Both the position numbers and the translations under genes were made by a program. From Leptodactylus fallax (taxonomy: Eukaryota; Chordata; Amphibia; Anura; Leptodactylidae): a stretch of 64,000 nucleotides of DNA. The DNA lies in NCBI GenBank assembly GCA_947044405.1, contig CAMRHE010000333.1, positions 2,046,001-2,110,000 of the forward strand. Direction: 5' to 3'. Positions 1 to 64,000 of this stretch are shown here, piece after piece. Below the pieces are notes generated by a model. It searched no databases and was not told the origin of the DNA. It saw only the letters and a list, made by a program, of their open reading frames with translations. The first letter of the stretch is position 1, and every line of letters begins with the position of its first letter.

Positions 1-1416
1 TTCAGTCCTGGTTGTATATAGAGACAGGTGGGACTAGCAGATACTTAGGAGCGATGAGTGAGTTCTGTGCAAATAAGCACAACACCTTTTGTAGAAAGGA
101 ATATAGGGGAGTAAAAGCAGGAATATAGCTACTCTGGATTGCTAGGTATATAGTTGGCTCCAAAGGCATTACACAAATACGGTTAGCCACTGTTTGGATG
201 CTATAATAAGGGCTTATTGTTTGAGTGTAAACCAGGATAATACTATGATCATTCCTCCCCTACCTCTGTTATTTTTGTAGGCGCTTTTTTATACATATAA
301 AATTTTTTGAAACATTTTTAATCGTATATTAATAAAGATTATTTTTTTACATGATACGTCCTAAGTAGAAAGTGACTCTCCTAATATTTGAAAGATGGGT
401 TAGGGCTTATTTTCAGGGGATGTCTTTTTTTTTTTTTTTCCATGAATAACAATCCACTCACCAGACCACCTTAGACCCAAAACAATTAGTTGGCAAGTGC
501 CAATGGTGGATAGACTCTCACACACAGATCTGTGTCACTCCTGTCAAAGCATGTCACTGTCGGATCTCTTGCCATTGCATCAGCGTTCCACTGCAGCCAG
601 CCAAGTATAGTGGTTGGCTCCCCCTGGTGATCGGAAGCAGCCACAACACTTGCGCTCGCGTGTGGATTGATGATAGTAGTCAACCCTTATTTTGTGGAGA
701 ACTATCTCCCTAGTGCCATCTTGTACAGATAGCTCCCTTAAGGTCAATGTCTGATTCTTTTGGGGATGTCTGCTTTATTTTGGGGGTACAATTCTTTTGG
801 GGGTGTCTATTTTCCTTGATGAAGGGTCTACTATATCTTTCCTGCTTTATTCTATTTACTTTTTTACATGTACAGCTGCTTGGACACTTTTTTATGAACT
901 TTAACTAGGGTTTAGTTTTGGAGCAGGGCTTATATTTTCAGCATACTCCAGTAATCCTGAAAAATCAGTATGAAGCAAACAAAGACAACAGGATACAGAG
1001 CCAAACCAGGAAGTAATACAACCTGAAGTCGGCAACCTGAGTCAGGAAGGAGGGGGTCTATAAATGCCTGCTCAGCAGCTAATTGGCCAAGTCAGGAGAC
1101 TTCAAAACTACCAAAGCTTCCCCAGGTTGACACGGCAAGCTTAAAGGTGTAGGTGCTGAACAGACAATACTGACACTACTTTTTTTCAGAAAGGTTGCAC
1201 CTATTTTCATGTAGCCACAACCACTTGTCAGACAAGGAGCAGAAACTATTAAAAAAATATCTAAAACACATGTAACTGTGGTATAAGGCATGTAAACCTG
1301 TATTTTGTTGCAAATTAGGCACAATTCTGGTGCATTTTCTTTATTAAATCTGCCCCTGTCAAAATAACACATTTTGGCATTTTATATAAATGCCTAAATA
1401 GAATCCTAAGGGTATA
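1..1416. other. Anonymous sequence, no gene recognised
   Basis: No open frame here resembles a known protein, and no terminal repeats or RNA gene were recognised. A short T run lies near 425-439. The right edge is set by the TA target site of the Tc1 element. Confidence 0.6.
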
Positions 1417-3018
1417 CAGAGGGAAAAAAATGTATTTAGTCAGCCACCAATTCTGCAAGTTCTCCCACTTAAAAAGATGAGGCCGGCCTGTAATTGTCAT
1501 CATAGGTAGACCTCAACTATGAGAGACAAAATGAGAAAACAAATCCAGAAAATCACATTGTCTGATTTTTAAAGAATTTATTTGCAAATTATGGTGGAAA
1601 ATAAGTATTTGGTCAATAACAAAAGTTCATCTGAATCCTTTTTTTATATCCTTTGTTTGCAATGACAGAGGTCAAACGTTTTCTGTAAGTCTTCACAAGG
1701 TTGGCGCACACTGTTGCTGGTATGTTGGCCCATTCCTCCATGCAGATCTCCTCTAGAGCAGTGATGTTTTGGTGCTGTCGCTGGGCAGCACGGACTTTCA
1801 ACTCCCTCCAAAGGTTTTCTATGGGGTTGAGATCTGGAGACTGGCTAGGCCACTCCAGGACCTTAAAATGCTTCTTACGAAGCCACTCCTTCGTTGCCCT
1901 GACGGGATGCTTGGGATCATTGTCATGCTGAAAGACCCAGCCACGTTTCATCTTCAATGCCCTTGCTGATGAAAGGAGGTTTGCACTCAAAATCTCACGA
2001 TACATGGCCCCATTCATTCTTTCAAATACATGGATCAGTCGTCCTGGTCCCTTTGCAGAGGAACAGCCCCAAAGCATGATGTTGCCACCCCCATGCTTCA
2101 CAGTAGGTATGGTGTTCTTTGGATGCAACTCAGCATTCACTCTCCTCCAAACACGACGAGTTGTGTTTCTACCAAACAGTTCTACTTTGGTTTCATCTGA
2201 CCATATGACATTTTCCCAATACTCTTCTGGGACATCCAAATGCTCTCTAGCAAACTTCAGACGGGCCCGGATATGTACTGGCTTAAGGAGGGACATGTCT
2301 GGCACTTTAAGGATCTGAGTCCCTGGCGGTGTAGTGTGTTACTGACGGTAGCCTTTGTTACGTTAGTCCCAGCTTTCTGCAGGTCATTCACTAGGTCCCC
2401 CTGTGTGGTTCTGGGATTTTTGCTTCCCATTCTTGTGATCATTTTGACCCCACGGGGTGAGATCTTGCGTGGAGCCCCTGATCGAGGGAGATTATCAGTG
2501 GTCTTGTATGTCTTCCATTTTCTAATTATTGCTCCCACAGTTGATTTCTTCACACCAAGCTGCTTGCCTATTGCAGATTCAGTCTTCCCAGCCTGGTGCA
2601 GGTTTACAATTTTGTTTCTGGTGTCCTTCCACAGCTCTTTGGTCTTCACCATAGTGGAGTTTGGAGTGTGACTGTTTGAGGTTGTGGACAGGTGTCTTTT
2701 ATACTGATAACAATGTCAAACAGGTGCCATTACTACAGGTAATGAGTGGAGGACAGAGGAGCCTCTTAAAGAAGAAGCTACAGGTCTGTGAGAGCCAGAA
2801 ATCTTGCTTGTTTGTAGGTGACCAAATACTAATTTTCCACCATAATTTGCAAATAAATTCTTAAAAAATCAGACAATGTGATTTTCTAGATATGTTTTCT
2901 CATTTTGTCTCTCATAGTTGAGATCTACCTATGATGTCAATCACAGGCCTCTCTCATCTTTTTAAGTGGGAGAACTTGCACAATTGGTGGCTGACTAAAT
3001 ATTTTTTTTTCCCCACTG
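1417..3018 (-). mobile_element. Full-length Tc1-type DNA transposon (copy 1)
   Basis: Both ends are visible. The left end begins CAGAGGGAAAAAAATG after a TA dinucleotide (1415-1416), and the right end finishes with the inverted copy ...CCCCACTG followed by TA (3019-3020). The terminal inverted repeats are about 200 bp long (about 1417-1617 and 2817-3018), and the outer motif (GTATTTAGTCAGCC-like) and an inner motif (ACCAAATAC-like) recur at both ends, which is the IR/DR arrangement of Sleeping Beauty-like Tc1 elements. The length of 1602 bp is normal for the family. The transposase reads on the minus strand. The element looks fairly young, because the only obvious lesion is one frameshift in the transposase. 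Confidence 0.93.
1613..2652 (-). pseudogene. Tc1 transposase, one frameshift
   Basis: Tc1 transposases bind the terminal repeats and cut and paste the element through a DDE catalytic core. The N-terminal part (2652 down to about 2310) starts [16 protein letters not shown] and contains the paired-like helix-turn-helix DNA-binding region with a basic GxPRK-type linker ([10 protein letters not shown]). The catalytic part continues in another frame down to 1613 and has the first Asp in [11 protein letters not shown], the second in FQHDNDPKH and the Glu in [11 protein letters not shown], the DD34E spacing of Tc1. The conserved GGGNIMLWG box is present. One frameshift near 2305-2320 separates the two halves, so this copy should be non-autonomous unless the shift is a sequencing error. 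Confidence 0.93.
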
Positions 3019-4881
3019 TAAATGTACCTTATATATTTGACAGACACAGAATGCCAACTGTATGGCCAGATTTGGTGTGAATAGATCCTCATGTTTTAAA
3101 TAGTCTAACACCATTTTAAAAGTCAACAATGACATCTTGTGGCAAACTAGGAACAAACACTCAAAACCCGAACAAAGCCGTTTACTGAGTTCTGAAATCA
3201 AACATAAGTACAGTAACTACAAAAGGACATGTATGGTATCACATGATGTGCTGTATAGGAATAAATACATGTAAATAACATTATCGCCTCTTTATTAAAA
3301 CAATTTTAAAAGACATACATTTAAAAAGCTTTTTATGAAGAATGCAAACCTAAAAAATTTATCTTCTTATACATATAATGGCAAAACACCTATTACATAC
3401 GGATGTAGCCATCTTCAACTTGATTACCAACTGTTTACTTCGACACATAGAAGATAGGTATTTTGTGGCAGAATATCACAAAATCATGCAGTTTTGCAAA
3501 ACTGATTATCTGTTGACATGCAAATCTGGACATGTCCATCTGTGTAATTCACTAGCTAGCCAAGAGGAAAGGTAAGGAAGGATACATGTATATACAGTAC
3601 ATGTTGCACTGATGATGACCACTTTTAATCTGTTGTATGGTATGTTTACAGAATGCTACATTTTTTTTTATGTGGTCAGGTGGTGGTTTTATTGGGTAAA
3701 ATAATAGGAGGAAATGTTAGAGCCAGTGCTAGAGAACACTAAAAAAAAAGAAACAGGTGAAAAAGTCATGTGAAGATCCAGAGGTTTTGTTAGGTTTAAC
3801 TGGCACCTAGCCATTATGCTCGTATGCAGTGGCCTATACAACAGCCTCTCAAACACATCGGTAGGGAACGTGTGATGCAACAAAAAGAAGCTGTAGAAAT
3901 TGAGAATGTAATACAGCAAGGTAGAAAAAGAGAAGAAAAATGTGGAAGTGGCAGAAAGAGAGACTGGAATGCTGGAGGGAAGTATGACCCTCATTGGCTC
4001 AAGTAAGGAGCTCTGGAGCAAAGAGACAATTAAAGAGGAAAATATAAACTGCATGGCCAGCTATAGAGCAGTGGGCCTGAGAAGAAACAGTGTGAGACTA
4101 TGAAGTTGTTGCAGTTGTGGAGTGCACATGTGAATACTGCCATTTGTCACCATAGAGTGGGCATTGCTACATGAAGTGGATTCCCCTGGATGAGTAGAAC
4201 AAGAGCGAACCAAGAGCGAACCAAGATCTGTCCAGTCCATCACTGTAAAGATTCACTTACTTTATGTGCAGCCGCTGGATGGAGCCGCCACCACCACTGC
4301 AGTGTTACTATTACTGTGAATGTTAAAGTATTGTGTAAAGTTTACCAAACATCCTGTCTGTGTAATCCTTCTGTCAGGGACTTTATAATACATTATACTT
4401 CTGTACCAACCTTCCCATAGTCTTATACTAATTCAAGCAAGTGTGACCCCTTACACATACGGCGTCTGCCAGAAAACGGATAGCTCTTTTTATTGTACTT
4501 CCTATCTCTCATGTCAGTTTCTGTCACGTCTAAATGTACTCCATCATTCCTCAAGCACAACTCAGAAGCATTCTCCAAAGATTGTTGGGATGCACCGCAA
4601 TTCATTCATTCATTCATTCATTCACTAATGTTAATGAATGAATTTGCATTGTGACGCCTAGTGTGTCACGGCCACAACTTCTAGTGGCATACAGGTTGAG
4701 CAATGTTACATTATGTTAGCCACATTAGAATTCAACATCAAATTCTGCACCAGCCAGGAAGATATTTTCTGCCTCGCATTCACTTCAATGGAGGTTATCA
4801 CCCGGAAGATCAAGCAGGGTGCTTTTTTTTTTTCTGGTAAATGAAAAATTCAGCTAGAGGAAAAAAAAAAATCAGTGTCTG
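3019..4881. other. Anonymous sequence, no gene recognised
   Basis: Only short, unrelated open frames occur. I see no protein family match, splice-consistent exon series or RNA gene. Confidence 0.5.
4600..4624. repeat. (ATTC)n microsatellite
   Basis: Six successive copies of ATTC, followed shortly by the partly complementary AATGAATGAAT, so a small hairpin could form. Confidence 0.9.
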
Positions 4882-5267
4882 CAGGGCCATTTTAACATAT
4901 TGGTGGGCCTAGTGCAAAGGTTTCATAAGTGGGCCACCCTCATCAACACGACTTAAACATACGTGACCCACCCAAATTAAAATGGCACCCACATATTGTA
5001 ATTCCTTCTTATTGGCCTCATACAATATAAGTGGCCATGCCCCTGCACTTATAAATAGTAATCCCCCCCCTTATAAATATTATGTCCTGAGCTATAATTA
5101 TAACGAGGTCATTATTTATATGCAGGGACTATTATTTAAACTGTACGCCAATGCAGTTGTAACTGAAACTCCCCTGGGCAGAAAGTCTGGTGCCCGGATC
5201 CGGGGGCTCCTGCAACCATAGAGCCCGATGCAAGTGCACAGTTTGCCCCATGGTTAAAGCGGCCCTG
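4882..5267. mobile_element. Short hAT-type MITE with 8-bp target duplication
   Basis: The element starts CAGGGCCATTTTAAC and ends with the inverted GTTAAAGCGGCCCTG. It is flanked on both sides by the same 8 bp, AGTGTCTG (4874-4881 and 5268-5275). An 8-bp duplication with CAGGG-type termini is the hAT signature. It is 386 bp long and has no transposase, so it would have been moved in trans. Confidence 0.9.
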
Positions 5268-5411
5268 AGTGTCTGCCTCCCTTTCAATGGAGGCTGGTTT
5301 CAGATGGAGTTTGGAGATGATTTTGAGGAGAAATCCACCTCAAATTCAAATTCAAATTCAGCCGTGTAAACATTCCCTTACTATACACCCTATTATTTTG
5401 GCAATCTAGCA

Positions 5412-5619
5412 TCTACATACTGTAAGCATACCACCAAAAAAGAAAAAAACAAAAAAAAAAAACACACCCTTAAAAAAAAAAAAAAAAAAAAAAATAAAAA
5501 AAAAAAAAAAAAAAGGGTTTGGGGGGGTGTTTTTTTTTTTTTAAAAAAAAAAAAAATATATTTTTTCTTTTTTTTTTTTTTTTATAAAAAAAAAATTTTT
5601 TTTTTTATAATGGGGTGTG
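5412..5619. repeat. Low-complexity A/T and G tracts at the satellite edge
   Basis: About 200 bp of alternating long A runs, T runs and a G run (near 5517-5527), ending exactly where the satellite starts. It may be a real simple repeat, or a low-quality junction at a hard-to-assemble satellite border. Confidence 0.7.
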
Positions 5620-6042
5620 GTGTGACATCACAATAGAACTAAGTGACATCCCAATTGGGCATTGTAACATCACAATAGAACTCAGTAACATCACAATGGA
5701 ACTCAGTGACTTCACAATGGGGCATTGTGACATCACAATGGAACTTAGTGACATCACAATGGGGCATTGAGACATCACAATGGAACTCTGTGACATCACA
5801 ATGGGGCATTGTGACATCAGAATAAAACTCAGTGACATCACAATGGAACTCTGTGACATCACAATGGGGCATTGTGACATCACAATAGAACTCAGTGACA
5901 TCACAATGGAACTGTATGACATCACAATGGGGCATTGAGACATCACAATGGAACTCAGAGACATCACAATGGGGCATTATGCTATCACAATGGGGATTGA
6001 GACATCACAATGGAACTCAGTGACATCAAAATGGGGCATTGC

Positions 6043-7106
6043 GACATCAAAAAAGAAATGTGTGACATCACAATGGGTCATTGTGACATCACAATGGAAA
6101 TCTGTGACATCACAATGGGGCATTGTGACATCAAAATGGAACTCAGTGACATCACAATGGAACTCAATGACATCACAATGGGGCATTGTGACATCACAAT
6201 GGAACTCTGTGACATCACAATGGGGCATTGTGACATCACAATGGAACTCTGAAATCACAAGGGGGCATTGTAACATCATAATGGAACTCAGTGACAACAC
6301 AATGGGGCATTGTGACATCACAATGGAACTCTGTCACATCACAATGGGGCATTGTGACATCACAATAGAACTCAGTGACATCACAATGGAACTCTATGAC
6401 ATCACAATGGGGCATTATGCTATCACAATGGGGCATTGAGACATCACAATGGAACTCAGTGACATCAAAATGGGGCATTGTGACATCAAAAAAGAAATGT
6501 GTGACATCACAATGGGGCATTGTGACATCACAATGGAACTCTGTGACATCACAATGGGGCATTGTGACATCAAAATGGAACTCTGTGACATCACAATGGT
6601 GCATTGTGACATCAAAATGGAACTCTGTGACATCACAATGGGGCATTGTGACATCAGAATAAAACTCAGTGACATCACAATGGAACTCTGTGACATCACA
6701 ATGGGGCATTGTGACATCACAATAGAACTCAGTGACATCACAATGGAACTCTGACATCACAATGGGGCATTGAGACATCACAATGGAACTCAGTGACATC
6801 ACAATGGGGCATTATGCTATCACAATGAGGCATTGAGACATCACAATGGAACTCAGTGACATCAAAATGGGGCATTGTGACATCAAAAAAGAAATGTGTG
6901 ACATCACAATGGGGCATTGTGACATCACAATGGAAATCTGTGACATCACAATGGGGCATTGTGACATCAAAATGGAACTCAGTGACATCACAACGGAACT
7001 CTGTGACATCACAATGGGGCATTGTGACATCAAAATGGAACTCAGTGACATCACAATGGAACTCAGTGACATCAAAATGGGGCATTGTGACATCAAAAAA
7101 GAAATG
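6043..7106. repeat. Satellite sub-block marked by an A-rich variant monomer
   Basis: A distinct variant monomer with GACATCAAAAAAGAAATG occurs at 6043, 6482, 6879 and 7089 and was not seen elsewhere in the array. Spacings of about 439, 397 and 210 bp point to successive local duplications that added or lost dimers. This marks the left end of the array as a separate subfamily. Confidence 0.8.
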
Positions 7107-10100
7107 TGTGACATCACAATGGGACATTGTGACATCACACTGGAACTCTGTGACATCACAATGGGGCATTGTGACATCAGAATAAAACTCAGTGACATCA
7201 CAATGGAACTCAGTGACATCACAATGGGGAATTGTGACATCACAATGGAACTCAGTGACATCACAATGGGGTATTGTGACATCACAATGGAACTCAGTGA
7301 CAACACAATGGGGCATTGTGACATCACAATGGAACTCTATGACATCACAATCGGGCATTGTGCCATCACAATGGAACTCTGTGACATCACAATGGGGCAT
7401 TGTGACATCAACATGGAACTCTGTGACATCACAAGGGGGCATTGTGACATCATAATGGAACTCAGTGACAACACAATGGGGCATTGTGACATCACAATGG
7501 AACTCAGTGACAACACAATGGGGCATTATGACATCACAATGGAACTCTGTGACATCACAATGGGGCATTGTGACATTACAATGGATCTCAGTGACATCAC
7601 AATAGGGCATTGTGACATCACAATGGAACTTAGTGACATCACAATGGGGCATTGTGACATCACAATGGGGTATTGTGACATCACGATGGAACTCTGTTAC
7701 ATCACAATGGGGCATTGTGACATCACAATGGAACTCAGTGACATCAGAATGGGGCATTGTGACATCACAATGGAACTCTGTGACATCACAATGGGGCATT
7801 GTGACAAGACTATGGAACTCTATGACATCACAAGTGGGCAATATGACATCACAATGGGGCATTGTGACATTACAATGGAACTCTATGAAATCACAACGGG
7901 TCATTGTGTCATCACAATGGGGCATTATGGCATCACAATGGAACTCAGTGACATCACAATGGGGCATTGTGACATCACAATGGTACTCTGTGACATCACG
8001 ATGGGGCATTGTGCATCACAATGGAACTCAGTGACATCACATTGGGGCATTGTGACATCACATTGGAACTCAGTGACATCACAATGGGGCATTGTGACAT
8101 TACAATGGATCTCAGTGACATCACAAAGGGCATTGTGACATCACAATGGAACATGTGACATCACAATAGGGCATTGTGACATCACAATGGAACTCAGTGA
8201 CATCAGAATGGGGCATTGTGACATCACAAAGGGGCATTGTGACATCACAATAGAACTCAGTGACATCACAAAGGGGCATTGTGACATCACCATGGAACTC
8301 ACTGACATGACAATGATTCTCAGTGACATCACTATGGAACTCTGTGACATCATAATGGGGCATTGTGACATCACAGTGGAACTCAGTGATATTCCAATTG
8401 GACATTGTTACATCACAATGGGGCATTTTGGCATCACAATGGAACTCAGTGACATCACAATGGGTCATTGTGACATGACAATGTAACTCTGTGACATCAC
8501 AATGGGGATTTTTGACATCACAATGAAACTGTGACATCACAATGGGGCATTGTGACATCACAATGGAATTCAGTGACATCACAATGGTTCTCAGTGACAT
8601 CACAATGAAACGCTGTGACATCTCAATGGGGCATTCAGAAATCACAATGGAACTCAGTGATATCACAATGGGGCATTGTGACATCACAATTGAACTCAGT
8701 GACAACACAATGGGGCATTGTGACATGACAATGTAACTCTGTGACATCACAATGGGGCTTTTTGACATCACAATGAAACTGTGACATCACAATGGGACAT
8801 TGTGACATCACAATGGGGCATTGTGACATCACAATGGAATTCAGTGACATCACGATGGTTCTCAGTGACATCAAAATGAAAAGCTGTGACATCACAATGG
8901 GCCATTGAGAAATCACAATGGAACTCAGTGATATCACAATGGGGCATTGTGACATCACAATAGAACTTAGTGACAACACAATGGGGCATTGTGACATCAC
9001 AATGGAACCCAGTGACATCACAATGGGGCATTGTGACATCACAATGGAACTCTATGACATCACAATGGGGCATTACGCCATCACAATGGGGCATTGTGAC
9101 ATCACAATAGAACTCAGAGACATCACAATGGGGCATTGTGACATCACAATGGAACTCTGTGACATCACAATGGGGCATTGTGACATCACAATGGAACTCA
9201 GTGACATCACAATGGGGCATTGTGACATCACATTGGAACTCAGTGACATCACAATGGGGCATTGTGACATCACAATGGGGCATTGTGACATCACAATGGA
9301 ACTCAGTGACATCACAATGGGGCATTGTGACATCACATTGGAACTCAGTGACATCACAATGGGGCATTGTGACATCACAATGGGGCATTGTGACATCACA
9401 ATGGAACCCAGTGACATCACAATGGGGCATTGTGACATCACAATGGAACTCTATGACATCACAATGGGGCATTGTGCCATCACAATGGGGCATTGTGACA
9501 TCACAATGGAACTCAGTGACATCACAATGGGGCATTGTGACATCACAATGGAACTCAGTGTCATCACAATGGGGCATTGTGACATAATAATGGAACTCAG
9601 TGACATCACAATGGGACATTGTGACATCACAATGGAACTCTGTGACATCACAATGGGGCATTGTGGCATTAAAATGGAACTCTGTGACATCACAATGGGG
9701 CATTGTGACAATCACAATGGAACTCTGTGACATCACAATGGGGCATTGTGACACCACAATGGAACCCAGTGACATCACAATGGGGCATTGTGACATCACA
9801 ATGGAACTCAGTGACATCACAATGGTGCATTGTGACATCACATTGGAACTCAGTGACATCACAATGGGGCATTGTGACATCACAATGGAACTCTGTGACA
9901 TCACAATGGGGCATTGTGACATCACAATGGGGCATTGTGACATCACAATGGAACTCAGTGACATCACAATGGGGCATTGTGACATCACAATGGAACTCAG
10001 TGACATCACAATGGGGCATTGTGACATCACAATGGAACTCAGTGACATCACAATGGGGCATTGTGACAATCACAATGGAACTCTGTGACATCACAATGGG

Positions 10101-12779
10101 GCATTGTGACACCACAATGGAATCCAGTGACATCACAATGGGGCATTGTGACATCACAATGGAACTCAGTGACATCACAATGGGGCATTGTGACATCACA
10201 TTGGAACTCAGTGACATCACAATGGGGCATTGTGACATCACAATGGAACCCAGTGACATCACAATGGGGCATTGTGACATCACAATGGAACTCTATGACA
10301 TCACAATGGGGCATTGTGCCATCACAATGGGGCATTGTGACATCACAATGGAACTAAGTGACATCACAATGGAACTCAGTGACATCACAATGAGGCATTG
10401 TGACATTACAATGGATCTCAGTGACATCACAATAGGGCATTGTGAAATCACAATGGAACTTAGTGACATCACAATGGGGCATTGTGACATCACAATGGAA
10501 CTATGTGACATCACAATAGGGCATTGTGACATCACAATGGAACTCAGTGACATCAGAATGGGGCATTGTGACATCACAAAGGGGCATTGTGACATCACAA
10601 TAGAACTCAGTGACATCACAAAGGGGCATTGTGACATCACAATGGAACTCACTGACATCACAATGATTCTCAGTGACATCATAATGGAACTCTGTGACAT
10701 CACAATGGGGCATTGAGACATCACAATGGAACTCTGTGACATCACAATGGGGCATTGTGACATCACAATGGAACTCTGTGACATCACAATGGGGCATTGT
10801 GACATCACAATGGAACTCAGTGACATCACAATGGGGCATTGTGACATCACAATGGAACTCTGTGACATCACAATGGGGCATTGTGACATCACATTGGAAC
10901 TCAGTGACATCACAATGGGGCATTGTGACATTACAATGGATCTCAGTGACATCACAATGGGGCATTGTGACATCACAATGGAACTTAGTGACATCACAAT
11001 GGGGCATTGTGACATCACAATGGGGTATTGTGACATCACGATGGAACTCTGTGACATCACAATGGGGCATTGTGACATTACAATGGAACTCTATGACATC
11101 ACAATGGGTCATTGTGTCATCACAATGGGGCATTGTGGCATCACAATGGAACTCAGTGACATCACAATGAAACTCAGTGACATCACAATGGGGCATTGTG
11201 AATCAGAATGGAACTCAGTGACGTCACAATGGGGCATTGTGACATCACAACAGAACTCAGTGACATCACAATGGAACTCTGTGACATCACAATGCAACTC
11301 AGTGATATCACAATTGGGCATTGTGACATCACAATGGAACTCCGAGACATTCCAATAGGGCATTGTCACATCGCAATGTGGTATTGTGACATCACAATGG
11401 AACTCAGTCACATCACAATGGGGCATTGTAACATCACAATGGAATTTAGTGAAATCACAATGAATCTCAGTGACATCACAATGATTCTCAGTGACATCAC
11501 TATGGAACTCTGTGACATCATAATGGGGCATTGTGACATCACAATGGAACACTTTGACATCCCAATAGGGCATTGTGACATCACAGTGGAACTCAGTGAT
11601 ATTCCAATTGGACATTGTTACATCACAATGGGGCATTTTGGCATCACAATGGAACTCAGTGACATCACAATGGGTCATTGTGACATGACAATGTAACTTT
11701 GTGACATCACAATGGGGCTTTTTCACATCACAATGAAACTGTGACATCACAATGGGACATTGTGACATCACCAATGAAACTGAGTGACATCACAATGGGG
11801 CATTGTGACAGCACAATGGAACTCAGTGACATCACAATGGGGCATTGTGACATCACAATGGAACTCAGTGACATCACAATGGGGCATTGTGACATCACAA
11901 TGGAACTCTGTGACATCACAATGGGGCATTGTGACATCACAATGGAACTCAGTGTCATCACAATGGGGCATTGTGACATCACAATGGAACTCAGTGACAT
12001 CACAATGGGGCATTGTGACATCACAATGGTTCTCAGTGACATCACAATGAAACGCTGTGACATCTCAATGGGGCATTGAGAAATCACAATGGAACTCAGT
12101 GATATCACAATGGGACATTGTGACATCACAATCGAACTCAGTGACAACACAATGGGGCATTGTGACATGACAATGTAACTCTGTGACATCACAATGGGGC
12201 TTTTTGACATCACAATGAAACTGTGACATCACAATGGGACATTGTGACATCACAATGAAACTGAGTGACATCACAATGGGGCATTGTGACATCACAATGG
12301 AATTCAGTGACATCACAATGGTTCTCAGTGACATCACAATGAAACGCTGTGACATCACAATGGGCCATTGAGAAATCACAATGGAACTCAGTGATATCAC
12401 AATGGGGCATTGTGACATCACAATTGAACTCAGTGACAACACAATGGGGCATTGTGACATCACAATGGGGCATTGTGCCATCACAATGGGGCATTGTGAC
12501 ATCACAATAGAACTCAGAGACATCACAATGGGGCATTGTGACATCACAATGGAACTCTGTGACATCACAATGGAGCATTGTGACATCACAATGGGGCATT
12601 GTGACATCACAATGGAACTCAGTGTCATCACAATGGGGCATTGTGACATCATAATGGAACTCAGTGACACCACAATGGGGCATTGTGACATCACAATGGA
12701 ACTCTGTGACATCACAATGGGGCATTGTGGCATTAAAATGGAACTCTGTGTCATCACAATGGGACATTGTGACTTCATA

Positions 12780-15700
12780 ATGGAACTCAGTGACATCACA
12801 ATGGGGCATTGTGACATCACAATGGAACTCTGTGACATCACAATGGGGCATTGTGCCATCACAATGGAACTCTGTGACATCACAATGTGGCATTGAGACA
12901 TCACAATGGAACTCTGTGACATCACAATGGGGCATTGTGAAATCAGAATGGAACTCAGTGACATCACAATCGGGCATTGTGACATCACAATGGAACTCTG
13001 TGACATCACAATGGGGCATTGTGACATCACAATGGAACTCAGTGACATCACAATGGGGCATTGTGACAATCACAATGGAACTCTGTGACATCACAATGGG
13101 GCATTGTGACATCACAATGGAACTCAGTGACATCACAATGGGGCATTGTGACATCACATTGGAACTCAGTGACATCACAATGGGGCATTGTGACATTACA
13201 ATGGATCTCAGTGACATCACAATAGGGCATTGTGACATCACAATGTAACTTAGTGACATCACAATGGGGCATTGTGACATCACAATGGGGCATTGTGACA
13301 TCACAATGGAACTATGTGACATCACAATAGGGCATTGTGACATCACAATGGAACTCAGTGACATCAGAATGGGACATTGTGACATCACAAAGGGGCATTG
13401 TGACATCACAATAGAATTCAGTGACATCACAAAGGGGCATTGTGACATCACAATGGAACTCACTGACATCACAATGGGGCATTGTGACATCACAATGGAA
13501 CTCTGTGACATCACAATGGGGCATTGTGACATCACAAATGAACTTAGTGACATCACAATGGGGCATTGTGACATCACAATGGGGCATTGTGACATCACAA
13601 TGGAACTCACTGACATCACAATGGGGCATTGTGACATCACAATGGAACTCTGTGACATCACAATGGGGCATTGTGACATCACAAATGAACTTAGTGACAT
13701 CACAATGGGGCATTGTGACATCACAATGGTGCATTGTGACATCACAATGGAACTCTGTGAAATAACAATGGGCATTGTGACATCACAATGGAACTCTGTG
13801 ACATCACATTGGAACTCAGTGACATCACAATGGGGCATTGTGACATCATAATGGAACTCAGTGACATCACAATGGGGCATTGTGACATCACAATGGAACT
13901 CTGTGACATCACAATGGGGCATTGTGATATTACAATGGAACTCTGTGACATCACAATGGGGCATTGTGACATCATAATGGAACTCAGTGACATCACAATG
14001 GGGCATTGTGACATCACAATGGAACTCTATGACATCACAATGGCGCATTGTGCCATCACAATGGGGCACTGTGACATCACAATAGAACTCAGAGACATCA
14101 GAATGGGGCATTTTGACATCACAATAAAACTCAGTGACATCACAATGGAACTCTGTGACATCACAATGGGGCATTGTGACATCACAGTGGAACTCAGTGA
14201 CAACACAATGGGGCATTGTGACATCACAATGGAACTCAGTGACATCACAATGGGGCATTGTGACATCACAATGGTACCCAGTGACATCACAATGGGGCAT
14301 TGTGACATCACAATGGTACCCAGTGACATCACAATGGGGCATTGTGACATCACAATGGAACTCTATGACATCACAATGGGGCATTGTGCCATCACAATGG
14401 GGCATTGTGACATCACAATAGAACTCAGAGACATCACAATGGGGCATTGTGACATCACAGTGGAACTCAGTGACAACACAATGGGGCATTGTGACATCAC
14501 AATGGAACTCAGTGACATCACAATGGGGCATTGTGACATCACAATGGAACTCTATGACATCACAATGGGGCATTGTGCCCTCACAATGGGGCATTGTGAC
14601 ATCACAATAGAACTCAGAGACATCACAATGGGGCATTGTGACATCACAATAGAACTCAGAGACATCACAATGGGGCATTGTGACATCACAATGGAACTCA
14701 GTGACATCACAATGGAACTCAATGACATCACAATGGGGCATTGTGACATCATAATGGAGCTCAGTGACATCACAATGGGGCATTGTGACATCACAATGGA
14801 ACTCTGTGACATCACAATGGGGCATTGTGACATTACAATGGAACTCTGTGACATCACAATGGGGCATTGTGACATCACAATGGAACTCTGTGACATCACA
14901 ATGGGGCATTGTGACATCACAATGGAACTCTGTGACATCACAATGGGGCATTGTGAAATCACAAAAGAAGTCAGTGACATCACAATGGAACTCAGTGACA
15001 ACACAATGGGGCATTGTGACATCACAATGGGGTCATTGTGACATCACAATGGAACTTAGTGACATCACAATGGGGCATTGTGACATCACAATGGAACTCA
15101 GTGACATCAAAATGGGGCATTGTGACATTACAATGGATCTCAGTGACATCACAATAGGGCATTGTGACATCACAATGGGGTCATTGTGACATCACAATGG
15201 AACTTAGTGACATCACAATGGGGCATTGTGACATCACAATGGAACTCAGTGACATCAAAATGGGGCATTGTGACATTACAATGGATCTCAGTGACATCAC
15301 AATAGGGCATTGTGACATCACAATGGAACTTAGTGACATCACAATGGGGCATTGTGACATCACAATGGAACTATGTGACATCACAATGGAACTCAGTGAC
15401 ATCAGAATGGGGCATTTTGACATCACAAAGGGGCATTGTGACATCACAATGGAACTATGTGACATCACAATGGGGCATTGTGGCATCACATTGGAACTCA
15501 GTGACTTCACAATGGGGCATTGTGACATTACAATGGATCTCAGTGACATCACAATAGGGCATTGTGACATCACAATGGAACTTAGTGACATCACAATGGG
15601 GCATTGTGACATCACAATGGGGCATTGTGACATCACAATGGAACTAAGTGACATCACAATAGGGCATTGTGACATCACAATGGAACTCAGTGACATCAGA

Positions 15701-18700
15701 ATGGGGCATTGTGACATCACAAAGGGGCATTGTGACATCACAATAGAATTCAGTGACATCACAAAGGGGCATTGTGACATCATAATGGAACTCACTGACA
15801 TCACAATGGGGCATTGTGACATCACAATGGAACTCTGTGACATCACAATGGGGCATTGTGACATCACAAATGAACTTAGTGACATCACAATGGGGCATTG
15901 TGACATCACAATGGAACTGTGTGACATCACAATGGGGCATTGTGACATTACAATGGATCTCAATGACATCACAATAGGGCATTGTGACATCACAATGGAA
16001 CTTAGTGACATCACAATGGGGCATTGTGACATCACAATGGAACTATGTGACATCACAATAGGGCATTGTGACATCACAATGGAACTCAGTGACATCAGAA
16101 TGGGGCATTGTGGCATCACAAAGGGGCATTGTGACATCACAATAGAACTCAGTGACATCAAAAGGGGCATTGTGAGTTCACAATGGAACTCACTGACATC
16201 ACAATGATTCTCAGTGACATCACTATGGAACTCTGTGACATCATAATGGGGCATTGTGACATCACAATGGAACACTTTGACATCCCAATAGGGCATTGTG
16301 ACATCACAGTGGAACTCAGTGATATTCCAATTGGACATTGTTACATCACAATGGGGCATTTTGGCATCACAATGGAACTCAGTGACATCACAATGGGTCA
16401 TTGTGACATGACAATGTAACTCTGTGACATCACCATGGGGCATTGTGACATCACAATTGAACTCAGTGACAACACAATGGGGCATTGTGACATCACAATG
16501 GAACTCAGTGACATCACAATGGGGCATTGTGACATCACAATGGAACTCAGTGACATCACAATGGGGCATTGTGACATCACAATGGAACTCAGTGTCATCA
16601 CAATGGGGCATTGTGACATCACAATGGAACTCAGTGACATCACAATGGGGCATTGTGACATCACAATGGAACTCTGTGACATCACAATGGGGCATTGTGA
16701 CATTACAATGGATCTCAGTGACATCACAATAGGGCATTGTGACATCACAATGGAACTTAGTGACATCACAATGGGGCATTGTGACATCACAATGGGGCAT
16801 TGTGACATCACAATGGAACTATGTGAGATCACAATAGGGCATTGTGACATCACAATGGAACTCAGTGACATCAGAATGGGGCATTGTGACATCACAAAGG
16901 GGCAATGTGACATCACAATGGAACTCAGTAACATCACAATGGGGCATTGTGACATCACATTGGAACTCAGTGACATCACAATGGGGCATTGTGACATTAC
17001 AATGGATCTCAGTGACATCACAATAGGGCATTGTGACATCACAATGGGGCATTGTGACATCACAATGGAACTATGTGACATCACAATAGGGCATTGTGAC
17101 ATCACAATGGAACTCAGTGACATCAGAATGGGGCATTGTGACATCACAAAGGGACATTGTGACATCACAATAGAATTCAGTGACATCACAAAGGGGCATT
17201 GTGACATCACAATGGAACTCACTGACATCACAATGGGGCATTGTGACATCACAATGGAACTCTGTGACATCACAATGGGGCATTGTGACATCACAAATGA
17301 ACTTAGTGACATCACAATGGGGCATTGTGACATCACAATGGAACTCTGTGACATCACAATGGGGCATTGTGACATTACAATGGATCTCAGTGACATCACA
17401 ATAGGGCATTGTGACATCACAATGGAACTTAGTGACATCACAATGGGGCATTGTGACATCACAATGGAACTATGTGACATCACAATAGGGCATTGTGACA
17501 TCACAATGGAACTCTGTGACATCAGAATGGGGCATTGTGACATCACAAAGGGGCATTGTGACATCACAATAGAACTCAGTGACATCACAAAGGGGCATTG
17601 TGACATCACAATGGAACTCACTGACATCACAATGATTCTCAGTGACATCACTATGGAACTCTGTGACATCATAATGGGGCATTGTGACATCACAATGGAA
17701 CACTTTGACATCCCAATAGGGCATTGTGACATCACAGTGGAACTCAGTGATATTCCAATTGGATATTGTTACATCACAATGGGGCATTTTGGCATCACAA
17801 TGGAACTCAGTGACATCACAATGGGTCATTGTGACATGACAATGTAACTCTGTGACATCACAATGGGGCTTTTTGACATCACAATGAAACTGTGACATCA
17901 CAATGGGACATTGTGACATCACAATGAAACTGAGTGACATCACAATAGGGCATTGTGACAGCACAATGGAACTCAGTGACATCACAATGGGGCATTGTGA
18001 CATCACAATGGTTCTCAGTGACATCACAATGAAACGCTGTGACATCTCAATGGGGCATTGAGAAATCACAATGGAACTCAGTGATATCACAATGGGACAT
18101 TGTGACATCACAATTGAACTCTATGACATCACAATGGGGCATTATGCTATCACAATGGGGCTTTTTGACATCACAATGAAACTGTGACATCACAATGGGA
18201 CATTGTGACATCACAATGAAACTGAGTGACATCACAATGGGGCATTGTGACATCACAATGGAATTCAGTGACATCACAATGGTTCTCAGTGACATCACAA
18301 TGAAACGCTGTGACATCACAATGGGCCATTGAGAAATCACAATGGAACTCAGTGATATCACAATGGGGCATTGTGACATCACAATTGAACTCAGTGACAA
18401 CACAATGGGGCATTGTGACATCACAATGGGGCATTGTGCCATCACAATGGGGCATTGTGACATCACAATAGAACTCAGAGACATCACAATGGGGCATTGT
18501 GACATCACAATGGAACTTTGTGACATCACAATGGGGCATTGTGACATCACAATGGAACTCAGTGTCATCACAATGGGGCATTGTGACTTCATAATGGAAC
18601 TCAGTGACACCACAATGGGGCATTGTGACATCACAATGGAACTCTGTGACATCACAATGGGGCATTGTGGCATTAAAATGGAACTCTGTGTCATCACAAT

Positions 18701-19800
18701 CGGACATTGTGACTTCATAATGGAACTCAGTGACATCACAATGGGGCATTGTGACATCACAATGGAACTCTGTGACATCACAATGGGGCATTGTGACATC
18801 ACAATGGAACTCTGTGACATCACAATGGGGCATTGAGACATCACAATGGAACTCTGTGACATCACAATGGGGCATTGTGAAATCAGAATGGAACTCAGTG
18901 ACATCACAATCGGGCATTGTGACATCACAATGGAACTCTGTGACATCACAATGGGGCATTGTGACATCACAATGGAACTCAGTGACATCACAATAGGGCA
19001 TTGTGACAATCACAATGGAACTCTGTGACATCACAATGGGGCATTGTGACATCACAATGGAACTCAGTGACATCACAATGGGGCATTGTGACATCACATT
19101 GGAACTCAGTGACATCACAATGGGGCATTGTGACATTACAATGGATCTCAGTGACATCACAATAGGGCATTGTGACATCACAATGTAACTTAGTGACATC
19201 ACAATGGGGCATTGTGACATCACAATGGGGCATTGTGACATCACAATGGAACTATGTGACATCACAATAGGGCATTGTGACATCACAATGGAACTCAGTG
19301 ACATCAGAATGGGACATTGTGACATCACAAAGGGGCATTGTGACATCACAATAGAATTCAGTGACATCACAAAGGGGCATTGTGACATCACAATGGAACT
19401 CACTGACATCACAATGGGGCATTGTGACATCACAATGGAACTCTGTGACATCACAATGGGGCATTGTGACATCACAAATGAACTTAGTGACATCACAATG
19501 GGGCATTGTGACATCACAATGGGGCATTGTGACATCACAATGGAACTCACTGACATCACAATGGGGCATTGTGACATCACAATGGAACTCTGTGACATCA
19601 CAATGGGGCATTGTGACATCACAAATGAACTTAGTGACATCACAATGGGACATTGTGACATCACAATGGGGCATTGTGACATCACAATGGAACTCTGTGA
19701 AATAACAATGGGCATTGTGACATCACAATGGAACTCTGTGACATCACAATGGGGCATTGTGACATCACATTGGAACTCAGTGACATCACAATGGGGCATT
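12780..19800. repeat. Long-range satellite duplication, offset 5940 bp
   Basis: The stretch about 12780-13860 recurs at about 18720-19800 with the same order of rare variants, including a lone GACAATCACAATGG (13066 and 19006), the ATGTAACTTAG variant and the ACAAATGAACTTAG variant. The offset is 5940 bp over most of the stretch. Flanking stretches also match but with slightly different offsets (for example 5961), so dimers were gained or lost after the duplication. Confidence 0.8.
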
Positions 19801-19899
19801 GTGACATCATAATGGAACTCAGTGACATCACAATGGGGGATTGTGACATCACAATGGAACTCTGTGACATCACAATGGGGCATTGTGACATCACAATGG

Positions 19900-22342
19900 A
19901 ACTCAGTGACATCACAATGGGGCATTGTGACATCACAATGGTACCCAGTGACATCACAATGGGGCATTGTGACATCACAATGGTACCCAGTGACATCACA
20001 ATGGGGCATTGTGACATCACAATGGAACTCTATGACATCACAATGGGGCATTGTGCCATCACAATGGGGCATTGTGACATCACAATAGAACTCAGAGACA
20101 TCACAATGGGGCATTGTGACATCACAGTGGAACTCAGTGACAACACAATGGGGCATTGTGACATCACAATGGAACTCAGTGACATCACAATGGGGCATTG
20201 TGACATCACAATGGAACTCTATGACATCACAATGGGGCATTGTGCCCTCACAATGGGGCATTGTGACATCACAATAGAACTCAGAGACATCACAATGGGG
20301 CATTGTGACATCACAATAGAACTCAGAGACATCACAATGGGCATTGTGACATCACAATGGAACTCAGTGACATCACAATGGAACTCAATGACATCACAAT
20401 GGGGCATTGTGACATCATAATGGAGCTCAGTGACATCACAATGGGGCATTGTGACATCACAATGGAACTCTGTGACATCACAATGGGGCATTGTGACATT
20501 ACATTGGAACTCTGTGACATCACAATGGGGCATTGTGACATCACAATGGAACTCTGTGACATCACAATGGGGCATTGTGACATCACAATGGAACTCTGTG
20601 ACATCACAATGGGGCATTGTGACATCACAAAAGAAGTCAGTGACATCACAATGGAACTCAGTGACAACACAATGGGGCATTGTGACATCACAATGGGGTC
20701 ATTGTGACATCACAATGGAACTTAGTGACATCACAATGGGGCATTGTGACATAACAATGGGGTATTGTGACATCACGATGGAACTCTGTGACATCACAAT
20801 GGGGCATTGTGGCATCTCAATGGAACTCAGTGGCATCACAAAGGGGCATTGTGACATCTCAATGAAACTCTGTGACATCACAATGGGGCATTGTGAATCA
20901 GAATGGAACTCAGTGACATCACAATGGGGCATTGTGACATAACAATAGAACTCAGTGACATCACAATGGAACTCTATGACATCACAATGCAACTCAGTGA
21001 CATCACAATGGGGCATTGTGCCATCACAATGGGGCACTGTGACATCACAATAGAACTCAGAGACATCAGAATGGGGCATTTTGACATCACAATAAAACTC
21101 AGTGACATCACAATGGAAGTCTGTGACATCACAATGGGGCATTGTGACATCACAGTGGAACTCAGTGACAACACAATGGGGCATTGTGACATCACAATGG
21201 AACTCAGTGACATCACAATGGGGCATTGTGACATCACAATGGTACCCAGTGACATCACAATGGGGCATTGTGACATCACAATGGTACCCAGTGACATCAC
21301 AATGGGGCATTGTGACATCACAATGGAACTCTATGACATCACAATGGGGCATTGTGCCATCACAATGGGGCATTGTGACATCACAATAGAACTCAGAGAC
21401 ATCACAATGGGGCATTGTGACATCACAGTGGAACTCAGTGACAACACAATGGGGCATTGTGACATCACAATGGAACTCAGTGACATCACAATGGGGCATT
21501 GTGACATCACAATGGAACCCAGTGACATCACAATGGGGCATTGTGACATCACAATGGAACTCTATGACATCACAATGGGGCATTGTGCCCTCACAATGGG
21601 GCATTGTGACATCACAATAGAACTCAGAGACATCACAATGGGGCATTGTGACATCACAATAGAACTCAGAGACATCACAATGGGCATTGTGACATCACAA
21701 TGGAACTCAGTGACATCACAATGGAACTCAATGACATCACAATGGGGCATTGTGACATCATAATGGAGCTCAGTGACATCACAATGGGGCATTGTGACAT
21801 CACAATGGAACTCTGTGACATCACAATGGGGCATTGTGACATTACATTGGAACTCTGTGACATCACAATGGGGCATTGTGACATCACAATGGAACTCTGT
21901 GACATCACAATGGGGCATTGTGACATCACAATGGAACTCTGTGACATCACAATGGGGCATTGTGACATCACAAAAGAAGTCAGTGACATCACAATGGAAC
22001 TCAGTGACAACACAATGGGGCATTGTGACATCACAATGGGGTCATTGTGACATCACAATGGAACTTAGTGACATCACAATGGGGCATTGTGACATAACAA
22101 TGGGGTATTGTGACATCACGATGGAACTCTGTGACATCACAATGGGGCATTGTGGCATCTCAATGGAACTCAGTGGCATCACAAAGGGGCATTGTGACAT
22201 CTCAATGAAACTCTGTGACATCACAATGGGGCATTGTGAATCAGAATGGAACTCAGTGACATCACAATGGGGCATTGTGACATAACAATAGAACTCAGTG
22301 ACATCACAATGGAACTCTATGACATCACAATGCAACTCAGTG
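19900..22342. repeat. Recent satellite duplication, offset 1343 bp
   Basis: Sequence from about 20100 to 20998 recurs from about 21443 to 22341, apparently identical over more than 700 bp (for example 20430-20942 versus 21773-22285). The offset of 1343 bp is one base short of 64 monomers. Both copies contain the same one-base deletion (ATGGGCATTG at 20336 and 21679), so the deletion predates this duplication. Confidence 0.85.
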
Positions 22343-23795
22343 ATATCACAATGGGGCATTGTGACATCACAATGGAACTCCGAGACATTCCAACAGGGCA
22401 TTGTCACATCGCATTGTGGTATTGTGACATCACAATGGAACTCAGTCACATCACAATGGGGCATTGTAACATCACAATGGAATTTAGTGAAATCACAATG
22501 AATCTCAGTGACATCACAATGATTCTCAGTGACATCACTATGGAACTCTGTGACATCATAATGGGGCATTGTGACATCACAATGGAACACTTTGACATCC
22601 CAATAGGGCATTGTGACATCACAGTGGAACTCAGTGATATTCCAATTGGACATTGTTACATCACAATGGGGCATTTTGGCATCACAATGGAACTCAGTGA
22701 CATCACAATGGGTCATTGTGACATGACAATGTAACTCTGTGACATCACAATGGGGCTTTTTGACATCACAATGAAACTGTGACATCACAATGGGACATTG
22801 TGACATCACAATGAAACTGAGTGACATCACAATGGGGCATTGTGACAGCACAATGGAACTCAGTGACATCACAATGGGGTATTGTGACATCACAATGGAA
22901 TTCAGTGACATCACAATGGTTCTCAGTGACATCACAATGAAACGCTGTGACATCTCAATGGGGCATTCAGAAATCACAATGGAACTCAGTGATATCACAA
23001 TGGGGCATTGTGACATCACAATTGAACTCAGTGACAACACAATGGGGCATTGTGACATGACAATGTAACTCTGTGACATCACAATGGGGCTTTTTGACAT
23101 CACAATGAAACTGTGACATCACAATGGGACATTGTGACATCACAATGAAACTGAGTGACATCACAATGGGGCATTGTGACATCACAATGGAATTCAGTGA
23201 CATCACAATGGTTCTCAGTGACATCACAATGAAACGCTGTGACATCACAATGGGCCATTGAGAAATCACAATGGAACTCAGTGATATCACAATGGGGCAT
23301 TGTGACATCACAATTGAACTCAGTGACAACACAATGGGGCATTGTGACATCACAATGGAACCCAGTGACATCACAATGGGGCATTGTGACATCACACTGG
23401 AACTCTATGACATCACAATGGGGCATTGTGCCATCACAATGGGGCATTGTGACATCACAATAGAACTCAGAGACATCACAATGGGGCATTGTGACATCAC
23501 AATGGAACTCAGTGACATCACAATGGAACTCAGTGACATCACAATGGGGCATTGTGACATCACATTGGAACTCAGTGACATCACAATGGGGCATTGTGAC
23601 ATTACAATGGATCTCAGTGACATCACAATAGGGCATTGTGACATCACAATGGAACTTAGTGACATCACAATGGGGCATTGTGACATCACAATGGAACTTA
23701 GTGACATCCCAATGGGGCATTGTGACATCACAATGGGGCATTGTGGCATCACAATGGAACTCAGTGACATCATAATGGGGCATTGTGACATCACC

Positions 23796-24020
23796 TATGC
23801 GGCCTAAGCGGAGATCATTACACACATAGAACTGAAATGTCTTTCTGCCTGTTATATCTCCCCCTCCCCCCTCCTCTGCTATGTCTTATCTGTCTGTCTA
23901 CTATCAATGTAATGCCTCTTACCTTGGAACATTCCTTTACATGTTGTATTTGTATTTGTATCTGCTTATCTTTGCTGCTGTAACACACTGAATTTCCCCA
24001 TTGTGGTACTATTAAAGGAC

Positions 24021-24081
<61 letters not shown>
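23796..24081 (+). mobile_element. Probable LINE (L2/CR1-like) 3' end with ATT tail
   Basis: After the satellite stops comes a pyrimidine-rich stretch and then CTGAATTTCCCCATTGTGG and ATTAAAGGAC, which resembles the 3' terminal region of vertebrate L2/CR1-type LINEs. It ends in a perfect (ATT)n tract (about 24020-24080). No coding part of the LINE is present. The family call rests on this tail only. Confidence 0.5.
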
Positions 24082-24082
<1 letters not shown>

Positions 24083-24646
24083 GAATGGAGTGGGAAGCAG
24101 ACAGCTCTGTTCCCTGTGTATTGGCCAGACCAGGTACTGCAGATGTAAGTGATTCACTTTCACCACTACATAGAGAATTGAATTGTCTGCTTCCTGCTCC
24201 ATTCTTTGTGTTTCAGCTGCTAAGAAACATTTTACCTGATGTTAGTGATCTTTCTTTAGGTCATCCAATATTTTTAGCCTGGAAAACCTTTTAACGTCTT
24301 CCTCACCAGTGGTCTTGAGCACAGAAAGGATTAATGTCAGTATCCCTGATGGTCTAGAGCAGAGGCAAGGTTAATGTTCAAATCCTTGGTAGACTTGGGC
24401 AATGTCTACCATGTTTCTCCTGTAATAATAACACATTCATAGACTGGCAAAGTGTTTTCAGTGAAGAGTCACTTCATGCAATTTAAGAACATATACGTCT
24501 ATGTGGCCAGGTCTATGCCAGTGAGACTACTGAACATATAGATAGCCACAAATCTATGATTCTCATGGTAAAAGGGGTATTTCAGTTTTTAATTAATCTT
24601 AATTCAATTAATTATAGAATGCAATAGCATACGTTTTCTAATATAC
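24082..24646. other. Anonymous sequence, no gene recognised
   Basis: No recognisable coding, RNA or terminal-repeat signal. Confidence 0.5.
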
Positions 24647-24698
24647 AGTGCCTTTCAAAAGTATTCATACCCCTTGAACTTTTTCACATTTTGTCACC
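24647..24698 (+). mobile_element. Tc1 terminal repeat stub cut by the provirus
   Basis: After TATA the sequence reads CAGTGCCTTTCAAAAGTATT and continues with a typical Tc1 terminus (CCCCTTGAAC, CACATTTTGTCACC). It stops abruptly where the LTR begins. No rest of this element was found beyond the other LTR. Confidence 0.7.
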
Positions 24699-25089
24699 TG
24701 TGAGCGCAATCCGCTCTAAGTATCGTCGTATTGAAGTCCAAATTCATAAAGTTGATGTATGAGCTAGCTCAGAGAGAGAGACACACACACATATGCAGTT
24801 ATTGTGTATATAGTGGGTTATGCTTTAATGGAGGGAAAAATGTAGTTTTAAGTACATTGTAGACAGGTCGGGTTACTGTAATTAGCATAACATGATTGGT
24901 GGCAAAGTTGTAAAAATAGTTCTGGCACATGGCTATTGGATAAGAGACAAAAGAGGGGCCGCATCCCCTTAAGCCATCTGGTGGGGGATGAGCTCTCAGG
25001 ACAAAGAGGAATGTAAAATGGTTATAGGTATGGCCCACATGGCCCTGGAATCCAAAATGGAGGATACAATAGCGGAGTCATCCTCCACA
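24699..25089 (-). repeat. Proviral 3' LTR
   Basis: On the minus strand it starts TGTGGAGGATGACTCC and ends GCGCTCACA, the usual TG...CA ends. It matches the LTR at 37846-38238 with scattered substitutions and small indels. Confidence 0.9.
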
Positions 25090-25102
25090 TTTCCCTCCTT
25101 TT
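25090..25102 (-). other. Polypurine tract of the provirus
   Basis: Minus-strand AAAAGGAGGGAAA lies directly against the 3' LTR, where a retrovirus primes plus-strand DNA synthesis. Confidence 0.8.
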
Positions 25103-25399
25103 GTAAATGATATAACCCATACCCAGGGTACATTAGGATCTGCTAATCAGATCCTGAGGACTTTTATGTAGAATTCACCTCATTCCCCATGGATATGTTA
25201 TACCATTTACATACCTATCGGTCTAATACACTCAGAGGGATGCCTTCACCGTCATGTCCTTCAGTGTATCCAACCAGCCTTACAACCTGCAAACCCACTA
25301 TCTTGGGTTTGTACCTCTTTCTAGCAAGTTTCTTTACAAGTCAGAATATAAACTTTATAGTCAAATAGATGCAAAAACACAGCAATAATATTTGAAATA

Positions 25400-26533
25400 T
25401 TCCCTGCAATATTCCCATAAACCATCCACCTAATCCCTTAAACCAATTGGCAGGATTTAAGAATGAAAAGGTATCTGACCACCAACTGTCCTGTGTCCTG
25501 TGATGTTCTTTGATTCATTTCTCTCTAAGTTCTCTGACCTTATCAATCCCTGCCCACACTTGAAGATTCCCTTCAGAGTTGATATAGTGGCAACATGAAG
25601 GTCCGATAATCTGACACATTACCCCTGTGCTGCTGTGAGGTAGTCGAGGACTATGGTGTGTTGATTGCTGACTATTATGAGTTGTCCTTATATCGTATTA
25701 GTGGCATTCAACAGGCCTAGAATGGTGTATATCTGCTCATCTAAATAATCGGTAGATTCTACTAACTTGTCCCAAGTTTGCATAACCATGGGATACAAGA
25801 GTATCGTGCTGATGATTCTGTTACTTGTACCCATTGAAACCACATGGAGTCGCCCATCTTTCCTAGGGTGATTGTCTGCTGCACGCTTGTACAAAGTATG
25901 ACGGGGTATTATCTCAGGTTTCACATGTTCATGGGCAATTATGAAGGTGGCTGGTGTCAGTCTAGCTAGAGTACAAGTCCCCTCTTCCCCTGGGGGTAGC
26001 CACTTGTATGTTTGATGACCACATACTAGATATACATCCTTGGGCAATATGCATGCTTTCCGAAGCTGAACTAGGCAATAGAGGTAAATAAAAAGTCGCT
26101 CCATGGGGGTTTTGCACACCACTTATCCCCCGTCTCTATGTTTCTTTGGGGTCCGGTGCCCTGTATCAGACACCCTTGACTATCCTTAACTAGTCCCCGT
26201 TCTATTGAGGAATTGTGCTCTGGACAACCCTGTATTCCCTCTGTAAACCATCTGTCACTATCTTGTAAGGGGTCATGAATCTTTTTCTTAAAAATGAAAT
26301 CCACTTTACCTGACCTAACAATAGAGGTGCTTGGCAGATATTTAGCTCTTTTGTGGGAATGATACCGGCATGATATGGGACTTTGGATTTATGTTCAAGT
26401 TTTCCTTTTTCCAATCATACCACTTGCTTGGTCTCCCTGTCAGGTTTAGCTGTAACCATGGGAGGGTCACCCAACCTGATGTCAGAATTGGAACAAAGTG
26501 ATTATTACTGATGTTCATTCCCTTATAAGTCAC
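25400..26533 (-). pseudogene. Degenerate retroviral env
   Basis: Broken frames in the env position, between integrase and the 3' LTR. The most readable piece (26122-25688) carries a Cys-rich surface-to-transmembrane junction region with a basic LYKRA stretch, and ends in a heptad-like part. Downstream, in a shifted frame near 25580-25640, a C-x6-CC arrangement can be read, the disulfide motif of gamma/epsilon-type transmembrane subunits. Multiple frameshifts and stops separate the pieces. No functional envelope protein could be made from this copy. Confidence 0.7.
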
Positions 26534-26794
26534 TGGACTCCACGATAATTATGAAAACAGGAGTCATTAAGTGAAAAACTCATCTAGGTCAAGAGGGAGT
26601 GCTAGATAAAACATAGTCTTTGCAGAACCAGGGCTGTGAGTACAAGTCCAACAATCCCTGGGTTCTTCCTACTCATCCTAGTTAACAGTTAACACCTGAT
26701 GGTGTTTAATCAATTTATTGTCCCATTCTTCTTTTAGAACAAGCTCACTGGTTGTGTCACCAGGGCTATGATCACCAGTAGGCACCAGATCCTT

Positions 26795-27598
26795 TCAGTC
26801 CTCTTCCGAGCAGGTCACGTTTTTACAGTGACTAGCGTGGATCCACGTCGACTTTCCTTCTAACTTGACTGAAGAGGATGTTGTCAGAAGCACTTGGAAA
26901 GGACCATCAAACCGTGGATCAAGGCTCTCATGTGTCTCTTTACCACCACCCAGTCTCCTGGCTTTAGGAAATGTGTTCCCAGTACATGGTTTGGATCTAG
27001 AAGAGAACTGTCCAGTGATGTGAGTGCCATTTTTCACTTTCAATGGTCTCGGGGATCCCATATCTGCACACTACTTCTTTAAGTAGTTTATCTGCAGTTG
27101 ATTTTGCTGTGGCTTTCTGTACCGGAAATGCCTCAGGCCATCCTGAAAAGAGATCAACGCACACAAGCACATACTCATACCTTCCCACCTTTGGTAACTG
27201 TATATAGTCAACCTGCAATCTCTGAAACAGGTACAAGGGCTTTGGGATGTGTTTCTGCGGAACCTTTACTTTTTGGCCCACATTATGCCTAGCACATGTC
27301 ATGCAGGCTTGCACGTATTTGGCTGCAGTTGTGCTAAAACCTGGATCTACCCATCGTTGCTCACCAGGTCACACATGGCTGTTTTTGAGTGGTGCACTTG
27401 AGAATGAGCTGCTTGCGCCATCATTGGGAACAATGTTCTTGGTAAACATACTCTCTTACCACTGACCATCAGGCCTTGTTCATCTTCTTTTGCACCTTGC
27501 TGCTCCCAAGTCTTCTTTTCTTCTGGACCGGCTTGGTCCTGCAATGTTTTTAGAACCTGAAAAAAGAGCTGAGAAGCTTGCTCTGGTATGGTAACCAC
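26795..27598 (-). pseudogene. Retroviral integrase with internal deletion
   Basis: The zinc-binding and first catalytic regions are readable on the minus strand (27598-26997): a CMTCARH zinc-site piece, then QVDYIQLPK holding the first catalytic Asp, then CVDLFSGWPEA. The region of the second catalytic Asp is mutated. The frame then jumps to the C-terminal domain ([12 protein letters not shown], about 27061-26795). Compared with the intact integrase at 62960-63970, most of the segment holding the catalytic Glu and the linker is missing, so this copy is catalytically dead. Confidence 0.85.
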
Positions 27599-28205
27599 TA
27601 GTGTTGAGGCATGTTCCCTAGGCTTTTCTGCAGCTAGTTTGGCGGCAGCATCTGCCCTTGCATTATCTCTATTCTCTTTTGTATCAGCCTTGGTGGCAGC
27701 ATGATCTCCATTAGCTCCTGAATAGCCTGGAAATCCTTTATAAGCATACCATTAGAACTAAGGTAAGCTCTTACTCTCCAGATCGGACCATAGTCTTATT
27801 CTATATCAAAGGCATAGCGGGCTTACCCTCAGCTATTTTACACCGTTTCAGTGAGTGCTTTCAGTTCAGCTTCTTGAGCTGAGACCTGTGGGGGTAATGG
27901 TTCTGCTTGTTTACCTCATGTTCACTGGCATATCTGGTATAGAATTTGCCATCCTTCCAAAATCGAGAGCCATCTACAAAAGAACTCAAAATCAGAGTTA
28001 GCAATAGATTCATCATTTACATGACCAAATCCTACAGTTTATTGCTGCATCAGTTATATACAGTTCATCAGAAAATACATGTGTGTACAGGTTGTTTCAC
28101 TGTTGTCCTTCCTTCCCCCCCCCCTGAATCTATTGGTAACAGGGTATAGGGATGGAGTGTCGTGCAGCGTGCAAGGGTGACATTAGGAGGCATAAGTAAG
28201 GCACA

Positions 28206-29295
28206 CTATAATATGAGTTGTCTAGCCATTGAAATGTGCTTAGGCTGGGCCTGGGTCAATATGCCATGTACATCATGAGGAGTAAGTACTGTGACAGGGA
28301 AATCCAATACGATTTCTGCACCTTTCTCCAGGGCCAATTGGACTGCAGCTACTGCCCTAACACAAGAAGGTGCTCCTCTGGACACTGGGTCTAATCTAGC
28401 AGAATAGCAAGATACTGGTCTTTGTTGGTGTCCATGAGTCTGAGTAAGCACTGCTGTTGTGTGTCCCAACATTTCGTTACAGTAAAGAGAAAAAGTCTCA
28501 TCATAATTAGGAAGTCCTAAAACTTGTGTAAATAAGTGCCAACTTAATGGAGTGGAAGTTTTCCACTGCCTGTTCTGGTTTAGTGATGCAGTCATAGAGA
28601 GGTTGCATTAACAGGGATACATTACAGATCCACTGTCTGCAGTAGGACACAAGGCCTAAGAATGTCCTAAGTTGTGTCACACCATTCGGGGGTTTAGGCT
28701 CCTGTATGACCTGAAGTCTATCAGGGGTCAGATGTCCTTGTAAAATGCAATGACCTAGAAAAACAACTTTAGTAAGGCAGAACTGCAATTTGAACTTAGA
28801 TGCTTTACATCCATTTTCTGCTAAAAAGCACAACCGAGATACTGATGCTTGTACATATCTCCTAGGAGGGGCAACATAAAAAAAGCAGGTCATCCACATA
28901 CTGGAGTAGCACCATGCCCTGCAGTATACGGGGTGGGAGAATTCTGTGCCCCTTGTGGTAGCACTGTCCAGGCATATTGTTTATCCTTCAAGGTAAATGC
29001 AATGTGACTATTACTGGGGGTACTGGCAATTTGCCTATATCTGTTTTTCCTTTTGCCAGAGGTAATAGGGCACACAACCTAGATTTTCCTTTACACTAAC
29101 TACCTCTGCATTGTTTTGCTTTGTCAGGAAAATCAAGGAGTGTAGGGAACATAAGGTGTCTTCTGACATTACTGGTAACAGTGAGACCATCCCATCTGGT
29201 TCATACATAATGTGAGCCATTAGGGCTTGTAAAACATCTGATCCCAGCACGTTAACTGAGACAGACTCACTGACACGGAATCTAGTGGTAATCAT
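28206..29295 (-). pseudogene. Retroviral reverse transcriptase and RNase H, degenerate
   Basis: Minus-strand fragments in three frames. FTLKDKQYAWTVLPQGAQNS is the LPQG region of gamma/epsilon retroviral reverse transcriptases. The polymerase catalytic YVDD region falls at a frame break (near 28890). The thumb is readable (FLGHCILQGHLTPDRLQV). The RNase H start follows (28595-28206) with LTPHDVHGILTQ. At least two frameshifts are present. An N-terminal piece at 29295-29035 probably belongs to the protease/RT junction. Confidence 0.8.
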
Positions 29296-30884
29296 AAGTT
29301 ATCTCATAGGGAAAAAACATTGTCAGCGTGCAAAACAGATTTGTTAGCTCTAGTATATAATGTATCTAGCTTCTTTGCCCCTGCAGTTTGGCTTCAGAGA
29401 CCCCAGGCATTCAGTGCAAGTTTTGTTTTGTAAATACAGTGAGTCAGACACATGTGAGGCAGAGCTGCTGGGGGGAGAGATGTGAGCAGAGCTGCTGAGA
29501 CAGACATGTTATGTCTGGGGGAGTCTAAGAGCCACTTGTTCCTCTTTACTTCACAGTATATAGTTAGGTATGTGTTACCCCCTATATACTCACAGGACCT
29601 AGCTAGTAACCGTAGTTAGGGATCCATATATATATATAGTTCAGGGCAGTGATAGGTTAGGCTTCCGAAGGCCAACTAGCTAGTTAGAGGCCCGGTGGTA
29701 CTAGTAGTTTAGCTGGCAGGTTAAGGACTCAGTGTTAGGGTAGTCAGGCCTGCATCTACTGCCGTCACCGTCGCCCTGTTTGCTGCCTGTGAAGAATCTC
29801 ACCATCATCATCATCTCCTGATCGGCTGTCTGTCATCTCCTGGAAGAATCCGAGGATCCACAGTCATCCAAAGGGGCCCCTGCATCTCTTCTGTTGCCTG
29901 GAGGTATTGTGCACTGGACTCTTGCTATATATCTATATATATACCCGGGTATATAACCTAAGACGGTTGAGGACTTGCTGGTTGTTGTAGTATTGCTGTG
30001 TTCTGAGTATATTTTATGTATGTATTATTACCCTGTTGATTCTTATAAAGCTACTGTTATAACCTTATGTGGTATCTGTATGTATTCTTCAGACTGTGAG
30101 ATTAGTACAGTGATCCTTGTTAAGGCTACTAACTGTACTTCATGGGTAAGTCCCAGGAAGAGATCCTCCCTGTAATACAGAGGCTCTATCCTGGGTGGAG
30201 GCACTGATATATTTCATATATGTTCCCACTCTTCCCTTCAGCGAAGGCTTCAGGTCCCATTATACACACAGGTCAGCGCCAGAGTCTGTTGCGGGAGGGA
30301 TAATACTCATACCCCCCCCCCCCAAATAGGGCTACACTAGTCATACATCTACTCAAATCCTAAGCAGATACAGGATTTCTAGACCATATACATGACTCTA
30401 TCATACACTTTCTTGCAAATCATAGCATTCATTCCATCACACTCAGAAATTCCTTCAAATGTGCATTATAAACAAAAAGACATTACAAAACAGATATGCG
30501 AGTTACTTCTAACTCACTGAAACAATGGATTTTCTTCTACAAACATGTACACAATACTCTAGATTAGGCCTTCTATTGTTTAAGGGGGATGGACTACAAA
30601 AGCAACAGTTGCTACCTCACCAGTCTGAGGAATCTTTAAACAATATCCAAACACACTTTATTGCACCAAGCTCAACTTCCTCTGAAACCTTCAGTTACTA
30701 ACTTGCTGAAACACTTTGTTTTCTGAGAGTCACTCCACTTTTCTCCATCTCACTCCACTTACTCCACTTTTCAACATTCAGAAACCCATCTTTTCACATC
30801 TTATCATTATCACCTATCTTGCTCTTTTGGCACTTTCACTTGCCTAATAGAGCACCCCTTCACCTACGTCAGCACCCTCTTTTA
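29296..30884. other. Proviral interior without readable gag
   Basis: This lies where the gag-protease region should be, but I find no open frame with capsid or nucleocapsid motifs on the minus strand. It contains TA-rich tracts (near 29630 and 29930) and a C run (30308-30321). Part of it may be another, unrecognised insertion. Confidence 0.45.
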
Positions 30885-30898
30885 CTCTCACAATCTCT
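30885..30898. repeat. L1 target-site duplication, left copy
   Basis: CTCTCACAATCTCT, identical to 37131-37144. Confidence 0.93.
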
Positions 30899-31139
30899 TT
30901 TTTTTTTATATAACTGTAATTTTATTGAAAAATTTTTCATTAACAAGGAATAAAGAAAAAACAAAAAAACAATAATAATCAAACAGGAAGCATTGAGGTA
31001 AATAGAGGCTATCTGCCTCCTCCCCCTTAAGCAATATGCATTTAAATTAAGCAGTGAACAAGGGAGGGGGGAATGGAGGGGTTAAGAAGACAAGGGTAGG
31101 ACCAAAGGGAAGGGGGGGAGGGAAGGAGAGGACTAGAGA

Positions 31140-34100
31140 TCAGAGACCCTGTAATGTACAATACATGTCCCAGGGTGCCCAAATAGCCCCAAAGGCTTCC
31201 TGTGAATTATGTAGGCCAGCAGTCAGGTATTCAAGACTCCTCACATCCTTCATTCTAGCCACAAGCTCAAGACTAGATGGGGGACTCACCTTCTTCCAGT
31301 TTCTAGCTATGAGAGTTTTAGCTGCAGTACAAAGATGCAAGAAAAGCCTGGATGACTTATTGCTCAGGTGTCTGGGGGGAAGGTTCAGGAGATAAAGAAG
31401 AGGGTCAAGAGGAACCTCTTGCAAAAAGAGAGCAGTCGTCAGAGTCCTGACCTCCCTCCAAAAACCGAGGATGAGAGGGCACGTCCAAAAGATATGGTGC
31501 AGGGTACCCACCGCAGCTCCACAGCGCCAGCACCATGGGGGAACTAATGGGTTTAAAGTATGAAGGAGAGCCGGAGTATGATACCAATGCATCAACAGCT
31601 TATACTGCGTTTCCCTAAACGTAATGCACTGAGATGATTTCTGGGCCCGAGACCATACAATCCGCCACTGTTCCTGGGAGATGGGTTTACCCACCGCCTC
31701 CTCCCATTTAAGCATATAGCGATGATTAACAGGAGAGCCTGTAGTTTGTGAGTTAAGAAGTTGGTAAATAGAGGATATAAAGCCCCTAGTGGACGTGCCT
31801 GCACGGCAAATCTTTTCAAAAGCGGTGGGGAGTGACACCTTAAGAGACCCATGGAGGGAGCGGACAAAGTGAACCACCTGCAAGTAATGGAACCATTCAG
31901 TACTTGGCAGGTTTTGATTAGCTGTAAGATAAGCAAAGGACCTGAGTTCCAAGGTTCCAGGGTCAACCATGTCAGCAATCCGGTAAAGGCCAGCTTCAGA
32001 CCACACTTTAGTCATGGCAGAAGTCAGGCTCTCTGGGAGAAGGGAGTTGTATAGTATGGAGACCATAGATGAGCGCGGGGACATCAGGGAGAATCTAGCA
32101 CAACAGGTAGACCAGATAGATCTAGTAAACCGAATGGGGCCCAACAGGTACGAGGCAGGGGGGGTGGGGGGGGAGCTGACCCACAGAAGCGCGTTAGGAT
32201 GCATGGGTGCCAGCCATAGCTTCTCTATCTGCACCCATCTGGTGTATGCTGGCATAGCCGCCCAGAATGGGATATGGCGTAAGTGGGCCGCCCAGTAATA
32301 ATGTAACAGATGTGGGACAGCCATACCCCCAGACCCCCTATCCGCCAGCATAACAGATCTAGGTATTCGGTGTCGTTTTGCTTTCCAGATAAACTGGAAG
32401 ATAGCTTTCTGTAGGTTCCGTAATTCTCCCCGAGGTATCGCGACTGGGAGCGTCTCGAAAAAATACAGTAGCTTCGGGAGGAGAGTCATCTTGACCGCAG
32501 CAATTCTCCCCAAAAGGGAGATAGGCAAGGGTTGCCATTTGTCCAATAGGGCTCTTAGCTCACAAAACAACCGCGGGTAGTTTGCCGAGTAGAGGGTCGC
32601 ATAGGAGGTGGATATATGGACTCCCAGGTAGCGGATAGAGGACTCCCGCCACTGGAAATCGTAATTACTGCGGAGGAGAAGGAGAAGGTCCCGTGGGATG
32701 TTAAGTGGGAGTGCCTCAGTCTTCGCGGGGTTCACCTTATACCCTGAGAGATCACCATAGGTCTCTAGCGAGCGCAGCAAGTTTGGAAGGGTAGTATGAG
32801 GGGAGGTGAGAGTGAGGAGTACATCGTCCGCAAAGAGAGATATCTTAAATTCCTTATCTTGGACCATGATGCCCTTGATATTAGGGTCTCACCTAATCTT
32901 GGCCGCTAGCGGTTCAATGCAGAGGGCAAATATGATGGGTGACAGGGGGCAACCCTGCCTAGTGCCATTTCGAATAGTGAAGAAGGGCGAAGATGCATGG
33001 GGAAGCTTAATTGCTGCTGAGGGTAAGGAGTAAAGGGCCTGGATAGCTGTGAGAAACGGTCCCGTAAGCCCGAACGCCTTAAGCGTAGTATGCATAAACG
33101 ACCAATTTATGCGGTCAAAAGCCTTTTCAGTGTCCAGGCTCAAGAGAAGGGCCGGGGTAGAATAATGATTGGCCACCTCCACCAAATCCACAGTCCTCCT
33201 GGTGTTGTCACCACCCTGACGACAGGGGATGAATCCCACCTGGTCCTTATGGACAAGCAGAGGGAGCCAAGCATTCAGTCTATTGGCTAAGAGTTTGGTG
33301 AAAAGTTTCAGGTCCGTGTTCAGCAAAGCAATCGGTCGGTAGTTAGCACAATCCTGCAAGTCCTTACCCGGTTTAGGGACCAATGTGAGTAGTGAAGAGA
33401 GCATAGTCGGGGGTATAGGGGAACCTGAAAGGAAGGAATTGAAGAGGGACAATAGATGAGCAGAGAGTTCACCCTGGAAAACCTTATAATAATTGTAAGT
33501 GAACCCATCTGGGCCTGGGGCTTTCCCATTTGGGAGGTCCCTCAGGACCCCTTCTAGTTCCTCCCTGGTGATGGGGGTGTTCAGGGAGGTTAGGGCCTCA
33601 GGAGGAAGGCGTGGGAGACAACAATCCTTTAAATAGTCTTCCAGTAGTGTTGAGTCATCCCCAGGGAGTAGTGCTCGTGGGGGGGGTAAGTCATACAGCT
33701 TAGAGTAGTAAGAGTAGAACGCCAGCGCCACAGCATCAGGGTGATGTTGAAGAGTACCCGCGGGGTCACGGACAGAGTGTGGTGTGGAAGAGGCCCGATG
33801 ATCCCTGAGGGTTCCTGCCAGGAGGGTATGAGATTTATTACCTCGTTCAAAAAACCGCTGACGGGTATAAAGGAGAAGTCGTTCCACATGGCGGGTCTCC
33901 AAATCACGGAGGTCCGCCCGGGCCAGGACCAAACGGCGAAGAACCCCCAGGGATGGATGCGCTGCCAAAGTCGTCGTAAGGGACCGAATACGGGCTTGGA
34001 GGAGCTGTTCCTGGGCCTGTCTGTCCCTTTTAAGCCTAGAAGCCAATGCGATACAGCATCCTCTCATGACCGCCTTATGGGCTTCCCAGAGAATGGCAAG

Positions 34101-35048
34101 AGAGTCTACCGAGCCTAAGTTGTCCCTAAAATAATCTATCAAGTGTGTGCGCAGGGTCTCGAGGGAGGTCGGCGAATTGAGCAGTGTTTCGTTAAGACGC
34201 CAATGACATTGGCGAGTAGGCACTGGAGTCGTAGATAAGGTAACCACGACTGGGGCATGATCAGACCAGGTGAGAGGGCCAATGTTCGTGTCCCTAAGCA
34301 AACGAAGAGCGGGAGCATTTCCAAAGAAGTAGTCAATGCGGGTGTGAGTGTTATGAGGGTGAGAAAAGAAGGTGTAGGAGCGCGCCGTAGGATTGTCCAC
34401 TCGCCAAAGGTCATACAAAGAGTGGGCGCGGATCAGCCTGCGGAACTCCCTTGCAAGTTGGGCCAACCTATGGGGGGTTGGGCCCTGGGGTAACGCCAGA
34501 CGATCCGCCCGTTCAGAGAAGACCATGTTAAAGTCTCCCCCCACCAGCCAAGCTGATGGTGGGAGAGCGCGCAGACGGGAGAATACCCGGCGCAAGAACG
34601 GGATCTGTGCTGAATTGGGGGCATAGACATTGCATAAAACAATCGGGGCACCATAAAGGAGCCCCTCCAAGATAACAAACCGGCCACCTGGGTCTATGTG
34701 GGAAGTCGTCACTGTAATTGGGCAGGATCGAGAAAGAAGGATAGCCACCCCAGCTCTGCGTCGATTGTGGAAGGCTGAAAAAGCTACGGGAAAATAATGC
34801 TTAGCGAAGGCAAAAGTACCAGCGCGGTCAAAATGAGTCTCCTGAAGAAACGCCACATCCGCTCGTAAGGAGCGGAGTTCTCTAAGGACATGGCGCCTTT
34901 TAATGTTGGAACCCAGGCCCTTGACATTAATTGTCACGCACCTAACCATTGGGACCCAGGATTGGAGGACAGTGGCGGATTGCAATAAGCTCACCCATCT
35001 CACATGACGCTGGCAAGTTTCCCTCGGAGAGGCAAAAGGGCAATCCAC
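31140..35048 (-). pseudogene. L1 ORF2 endonuclease/reverse transcriptase, one in-frame stop
   Basis: ORF2 nicks the target with an AP-type endonuclease and copies the LINE RNA there. The frame is open from 35048; the likely start is the Met at 34949 (MVRCVTINVKGLGSN). The endonuclease spans about residues 1-230, with GDFNM and the catalytic SDHAP motif. The reverse transcriptase follows with PKPGKD...NYRPIALLN, RQGCPLSP and the catalytic FADD. Near the C end a Cys-rich knuckle (CWRCGAAVGTLHHIFWTC) is present. The only lesion is a TGA at about 32888-32890, where AGG-TGA-GAC suggests an arginine CGA changed by CpG decay. Reading frame is otherwise continuous for about 1300 codons. Confidence 0.93.
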
Positions 35049-35516
35049 AAACAGGAACCCAAAGTCGAGGCAGGGTCTCTAGATCAGGGAGGGGGGGGAA
35101 AGAGAGGGAGGGAGGGAGGCAAAAGACATCGTAAATGACAAAGTAAAAATAAAAACAGTTAAACAATACTTTGTGGGCGAGGCTAAGTCACTCGCCTGGG
35201 GACCAATGAGGGCAGCCAGAGGTCCAATCAGGATCAATGGCCGCACAGTCCAAGTATCCCCTTAGGGGGGAGAGCGTGGACAGGAGGTCGGAGGGGAGGC
35301 GGTGGATCCCCAACCACCAGTAAAAAGAAGGAAGGAAGGGGAGTCACCGGAACCCCACCCCGCCCCCACTCCGCTAAAACAATCCAATAATAAGCATAAT
35401 AGATGAGACCCGTAGACCTAAAAAAAGAAAAAAGAGAAGCAAACATAACATTAAGGCATGCAGATTCCAAAGCACCACCGAGAAAAGGGAGAACGTCTCA
35501 AGGGGGGGCAGCCTCC

Positions 35517-37030
35517 TCAGGGATCAGTCTCCAGCCGGGGCCTCCGAGTGGTCACCACCGCGGAGGATGCATGACGTCGTCTGGGCTCCAATCGTTGCCA
35601 AACCGGTGGTGGGGGAGGTGGTGGAGAGAATAGCTCCCAGTCTGTTAAATCCGGCAGGGGAACATCCAATAGGTCACAGAAGAGAGGCAAATCCGCAAAG
35701 GAGTGAAGCGTAGCGGATCGACCATCCCTACGAGCAATGAGAGCAAACGGAAATCCCCACCGGTAAGGAATTTGGTGCTCCTGAAGAATCTGGAGGAGGG
35801 GTCGGAGATGGCGGCGTTTCTGGAGGGTGATTAGCGACAGATCCTGATTGTAGATAGAATTGTAGTGGAGCTCCCTGAAACTCGAAGTCTTTGAGTTTGC
35901 GCACTTTGCTCATTATAGCCTCTTTAAGGGTGAAGTCGTGGAGGCAGCAGATGACATCACGGGGTGTGGCGGAAGATCCTCTGGGTCGAAGGGCTCGATG
36001 TGCCCTATCAAACTTAATTTTGTGGGACGGGGGCTCCTGCAGTATAGTGTTGAAGACAGCCTCCAGCAGAACAGGCAGATCCTCAAATTGGTCAGCCTCT
36101 GGGAGTCCCTTGATGCGTATATTGTTGCGCCGGCCCCTGTTGTCAAGATCCTCCAAGTGGCGTTGCATGTCCCGTATAGCTGAACCCTGTTCAGTGGTAG
36201 TATCATGCAGTGAGGCAACATAGTCCCTGGTAGTGTCATGGTCATTCTCCAGCGTGTCCATTCGGTTAGCAATGGAGTGTAAATCAGTGCGGAGGGTAGC
36301 AATTTCAGATCGGAAGGATGCTGTGATTTCCGCAACCATACTTTTAAGGTCTTGTTTAGTAGTAAGTTGAGGAAGAAGGTCCACCATGGATGATGGTGCT
36401 GAAGATGGGCCTGGAATGCAGCTCTGGGGGTACAGGACTGGAGGGGGGGGAGCCATAATCCTTGGGAGTGTGGGGCGGAGGAGCCTCTACGCTAGCGCCT
36501 TCCACCGCGCCATCCCCCCCTGAGCTATGGAGGGGAGGGGCGATGGGGGAAGATAGTAGATGGGGGGCCACAGAGACCAGCTCTGTGGCCACAGGCTGCA
36601 ACTCATCAGCGGTGTAGGAGGGAGCAGAGCCACTGACCTCAGAACTCCTTGAGAAGCTGGAAACATCCGGGGTCCTCTCATGCCGCTCTGCCAGGAGTGC
36701 TGGTGAAGCAGAATGTAGTTGCTGGGACATCCCAGGGTGAGGAGACTGTGGGAGTACTCGTGCTGGGGAAACTCTGGGTTGCCCAGGCGCCGACAGGGAT
36801 CTCTGTTGAAGCGGCGCTCCGCTGGCTGACAGGGGGAGTGTGGGAGGAGAGAAGCTGCGCTGCGACCCCTGTGCCTGGAGAGCGGAGGAAATCCAAGATG
36901 GCCGCCCCGCAGCAGCCTGGCCCGGTAGAGAAGGCCGCTGGGCCAGAAAGGCGTCCAGGGTGGCCCCCCCAGACCTCTCCACGGGCGCTGGGGTGCCCGG
37001 GGCCACCTTCCTCGGTAAGCGCTTGCCCAT
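35517..37030 (-). pseudogene. L1 ORF1 RNA-binding protein, two frameshifts
   Basis: ORF1 proteins of L1-type LINEs form coiled-coil trimers that bind the LINE RNA. The N-terminal segment (MGKRLPRKVAPGTPAP..., 37030 to about 36400) is Pro/Ser-rich. After a frameshift in 36356-36456 comes a heptad-rich coiled coil (TTKQDLKSMVAEITAS onward) and the RRM-like core with the conserved RRNNIRIKGLPE and FDRAHRAL. A second frameshift near 35860 moves the C-terminal domain to a third frame that ends at 35517. Two shifts make the copy non-coding, unlike the almost intact ORF2. Confidence 0.88.
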
Positions 37031-37130
37031 ACTGCGCCTGCTGAGGGGTCCACGGGTCTCAGTAGCGAGCGGAGGAGCGGAGAAGGACCTGCGCGCGTGC
37101 TACTCCATGCGCGTCCAGGCCACGCCCCCC

Positions 37131-37144
37131 CTCTCACAATCTCT
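37131..37144. repeat. L1 target-site duplication, right copy
   Basis: CTCTCACAATCTCT, identical to 30885-30898. Confidence 0.93.
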
Positions 37145-37822
37145 ATAGCTGGAATTCCTCTATTCTTAGGATCAGCCTCACACCGCCCAGGCAAATTCTC
37201 CATGATTTGCCTAATCTTCTGTGACGAACCTCAAAGGGTACAAAATACGGTACAGGTACCTCTCGGACGCCCTGCGTTTAACGACACACTTCTTATACGC
37301 AAACCTCCAAAAAGGATATCTCTCGGGCGCCCAGCACTTAATTAAGGCAACATCTTGCCTTAAAACCTCAAAGGATATCTCTCGGCACCCCAAAAAGTGT
37401 TAACTACGTACAAGGAACTCATACAGTAGCCCCAGGCTACTACTTTCTCCTCTACCTTAACTGAGGAGATGGGCGATGGGCTAATCTTTCCTGGCTAATC
37501 TTTCCTTAATAACTTTCCACAGGGTCCAACACATAAACAAACCAAATGGGATGTATAACAAAACAGCAGAAAATTTCTATATTAGTTATTCTTCAAATAC
37601 GGATACTTCATAAACAGGGTTCTTAAAAAGACCAGAGGATTTACTTTCCTTACAACTCACCCGGCATCCAGAGAGGGCACATAAGACAAGGAGGAGTGGA
37701 AAGTGGAGACAGTAAGAAGAAGGCTTCTTACCCTGCAGCTGCTTTTGAACCAGTTTCCAACGTCTCCTTGTCCAATTGTCCTTTCCGTCTGTTTTGTACG
37801 GATGTGTAGTAAATTACCTCTG
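37145..37822 (-). other. Proviral leader region
   Basis: Sequence between the primer-binding site and the L1 insertion. It contains a short, imperfect direct repeat built on AAGGATATCTCTCGG (near 37250-37390 on the plus strand). No gag start was identified with confidence. Confidence 0.5.
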
Positions 37823-37840
37823 GTCCACCTGGGGACGCCA
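37823..37840 (-). other. Proviral primer-binding site
   Basis: Minus-strand TGGCGTCCCCAGGTGGAC begins five bases after the 5' LTR and starts with TGG, the complement of tRNA CCA. I could not name the tRNA. Confidence 0.7.
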
Positions 37841-37845
37841 ATTTC

Positions 37846-38238
37846 TGTGAGCGCAATCCGCTCTAAGTATCGCCGTATTGAAGTCCAAATTCATAAAGTT
37901 GATGTATGAGCTAGCTCAGAGAGAGACACACACATACGCAGTTATTGTGTATATAGTGGGTTCTGCTTTAATGGAGGGAAAAATGTAGTTTTAAGTACAT
38001 TGTAGACAAAGAACAGGTCAGGTTACTGTAATTAGCATAACATGATGGTGGCAAAGTTGTAAAATAGTTCTGGCACATGGCTATTGGATAAGAGACAAAA
38101 GAGGGGCCGCATCCCCTTAAGCCATCTGGTGGGGGATAAGCTCTCTAAACAAAAGAGGAATGTAAAATGGGTACAGGCATGGCCCACATGGCCCTGGAAT
38201 CCAAAATGGAGGATACAATAGCTGAGTCATCCTCCACA
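37846..38238 (-). repeat. Proviral 5' LTR
   Basis: Same TG...CA ends as 24699-25089 and collinear with it. On the minus strand it is followed by the primer-binding site, which fixes the orientation of the provirus. Confidence 0.9.
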
Positions 38239-38559
38239 AAATTATATGTCCAATAATACAAACAAGACATATGGTGACAGTCTCTATTTGCCTATGTGGG
38301 TTCGATACATTGAATAATGGTAACAGGGCCCACCTTTTTAACCAGTACTCGGCTTCAGACTACCACCACCAACCCTAAATCAGTGTGTCGTTATTTATGT
38401 ACAGCTGTGTGTATAGTCACAGATATCACCGTTGCCCTTAGTATAGGGTAAACTTATGCTCCCCCACATACAAAATTTCAGAGCTATCCTGGGTAAACCC
38501 ATACATAGCTAATTTGTATCAACTGCTACACCCATTAATCTGCTTGGCTGGTGATGTGT
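38239..38559. other. Anonymous sequence right of the provirus
   Basis: No gene or known repeat recognised. It does not continue the Tc1 terminus found left of the provirus. Confidence 0.5.
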
Positions 38560-39350
38560 CAGAAATAGGTCTTCAATAGAAAAAATATAATCACGGCACT
38601 CTCTGACGGGTAGGTATTTGGTGCTCTAGAAGGGTTTCACCCCACACTTCAGCAAAAATAGTAATCCAGGCACTCAACAAGTTAGAAATATGCTGTGTTT
38701 ATTCAGTGAATATGCAATCCATGAAAAAAAGATGATAAATGTTTTCAGTCATGCAAGACCTTCATCAGATTTCTAAAACAGAGTTATATAGTGATAATAA
38801 ATTAGCCAATAAATAAAAGTCAGCTAAATTCAAATAGTATGACAAAAAGTTGGAAAGAAAAGAGAAAAGTAAAGAGAAAAGCACTGATAAATAAAGAAAC
38901 CATGTGTTGATATATAGAATGGTCAGCAGATGGCGATATAATAACAATTCTATATTGTAGGTGAAAACTTTATTAACGTTCAGAACCGCATCTCAGTTAT
39001 GCATGAAAGTAGTATTGGTACAAAGGAAATCCCATTGTTAAGGCCTTTGGGCTTAACACACTCAAATCTAAATATCCACTCTGCTTCTTTTTTCAGTATA
39101 ACCCGATCCCAGTCTCCTCCTCGCCACGATTTGTGGACTACATCAATCCTCTGGAACCTCAATGACGAAGGGTCACCTCCATGTTTATTCCAAAAATGTA
39201 CACTAAGCGGGCGATCCTCCCTACAATTTGGTGTACACTTGAAAAAGGAGCAACTTTAGGCTCTGAAACATCTCGTGTGTCCTGGTACCAATAAAGACTT
39301 CTTCTGAAGACATCTGAGCACGGTTTCTTTCCCACATTTCTACCTACCAA
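38560..39350 (-). mobile_element. Penelope-like element 3' part
   Basis: The minus strand encodes a GIY-YIG nuclease end, then a 3' region containing TGATGAAGG and GAATAAACACAGC, similar to the tails of vertebrate Penelope-like elements. Near 39260-39310 the plus strand reads TCCTGGTACCAATAAAGAC, which looks like a second Penelope-type end in opposite orientation. 5' truncation is normal for this class. Confidence 0.65.
38980..39252 (-). pseudogene. Penelope GIY-YIG endonuclease C-terminal remnant
   Basis: An open minus-strand frame upstream of the stop at 38980 reads LSVHFWNKHGGDPSSLRF, RIDVVHKSWRGGDWDR and ILKKEAEWIFRF followed by KPKGLNNGISF. The order VHF, RGGD, LxKxExxWI and PxGLN is the C-terminal part of the GIY-YIG nuclease that Penelope-like elements use for target cutting. 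The GIY-YIG motif itself and the reverse transcriptase are missing. Confidence 0.75.
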
Positions 39351-40366
39351 GGAATTGGATATGTTTGTGGAATTGGTCCTTATTGTCTACATTGATACAT
39401 ATGTCCATGTGATGGTGTTCCAGCTGCTACCCTCCAGATGATGTCTAGATTTATGTTTCTGCACTTCAGGGAGTTGTGACCAAATCACAACCCCATAAGG
39501 TGAGCTATACTCTTACTACACCTTTAATCCGATCAGTTGACGGTATTACACTATTGGTTGCGGGTGCTGTCTTTTTTATTTCTGCTAGCATATAACTCCA
39601 TATTTAGTCTTATTCAGTTCTGCTACATATGCATTTCAAAGGACTCAAAATGGACCATACCGTTTTTTATTAAGAGACAGACTATGACACCGATAAAATA
39701 AAAATGTGTGACCAAAATTTTAAATGTGTATGTAAATTAGAAAAGTGTATGATATCCTATTCTCTACACAAATAAATGAAGTCATGAAACCCAAAATACC
39801 TCTTTAAGGTTCTTCATCATTGAACAAGTTCTGCCAAGATGAAGTGACAATCACATCAAAAGGCTGCAAGTAATTATTGGATCTGTACATTATTGGATCT
39901 GTACATTACAAACACTGTCTCCAAAAGGACTGAATCATGAATATGATGCATTAATTTATTATGCTTTGTTACAGATATAATATAGTTACTTTTACTTTTA
40001 GGCACATTGAACAGTACAACTGAAATTCAAGAAGTATGCACTGGGTGTCTTTTCCACTCAAGAGCTGGTGTAAAAGGTATGGATTTGTATTCTTGAAAAA
40101 CAGGACCAGGTGTGGGTTATCTGTTATATGGTAGAGATGTATTGCATCTGAGTGGGAAGGGTGAACCTGTGTTGAGGGTGAAAATGGTACTTAAAAGGTT
40201 GGAAGAGTGTTTAAGATAGGGACTGGGGGAGGGTACCAAGGCTAAGTAATGTAACTGGGGATGGGAGAAGGGGTTTGAACAGTTAGTGGGAACGGAGGAG
40301 TAGGGATGATGAAAAACACATAAAATTCATGTAGCCAATGCCTAAAAAACCTCACTAACAAGATGG
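39351..40366. other. Anonymous sequence, no gene recognised
   Basis: AT-rich, with only short open frames. One 18-bp piece, TTATTGGATCTGTACATT, is directly repeated near 39876-39905. Confidence 0.5.
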
Positions 40367-40708
40367 ACTATGGGTATGTTCACACGGCGGAAAATGAAGA
40401 GGAATTCCTCTTCATTTTCCGTCGCCGGCATTTTTGCAGCTTTCCATCGCGGCATCCCACTGCTGATTAGGCCCGGATGAATGGGCCTAATCAGGAGGGA
40501 GTCTCGAGCCAAGGACTCCGCGACTGAATCAGCCACGGAATCCGCAGCAAGATCAAGCAGGATGCTTCTTTTTTCCGCGTCCTGCTGCGATCTCTAGCTC
40601 CCATTGAAAACAATGGGAGCCAGATTCCTGGAAGAATCTGCTCCGGATTCAGGGGCGGAATCTGCCCCCAAATCCATGGCAAATTCCTCAGTGTGGACTC
40701 ACCCTATC
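40367..40708. mobile_element. MITE-like repeat with imperfect terminal inverted repeats
   Basis: The left end TATGGGTATGTTCACAC is matched in inverse at the right end (GTGTGGACTCACCCTAT). The interior has near-palindromic GAGGAATTCCTC and repeated GAATC/CCGC words. GGGTTCACAC-type termini are common on short frog repeats. No transposase is present. Confidence 0.6.
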
Positions 40709-41267
40709 ACATCTGTGCTGCCCACCCTGCTTGACTTCCTGTTCCTGACTTTGCACAGAGAGACTACTCTCTTGCCCAACACTTGGAGATAAGCATTGTC
40801 ATATCTTGGCCCTAGGCCAGCTGTCATCAACACTGAGACCATTCCAAAAGATAGCAACTTGGTGGTCTCCTCACAGCAAAGTCCAAATGCCTGTATTGGG
40901 TAAAAGTGTGAATACCAGGGAGACTACTTAAACAATTCCCTTAGGAGTGAACCAAAGTGAAACCATTTTAGCAAAAATGGGTCCTAAACCCGGTGATTAT
41001 TATAGCACGAGATGTACTCCCATCTTGAATTCAATTTTAATACTGAATGCAAGTTTTATGTCACACACACCTGCAGTAGAAGTCCAGTAAATATAGTACA
41101 AATCTTGCCATGGTTATCTTCTATTTTTCATATTGATTGTATGTATTGTATTCTATTGTATTGTATTGAATGTATCGAAAGGTAAGGTGAATGTGGTTTT
41201 AAGTCTAGATATATAAGTATCACTTTCATCTCTGGATAAAAAAAATAACATTCATACTTTAAATAAT
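40709..41267. other. Anonymous sequence downstream of the cytokine-like gene
   Basis: No gene recognised. It contains a TATTG/TATTGTATTGA simple stretch near 41145-41175. Confidence 0.5.
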
Positions 41268-41273
41268 TTTATT
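41268..41273 (-). terminator. Candidate polyadenylation signal of the cytokine-like gene
   Basis: Minus-strand AATAAA, the only exact hexamer I found within about 1 kb below the stop codon. It predicts a 3' UTR of about 1 kb. Confidence 0.5.
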
Positions 41274-41315
41274 TCATGTTGTAAAATATATTTAAAATTT
41301 TAATTGCCAACTTTC

Positions 41316-41327
41316 AATAAATAAATA
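41316..41327 (-). promoter_or_regulatory. AU-rich mRNA instability element (distal)
   Basis: Minus-strand TATTTATTTATT contains the UUAUUUAUU nonamer that destabilises many cytokine mRNAs. Confidence 0.55.
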
Positions 41328-42060
41328 CAACTTAAATATAATCTAATAAATTTCATTTGGAAGTGACTTAGACACATAACCAGCAGATAACACACACACA
41401 TATCTTTGGTGTTCTGATATCATTATATAATATACAGCTATTGTATTTAGAGATGGATGGTGGGTAAGTGACTAAAGTACCATTCTGCTTTCCACTGATA
41501 TAGCATTCTTGGATTACAGCATTAACCAGTATTATTGACTCCTTTACTGGGTATAGGAGACGAATGAAAAATAAATTGAGATATTTCTCTATTAGCATGA
41601 ACTTCAGCCAATTGTAAGGCCCAAGGATTTCCACAGTCTGGCAGTTAAGACCCCAGGAAAAAATAAATTGTGAAGCTGTGCACTAGAATAAAGTATATGG
41701 GCAGCCACTGCAGGGGAAATATGAGATTACATGGATACATTCAAATACTTAAAAGGCCTTGTGAAATATGGCTGCAATACATGGCCTCCAGGCTCAGAGA
41801 GGATCCTGAGCCTAGGTACATTGTATGACATCCATATGCCCTTTGAACATTTGGACAAATCCTTTGGACAAATCCCTTGAAGATCAACCTCACTAGGGTT
41901 AACATAATGATGGGTTGGGTCAAATAACAAACTGAGCTCTGCAATATCTGTAAGTTAGTGATTGATTATATTATTCCTCAGAATCACCAAGTCTATAAAT
42001 GTTTTGCCACTTACTGGTTTACCAGTTCCAGAGATTACTTATATAATAATAGCAAGTCCT

Positions 42061-42076
42061 AATAAATAAAATAAAT
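42061..42076 (-). promoter_or_regulatory. AU-rich mRNA instability element (proximal)
   Basis: Minus-strand ATTTATTTTATTTATT, about 200 bp after the stop codon, contains a second UUAUUUAUU nonamer. Confidence 0.55.
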
Positions 42077-42268
42077 TAAAATTTTCCTGTTACTTCATTT
42101 TACCATGTGTAGTGATGTTTGTAAAGTCCACAAATAAAAATGAAGAAAAGCCCAAATTCTTGATGCAACTGACGGACTTTAAGGTCAAGATATTATTCAG
42201 CAATGACTTCTACTGAAATTTCCTTCCTTGAAGGATTTACATTTAACTTGTCATGTGTTGCTTTGTAA

Positions 42269-45200
42269 TCATTTGCACTTTCTACCAAGTTTTAATAAAA
42301 ATATCTTCAGTTTTTGAAAAAATTGCTCAGGATTAGTTTCTTCAATGTCCAATTTTCCCTGAAACTAGAAAAACAGATTTGTCATGTATGTAATTGTGTA
42401 ATATATCTGTAAGTGTTATTTGCATTCATTATCAAATTTACACATTTCATTAAAAAAGGAGAAGAAGGAAAGTAGACGAGGGTTCATAATTTTGCTACTC
42501 TATTAATGTACATTATAACTAAGCTGCAGAACTGCTAAGGCTGGGTTCACATCTGCGCTCGTTACCCGTTTGGGGATTCCGTCCCCCATTCCACTTGAAA
42601 AATGTGGACTTTTCTCTCTGCATTTTTCAGGTGGAAACTGGGCGGAACCCATTATAGTCCATGGGTTCCATAGTTCTCAGTGGGTAACTGCTTTTTAAGC
42701 AGATTGGGTTTCCGTTTTTCAGGTCCCAAGCGGACCCAAAGAACGGAAACCCGACCGCAGGTGTGACCCTAGCATAAGTTAATATTTTATTTTTATTTCA
42801 ATCCATTGTACATTCAAAGGATATTTCCACCTTTGTGTCCATTTTTTTAGTCAAATTAGTAAGAAGTACTGTATAGGACAAAAGAAAGACCAGAAATGAC
42901 CAGTGACAGACTGAGATTCCTTGGGCCTGCTGGATAAAATTATTATGGGGTCCACTCTCCAGCAACCCCTAGGAAATAGATCATAGTAATTTACATGTCT
43001 CCATTGATGTCTTTAAAATTAATAGGTGCACATGTCAGGGCTGTGGAGTCGGAGTCGGAGTCGTGGAGTCGGAGTCAGTGCCTATTTTGGTGGAGTCGGA
43101 GTCGGTATAAAATGGACCGACTCCCAAAATATATAATAAATTGGTACAGTTAGTAGTACAATGCAGTATGTGCTGAATATATTTTCATAAGAATTTGGGA
43201 AAATGATGAAATGTTGAAAATGATGAAATGTCCTGTAAAGGTCTGTTCTATTCCTCATATAATGATGGGACTGAGTTCTGAGTGAACCTATAAGGTTTAG
43301 CAGTGCCAGGGCTGTGGAGTCGGAGTCGTGGAGTCGGAGTCGGAGTCGGTGCCTATTTTGGTGGAGTCGGAGTTGGAGTCGGAGTCAGGGGAAATTGAGG
43401 AGTCGGAGTCGGAGTCGGGGCTTTGGCGTACCGACTCCACAGCCCTGGCACATGTAGTCTGTGATATAAAGCGTAACTAAAATTAATGACAACTTTTGAT
43501 TTCTGGCCGTATTTGCATCAGTAATACATTTTGTAATATACTTTATTAACAAATTTTGGATCCTTTCTGTGAAACTGTGCATTTTTTCGCTCTTCCCCTT
43601 GCTTCTGTATTGAGAGCTTTTCCTGCCTCTCATTGAATGTTACTGTGTACGAGAGTACGGGGCTGTGCAATATGTAGAGAATGAGGGTAGGGGAGAGTCA
43701 CTTCAAACAGTTATATCTCGGGCACTGTAAATCGTACAAACTGGCTTTTTGTGTCATATGAAAGTGGAGATTCTAGTGCTATCTAAATTATTTCCAGATA
43801 TATGACTGGCTGAAAACACAGTTGGGATTGGGATTTTTTATATCATATATATTATACAGCTGCATATAAATATCATAATCCCAACTGTGTTTTCAACCAG
43901 TGATATCTCTGGAAATAATTTAGATAGCACTGCAGCCTAATCCTAGTTGAAAACACACTTGGGATTAGGATATATATTAGGAATTCCAATTCTGACTGTG
44001 TTTTCAGTGAAATAATTTAGATAGCACTTGCACCTAATGTAACATGAAAGAAGAGAATCTCCACTTTCATATGACACAAAAAGCCAGTTTGTATGATTTA
44101 CAATGCCCGAGATATTACTGTTTGAAGTGACCCTCCCCTACTCTCATTCTCTACATATTACACAGCCCCGTACTCTCGTACACAGTAACATTCAGTGAGA
44201 GGCAGGAACAGCTCTCAATACAGAAGTAAGGGAAGAGCGAAAAAATGTAGGATTTCACAGAACTGATCCAAAATTTGTTTACAAAGTATATTACAAAAAG
44301 TATTAATGACACAAATAGTGACAGAAAATCAAAAGTTGTCCGAAAGTTTACTTACGCTTTAAACGAACATCACATGTCGACTGAAAGTGGATGTGTGAAT
44401 AAGACCAGACGAATGCTTGACAAAAAATTGCTTCTATCAGCCTCACATGTGATATAAAGAACCTGACAATCAACTCACCTCATGCTCTTTAGAGAAAGCT
44501 AGGATTTTTTGTACTTTATGTAGGCCAGGTATATTTTCCTTCAGTTTGTCTAGTTCATCATGATATAACTTTAGACATTTCAAACTCTAAAAAAGAAGAT
44601 AAAGGACATTTCACTCTGTAGAAAATGTAAAATATTTTTACTGATGTAGCATCACACAGAACTCTGCAGCAAGAAAAGGTGGTGTGGCTTAACATAAAAT
44701 AAGATAAGGTAAACTAATAGGTAGTATGATCTTAGACTAGACAGTATAGATAGCCCAGATTTATCATCAAGGCATTAGACTCTGTGATAAATCTGGCACA
44801 GTTTAAGGCCAGGGTCCCACATTACAAAAATGCAGCATATTACATTACCTGTAAAGTGGATGGGATTCTGGCAAATCCTATCCACACATTGCAGAAAAAA
44901 ATCTGCAGCGAAAATGTTGGGATTTTGCAAATCACAGCATGTCAATTATATCTATGGAAACACTGGCATTTTCTGTATAGTTCTAATAGAAGCAGAAAGA
45001 GTTTTCCTCTGTGGACTTTCTATGAAAAATGCTTCAGAAAAAAACGCAATGCATTTCCACTGCAATCTTTTTCACAGCCTTTTTTTTGGAGCGATTCGCT
45101 GCGTGGGGCCTTAGCCTAAAACTAAGTCTAGGTTCCCATCGCTTAAAACATACAGTATTAGAAAATCTGCCTTGGAGACTGTGTTGCATCCCCTTCATCA

Positions 45201-46372
45201 TGAGCTTTATCTTCTGAACTGCCACTGATAATATTTTTAATGCTTGTACTGCCATGTAAATGACCTATAGTCATTTGACCTATGTTAACATACAGTATTA
45301 AAACATACCTAAACTTTCAGACAACTTGATTTTCTGGCAGAATTTGTGTCATTTATAAATGTTGTAATATACTTTATTCATGAGTTTTGGCTCCTTTTTG
45401 TGGAATCTTGCATGTCTTAATTATTTCCTCTTTTTATTGTCAGCTGAAAGATATACACCACTTCTCACTAGAGGGTGTACAGGTTCTTGTGTAATGCAGG
45501 GAATCTGAGGCCGCAGCTTCCCTGCATTACACAAAGTCATACATTCTTTCTCCAGTGAGATGCATGGAGGAGAGAAAGAAGGAAAAAATACAGAAGGGAC
45601 AAAAAGTAGATCTCAGCACAGGATGCTGCCCGAAGATCAAAACTTGTTCTAAACTTTAGGTCCCCTTAACATAAAATGTCATTCTAATAGTAATGCACAG
45701 AATGCTCATGCTGGTATAGTAGAAATGCTATGCGTATATGGTTTGCTATTTGTTACAGTGGCTATTTGACATGCAAACTTTGATGACTTACAACAGTCCT
45801 GCTTATTAGCTGTGTGCCAAGAGGCAACAGAGAGGTAAAAGTATGGAAACCTCCAACGTGTGGGAATGTGGGTAAGAAAGTCAGAAACCGGCAAAGTGAA
45901 GTAGGTGTGTGGAGTTACATGTGGAATTACATGTAATATACTTTATTCATGAGTTTTGGCTCCTTTTTGGTGCACCTCTCAGCTCCAAACTAAACTTTAT
46001 ATAGTAAAATAGTTTTACTTACAGTGCAAGAGGCATCTGCTGGACTTTGAAGTGCCATTTCCTAAGCAAAAACATAAAAAAAAACATTAAAAACATTAAT
46101 TTATATCTTAAAGAGCAAGAGTGTCATATAAATGATCTTTCAGCAAATAACTGGTAAGATAACAAATGTAGTACAACTATTAAACTAAGTTTAACATTAA
46201 AAACAATATAAAACATAGTAAAATAATTTTTTACCTTCACTTTAGCATTTGAAATATTTTGTGCTGACAAGAAATCGGATCCATCTGCGACAAGTAGACA
46301 TGAAACAGGTCGACTGTAGGCTCCACAAGCACATAGTGCAAGCGCAATGAGACAAAGTAAGTTATTCATCAT
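42269..46372 (-). CDS. Candidate secreted short-chain four-helix cytokine, 4 exons
   Basis: Exons: 46372-46235, 46061-46023 (39 bp), 44586-44479 (108 bp) and 42364-42269. All introns are GT-AG (GTAAAA, GTAAGT, GTGAGT donors) and phase 0. Exon 1 gives a signal peptide (LLCLIALALCACGAYS) and a mature start RPVSC with one N-glycosylation site (NIS). Exon 2 reads EMALQSPADASCT. Exon 3 starts SLKCLKLYHDELDKLKENI. Exon 4 has an amphipathic helix NPEQFFQKLKIFLLKL and ends GRKCK, then TGA. One Cys per exon; a first-to-last pair would resemble the IL-4 Cys3-Cys127 bond. Four phase-0 exons, a tiny exon 2, a short intron 1 (173 bp) and long introns 2 and 3 (1436 and 2114 bp) fit the IL-2/IL-4/IL-5/GM-CSF class. 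The tiny exon 2 favours the IL-4/IL-5/GM-CSF side. Which member is unresolved. An in-frame ATG at 46459 could extend the N-terminus but would bury the signal peptide. Confidence 0.7.
42538..42776. mobile_element. MITE in intron 3
   Basis: Ends CTAAGGCTGGGTTCACATCT and the inverted CACACCTGCGG...GTGACCCTAGCAT match imperfectly. Interior is a clear inverted arrangement of TTTCCGTT/GAACGGAAAC words. No coding capacity. Confidence 0.65.
43036..43447. mobile_element. hAT-type MITE in intron 3, GGAGTC-rich
   Basis: Starts CAGGGCTGTGGAGTCGGAG and ends with the inverted GACTCCACAGCCCTG. The 8-bp duplication GCACATGT lies on both sides (43028-43035 and 43448-43455), a hAT signature. The body contains many GGAGTC(G) repeats, and a second internal start (CAGGGCTGTGGAGTCGG at about 43309) suggests one copy inserted into or fused with another. 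Confidence 0.9.
43460..44455. mobile_element. Large foldback (inverted-repeat) element in intron 3
   Basis: About 400-bp arms in opposite orientation. Left-arm words (GTACGAGAGTACGGGGCTGTG near 43650, GTCATATGAAAGTGGAGATT near 43762, ATCTAAATTATTTCCAGA near 43780) reappear inverted near 44165, 44057 and 43910. Arms end around TAAAGCGTAACT (43470) and the inverted TTACGCTTTAA (44350). Transcribed, it would form a very long hairpin. Confidence 0.8.
44803..45120. mobile_element. MITE in intron 2
   Basis: The left end TTAAGGCCAGGGTCCCAC and the right end GCGTGGGGCCTTAGCC form an imperfect inverted repeat. Open frames inside are chance. Confidence 0.55.
45300..45665. mobile_element. Relative of the intron-3 foldback, in intron 2
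   Basis: Shares CTTTATTCATGAGTTTTGG-type sequence and the start AACTTTCAGACAACTTGATT with the foldback at 43460-44455 (inverse of its right end). The centre holds its own inverted pair (TGTAATGCAGGGAA and TTCCCTGCATTACA near 45490-45535). A further fragment lies at about 45925-45965. Confidence 0.65.
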
Positions 46373-46420
46373 TAGCAGTTTTGTTGCTTTTTGTGACTTT
46401 CCGGCATTGTTCTTAGTCAT

Positions 46421-46426
46421 TTTATA
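46421..46426 (-). promoter_or_regulatory. Candidate TATA box of the cytokine-like gene
   Basis: Minus-strand CATATAAAATG places TATAAA about 50 bp upstream of the preferred start codon, so transcription would begin near 46395 and skip the upstream ATG at 46459. A second TATAAAG at 46529-46535 would instead include that ATG. GGAAA words (NFAT-like cores) occur nearby on the plus strand (near 46440 and 46493). Confidence 0.4.
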
Positions 46427-47012
46427 TGTTTTTTCTTGAGGAAATGCCATAAATGGCATCTAAGATAAAGCGTAAATATGTCTTCGCTACTTGGAAATTG
46501 GTGTTTTCTAATACATGACACAGTATTTCTTTATAAATTTTTAATCTTTGAAAATTGCACTGATAATAATGGAATTTAGGAAGGAGGAAAACCACAAATG
46601 CTTATCCACGCGTGATAATTCTTAGATCATTTAGATAACGGATAGAAGTTGTCTGCAATTTATTATGCAGCACTTTCATAGATTAGTATCTTCAAAAAAT
46701 TTGTGACGTCTACCCTGAATAAGGGAATCAAACTGATCTGCCCAGACTGCAGTGCCCTGAATGCAAAGCTTTAACATAGTTTATATATACTGTGTTCCAA
46801 ATTATTATGCAAATTATATTTTTGTCTGATTTTCTTAAATGGTCGATGCAAATGACAGTCAGTATAACGTTTACATCTTCAACCGTTAAAGTTTAAATCA
46901 CATTTTATATCTCACAAACCTCCCAATGATAACATTTTTTTTTCACACATTAAAAAATTTAAATCCACTGTTCCAAATTATTATGCGCAACAGAGTTTCT
47001 AAAGATGTTATA

Positions 47013-48651
<1,639 letters not shown>

Positions 48652-48796
48652 TAGATTGTAAAGAAGTGAAAATGGTCATTTGTTGAATTTGTAGCATTAA
48701 GAGGTCACATTTACTGAAATCAAAAGCTATTTCAATCAAAAAATCATAACAGGCCATGTTACATGTTAATATAGAACCCCTTTTATGGCATCACCT

Positions 48797-49740
48797 TCAC
48801 AATTCTTGCATCCATTGAACTTGTGAGTTTTTGGATAGTTTCTGCTTGAATTTTTTGCAAGATGTCAGAATAGCCTCCCAAAGCTGTTTTGATGTGAACT
48901 TCCTCCCACCCTCATAGATCTTTTGCTTGAGGATACTCCAAAGGTTCTCAATAGAGTTGAGGTCAGGGGAGGATGGTGGCAACACAGTGAGTTTTTCTCC
49001 TTTTATGCCCATAGCAGCCAATGACTCAGAGGTATTCTTTGCTGCATGAGATGGAGCATTATCACAAACGTAGACTATTTTACTATAGAAGGCATGGTTC
49101 TTCTTTTTGTACCCTGGATAAAAGTGGTCAGTCAGAAACTCTATATACTTTGCAGTTATTTTCACACTTTCAGGGACCCTAACGTGGACTACCAGCTCTC
49201 TCCCGATGACTCCAGCCCAAAATATGACTCCTCCATGGTGATGTTGCAGCCTTGTTGGAACATAGTGGCCATTCACCAACCAACCATCCACTACTGCACC
49301 CATCTGGGCCATCCAGGGTTGCATGGCACTCATCAGTAAACAAAACTGTTTCAAAATTAGTCTTCATGTATGTCATAACCATTTCTGCTTGTGAGCACTG
49401 TTTAGGGGTGGCCGAATAGTAGGTTTATGCACAACTGCAGCCTCTTAAGGATCCTACACCTTAAGGTTCGTGGGTCTCCAGAGGCTCCAGGAGCCTCTAA
49501 TACCTGTCTGCTGCTGTGTAATGGTATTTTAGTAGCTGCTCTCTTAATCCAATTAATTTATCTGGCAGAAACTTTCCTCATTGTGCCTTTATCTGCAATG
49601 CAACTTCTGGTGTCAGCGCCAAGGAGGCTTTTAAAAGTTTATTATATTATGCGGAAATATCCTGCCACAAAGACAAAAACAAAACAACTGTTGGTACCCC
49701 TACCAGATGTGCAGCATCAAGCCAGGAGCCCCCAAAAAGC
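48797..49740 (-). pseudogene. DD37E transposase, N-terminal half decayed
   Basis: The catalytic half is open (49354-48797; frame-shifted just upstream). First Asp in VLFTDECHATLDGPDG, second in VCDNAPSHAAKN, Glu in SPDLNSIENLW with 37 residues between second Asp and Glu, hence DD37E, not the DD34E of Tc1 or DD34D of mariner. The N-terminal helix-turn-helix region (49400-49740) is full of stops. Confidence 0.8.
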
Positions 49741-49760
49741 ACCAGCATAAGTGAGAGACA

Positions 49761-50264
49761 GAATGGAATATTTTATGGAGTTTGGCTTGGGTTCTATACC
49801 ATTAGATGAAGATTTTTTGATTTAGTTCCTGCAATTCCACAATAATTTGTGAGATTTGACCCAGAGCTTCCCTGAGAGTGTCTTGCCCTACATCCAGCTG
49901 TTTGCATGCTTGGGTTTAGAGTCCCCCATCTCACCATCCTGCAGCAGGCTGTAATGTAAAGAGATAGCATGGGTGGGTTCAGAAAAGAGAGCTCTTCAAA
50001 GACAGTATGATCCATAGTTAGTATGGTCTAGGGTGCCAGAGAATGAAAGAAGCTACTATAACATCCTTGTCCATTTTGACTTCTGTGCCATCCTCCAGCC
50101 GCATGGTACGGTGCAGGAGGCGTGTCCACTTATGATCCCCTTCTCCTGGACCTCCTGTTGTATTCTGTTTTAGCACAGCTGAGAGTTTGATTCAGTGTAT
50201 CAATCCAACCAGTACTCTGCATTCCCTGTGGTTCGCAAAAAATTAGTAGCTCTATGATTGACAT
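49761..50264. other. Anonymous sequence, no gene recognised
   Basis: No coding or terminal-repeat signal apart from the possible right end of the DD37E element near 49838 and the ATTGACAT target copy at 50257-50264. Confidence 0.45.
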
Positions 50265-50947
50265 TAGAGATGAGTGAATCGAAGCTGACAAAGTGGAATT
50301 CGATCCGAATTTCATGAAATATTCGATTCGTATCGAATCAGGATTTCCTCACGCTTCATGGTAATGAATCGCATTTTTTCATAAAATGGCAGCTGCACTT
50401 TAACACATGGGACAAAGAAATCTGGGAATGCGGGATCACTCACAATGCCATGCGTGCAGCCAATCAGCAGTCAGTCAGCCCTGTGATGTCACAGCCCTTT
50501 AACATCAGGAGTGGGTGTTAGCTGTAATTGACAGCTAACACCCTGCTCCATAACCCCCAGTCGGAGCACAGATACAGCTTCCGCCATGCTACATGTCCCC
50601 CTTGGCATCCCCCGCGGCGAGATCAGGGGGTGCCGATATGCATCTTCTGCAGTCCAGGGTCTTGCCAGTGACCCCGGGCTGCTAGTAGCCCCCAGTACCT
50701 GGTTGATCCTGCCCAGAAGTGAGGAAGTGAGGAAGTGAGCGACTGCATAGGCTGGTTCAGGTCCCCTAGTGGGACATCACTAAAAACCACTGCAAGGCAC
50801 AATGTTCTACACCACTATAGAGGCTCTCTGCAGCCAAGAAATAGTTGTTTTTTAACGTGATTAGCCGCAAATTAATTCTGATCGAATCGTATTGGAAAAT
50901 TCGGCGAAGCTGCCGAATTGAATTTTTGAAGAATTCACTCATCTCTA
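50265..50947. mobile_element. hAT-type element (683 bp) carrying an 18S rRNA 5' tag
   Basis: Starts TAGAGATGAGTGAATC and ends with the inverted ATTCACTCATCTCTA. The 8-bp duplication ATTGACAT flanks it exactly (50257-50264, 50948-50955). Subterminal GAATTCG/CGAATT words occur at both ends. No transposase frame. The 18-bp rRNA match lies at 50696-50713. Confidence 0.92.
50696..50713 (+). other. 18-bp match to the start of 18S rRNA
   Basis: TACCTGGTTGATCCTGCC is the canonical first 18 nt of eukaryotic 18S rRNA; the match stops at once afterwards (CAGAAGT instead of AGTAGCA). It is not an rRNA gene. Confidence 0.75.
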
Positions 50948-50955
50948 ATTGACAT

Positions 50956-51400
50956 TTTATCTCACAATCACGTCTGGGGCGGATTCCGGACTTCCCATAT
51001 ACAGTACAGCCCATTAGTCCACACACGGGTGCTTACTATTAGTCTCTTAGAGCGTGCTAGCTTATTACTGTTTCTCTGATATCTATATTTTGACCTTCGC
51101 TTTATCCTCTTGACTATTCTTTTGGATTCCGATTTTGTACCTAGTTGCCCGTTTGTTTCCAACCCCTTGGCTAGTTTGACCTCCCATTCTCATTGTTTCT
51201 CTTGTCTGCGTTCAGTGTTAACTGGGACCATCACCCAGTTTTCCTCTACCACTTAGGGTAGTTGAGGCAAGTAGGTAGGGACTTGAAGGTGGTTCTAGCA
51301 TCAGGGCTCAGTATCTCCTCTTTCCCATTCCTCCCAGGTTCCAGCAGCAGTTACTGGGGAATTGCTTAACTGGCACTTCCCTAACAGCTACACAGTTGAA
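50956..51400 (+). other. Possible Ty3/gypsy LTR or leader remnant
   Basis: Pyrimidine-rich sequence with TTTGACCTTCGCTTT and TTGGCTAGTTTGACCTCCC resembles LTR/leader regions of amphibian Ty3/gypsy elements and lies upstream, in the same orientation, of the pol relic at 52620. No matching second LTR was found. Confidence 0.3.
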
Positions 51401-52619
51401 TATATTAGAATAAGGAGCATGTTGGTTTATTTCCCACAGTCTCAGATAAATGTTGTATTCCTTAGAGACATTACATCATGTAACCTCATGATAGAGTATT
51501 CTGGTATCTGTAGGACAAATTAATGGTGCATAGAAGAGGGGAAATGAGGATATCTCTCATTCCTCATAGAGGAACCAGTGGGCCTGGTGAGGAGATGATT
51601 CCTAAGCCCACTGCAAAGCCACCTGGTTACCTCTGCTCTGTGAGTGTGCTTCTGTATCTTTAAGGATTAGTGTGATCATTTGCTAAGCTTCCGTCTGCCA
51701 TTCCCTAACTGCCCATGTGTATATAAAATTCTGCTTTTTTAACCACACTCTAGCTGTTTGAATGTTTCAGTTGTCTGTCTCATGATCTATTGTTTACACA
51801 CATGCAAGCCATCCCTCTGTCTGAGTTATGTTTCTGTCTATTGCCCAAGTCATGTCTGTAATTCTGTGGATGCATTTATCTTTCTGCCGTGTATCAATGT
51901 CTGTGTGGAAGTATTTGTCCTTCCCTTATGTATATACCTTTGCTACCTGTGGCCTTAGAAATTCTGTTGTGAATGTTTGGCCTACAAGCTTCTGCTATAC
52001 CTTTTCTTGTTCCTTGCTAACTATTTCCCACACTTGTTCCCATACTCATAGCAGTGGTTTGATTCTGTGGCCACACTTTTTCCAATAGGTAAGATGTAGC
52101 GTAAATGTACAAAGAATACTATTACCAACATAGAGACCATATAGTGATACAGACACTATCAGTTCAACACAGACACTCTGTTAAATACAATGACCCATAA
52201 ATTATGTTCCTCAATTGGAGCATTTTAACTTTCCTTCTTCTTCTCAATCAGGCAGACATTGTTATGAAGACTTCTTCCAGCCACAACTTGTCTAAGCAGA
52301 ATTTGCTTCCCATATATATTTCCAGGAGTCCCCCAACTCTACGGAAAACAGGATGACGACATAATCCACTGGCAGGCATTATGCTATATTAGTCAATATG
52401 GAAGTGTCTGTTCAAGTGATGTTCCCTGCCATTCCTTTCTTACATTACTGACCAGGGACTCCAAATCAACCCCAAAAGCTTTCTGCTGTTCGTGACTGAC
52501 CATGTCTTTAAGGCCTCTGTACCTGTAACATTTTTGGGGCTTTTCCAACATCCACTGTCTATTTATTACTCTTTTCTCCTCTTTAACATTTCCCATCTCA
52601 GCTCTTATCAATTTGGAGG
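51401..52619. other. Anonymous sequence, no gene recognised
   Basis: No clear gag or RT-domain motifs in any frame, though it lies between the possible LTR remnant and the pol relic. Confidence 0.45.
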
Positions 52620-53600
52620 TTAATGCAAGTATTGGATACCCCAGACTGAATTGACCTTACAAGAACTGAAAAGGATATTCACCTCTGCTCCAGTCCTGCA
52701 TTATCTGGATGTCTAGAAAAACTTCATGCCTCTTACATTGGAGCTGGATCAGTTCTGTTCCAGAAAGGTCCTAAGAGGAAGAAGTAGATCTGCAGATTCA
52801 TCTAAAAATTGTTTTCTCCTGCAGAGAATATTTACTCCATTGGAGATAAGGAGCTACTAGCCATCAAGTTGGTACTAGAAGAATAGAGATATCTCCTCAA
52901 AGGTGATACACATCCTGTCATCATCTATACATATGTACAAAAATGTATTTGTGAACACAGAATCTGAAACCTTACCAAACCAGACGGTTACTCTTCTTTG
53001 CTGTTTTTTTGTTCTACTTTTTGAACGGCAGAGTAAAATGTTTAGGAAGATGACCCTTCTCGATCATTCAATTTGACTGATCTCAACACTGAACAGCAAA
53101 TTATAGACCTCATTTGACTTCCTTGAGACATTCCTCAAGTTGCCAGGAGAAGTAAAGGAAAATTCTTTCTTGGGACACAGCTTTAAGATTGCTGGCCATG
53201 CTGGTGTCCTCAAGATTATGAATCTGGTATCTTGTTGCTACTGGTGCCCTACTTTAGCGTAAGATGTCCATTAATTCCTGGCTTCCTGCCTGACCTGTGC
53301 CTAAAACAATTATCCTTGCCAAACTCCTGCTGAGTTCACTATTCCTCTATGCATTCCTGAAGCTTCTTAGCAACACATAGCCATGGACTTCATTATAGAT
53401 CTTCTTTGTTCTTCTAGTCTAATGGCAAATTTCCCACTATTAACTGGTTTACCATCTGCAGTTTGTCTTGCCAGTTTATTCATCAAGCACAAATTCCGTC
53501 TCCATGAACAGCCTCTACGTAATATCTCCAATCATGGGGTCCAATTCACAGTCAGATTCTGGAGATCTTTGTTTAATCCAACAGAAGTTAAATTATAGAA
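52620..53600 (+). pseudogene. Ty3/gypsy pol relic (RNase H and integrase)
   Basis: In shifting frames with stops, the sequence keeps the order of a Ty3/gypsy polyprotein end. RNase H: YSIGDKELLAIKLVLEE then RYLLKGDTHPVIIYT, with a stop where a Trp is expected. Integrase zinc region: GHAGVLKIMNLVS and a later SCLTCA. First catalytic region: HIAMDFIIDLL. Second: ISNHGVQFTVRFW, with Asn in place of the catalytic Asp. No LTR pair was found. The element is old and inactive. Confidence 0.75.
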
Positions 53601-54538
53601 ATCACTTCACTTCTGTATGTCTTCTTTCTGCCTGCCTCACTGCTCTCTCTGGCTGTGAGTGCTGTGCTTGAGCCCCTGTCTGAAGAGTGCACTGGCCCTT
53701 TTAGCAGTTGTAAACCTTATAATATGGTCCCAGTCAATCTTCTGAACCTGTGGGTGCCTGAGCAAAAAATGTTCCTAGCTTGCTAGTGTGTTGCAAAGAT
53801 TGTTTTCTATACTTTGCTTACTTACCCGTATTTTGATCTTGGACATTTCCTCTGACCCTAAGACAACATGAATGTCAGTGTGACTCCTTACAGTTCCCAG
53901 AGGGGTAGGGAGTTCAGTAAAATGTAATGCATTGTCTTGGCAGGGAGGGGAAGTTTTCCCTGATTTTGTAATAAAGAGCCTGATGTAAAGCTTCCACTTC
54001 CACTGTTACCAGCTGTTTCTTTTCATTCTGTTTTGAATTTTTTGAATTGTACCCATTATCAGAACACCCAGCAGCACCACCACCACCAGCACTGAAGACA
54101 TAGTGTGCAATATGGCGGTTACCTGGCCACCACCACAATGCAGTCCCCAGGGGCCAATGTGTCGCTTGCCACATAGGCCATCTTGCAGCAGCCGCCTAGA
54201 CACACTGTCCTTTGCAGGTCGCCTACTTGAGCTCCTCGCTGGTGAAAGGTGGAAAATACAGACTTTAGTCTTCAGTAAACAGAAGATATTAGCCTTATTG
54301 TTAATCACTTATCTTGGATTTCCAGGACTGAACTTGGGTGTTAGTAGACATTTAGTACACAAGGGCAATTTACAAATACAAACATGAGTGACATCTGCTC
54401 CTCACTCCCTCCTGCAGTCCTGTGACCCTTTCCATTATGACAATCTAGGGCAATCCCTGAGATCTGTTCCTCTCTTCCCAGCCATTATTCCATTATAAGG
54501 ACCTGTGGGGGGTTTAGTGTCCAATACTGTCCTTACAG
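53601..54538. other. Anonymous sequence, no gene recognised
   Basis: Contains a short (CAC)n tract near 54070-54090. No gene recognised. Confidence 0.5.
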
Positions 54539-56511
54539 CAGTGGTAAACCTAGCCTCTTTGCTGCCTGAGGCGGACTATAGAAAGACGCCCCCCCCACCA
54601 AAAAAAAAAATTGAGTTTCCATGCTACTAGCTTCACACGCTGTTATCGTGGTACAATATACACAATACACAAAGTTATAAAACAGTTTTTAAGAATTCTT
54701 CTTCCTGTATTACTTCAGTATCAACAACACGGCATTAACAATGAAAGTAACTTCACGCATCTTCTGCTTGGTGGATGACCAAGCCCGCATGGCCCCCAAT
54801 CTCTATAATAGGAGCGCCGCAAATAGCTGAGCGCTGTATTTCGGCTAGCTTTGGCACTCCCATTGAGGTGAATGAGAGCCACGCTGGTTCGTCCATCCAC
54901 CAAGCAACACACCTACATTCAGCCTGGCTGCAGTCAGGCTGAATGCCCACCCAGTGGGGGGAAAAAACCCAATTCTCAGGCTCAGTGGGGGTCTCAACAG
55001 ACAGACCCCCATCACTCGGGTATTTAGGTGAATACAGGGCAGTAACATTTTCTGACTTACAGGTGACATCTCTGACTATTCCTTCACATTTCCCTTCTCT
55101 TCCTTTTTGGACCGCCATGACCACTTCTTCCAGCTGTGACTTGTCTCTGTAAAGTTTGCAACACAGATATCTTTGGCTCCTCACATTTCCAGGCACCTGA
55201 CCCACATTGTCCTCACCTACACACTCATCCTTCTGCTACCCCAATTATAAAATATATGATATAACCCCCATAATGAATAATATTCCCAAGTGCATCTTTA
55301 TATTAATAATGTCTGTGTGTACCTTGTAAAAATAGTGCCCCTTATCAATGCCCTAGGTGTTTCCTAATTAAAAGGTTTTCCAGGTCATTAATAAACTAAT
55401 GAGTGGGGCTCAAAAACCCAGGATCCCTACTGATCAGCTGTTTGAATGGTACCTGTGTAAGTGCCGTGACTGCTTCTCTGTTTACATAGTGTCATTCATC
55501 TAATAGCGGCCATGTAATGTAACTACAGCCTCGTCCTATACACGTCTATGTGATAAGGCTGGAATTACATCACACGGTCACTATAAACAGACAGCGTATG
55601 ATATAAACAGGCGCCATAGCCCCTGTTTATAACGCCCCATTTACACACACTATAATGTTCCACAGCAGCCCCTGCACACAGTATTACACAGTATTATGAC
55701 CCTCAGCGGCCCCTGCACATGGTATTATGGCCTGCAGTGGCCCCTGCACATGGTATTATGGCCCACAGCAGCCCCTGCACACTGTATTATGGCTCGCACA
55801 CGGTATTATGCTCCATAGTGACCCCTGAACATGGTATTATGCTCCATAGTGGCTCCTGCACAAAGTGCTATGCTCCATAGTGGTCCATGCACATGGTATT
55901 ATGCTCCACAGTGGCCCCTGCACACGGTATTATGCTCCACAGTGGCCCTTGTACACGGTATTATGCTCCACAGTGGCCCCTGCACATAATATTATGCCCC
56001 ATAGTGTCCCCTGCACACAGTATTATGCTCCATAGTGACCCTGCACATGATATTATGTTCCATAGTGGCCCCTGCACATGGTATTATGCTCCATAGTGGC
56101 CCCTACACACACTATTATGCCCCATAGTGTCCCCTTCACACAGTATTATGCTCCATAGTGGCCCCTGCACATGGTATTATGCTCCATAGTGGCTCATGCA
56201 CACAGTATTATGCTCCATAGTGACCCCTTCACACACTTTTATGCACCATAGTGGCCCCTGCACACGGTATTATGCCCCATAGTGGCCCCTGCACTCGGTA
56301 TTATGCTCAATAGTGGCCCCTGCACTGATATTATGCTCCATAGTGGCCCCTGCACACAGTATTATGCCCCATAGTGGCCCACCCATGAACTATTATTATA
56401 CTCTGGGGTCTTTTCAGACCCCAGAGTATAATGATAGGAGACCCAGGGGAGGTGACAAACATAAAAACCACTGTTACTTACCTATCCTGGCCACCGGTGC
56501 AGTCCCTGCAG
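54539..56511. repeat. Large tandem repeat block, first copy
   Basis: Begins CAGTGGTAAACCTAGCCTC and ends GCAGTCCCTGCAGCCT. Its parts recur in the same order in 56512-60110: the CCTAGCCTCTTTGCT start, the CCCACCCAGTGGGGGG stretch, the ATGATATAACCCCCATAATG stretch, the 31-bp minisatellite and the ACTCTGGGGTCTTTTCAGAC stem. Confidence 0.85.
55640..56395. repeat. 31-bp minisatellite, first array
   Basis: Irregular tandem copies of a 31-bp unit containing GGCCCCTGCACACGGTATT followed by ATGCTCCATAGT, with many point differences. Confidence 0.9.
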
Positions 56512-57225
56512 CCTGTGGTGAACCTAGCCTCTTTGCTTCCTGAGGTGGACTATAGAAAGACGCCCCCCCTCCAAAAAAAAAAAATTGAGTTTCCATGCTA
56601 CTATCCTCACACGCTGTTATCGTTGCACAATATACACAATACACAAAGTTATAAAACAGTTTTTAAGACTTCTTCTTACTGCATTACTTCAGTATCAGTT
56701 CAACAACACGGCATTAACAAAGAAAGTAACTTCACACATCTTCTGCTTGGTGGATGGACGAGCCCACATGGCCCCCATTCTCTATAATAGGAGCATCGCA
56801 GATAACTGAGTACTGTACTTCGCGTATCTTTGGCGCTCGCATTGAAGTTAATGAGAGCCACGCAGGTTCGTCCATCCACCAAGTGGCTGCGGTCAGGCTG
56901 AATGCCCACCCAGTGGGGGGAAAAGACCCAATTCTCAGGCTCAGTGGGGGGCTCAGCAGACAGACCCCCATCAATCAGGTATTTATCCTCTATCATTTAG
57001 GTGAATACAGTGCAGTAACATTTTGTGACATACAGGTGACGTCTCTGACTAATCCTTCACATTTCCCTTCTCTTCCTTTTGGACCGCCATGACCACTTCT
57101 TCCAGCTGTGACTTGTCTCTGTAAGGTTTGCAACACAGACATCTTTGGCTCCTCACTTTTCCAGGCATCCAACCCACATTGTCCTCACCTGCACACCCAT
57201 CCTGCTGCTACCCCAATTATAAAAT

Positions 57226-59100
57226 ACTAGCAGAAGGACCCGGCTTCACATGGGTACATTTCATTTTTTGTTTGTGTAGTGGCCCCATAAGAATTGGCCA
57301 GTTTTGAACTTGACATCCAGTGTGGCAGTCCAGTATAGGTATAGTCTATTTATGGCTGTGTTGCTATGGAAACCTGGTAAATATAATGTGAACTTATATT
57401 GGCTGATGCACGTCATACAGTATGACTGAATATTTAAGGACCTGCGAACTGCTATTGACTCATACAGGTCATAAATAGCTTGGTTGCTATGGAAACCTGG
57501 TGTAAAGCTGTGTGTATGTCAAGACCTGCAATTTTCCATTGCTCCGTAAGCATCATGTGATCATGTGTATCTCAGTTTGGATATCAGTGAAAGACCTGTG
57601 ATCAGTTGTTATGGAAAACCTGGAGTAAAGCTGTGTGTATGTGACCTTGTGTAACAGTGTCATCCACAGGGCCCTGCCCCTTTAAAGCTGACCCACAGCA
57701 GTGAAGAAAAATGGCTGGGTTGTTATGGAAACATGGAGTGCAGCTGTGTACATGTGGCTGACAATGCCTTGTCAGATTGGAGACGGGCTTAGATCTGCTG
57801 GGTTGTTTCAGCAGCTCACTGTTGTCTGTGACATACCTATTCGGATTGGAGACGGGCTTGGGTCTGCTGAGAGTTTTCATTAGCTCAAGCAGCAGCCATG
57901 CATTTTGCTGCAGGGGTCATGAGTAGTTTAAAAACGTTTAAATTTATAAGAATGCTGACATCCAGTATGGCAGTCCAGTCAGTGGCGTAAATACCGGGGT
58001 AGCAGTGGTAGCGGCTGCCACAGGGCCTGGGACATTAGGGGTCCCGGCAGGCCGCTGATGTTTTTTTTTTAATAGGCCGTTACCTGTTGGTGTAACACCA
58101 GCAAGTAACAGGCCCTATTTACTGATCCCCGCTCCTGCTCACGGCCGCCTGGAGGCAGCTGTGAGCAGGAACGGGGATCGGTAAGTAAGGCCGTGGGCCG
58201 TGAACCCCACAAACACTGCTATCATTATACTTTGGGGTCTTTTCAGACCCCAGAGTATAATGATCGGAGGCCCCGAGGAGTTGAGGGAACATAAAAACAG
58301 TTACTTATCTCTCCTGTGCTCCAGCAGGCTTCGGGCCTCCTCGGTGACGTCCCAGATGTTGGTGGGCCAGTCCAACGTCATTATGCGTTGCGATACATGC
58401 CTGGCACACGTGACATCTGGTCCAACATTGAAGAGGTAGCGGGAAGTGCACATAATACTATATGAAGGGGCCACTATGGGGCATAATAGTGTGTTCAGGG
58501 GCCACTATGGGGCATAATAGTGTGTGTAGAAATGCAGTTTGTGAGGGAGGGGGGCGGATGCTGGGGGGGGTCCCATGTCAAATGTTCGCTTTGGAGCCCA
58601 GCCATTCCTAGTTACGCCACTGAGTCCAGTATAGGTACAGTCTATTTATGGCTGTGTTGTTAAGGAAACCTGGTTAATTAAATGTGAACTTATATTGGCT
58701 GATACACGTGATTTGACTGAATATTTAAGGACCTGCGAACTGCTATTGACTAATACAAGTCATAAATAGCTTGGTTGCTATGGAAACCTCTGTGTCTGAG
58801 GAGACTAAGAGCCTGCGAGCTTCTATTGGCTGATAAGGGACATGTGACCGTGTGTATGGCAGTTGGAATATGAGTGAAAGACTTGCAGGCTTGTATTAGC
58901 TAATGCTGGTAATTTTTTGGGAATACTGTAGCTCAGGAACGGTACATCCTTTAGAGCTGAGACCCAGTCTAAAATATTCCCGGACACCTGATGTACATGT
59001 GTGCCAAATTTGGTGAGGATCGGTCCAGTCGTTTGGTCGTGCATAAAGAACAGACAGACATACAGAAACTCATTTTTATATATATACAGTATATAAGAGA
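57226..59100. mobile_element. Insertion with internal repeat, family uncertain
   Basis: Starts ACTAGCAGAAGGACCCGG and ends in GACAGACATACAGAAACTC and a TATATATA tail. This start and end resemble 3' portions of RTE-type or related non-LTR repeats, but no protein is encoded. Two internal stretches (about 57320-57530 and 58625-58800) are diverged copies of each other. Confidence 0.6.
57980..58622. mobile_element. hAT-type element with preserved empty-site copy
   Basis: Ends CAGTGGCGTAAATACC and the inverted TAGTTACGCCACTG. The 8-bp duplication AGTCCAGT flanks it (57972-57979, 58623-58630). The paralogous sequence at about 57325 reads GGCAGTCCAGTATAGG, the unoccupied site with one AGTCCAGT. The interior holds the stem ACTTTGGGGTCTTTTCAGAC/CCCAGAGTATAATG also present at 56400, 60000, 60290 and 60965. 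Confidence 0.93.
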
Positions 59101-59499
59101 TATGATATAACCCCCATAATGACTAATACCCCGAATGCATCTTTATATTAATAATGTCCGTGAGTACCCTGTATAAATAGTGCCCCTTAGTAATAATGCC
59201 CCAAGGTGTTAACTAATTAAAAGGTTTTCCTGGTCATTAATAAACTAATCAATGGGGCTCAAAAACCCAGGATCCCTACTGATCAGCTGTTTGAATGGTA
59301 CCTGTGTAAGTGCCGTGACCGCTTCTCTGTTTAGATAGTGTCATTCATCTCATAGTGGCCATGTAATGTAACTACAGCCTCGTCCTATACACGTTTATGT
59401 GACAAGGCTGTAATTACATCACACGGTCACTATAAACAGACAGTGTGTGATATAAACAGGCGCCATAGCCCCTGTTTATAGCGCCCCATTTACACACAC

Positions 59500-59998
59500 T
59501 ATAATGTTCCATAGCAGCCCCTGCACACAGTATTACGGCCCGCAGCGGCACCTGCACACTGTATTATGCCTCGCAGCGGCCCCTGCACACGGTATTATGC
59601 TGCATAGTGGCCCCTGCACACTGTATTATGCCTCGCAGCGGCCCCTGCACACGGTATTATGCTCCATAGTGGCCCCTGCATACAGTATTATGCCCTGCAG
59701 TGGCCACTGCACACGGTATTATGTTCCACAGCAACCCCTGCACACAGTATTATGCTCCCTAGTGGCCCCTGCACACGGTATTATGCCCCATAGTGGCTCC
59801 TGCACTGGTCTTATGCTCCATATTGGCCCCTGCACATGGTATTATGCTCCATAGTGGCCCCTGCACAGGGTATTATGCTCCATAGTGGCCACTGCACACT
59901 GTATTATGCTCCATAGTGGCGCCTTCACTGGTATTATGCTCCATAGTGGCCCCTGCACACAGTATTATGCCCCATAGTGGCCCACCCATGAACTATTA
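59500..59998. repeat. 31-bp minisatellite, second array
   Basis: Same 31-bp unit as 55640-56395, fewer copies, part of the duplicated block. Confidence 0.9.
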
Positions 59999-60102
59999 TT
60001 ATACTCTGGGGTATTTTCAGACCCCAGTATTATATATAATGATCGGAGACCCAGGGGAAGTGACAAACATAAAAAACAGGGTTACTTACCTTTCCTGGAC
60101 AC

Positions 60103-61430
60103 TGGTGCACTCCCTGCAGCTTTTGGCCCTGTTTAATTGTGCTTACATGTCACGTGATCAGGCCGGCGACACGACCTGATGATGTCACCAGAGGGCCCAA
60201 GCCTGGTCAGAGTAACATCGGATCGCAGGAGAGGTAAGTAGCACTGGTTTTTATGTTCCCTCACCTCCCCTGGGTCTCCGATTATTATACTCCGGGGTCT
60301 CAAAAGGCCCCAGAGTATAATAATAGTAGTATTTGAGGCCTGCGGCCTCACTTACAGATGCCCGCGGCTACTCACAGCGGCCTCACTTCCCCCTTCTGCG
60401 TCCCATAGCAGAAAGGGAAGTGTAGGCGGCCAGGAGAAGACGTGGGGTAGGTAAATAAATAGAATGTTACCTTCCAGGGTTATATTTATACATATAAAAA
60501 AAAGTTCTCCTCAGCTACGTGCTGCCTCCTCTTTTTGTCCGCGCATATGACATCTGCATCTCAGCGTAGGAGGAGCTATGACGTCATTGTATCGCCACCT
60601 GCGCTGACATTCAGAGGTCTCATAAACCAGCTCAGGACAGGCCCCGCTCAGCTCTGTTTTTTTTAAAGTGGCCTGTCCTGCGCTTGTTTACATTAAATAA
60701 ATAGTAAAAATGCTGCCCCCCAGACAGTGACGGATAGTGCTGCCTGAGGCGGCCGCCTCACTTCGCCTCATTAGCGGTGTGCCCCTGCCTGCAGCTTTCA
60801 GCCCTGTTTAATTGCGCACGGACGTCACGTGGATCAGGCCGGAGTCACGAACTGATGACATCACCAGAGGGCCAAAGTCTGCTTGGAGTAACACTGATCG
60901 CAGGAGAGGTGAGTAACAATGTTTATTATGTTCCCTCACCTCCCCTGGGCCTCCGATTATTAAAAGACCCCAGAGTATAATAATAGTAGTATTTGAGGCC
61001 CACGGCCTCACTTACCAATTCCCGCAGCTGCTTGTGGCCGCCTCTGCTTCCCCTTCTGCGTCCCATAGCAGAGGAAGCAGAGGTGGTCACGAGCAGGCAT
61101 GGGGGTAAGTAAATAAATAGGCCATTACCTGCCAGGGTTACTCCAGCAGGTAACGGCCTATTTATAAAAAAAAAAAAAAAAAAGTTATCCTCACCTACCT
61201 GCGATCCCTTGATGGAGCCACTGCCTCCTCTTCTTGTCCGCGACGTCTGTGTCTCAGCGTAGGAGGCGCGATGACGTCATTGTATCGCCGCTTGCGCTGA
61301 GATGTGGACATCTCTTAAGCCAGCCCAGGACAGATACCACGCAGCTTTTTTTTTTTTTTTTTTTGTTTTGTGACGGACAGTGCCACCTGAGGCGGCCGCC
61401 TCACTTCGCCTAATTAGAGGTGCGCCCCTA
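60103..61430. repeat. Further tandem duplication, about 665-bp unit
   Basis: 60103-60776 and 60777-61430 are diverged direct copies. Shared words are CCCTGTTTAATTG, GATCGCAGGAGAGGT, TATGTTCCCTCACCTCCCC, CATTGTATCGCC and the end CCTGAGGCGGCCGCCTCACT. The copies carry T- or A-runs at different places. Confidence 0.8.
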
Positions 61431-61959
61431 CTTGACAGGTTATCCTTAATTTGCAAGCAGAGGGTCAGGATACTGCCTGTTAAACCCTGACTACCACTAA
61501 CTAACCTGGAAAGCTGAAAGTGATTTCCCACAAACCAGTTTCCTCAACTGCAGCTAGCTATAGACTGACTGAAAACAGAGAAAACACTGGCTCAAGGCTA
61601 GGTTAACCTACATGTAAATTTCTCCCACTTTTATAAAAACCTCAGTGCAGGAGTTAGTCCCATTTATACAGCAGTGTAGTTAGATATTTAACTATACTGT
61701 GAAAATGCAAAACCAGTATTAATACAGTATATAGCAGCATCAAACATTGCAAAGCATGTTATATGTTAACACATCACTGCACTACTAGCAGTGGCCCTTT
61801 TCTGGGACACTGCAGAGCCCTTTACAAGCAGTGTCCTGTAATAGAGGATGAACATACACACTTAATAAGCCAAAAATCCTGGGTGAAATAGTAGGGTGAC
61901 CTCAGGTAGGGTGTAATAGAGACAGGACTGGTCCATAACTATCCATGAATCCAAACCCT
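61431..61959. other. Anonymous sequence, no gene recognised
   Basis: Low-complexity-free but no recognisable features. Confidence 0.5.
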
Positions 61960-62425
61960 AGGTTGTTTTTTAAAGAGGACCTTTCACGTCCTCATGTATA
62001 TGCGGTTTTACATACCGCTAGAAAGCTAATAGCAAGCTGAATTCAGCACACTGTCGGCTTTCCCGTTATGTGGCCCGGGGCTGCTGATATCGGGGGTCTA
62101 AATTTCAGCGTTCACTGTCAGAAGGGCGTTCCTGACAGTCTAGCTGCGCTGTGAGGAATGCCCTCCCTGACCGTACTAGTCCATAGACTTGTACTGGGGG
62201 GGGGGGGCGTTCCTTACAGCTCAGCGTCATCACTGGGCTGTAAGGAATGCCCCCTCTGACAGTACTCGGCTATGGATGAATACAGAGAGAGGGGGCGTTC
62301 CTTACCGCCCAGTGATGACGCTGAGCTGTGAGGAACACCCCCCAGTACAGGGCTATGGACAAGCACAGTCAGGGAGGGCATTCCTCCCAGCGCAGCTAGA
62401 CTGTCAGGAACGCCCTTCTGACAGT
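61960..62425. mobile_element. Foldback element next to the second provirus
   Basis: Words CTGTCAGAAGGGCGTTCCTG, CAGTCTAGCTGCGCT and GAGGAATGCCCTCCCTGA (62117-62175) reappear inverted at 62380-62425, and GCGTTCCTTACAGCTCAGCG reappears inverted near 62295-62330. The left side starts AAAGAGGACCTTTCACG, a start seen on frog MITEs. The expected right end is missing, probably because the provirus inserted here. Confidence 0.75.
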
Positions 62426-62851
62426 TGTCAGGGGTTAAGTGTCCCCGGGATGGATGTCACCGTAATCCTAATTAAATAAAGAACAATATCGAGCTCGAGG
62501 AAAACAAACTACAGACCCACCCAAGTGTCTAGTAAGAATGATTTTGTTTATTGTATAGTTCATACAAGTTTTAAAGGCAAGTTGGTTACACAACAGTCAT
62601 GTGACCAATGTACATATTTGGTCTTTCCAGTTCCGCTGCTAGGCAGATTCACAGTTTCTCATAATATGTGTTACTTCTCATTACTTATCTGTATGTTTTC
62701 TTTTAACTTTCTTGAGAACAGCAAGGCCTTGAATGCTATCTCAGACTTAGTGTCTGCAAAAACTCTAAATTATGCTGACTCTCTGCAAAACATTTCACTC
62801 TGGGTAAAGAGAATATAACATATAATACAAGTTATAATTTTAACCCTTACA
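62426..62851 (-). repeat. 3' LTR of the second provirus
   Basis: Minus strand begins TGTAAGGGTTAAAATT and ends CCCTGACA, with TG...CA ends. Minus-strand AATAAAC near 62531 is a possible polyadenylation signal. Unrelated in sequence to the LTRs at 24699 and 37846. Confidence 0.75.
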
Positions 62852-62864
62852 ATTCCCCCATTTT
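62852..62864 (-). other. Polypurine tract of the second provirus
   Basis: Minus-strand AAAATGGGGGAAT directly before the LTR. Confidence 0.7.
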
Positions 62865-62959
62865 AGGACTCTATTTTTAATCCAATTCAACGAATACCTT
62901 CACACTGTTTGTGTGCCATCTTTGATGGATTCTCTATTGAAGAGGTTAAAAATAACATC

Positions 62960-63998
62960 CTATCTTACATATTGGTTAACTGTATTCCATTTCCTTCTCA
63001 GCGCTTCAACTTTCTTGCAATGTGAAGCGTGTATCCAGGTAGATTTTGCCTCCAACTTTACTGAGGTGGCAGTTGTCAGCAATATCTGGAAGGGGCCATC
63101 ATATCTGGGTTCAAGAGATTTCCTGGAGTGTCTTTTCACGACTACCCAATCACCAGGCTGCAAGCTATGTGTTCCTGAAAAATCAGAAGGGTCTGGAATA
63201 GAAGAGAACACTTGTTTATGTGTTTCTTTCAGTTTTTTACACAAATCTTGTACATAGCTGGCAATGCTGTCATAGTTAAGCTGTAATGTCTCAGGGAAGT
63301 ACAATCCTGTTTTGGGTGCACTTCCAAACAATATTTCAAATGGTGACAACCCTGTCCTCCTGTTAGGAGTAGTTCTTACTGAATATAAGGCTAGAGACAG
63401 GCATTCAGGCCAAGGCTTTCCTGTCTCTGCCATGGCTTTATGAATCTTCAACTTAAGTGTACCACTCAACCTTTCCACTTTGCCTGAACTCTGAGGATGG
63501 TAGGGTGTGTGGAAAGCTTGCTCAATCCCTAGTGCAGACATTATTTCTTTCATTATCTCACCTGTGAAATGTGTACCTCTGTCAGACTCAATCACCTCGG
63601 GCACTCCAAACCTGCACACAAGCTCGGACATCGGTTTCTTGGCAGTTGCTTGTGCGGTTGCTTTGCTCACAGGGTAGGCCTCAGGCCATCCTGAAAACAA
63701 ATCCACACAGACCAATACATACTCGTATGTTCCAAACTTAGGCAACTGTATGTAATCTATCTGTATCCTCTGAAATGGGTACAGGGATTTTGGTGTACAC
63801 TTGGTGGGTGTTTTAACTACCTGTCCTGGATTGTGTAGAGCACATATGTGACATGCTTTTACGTGATTGCTAGCAGCTCTTCCAAAACCTGGGGCAAACC
63901 ATAATTTACCCACTAATGACTCCATGGCATTTCGAGAGGCATGCACCTTACCGTGGGCCAAGCCAGCCATCTGGGGGTAGACTGCTGCGGGCAGACAT
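62960..63998 (-). CDS. Endogenous retroviral integrase, apparently intact, 5' partial
   Basis: The frame is open from the window edge to a stop at 62960, so the start lies outside; the first Met inside is at 63970. The zinc-binding domain is seen as HGKVH and CHICALH. The catalytic residues are the Asp in QIDYIQLPK, the Asp in ESDRGTHFTG and the Glu in SSGKVERL. CVDLFSGWPEA and an SH3-like C-terminal domain (EPRYDGPFQILL) follow. This is the same family as the deleted integrase at 26795-27598, with gamma/epsilon-type features. Integrase joins viral DNA to host DNA as the end of the pol polyprotein. No stop or shift interrupts about 346 codons. Only about 95 bp separate it from the polypurine tract, so env is absent. 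Confidence 0.88.
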   Translation of the reverse strand, partial: CLPAAVYPQMAGLAHGKVHASRNAMESLVGKLWFAPGFGRAASNHVKACHICALHNPGQVVKTPTKCTPKSLYPFQRIQIDYIQLPKFGTYEYVLVCVDLFSGWPEAYPVSKATAQATAKKPMSELVCRFGVPEVIESDRGTHFTGEIMKEIMSALGIEQAFHTPYHPQSSGKVERLSGTLKLKIHKAMAETGKPWPECLSLALYSVRTTPNRRTGLSPFEILFGSAPKTGLYFPETLQLNYDSIASYVQDLCKKLKETHKQVFSSIPDPSDFSGTHSLQPGDWVVVKRHSRKSLEPRYDGPFQILLTTATSVKLEAKSTWIHASHCKKVEALRRKWNTVNQYVR

Positions 63999-64000
63999 AA

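Follow-up and report, generated by a model that had tools for sequence, protein, structure and literature searches.

A candidate short-chain cytokine gene near P4HA2 in the frog Leptodactylus fallax

Exon model and flanks of gene A

The window, a 64,000-nucleotide stretch of Leptodactylus fallax contig C333, carries on its minus strand a four-exon gene model that we call gene A. When re-derived from the sequence, the exons joined in a single phase-0 frame with GT-AG intron borders, reproducing the structure claimed in the first-pass annotation, including its 39-bp exon 2. The exons and flanking signals, in window positions, are:

46398..46590, no strand assigned: four GGAAA/TTTCC cores, within 300 bp upstream of the gene A ATG
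46420..46426, minus strand: TATAAAA, 54 bp before the gene A ATG
46372-46235, minus strand: exon 1, 138 bp; signal peptide (hydrophobic MMNNLLCLIALALCACGAYS) and the first 26 mature residues
46061-46023, minus strand: exon 2, 39 bp, EMALQSPADASCT; contains an LxxP motif
44586-44479, minus strand: exon 3, 108 bp, SLKCLKLYHDELDKLKENIPGLHKVQKILAFSKEHE; Cys at residue 4; putative helices B and C (from the amphipathic moment)
42358-42269, minus strand: exon 4, GKLDIEETNPEQFFQKLKIFLLKLGRKCK and stop; putative helix D
42061..42069, minus strand: AU-rich-element nonamer TTATTTATT, in the 3' flank, 200 nt past the gene A stop

The signal peptide noted previously in exon 1 was recovered as a segment with a hydropathy of 3.21 over 10 residues. 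Cleavage was placed between AYS and R from the -3/-1 rule only, which fits 8 places. The predicted product is a secreted protein of 124 residues, ~104 of them in the mature form, and the only cysteines of this mature form are Cys 25, 58, 63 and 123. Exon 4 has the highest amphipathic moment of the protein. The prediction of helix A is weak, the same doubt that had been voiced before.

Exons 1–3 stood as first described, while the start of exon 4 was moved. The earlier start at 42364, 6 nt upstream, gives an exon of 96 bp including the stop and a 126-residue product. The acceptor at 42358 (TTTCAG followed by G) is stronger, with a total splice score of 63.9 vs. 54.7 for the 42364 version. These two versions were the top and bottom of the 14 gene models listed for the tile, the cut-off for that list being the score of the 42364 version itself. 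The start at 42358 is thus more likely.

A comparable model, judged by strict thresholds, was found in one of 34 ten-kb tiles drawn from both strands of a 207-kb region, and it was that of gene A; the same kind of scan over overlapping tiles returned a model in 1 of 68. Tiles made of a 42-bp satellite were set aside, and the gene finder worked with splice matrices and codon usage. The thresholds were taken from gene A's own values, so the scan was not blind, and they pass over gene B, described below (donor score 3.0). With looser thresholds, five of the 34 tiles held some model, the gene A tile scoring best (63.9, vs. 55.9, 47.3, 42.4 and 30.8). The second-best tile is the one that contains gene C. 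No comparable model arose in 400 first-order Markov resamples of the gene A tile.

Gene A is single copy. Searched genome-wide, its protein matched its own exons 1, 3 and 4 at E 2.4e-10 or better and a stretch overlapping its own exon 2 at E 2.96, with no matches beyond its own exons. Among repeat matches, obtained for positions 44000-46000 as query, none overlaps a gene A exon. As for the flanking signals, TATAAAA is present in 369 of 20,688 80-nt stretches of the region, and the AU-rich nonamer in 60 of 8,268 250-nt stretches. The upstream GGAAA/TTTCC cores, which we take to be NFAT-like, number four where about 0.9–1.0 are expected.

Neighboring genes and the P4HA2 locus

In humans, the block order is IRF1-PDLIM4-P4HA2-CSF2-IL3, part of the 5q31 cluster. 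Contig C333 carries, in order, IRF1, a PDLIM-type domain, P4HA2 and the cytokine-type genes D, C, B and A. IRF1 was located by genome search at 1.320–1.322 Mb, about 770 kb from gene A, where two exons have 79 and 89% identity to human IRF1 and 70 and 58% to IRF2. At 1.649 Mb lies a DUF4749 domain, of PDLIM type, followed by P4HA2 at 1.859–1.867 Mb. The first P4HA exon is 75% identical to human P4HA2 over 40 residues and 59% identical to P4HA1 over 46 residues; in bits P4HA1 is slightly ahead (65.1 vs. 63.9), and a PDB search with this exon returned P4HA1 chains only. The second exon favors P4HA2, 93.2 bits vs. 87.4. Genes D, C and B lie at 1.945, 1.966 and 1.995 Mb, and gene A, at 2.088–2.092 Mb, lies between P4HA2 and the contig end. 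Tried as a further neighboring gene, the coiled-coil ORF at C333:1962433-1962915 yielded no identity.

This arrangement corresponds to the IL3/CSF2 end of the human 5q31 cluster. One human study places ACSL6–IL3 at 131.37 Mb and IRF1 near 131.80 Mb on chromosome 5, and lists PDLIM4, P4HA2 and SLC22A4/5 as local eQTL genes (PMC5390679); another describes linked SNPs in CSF2, IL3, ACSL6 and P4HA2 (PMC5297717). Within the 207 kb that surround gene A, nothing matched an ACSL1 fragment used to probe for the far flank of the cluster, which is ACSL6 in the human block, and the KIF3A, RAD50 and IRF1 queries found nothing there either. The RAD50 zinc hook was matched only on another contig, C1013. IRF1, P4HA1, P4HA2 and RAD50 are in keeping with a vertebrate genome. 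The first-pass annotation had suggested synteny with RAD50/KIF3A or IL21/ADAD1; the flank found consists of P4HA2, PDLIM and IRF1, where IL-2 or IL-21 would be expected with ADAD1 and BBS12.

Gene B is complete, with four phase-0 exons of 153, 42, 159 and 168 bp. For genes C and D, phase-0 exons 1–3 were found and exon 4 was sought without success. The exons of genes B and C were selected by visual inspection of the 70 top-ranked entries in a list of 169 exons. Genes B, C and D are paralogues, close to one another, with dN/dS of 0.44–0.66. They resemble gene A in their phase-0 exons, in a signal peptide in exon 1 and in an exon 2 of 39–42 bp with L-x-x-P, a motif common to all four genes; in genes C and D this exon is, as in gene A, 39 bp long with L-x-[ST]-P. 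Their exon 3, at 147–159 bp, is longer than that of gene A, and gene A has no detectable sequence similarity to gene B. A scan for a signal-peptide exon with a Cys-start exon 3, a pattern designed after genes B and C were known, returned genes A, B and C and one exon judged spurious. Gene B has cysteines at four GM-CSF-like positions (HHEC, KQHC, EDC and NLC), and its helix A reads HIIDEII, where helix A of human IL-3 contains MIDEII.

Affinity to short-chain cytokine families

Direct searches did not recognize these proteins. For gene A, Pfam gave no family at E up to 10 with either the 126- or the 124-residue version. With the 126-residue version, the PDB gave nothing credible (best E 0.052, saccharopine dehydrogenases and others), and a search of 5.8 billion proteins gave three candidates, none at E up to 10. 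For gene B, five Pfam families were all under cut-off (best Mis12, E 0.0044, 17.2 bits vs. 25.7 needed), the best PDB match was Kalirin at E 0.25, and nine candidates from the protein database search included none at E up to 10. Exons 1–3 of gene C gave one Pfam family under cut-off, Peroxin-22 (E 0.0032). Scanning the window for Rfam families and tRNAs gave no hits. Cytokines of the IL-3/IL-5/GM-CSF group are missed by similarity searches because they evolve so fast.

Among nine cytokines, the best alignment partner of both gene A and gene B was spotted gar IL-5famA, whichever of the three scoring schemes was used (z 3.9–5.1 for gene A, 4.4–4.7 for gene B). The alignment of gene A with gene B was non-significant (z 0.5–2.1), and gene B reached 2.0–2.7 against IL-21 and as much as 3.8 against IL-15. 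Alignment z-scores are, however, a weak discriminator between cytokine families: control pairs of accepted relatives gave 1.7–3.4, with gar IL-5famA vs. human IL-5 at just 1.68, and the cross-family pair IL-4/IL-21 gave 2.45.

The profile search proposed in the first-pass annotation had a mixed outcome, since Pfam was silent and our own small beta-common profile (five sequences: gene B, gar IL-5famA, and human IL-5, GM-CSF and IL-3) gave gene A 12.7 bits, a score that one exon-wise shuffle in 2000 attained. IL-21 (19.6 bits) and IL-15 (11.3 bits) scored as high as gene A on this profile, and gar IL-5famA had 22.1 bits on the IL-2/15/21 profile. Because of such cross-scoring, the scores point to a short-chain cytokine more than to an exact family.

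GM-CSF has four coding exons with phase-0 introns, and IL-3 itself has five coding exons; the four-exon, phase-0 structure, a trait of the beta-common family, is present in genes A and B. Gene A shares with amniote GM-CSF and IL-3 its place in the block, a small exon 2, L-x-x-P, and a C-terminal amphipathic helix followed by Cys. It shares with GM-CSF a Cys at residue 4 of exon 3 (EPTC in GM-CSF; SLKC in gene A). The LxxP and Cys signatures were spotted after the fact. Gene A differs from both in having no database-detectable similarity and in being shorter (~104 residues mature), and it lacks the partners for two GM-CSF disulfides. Those cysteine pairs are absent from IL-3 and IL-5 as well, and therefore are not family-defining.

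Gar IL-5famA has LLTP at the L-x-x-P of genes A–D, and the two proteins line up at ISNAK/IENAK and LxxP...CT stretches; the gar cysteines lie elsewhere. The gar gene is placed at the IL-5 site of the RAD50-containing locus in PMC4690019, which also describes a helix-A glutamate that touches the beta-common chain. The corresponding site reads IIDE in genes B and C, IIDK in gene D and FISE in gar. In the best alignment of gene A, itself uncertain, it reads FLSA, with Ala at the gar Glu and no clear glutamate.

Interpretation and significance

With three related-looking cytokine genes close by, at the place of mammalian GM-CSF and IL-3, gene A is probably a frog counterpart of this family that is difficult to recognize. 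We consider it likely that this gene is functional and evolves fast, that it encodes a short-chain helical cytokine, and that it belongs to an amphibian equivalent of the IL3/CSF2 cluster. The most likely identity is a strongly diverged short-chain member of the IL-3/IL-5/GM-CSF locus, with IL-4/13 or IL-2/21 less likely. The original reading placed gene A among relatives of the IL-2/IL-21/IL-4/IL-13/IL-5/GM-CSF group and saw echoes of GM-CSF; conserved synteny supports and narrows this reading.

When T cells or other immune cells are activated, NFAT-type factors would act at the TATA promoter and turn gene A on, and its mRNA would be short-lived, given the AU-rich element. The ~104-residue secreted protein may fold into a compact four-helix bundle and act via a type I cytokine receptor on myeloid cells, for which an alpha chain with the beta-common chain is the most likely candidate. 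Because the helix-A glutamate is unclear in gene A and is Lys in gene D, some of these cytokines may engage a different receptor or bind without signalling. It is conceivable, if doubtful, that genes A–D represent a lineage-specific cytokine expansion at the IL3/CSF2 locus with an altered signalling contact, gene A, with its different set of cysteines, being of its own kind, a natural antagonist or the ligand of another receptor, and not simply a frog GM-CSF.

Gene A is unlikely to belong to another short-chain branch, IL-2/IL-15/IL-21-like or wholly new, that sits in the IL3/CSF2 locus and uses a receptor unrelated to beta-common. The lack of likeness between genes A and B, the absence of an evident helix-A Glu and the beta-common profile scores of IL-21 and IL-15 would fit such a branch. 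Yet gene A lies beside IL-3/GM-CSF-like genes between P4HA2 and the contig end, aligns best with gar IL-5famA, and has a 39-bp LxxP exon 2 as in genes C and D, and its score on the three-sequence IL-2/15/21 profile was equalled by 41 of 2000 shuffles.

Identity with frog IL-4/13, or with a copy of that gene moved by translocation, and with action through IL-4R-alpha, is improbable for gene A. IL-4/IL-13 and fish or frog IL-4/13 share with it four exons, phase 0, short-chain size and the first and last Cys, the last of these having been the earlier hint of IL-4; the C-terminal helix also looks like that of IL-4/IL-13 by eye, and alignment z was 2.5–3.2 with IL-4 and 2.2–3.1 with IL-13. Its location near P4HA2 does not support that hint, with the RAD50 zinc hook on C1013, whereas frog IL-4/13 is reported from the KIF3A/RAD50 locus in PMC4905449 and PMC9465101. 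Exon 3 length bears on both sides: PMC4905449 gives 105–114 bp for IL-13, a range that includes the 108 bp of gene A, but 120–129 bp for IL-4/13 in 2R vertebrates including frog and gar, and in shark too, a length that gene A does not have. Its score on the IL-4/13 profile, built from only two sequences, is also weaker, 89 of 2000 shuffles matching it.

A decaying or chance model with no functional product is very improbable: helix A is weak and decay may occur in the cluster, since exon 4 of genes C and D was not found, but gene A has a frame open across four exons with good splice sites, a tile score that was the best of 34 and unmatched in 400 resamples, a TATA box and AU-rich element, and conserved synteny.

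PMC4690019 reports gar and elephant shark members of the IL-3/IL-5/GM-CSF family, and we found no amphibian member in the open-access literature searched. If the preferred reading, an amphibian counterpart of IL3/CSF2, is true, the P4HA2-linked four-gene cluster would date the IL3/CSF2 half of the type-2 cluster to before the amphibian/amniote split. The P4HA2 and IRF1 neighborhood test is applicable to every amphibian genome. If true, this reading would also provide a concrete set of frog genes to express in studies of the signals that drive eosinophils, mast cells and macrophages in amphibians.

Gene A: structure, flanks and surrounding repeats

The four minus-strand exons that the first-pass annotation had joined into a short-chain cytokine gene (gene A, window 46372-42269) were reproduced exactly from the sequence. 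Exon 4 is present, with its start moved from 42364 to 42358, the sole change to that model; in splice scoring, the acceptor TTTCAG/G at 42358 was much stronger than ctag/TTT at 42364. The exons and their products are:

Window 46372-46235, minus: exon 1, MMNNLLCLIALALCACGAYSRPVSCLLVADGSDFLSAQNISNAKVK
Window 46061-46023, minus: exon 2, EMALQSPADASCT
Window 44586-44479, minus: exon 3, SLKCLKLYHDELDKLKENIPGLHKVQKILAFSKEHE
Window 42358-42269, minus: exon 4, GKLDIEETNPEQFFQKLKIFLLKLGRKCK

Comparable models were sought in the surrounding 207 kb, defined by an ATG exon with a hydrophobic start, an exon 2 of 30-80 bp, an exon 3 of 90-200 bp and a terminal exon of 60-180 bp, all phase 0, with splice scores at least equal to those of the first-pass model. 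At these thresholds one of 34 ten-kb tiles held a model, namely the tile of gene A, and none of 400 Markov resamples of that tile did. With loosened thresholds some model appeared in 5 of the 34 tiles, and gene A's tile ranked first. When the gene A protein was searched against the 2.5-Gb assembly, its own exons were the only matches, making it single copy.

The flanks of gene A resemble those of inducible cytokine genes. A TATAAAA element lies 54 bp 5' of the ATG (369 of 20688 background 80-nt stretches contain one); four GGAAA cores occur in the 300 bp upstream, against an expectation of about one; and 200 nt 3' of the stop is the AU-rich nonamer TTATTTATT (background, 60 of 8268 250-nt stretches).

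Repeats are abundant nearby. Intron 3 contains two copies of a repeat element in inverted orientation to each other (window 43467-44363), neither of which overlaps a gene A exon; the element has at least 115 matches, with 40 scored of 13570 genome candidates. Tc1/mariner-type transposase pieces lie at window 1613-2338 (minus), 47338-47901 (plus, to 48431 by eye) and 48797-49363 (minus), two of the three adjoining gene A. A LINE, its endonuclease and reverse transcriptase domains split between frames, occupies window 31140-35078 (minus), with further ORFs to 37230 by eye and, also by eye, a similar copy at ~2029-2035 kb of the contig. Retrovirus-like pol pieces with broken frames were seen by eye at window 28507-28980 (minus), which had no Pfam match, and at contig ~2108963-2112130. 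An 18-kb minisatellite (window 5621-23794; 433 copies of 42-bp units, 85% matches) leaves several frames open over hundreds of codons on both strands; these long ORFs are mechanical and not genes. Two arrays sharing one 31-bp unit lie ~3.1 kb apart, at window 55796-56380 and 59493-59983.

Neighbouring genes and synteny

The contig ends at 2166943 (the window being 2046001-2110000). Two further cytokine-type exons were found in the 207 kb among the best 70 of 169 in a ranking of splice-bounded exons, and genes B and C were read around them. A genome search with gene B exon 3 matched B, C and a third gene, D, plus a weak match (E 1.37, two stops) on another contig, C191. The three IL-3/GM-CSF-like paralogues and the other neighbours, found by genome search, are (contig coordinates):

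1320269-1321562, plus: IRF1
1648566-1648709, minus: DUF4749 domain
1859176-1867143, plus: prolyl-4-hydroxylase alpha gene
1945416-1947492, minus: gene D; exon 1 1947492-1947340 (protein 70.6% identical to that of B across 51 residues), exon 2 39 bp (NDTFLKTPMEHRW), exon 3 1945416-1945562
1965869-1966958, plus: gene C; exons 1-3 1965869-1965997, 1966112-1966150, 1966812-1966958
1992249-1997399, minus: gene B, 173 aa; four exons 1997399-1997247, 1997133-1997092, 1994901-1994743, 1992416-1992249

Over exons 1 and 3, dN/dS was 0.44 for B-D (100 codons), 0.47 for B-C (92; 0.54 over 105 codons once exon 2 was added) and 0.66 for C-D (92), which suggests coding exons under constraint. Exon 4 of genes C and D was sought and not found, so both may be incomplete. 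For comparison with the flanks of gene A, gene B has TATA[AT]A at -74, and 1.2 kb at gene B held no AU-rich nonamer of gene A's kind. A 161-residue coiled-coil-like ORF beginning MGKKKKISVCKK lies at 1962433-1962915, with no Pfam match over cut-off.

The first matched exon of the prolyl-4-hydroxylase gene shares 75% identity with human P4HA2 (40 residues) vs. 59% with P4HA1 (46), although bits alone (63.9 vs. 65.1) do not separate them; the second favors P4HA2 (93.2 vs. 87.4 bits), and a clear P4HA1 lies on contig C5. DUF4749 is a domain of PDLIM proteins. The order IRF1 - PDLIM - P4HA2 - cytokines matches human 5q31, whose full order is IRF1 - (SLC22A5/4) - PDLIM4 - P4HA2 - CSF2 - IL3 - ACSL6. 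Compared with the human strands the block is in mirror orientation, with IRF1 and P4HA2 on the plus and PDLIM on the minus strand; the minus-strand genes A, B and D then run in the direction of CSF2 and IL3, and C is inverted. Human positions and neighbours within the IRF1-to-ACSL6 block are given in PMC5390679 and PMC5297717. The RAD50/KIF3A synteny raised in the first-pass annotation did not hold: the RAD50 zinc hook has its only genome match on contig C1013, whereas gene A is on CAMRHE010000333.1.

Family placement and predicted role

Helix A of gene B (HIIDEIINL) resembles MIDEIITHL of human IL-3, and its cysteines stand at GM-CSF places. Among nine cytokines tried under three scoring schemes, A and B both scored highest with gar IL-5famA, the spotted gar cytokine of PMC4690019 (z 3.9-5.1 and 4.4-4.7, respectively). 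On a small profile of the beta-common family (IL-3/IL-5/GM-CSF), comprising gene B, gar IL-5famA and human IL-5, GM-CSF and IL-3, gene A scored 12.7 bits, equalled by 1 of 2000 exon-wise shuffles; its scores on the IL-4/13 and IL-2/15/21 profiles were equalled by 89 and 41 of 2000. These values call for caution, because accepted relatives reached just z 1.7-3.4 in control pairs and IL-4 with IL-21 2.45, IL-21 and IL-15 scored 19.6 and 11.3 bits on the beta-common profile, gar IL-5famA scored 22.1 bits on the IL-2/15/21 profile, and direct alignment of A with B gave z 0.5-2.1. An exon 2 L-x-x-P, noticed post hoc, is shared by A, B, C, D and gar IL-5famA (LLTP), and also occurs in human IL-5, GM-CSF and IL-3. 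The family case for gene A rests mainly on the locus and gene B.

Several features of gene A do not fit. Its weak helix A, already the main doubt at first pass, was confirmed by prediction; in the best alignment it has no Glu at the conserved helix-A glutamate position, where B and C have Glu and D has Lys; and it is missing the partner cysteines for the GM-CSF disulfides. Given these misfits, we place gene A as a putative short-chain cytokine of the IL3/CSF2 locus, likely a beta-common member. An IL-4/13 identity is disfavored by location and by exon 3, which at 108 bp is shorter than the 120-129 bp that PMC4905449 gives for the frog, gar and shark genes.

The gene A product was not recognised in Pfam, the family-profile check proposed at first pass, nor in PDB sequences or a 5.8-billion protein set. 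This is expected if gene A belongs to the proposed family, whose members are termed 'extremely poorly conserved sequences' in PMC4690019, and the silence does not decide the family either way. No description of an amphibian IL-3/IL-5/GM-CSF-family gene was found in searches of open-access literature, and automatic predictions may exist. The anatomy, locus and single copy of gene A are established; from what is known of the family, its transcription would be inducible (NFAT-type) and its mRNA unstable, and the predicted product would be secreted, adopt a four-helix fold and act on myeloid cells via a type I receptor.
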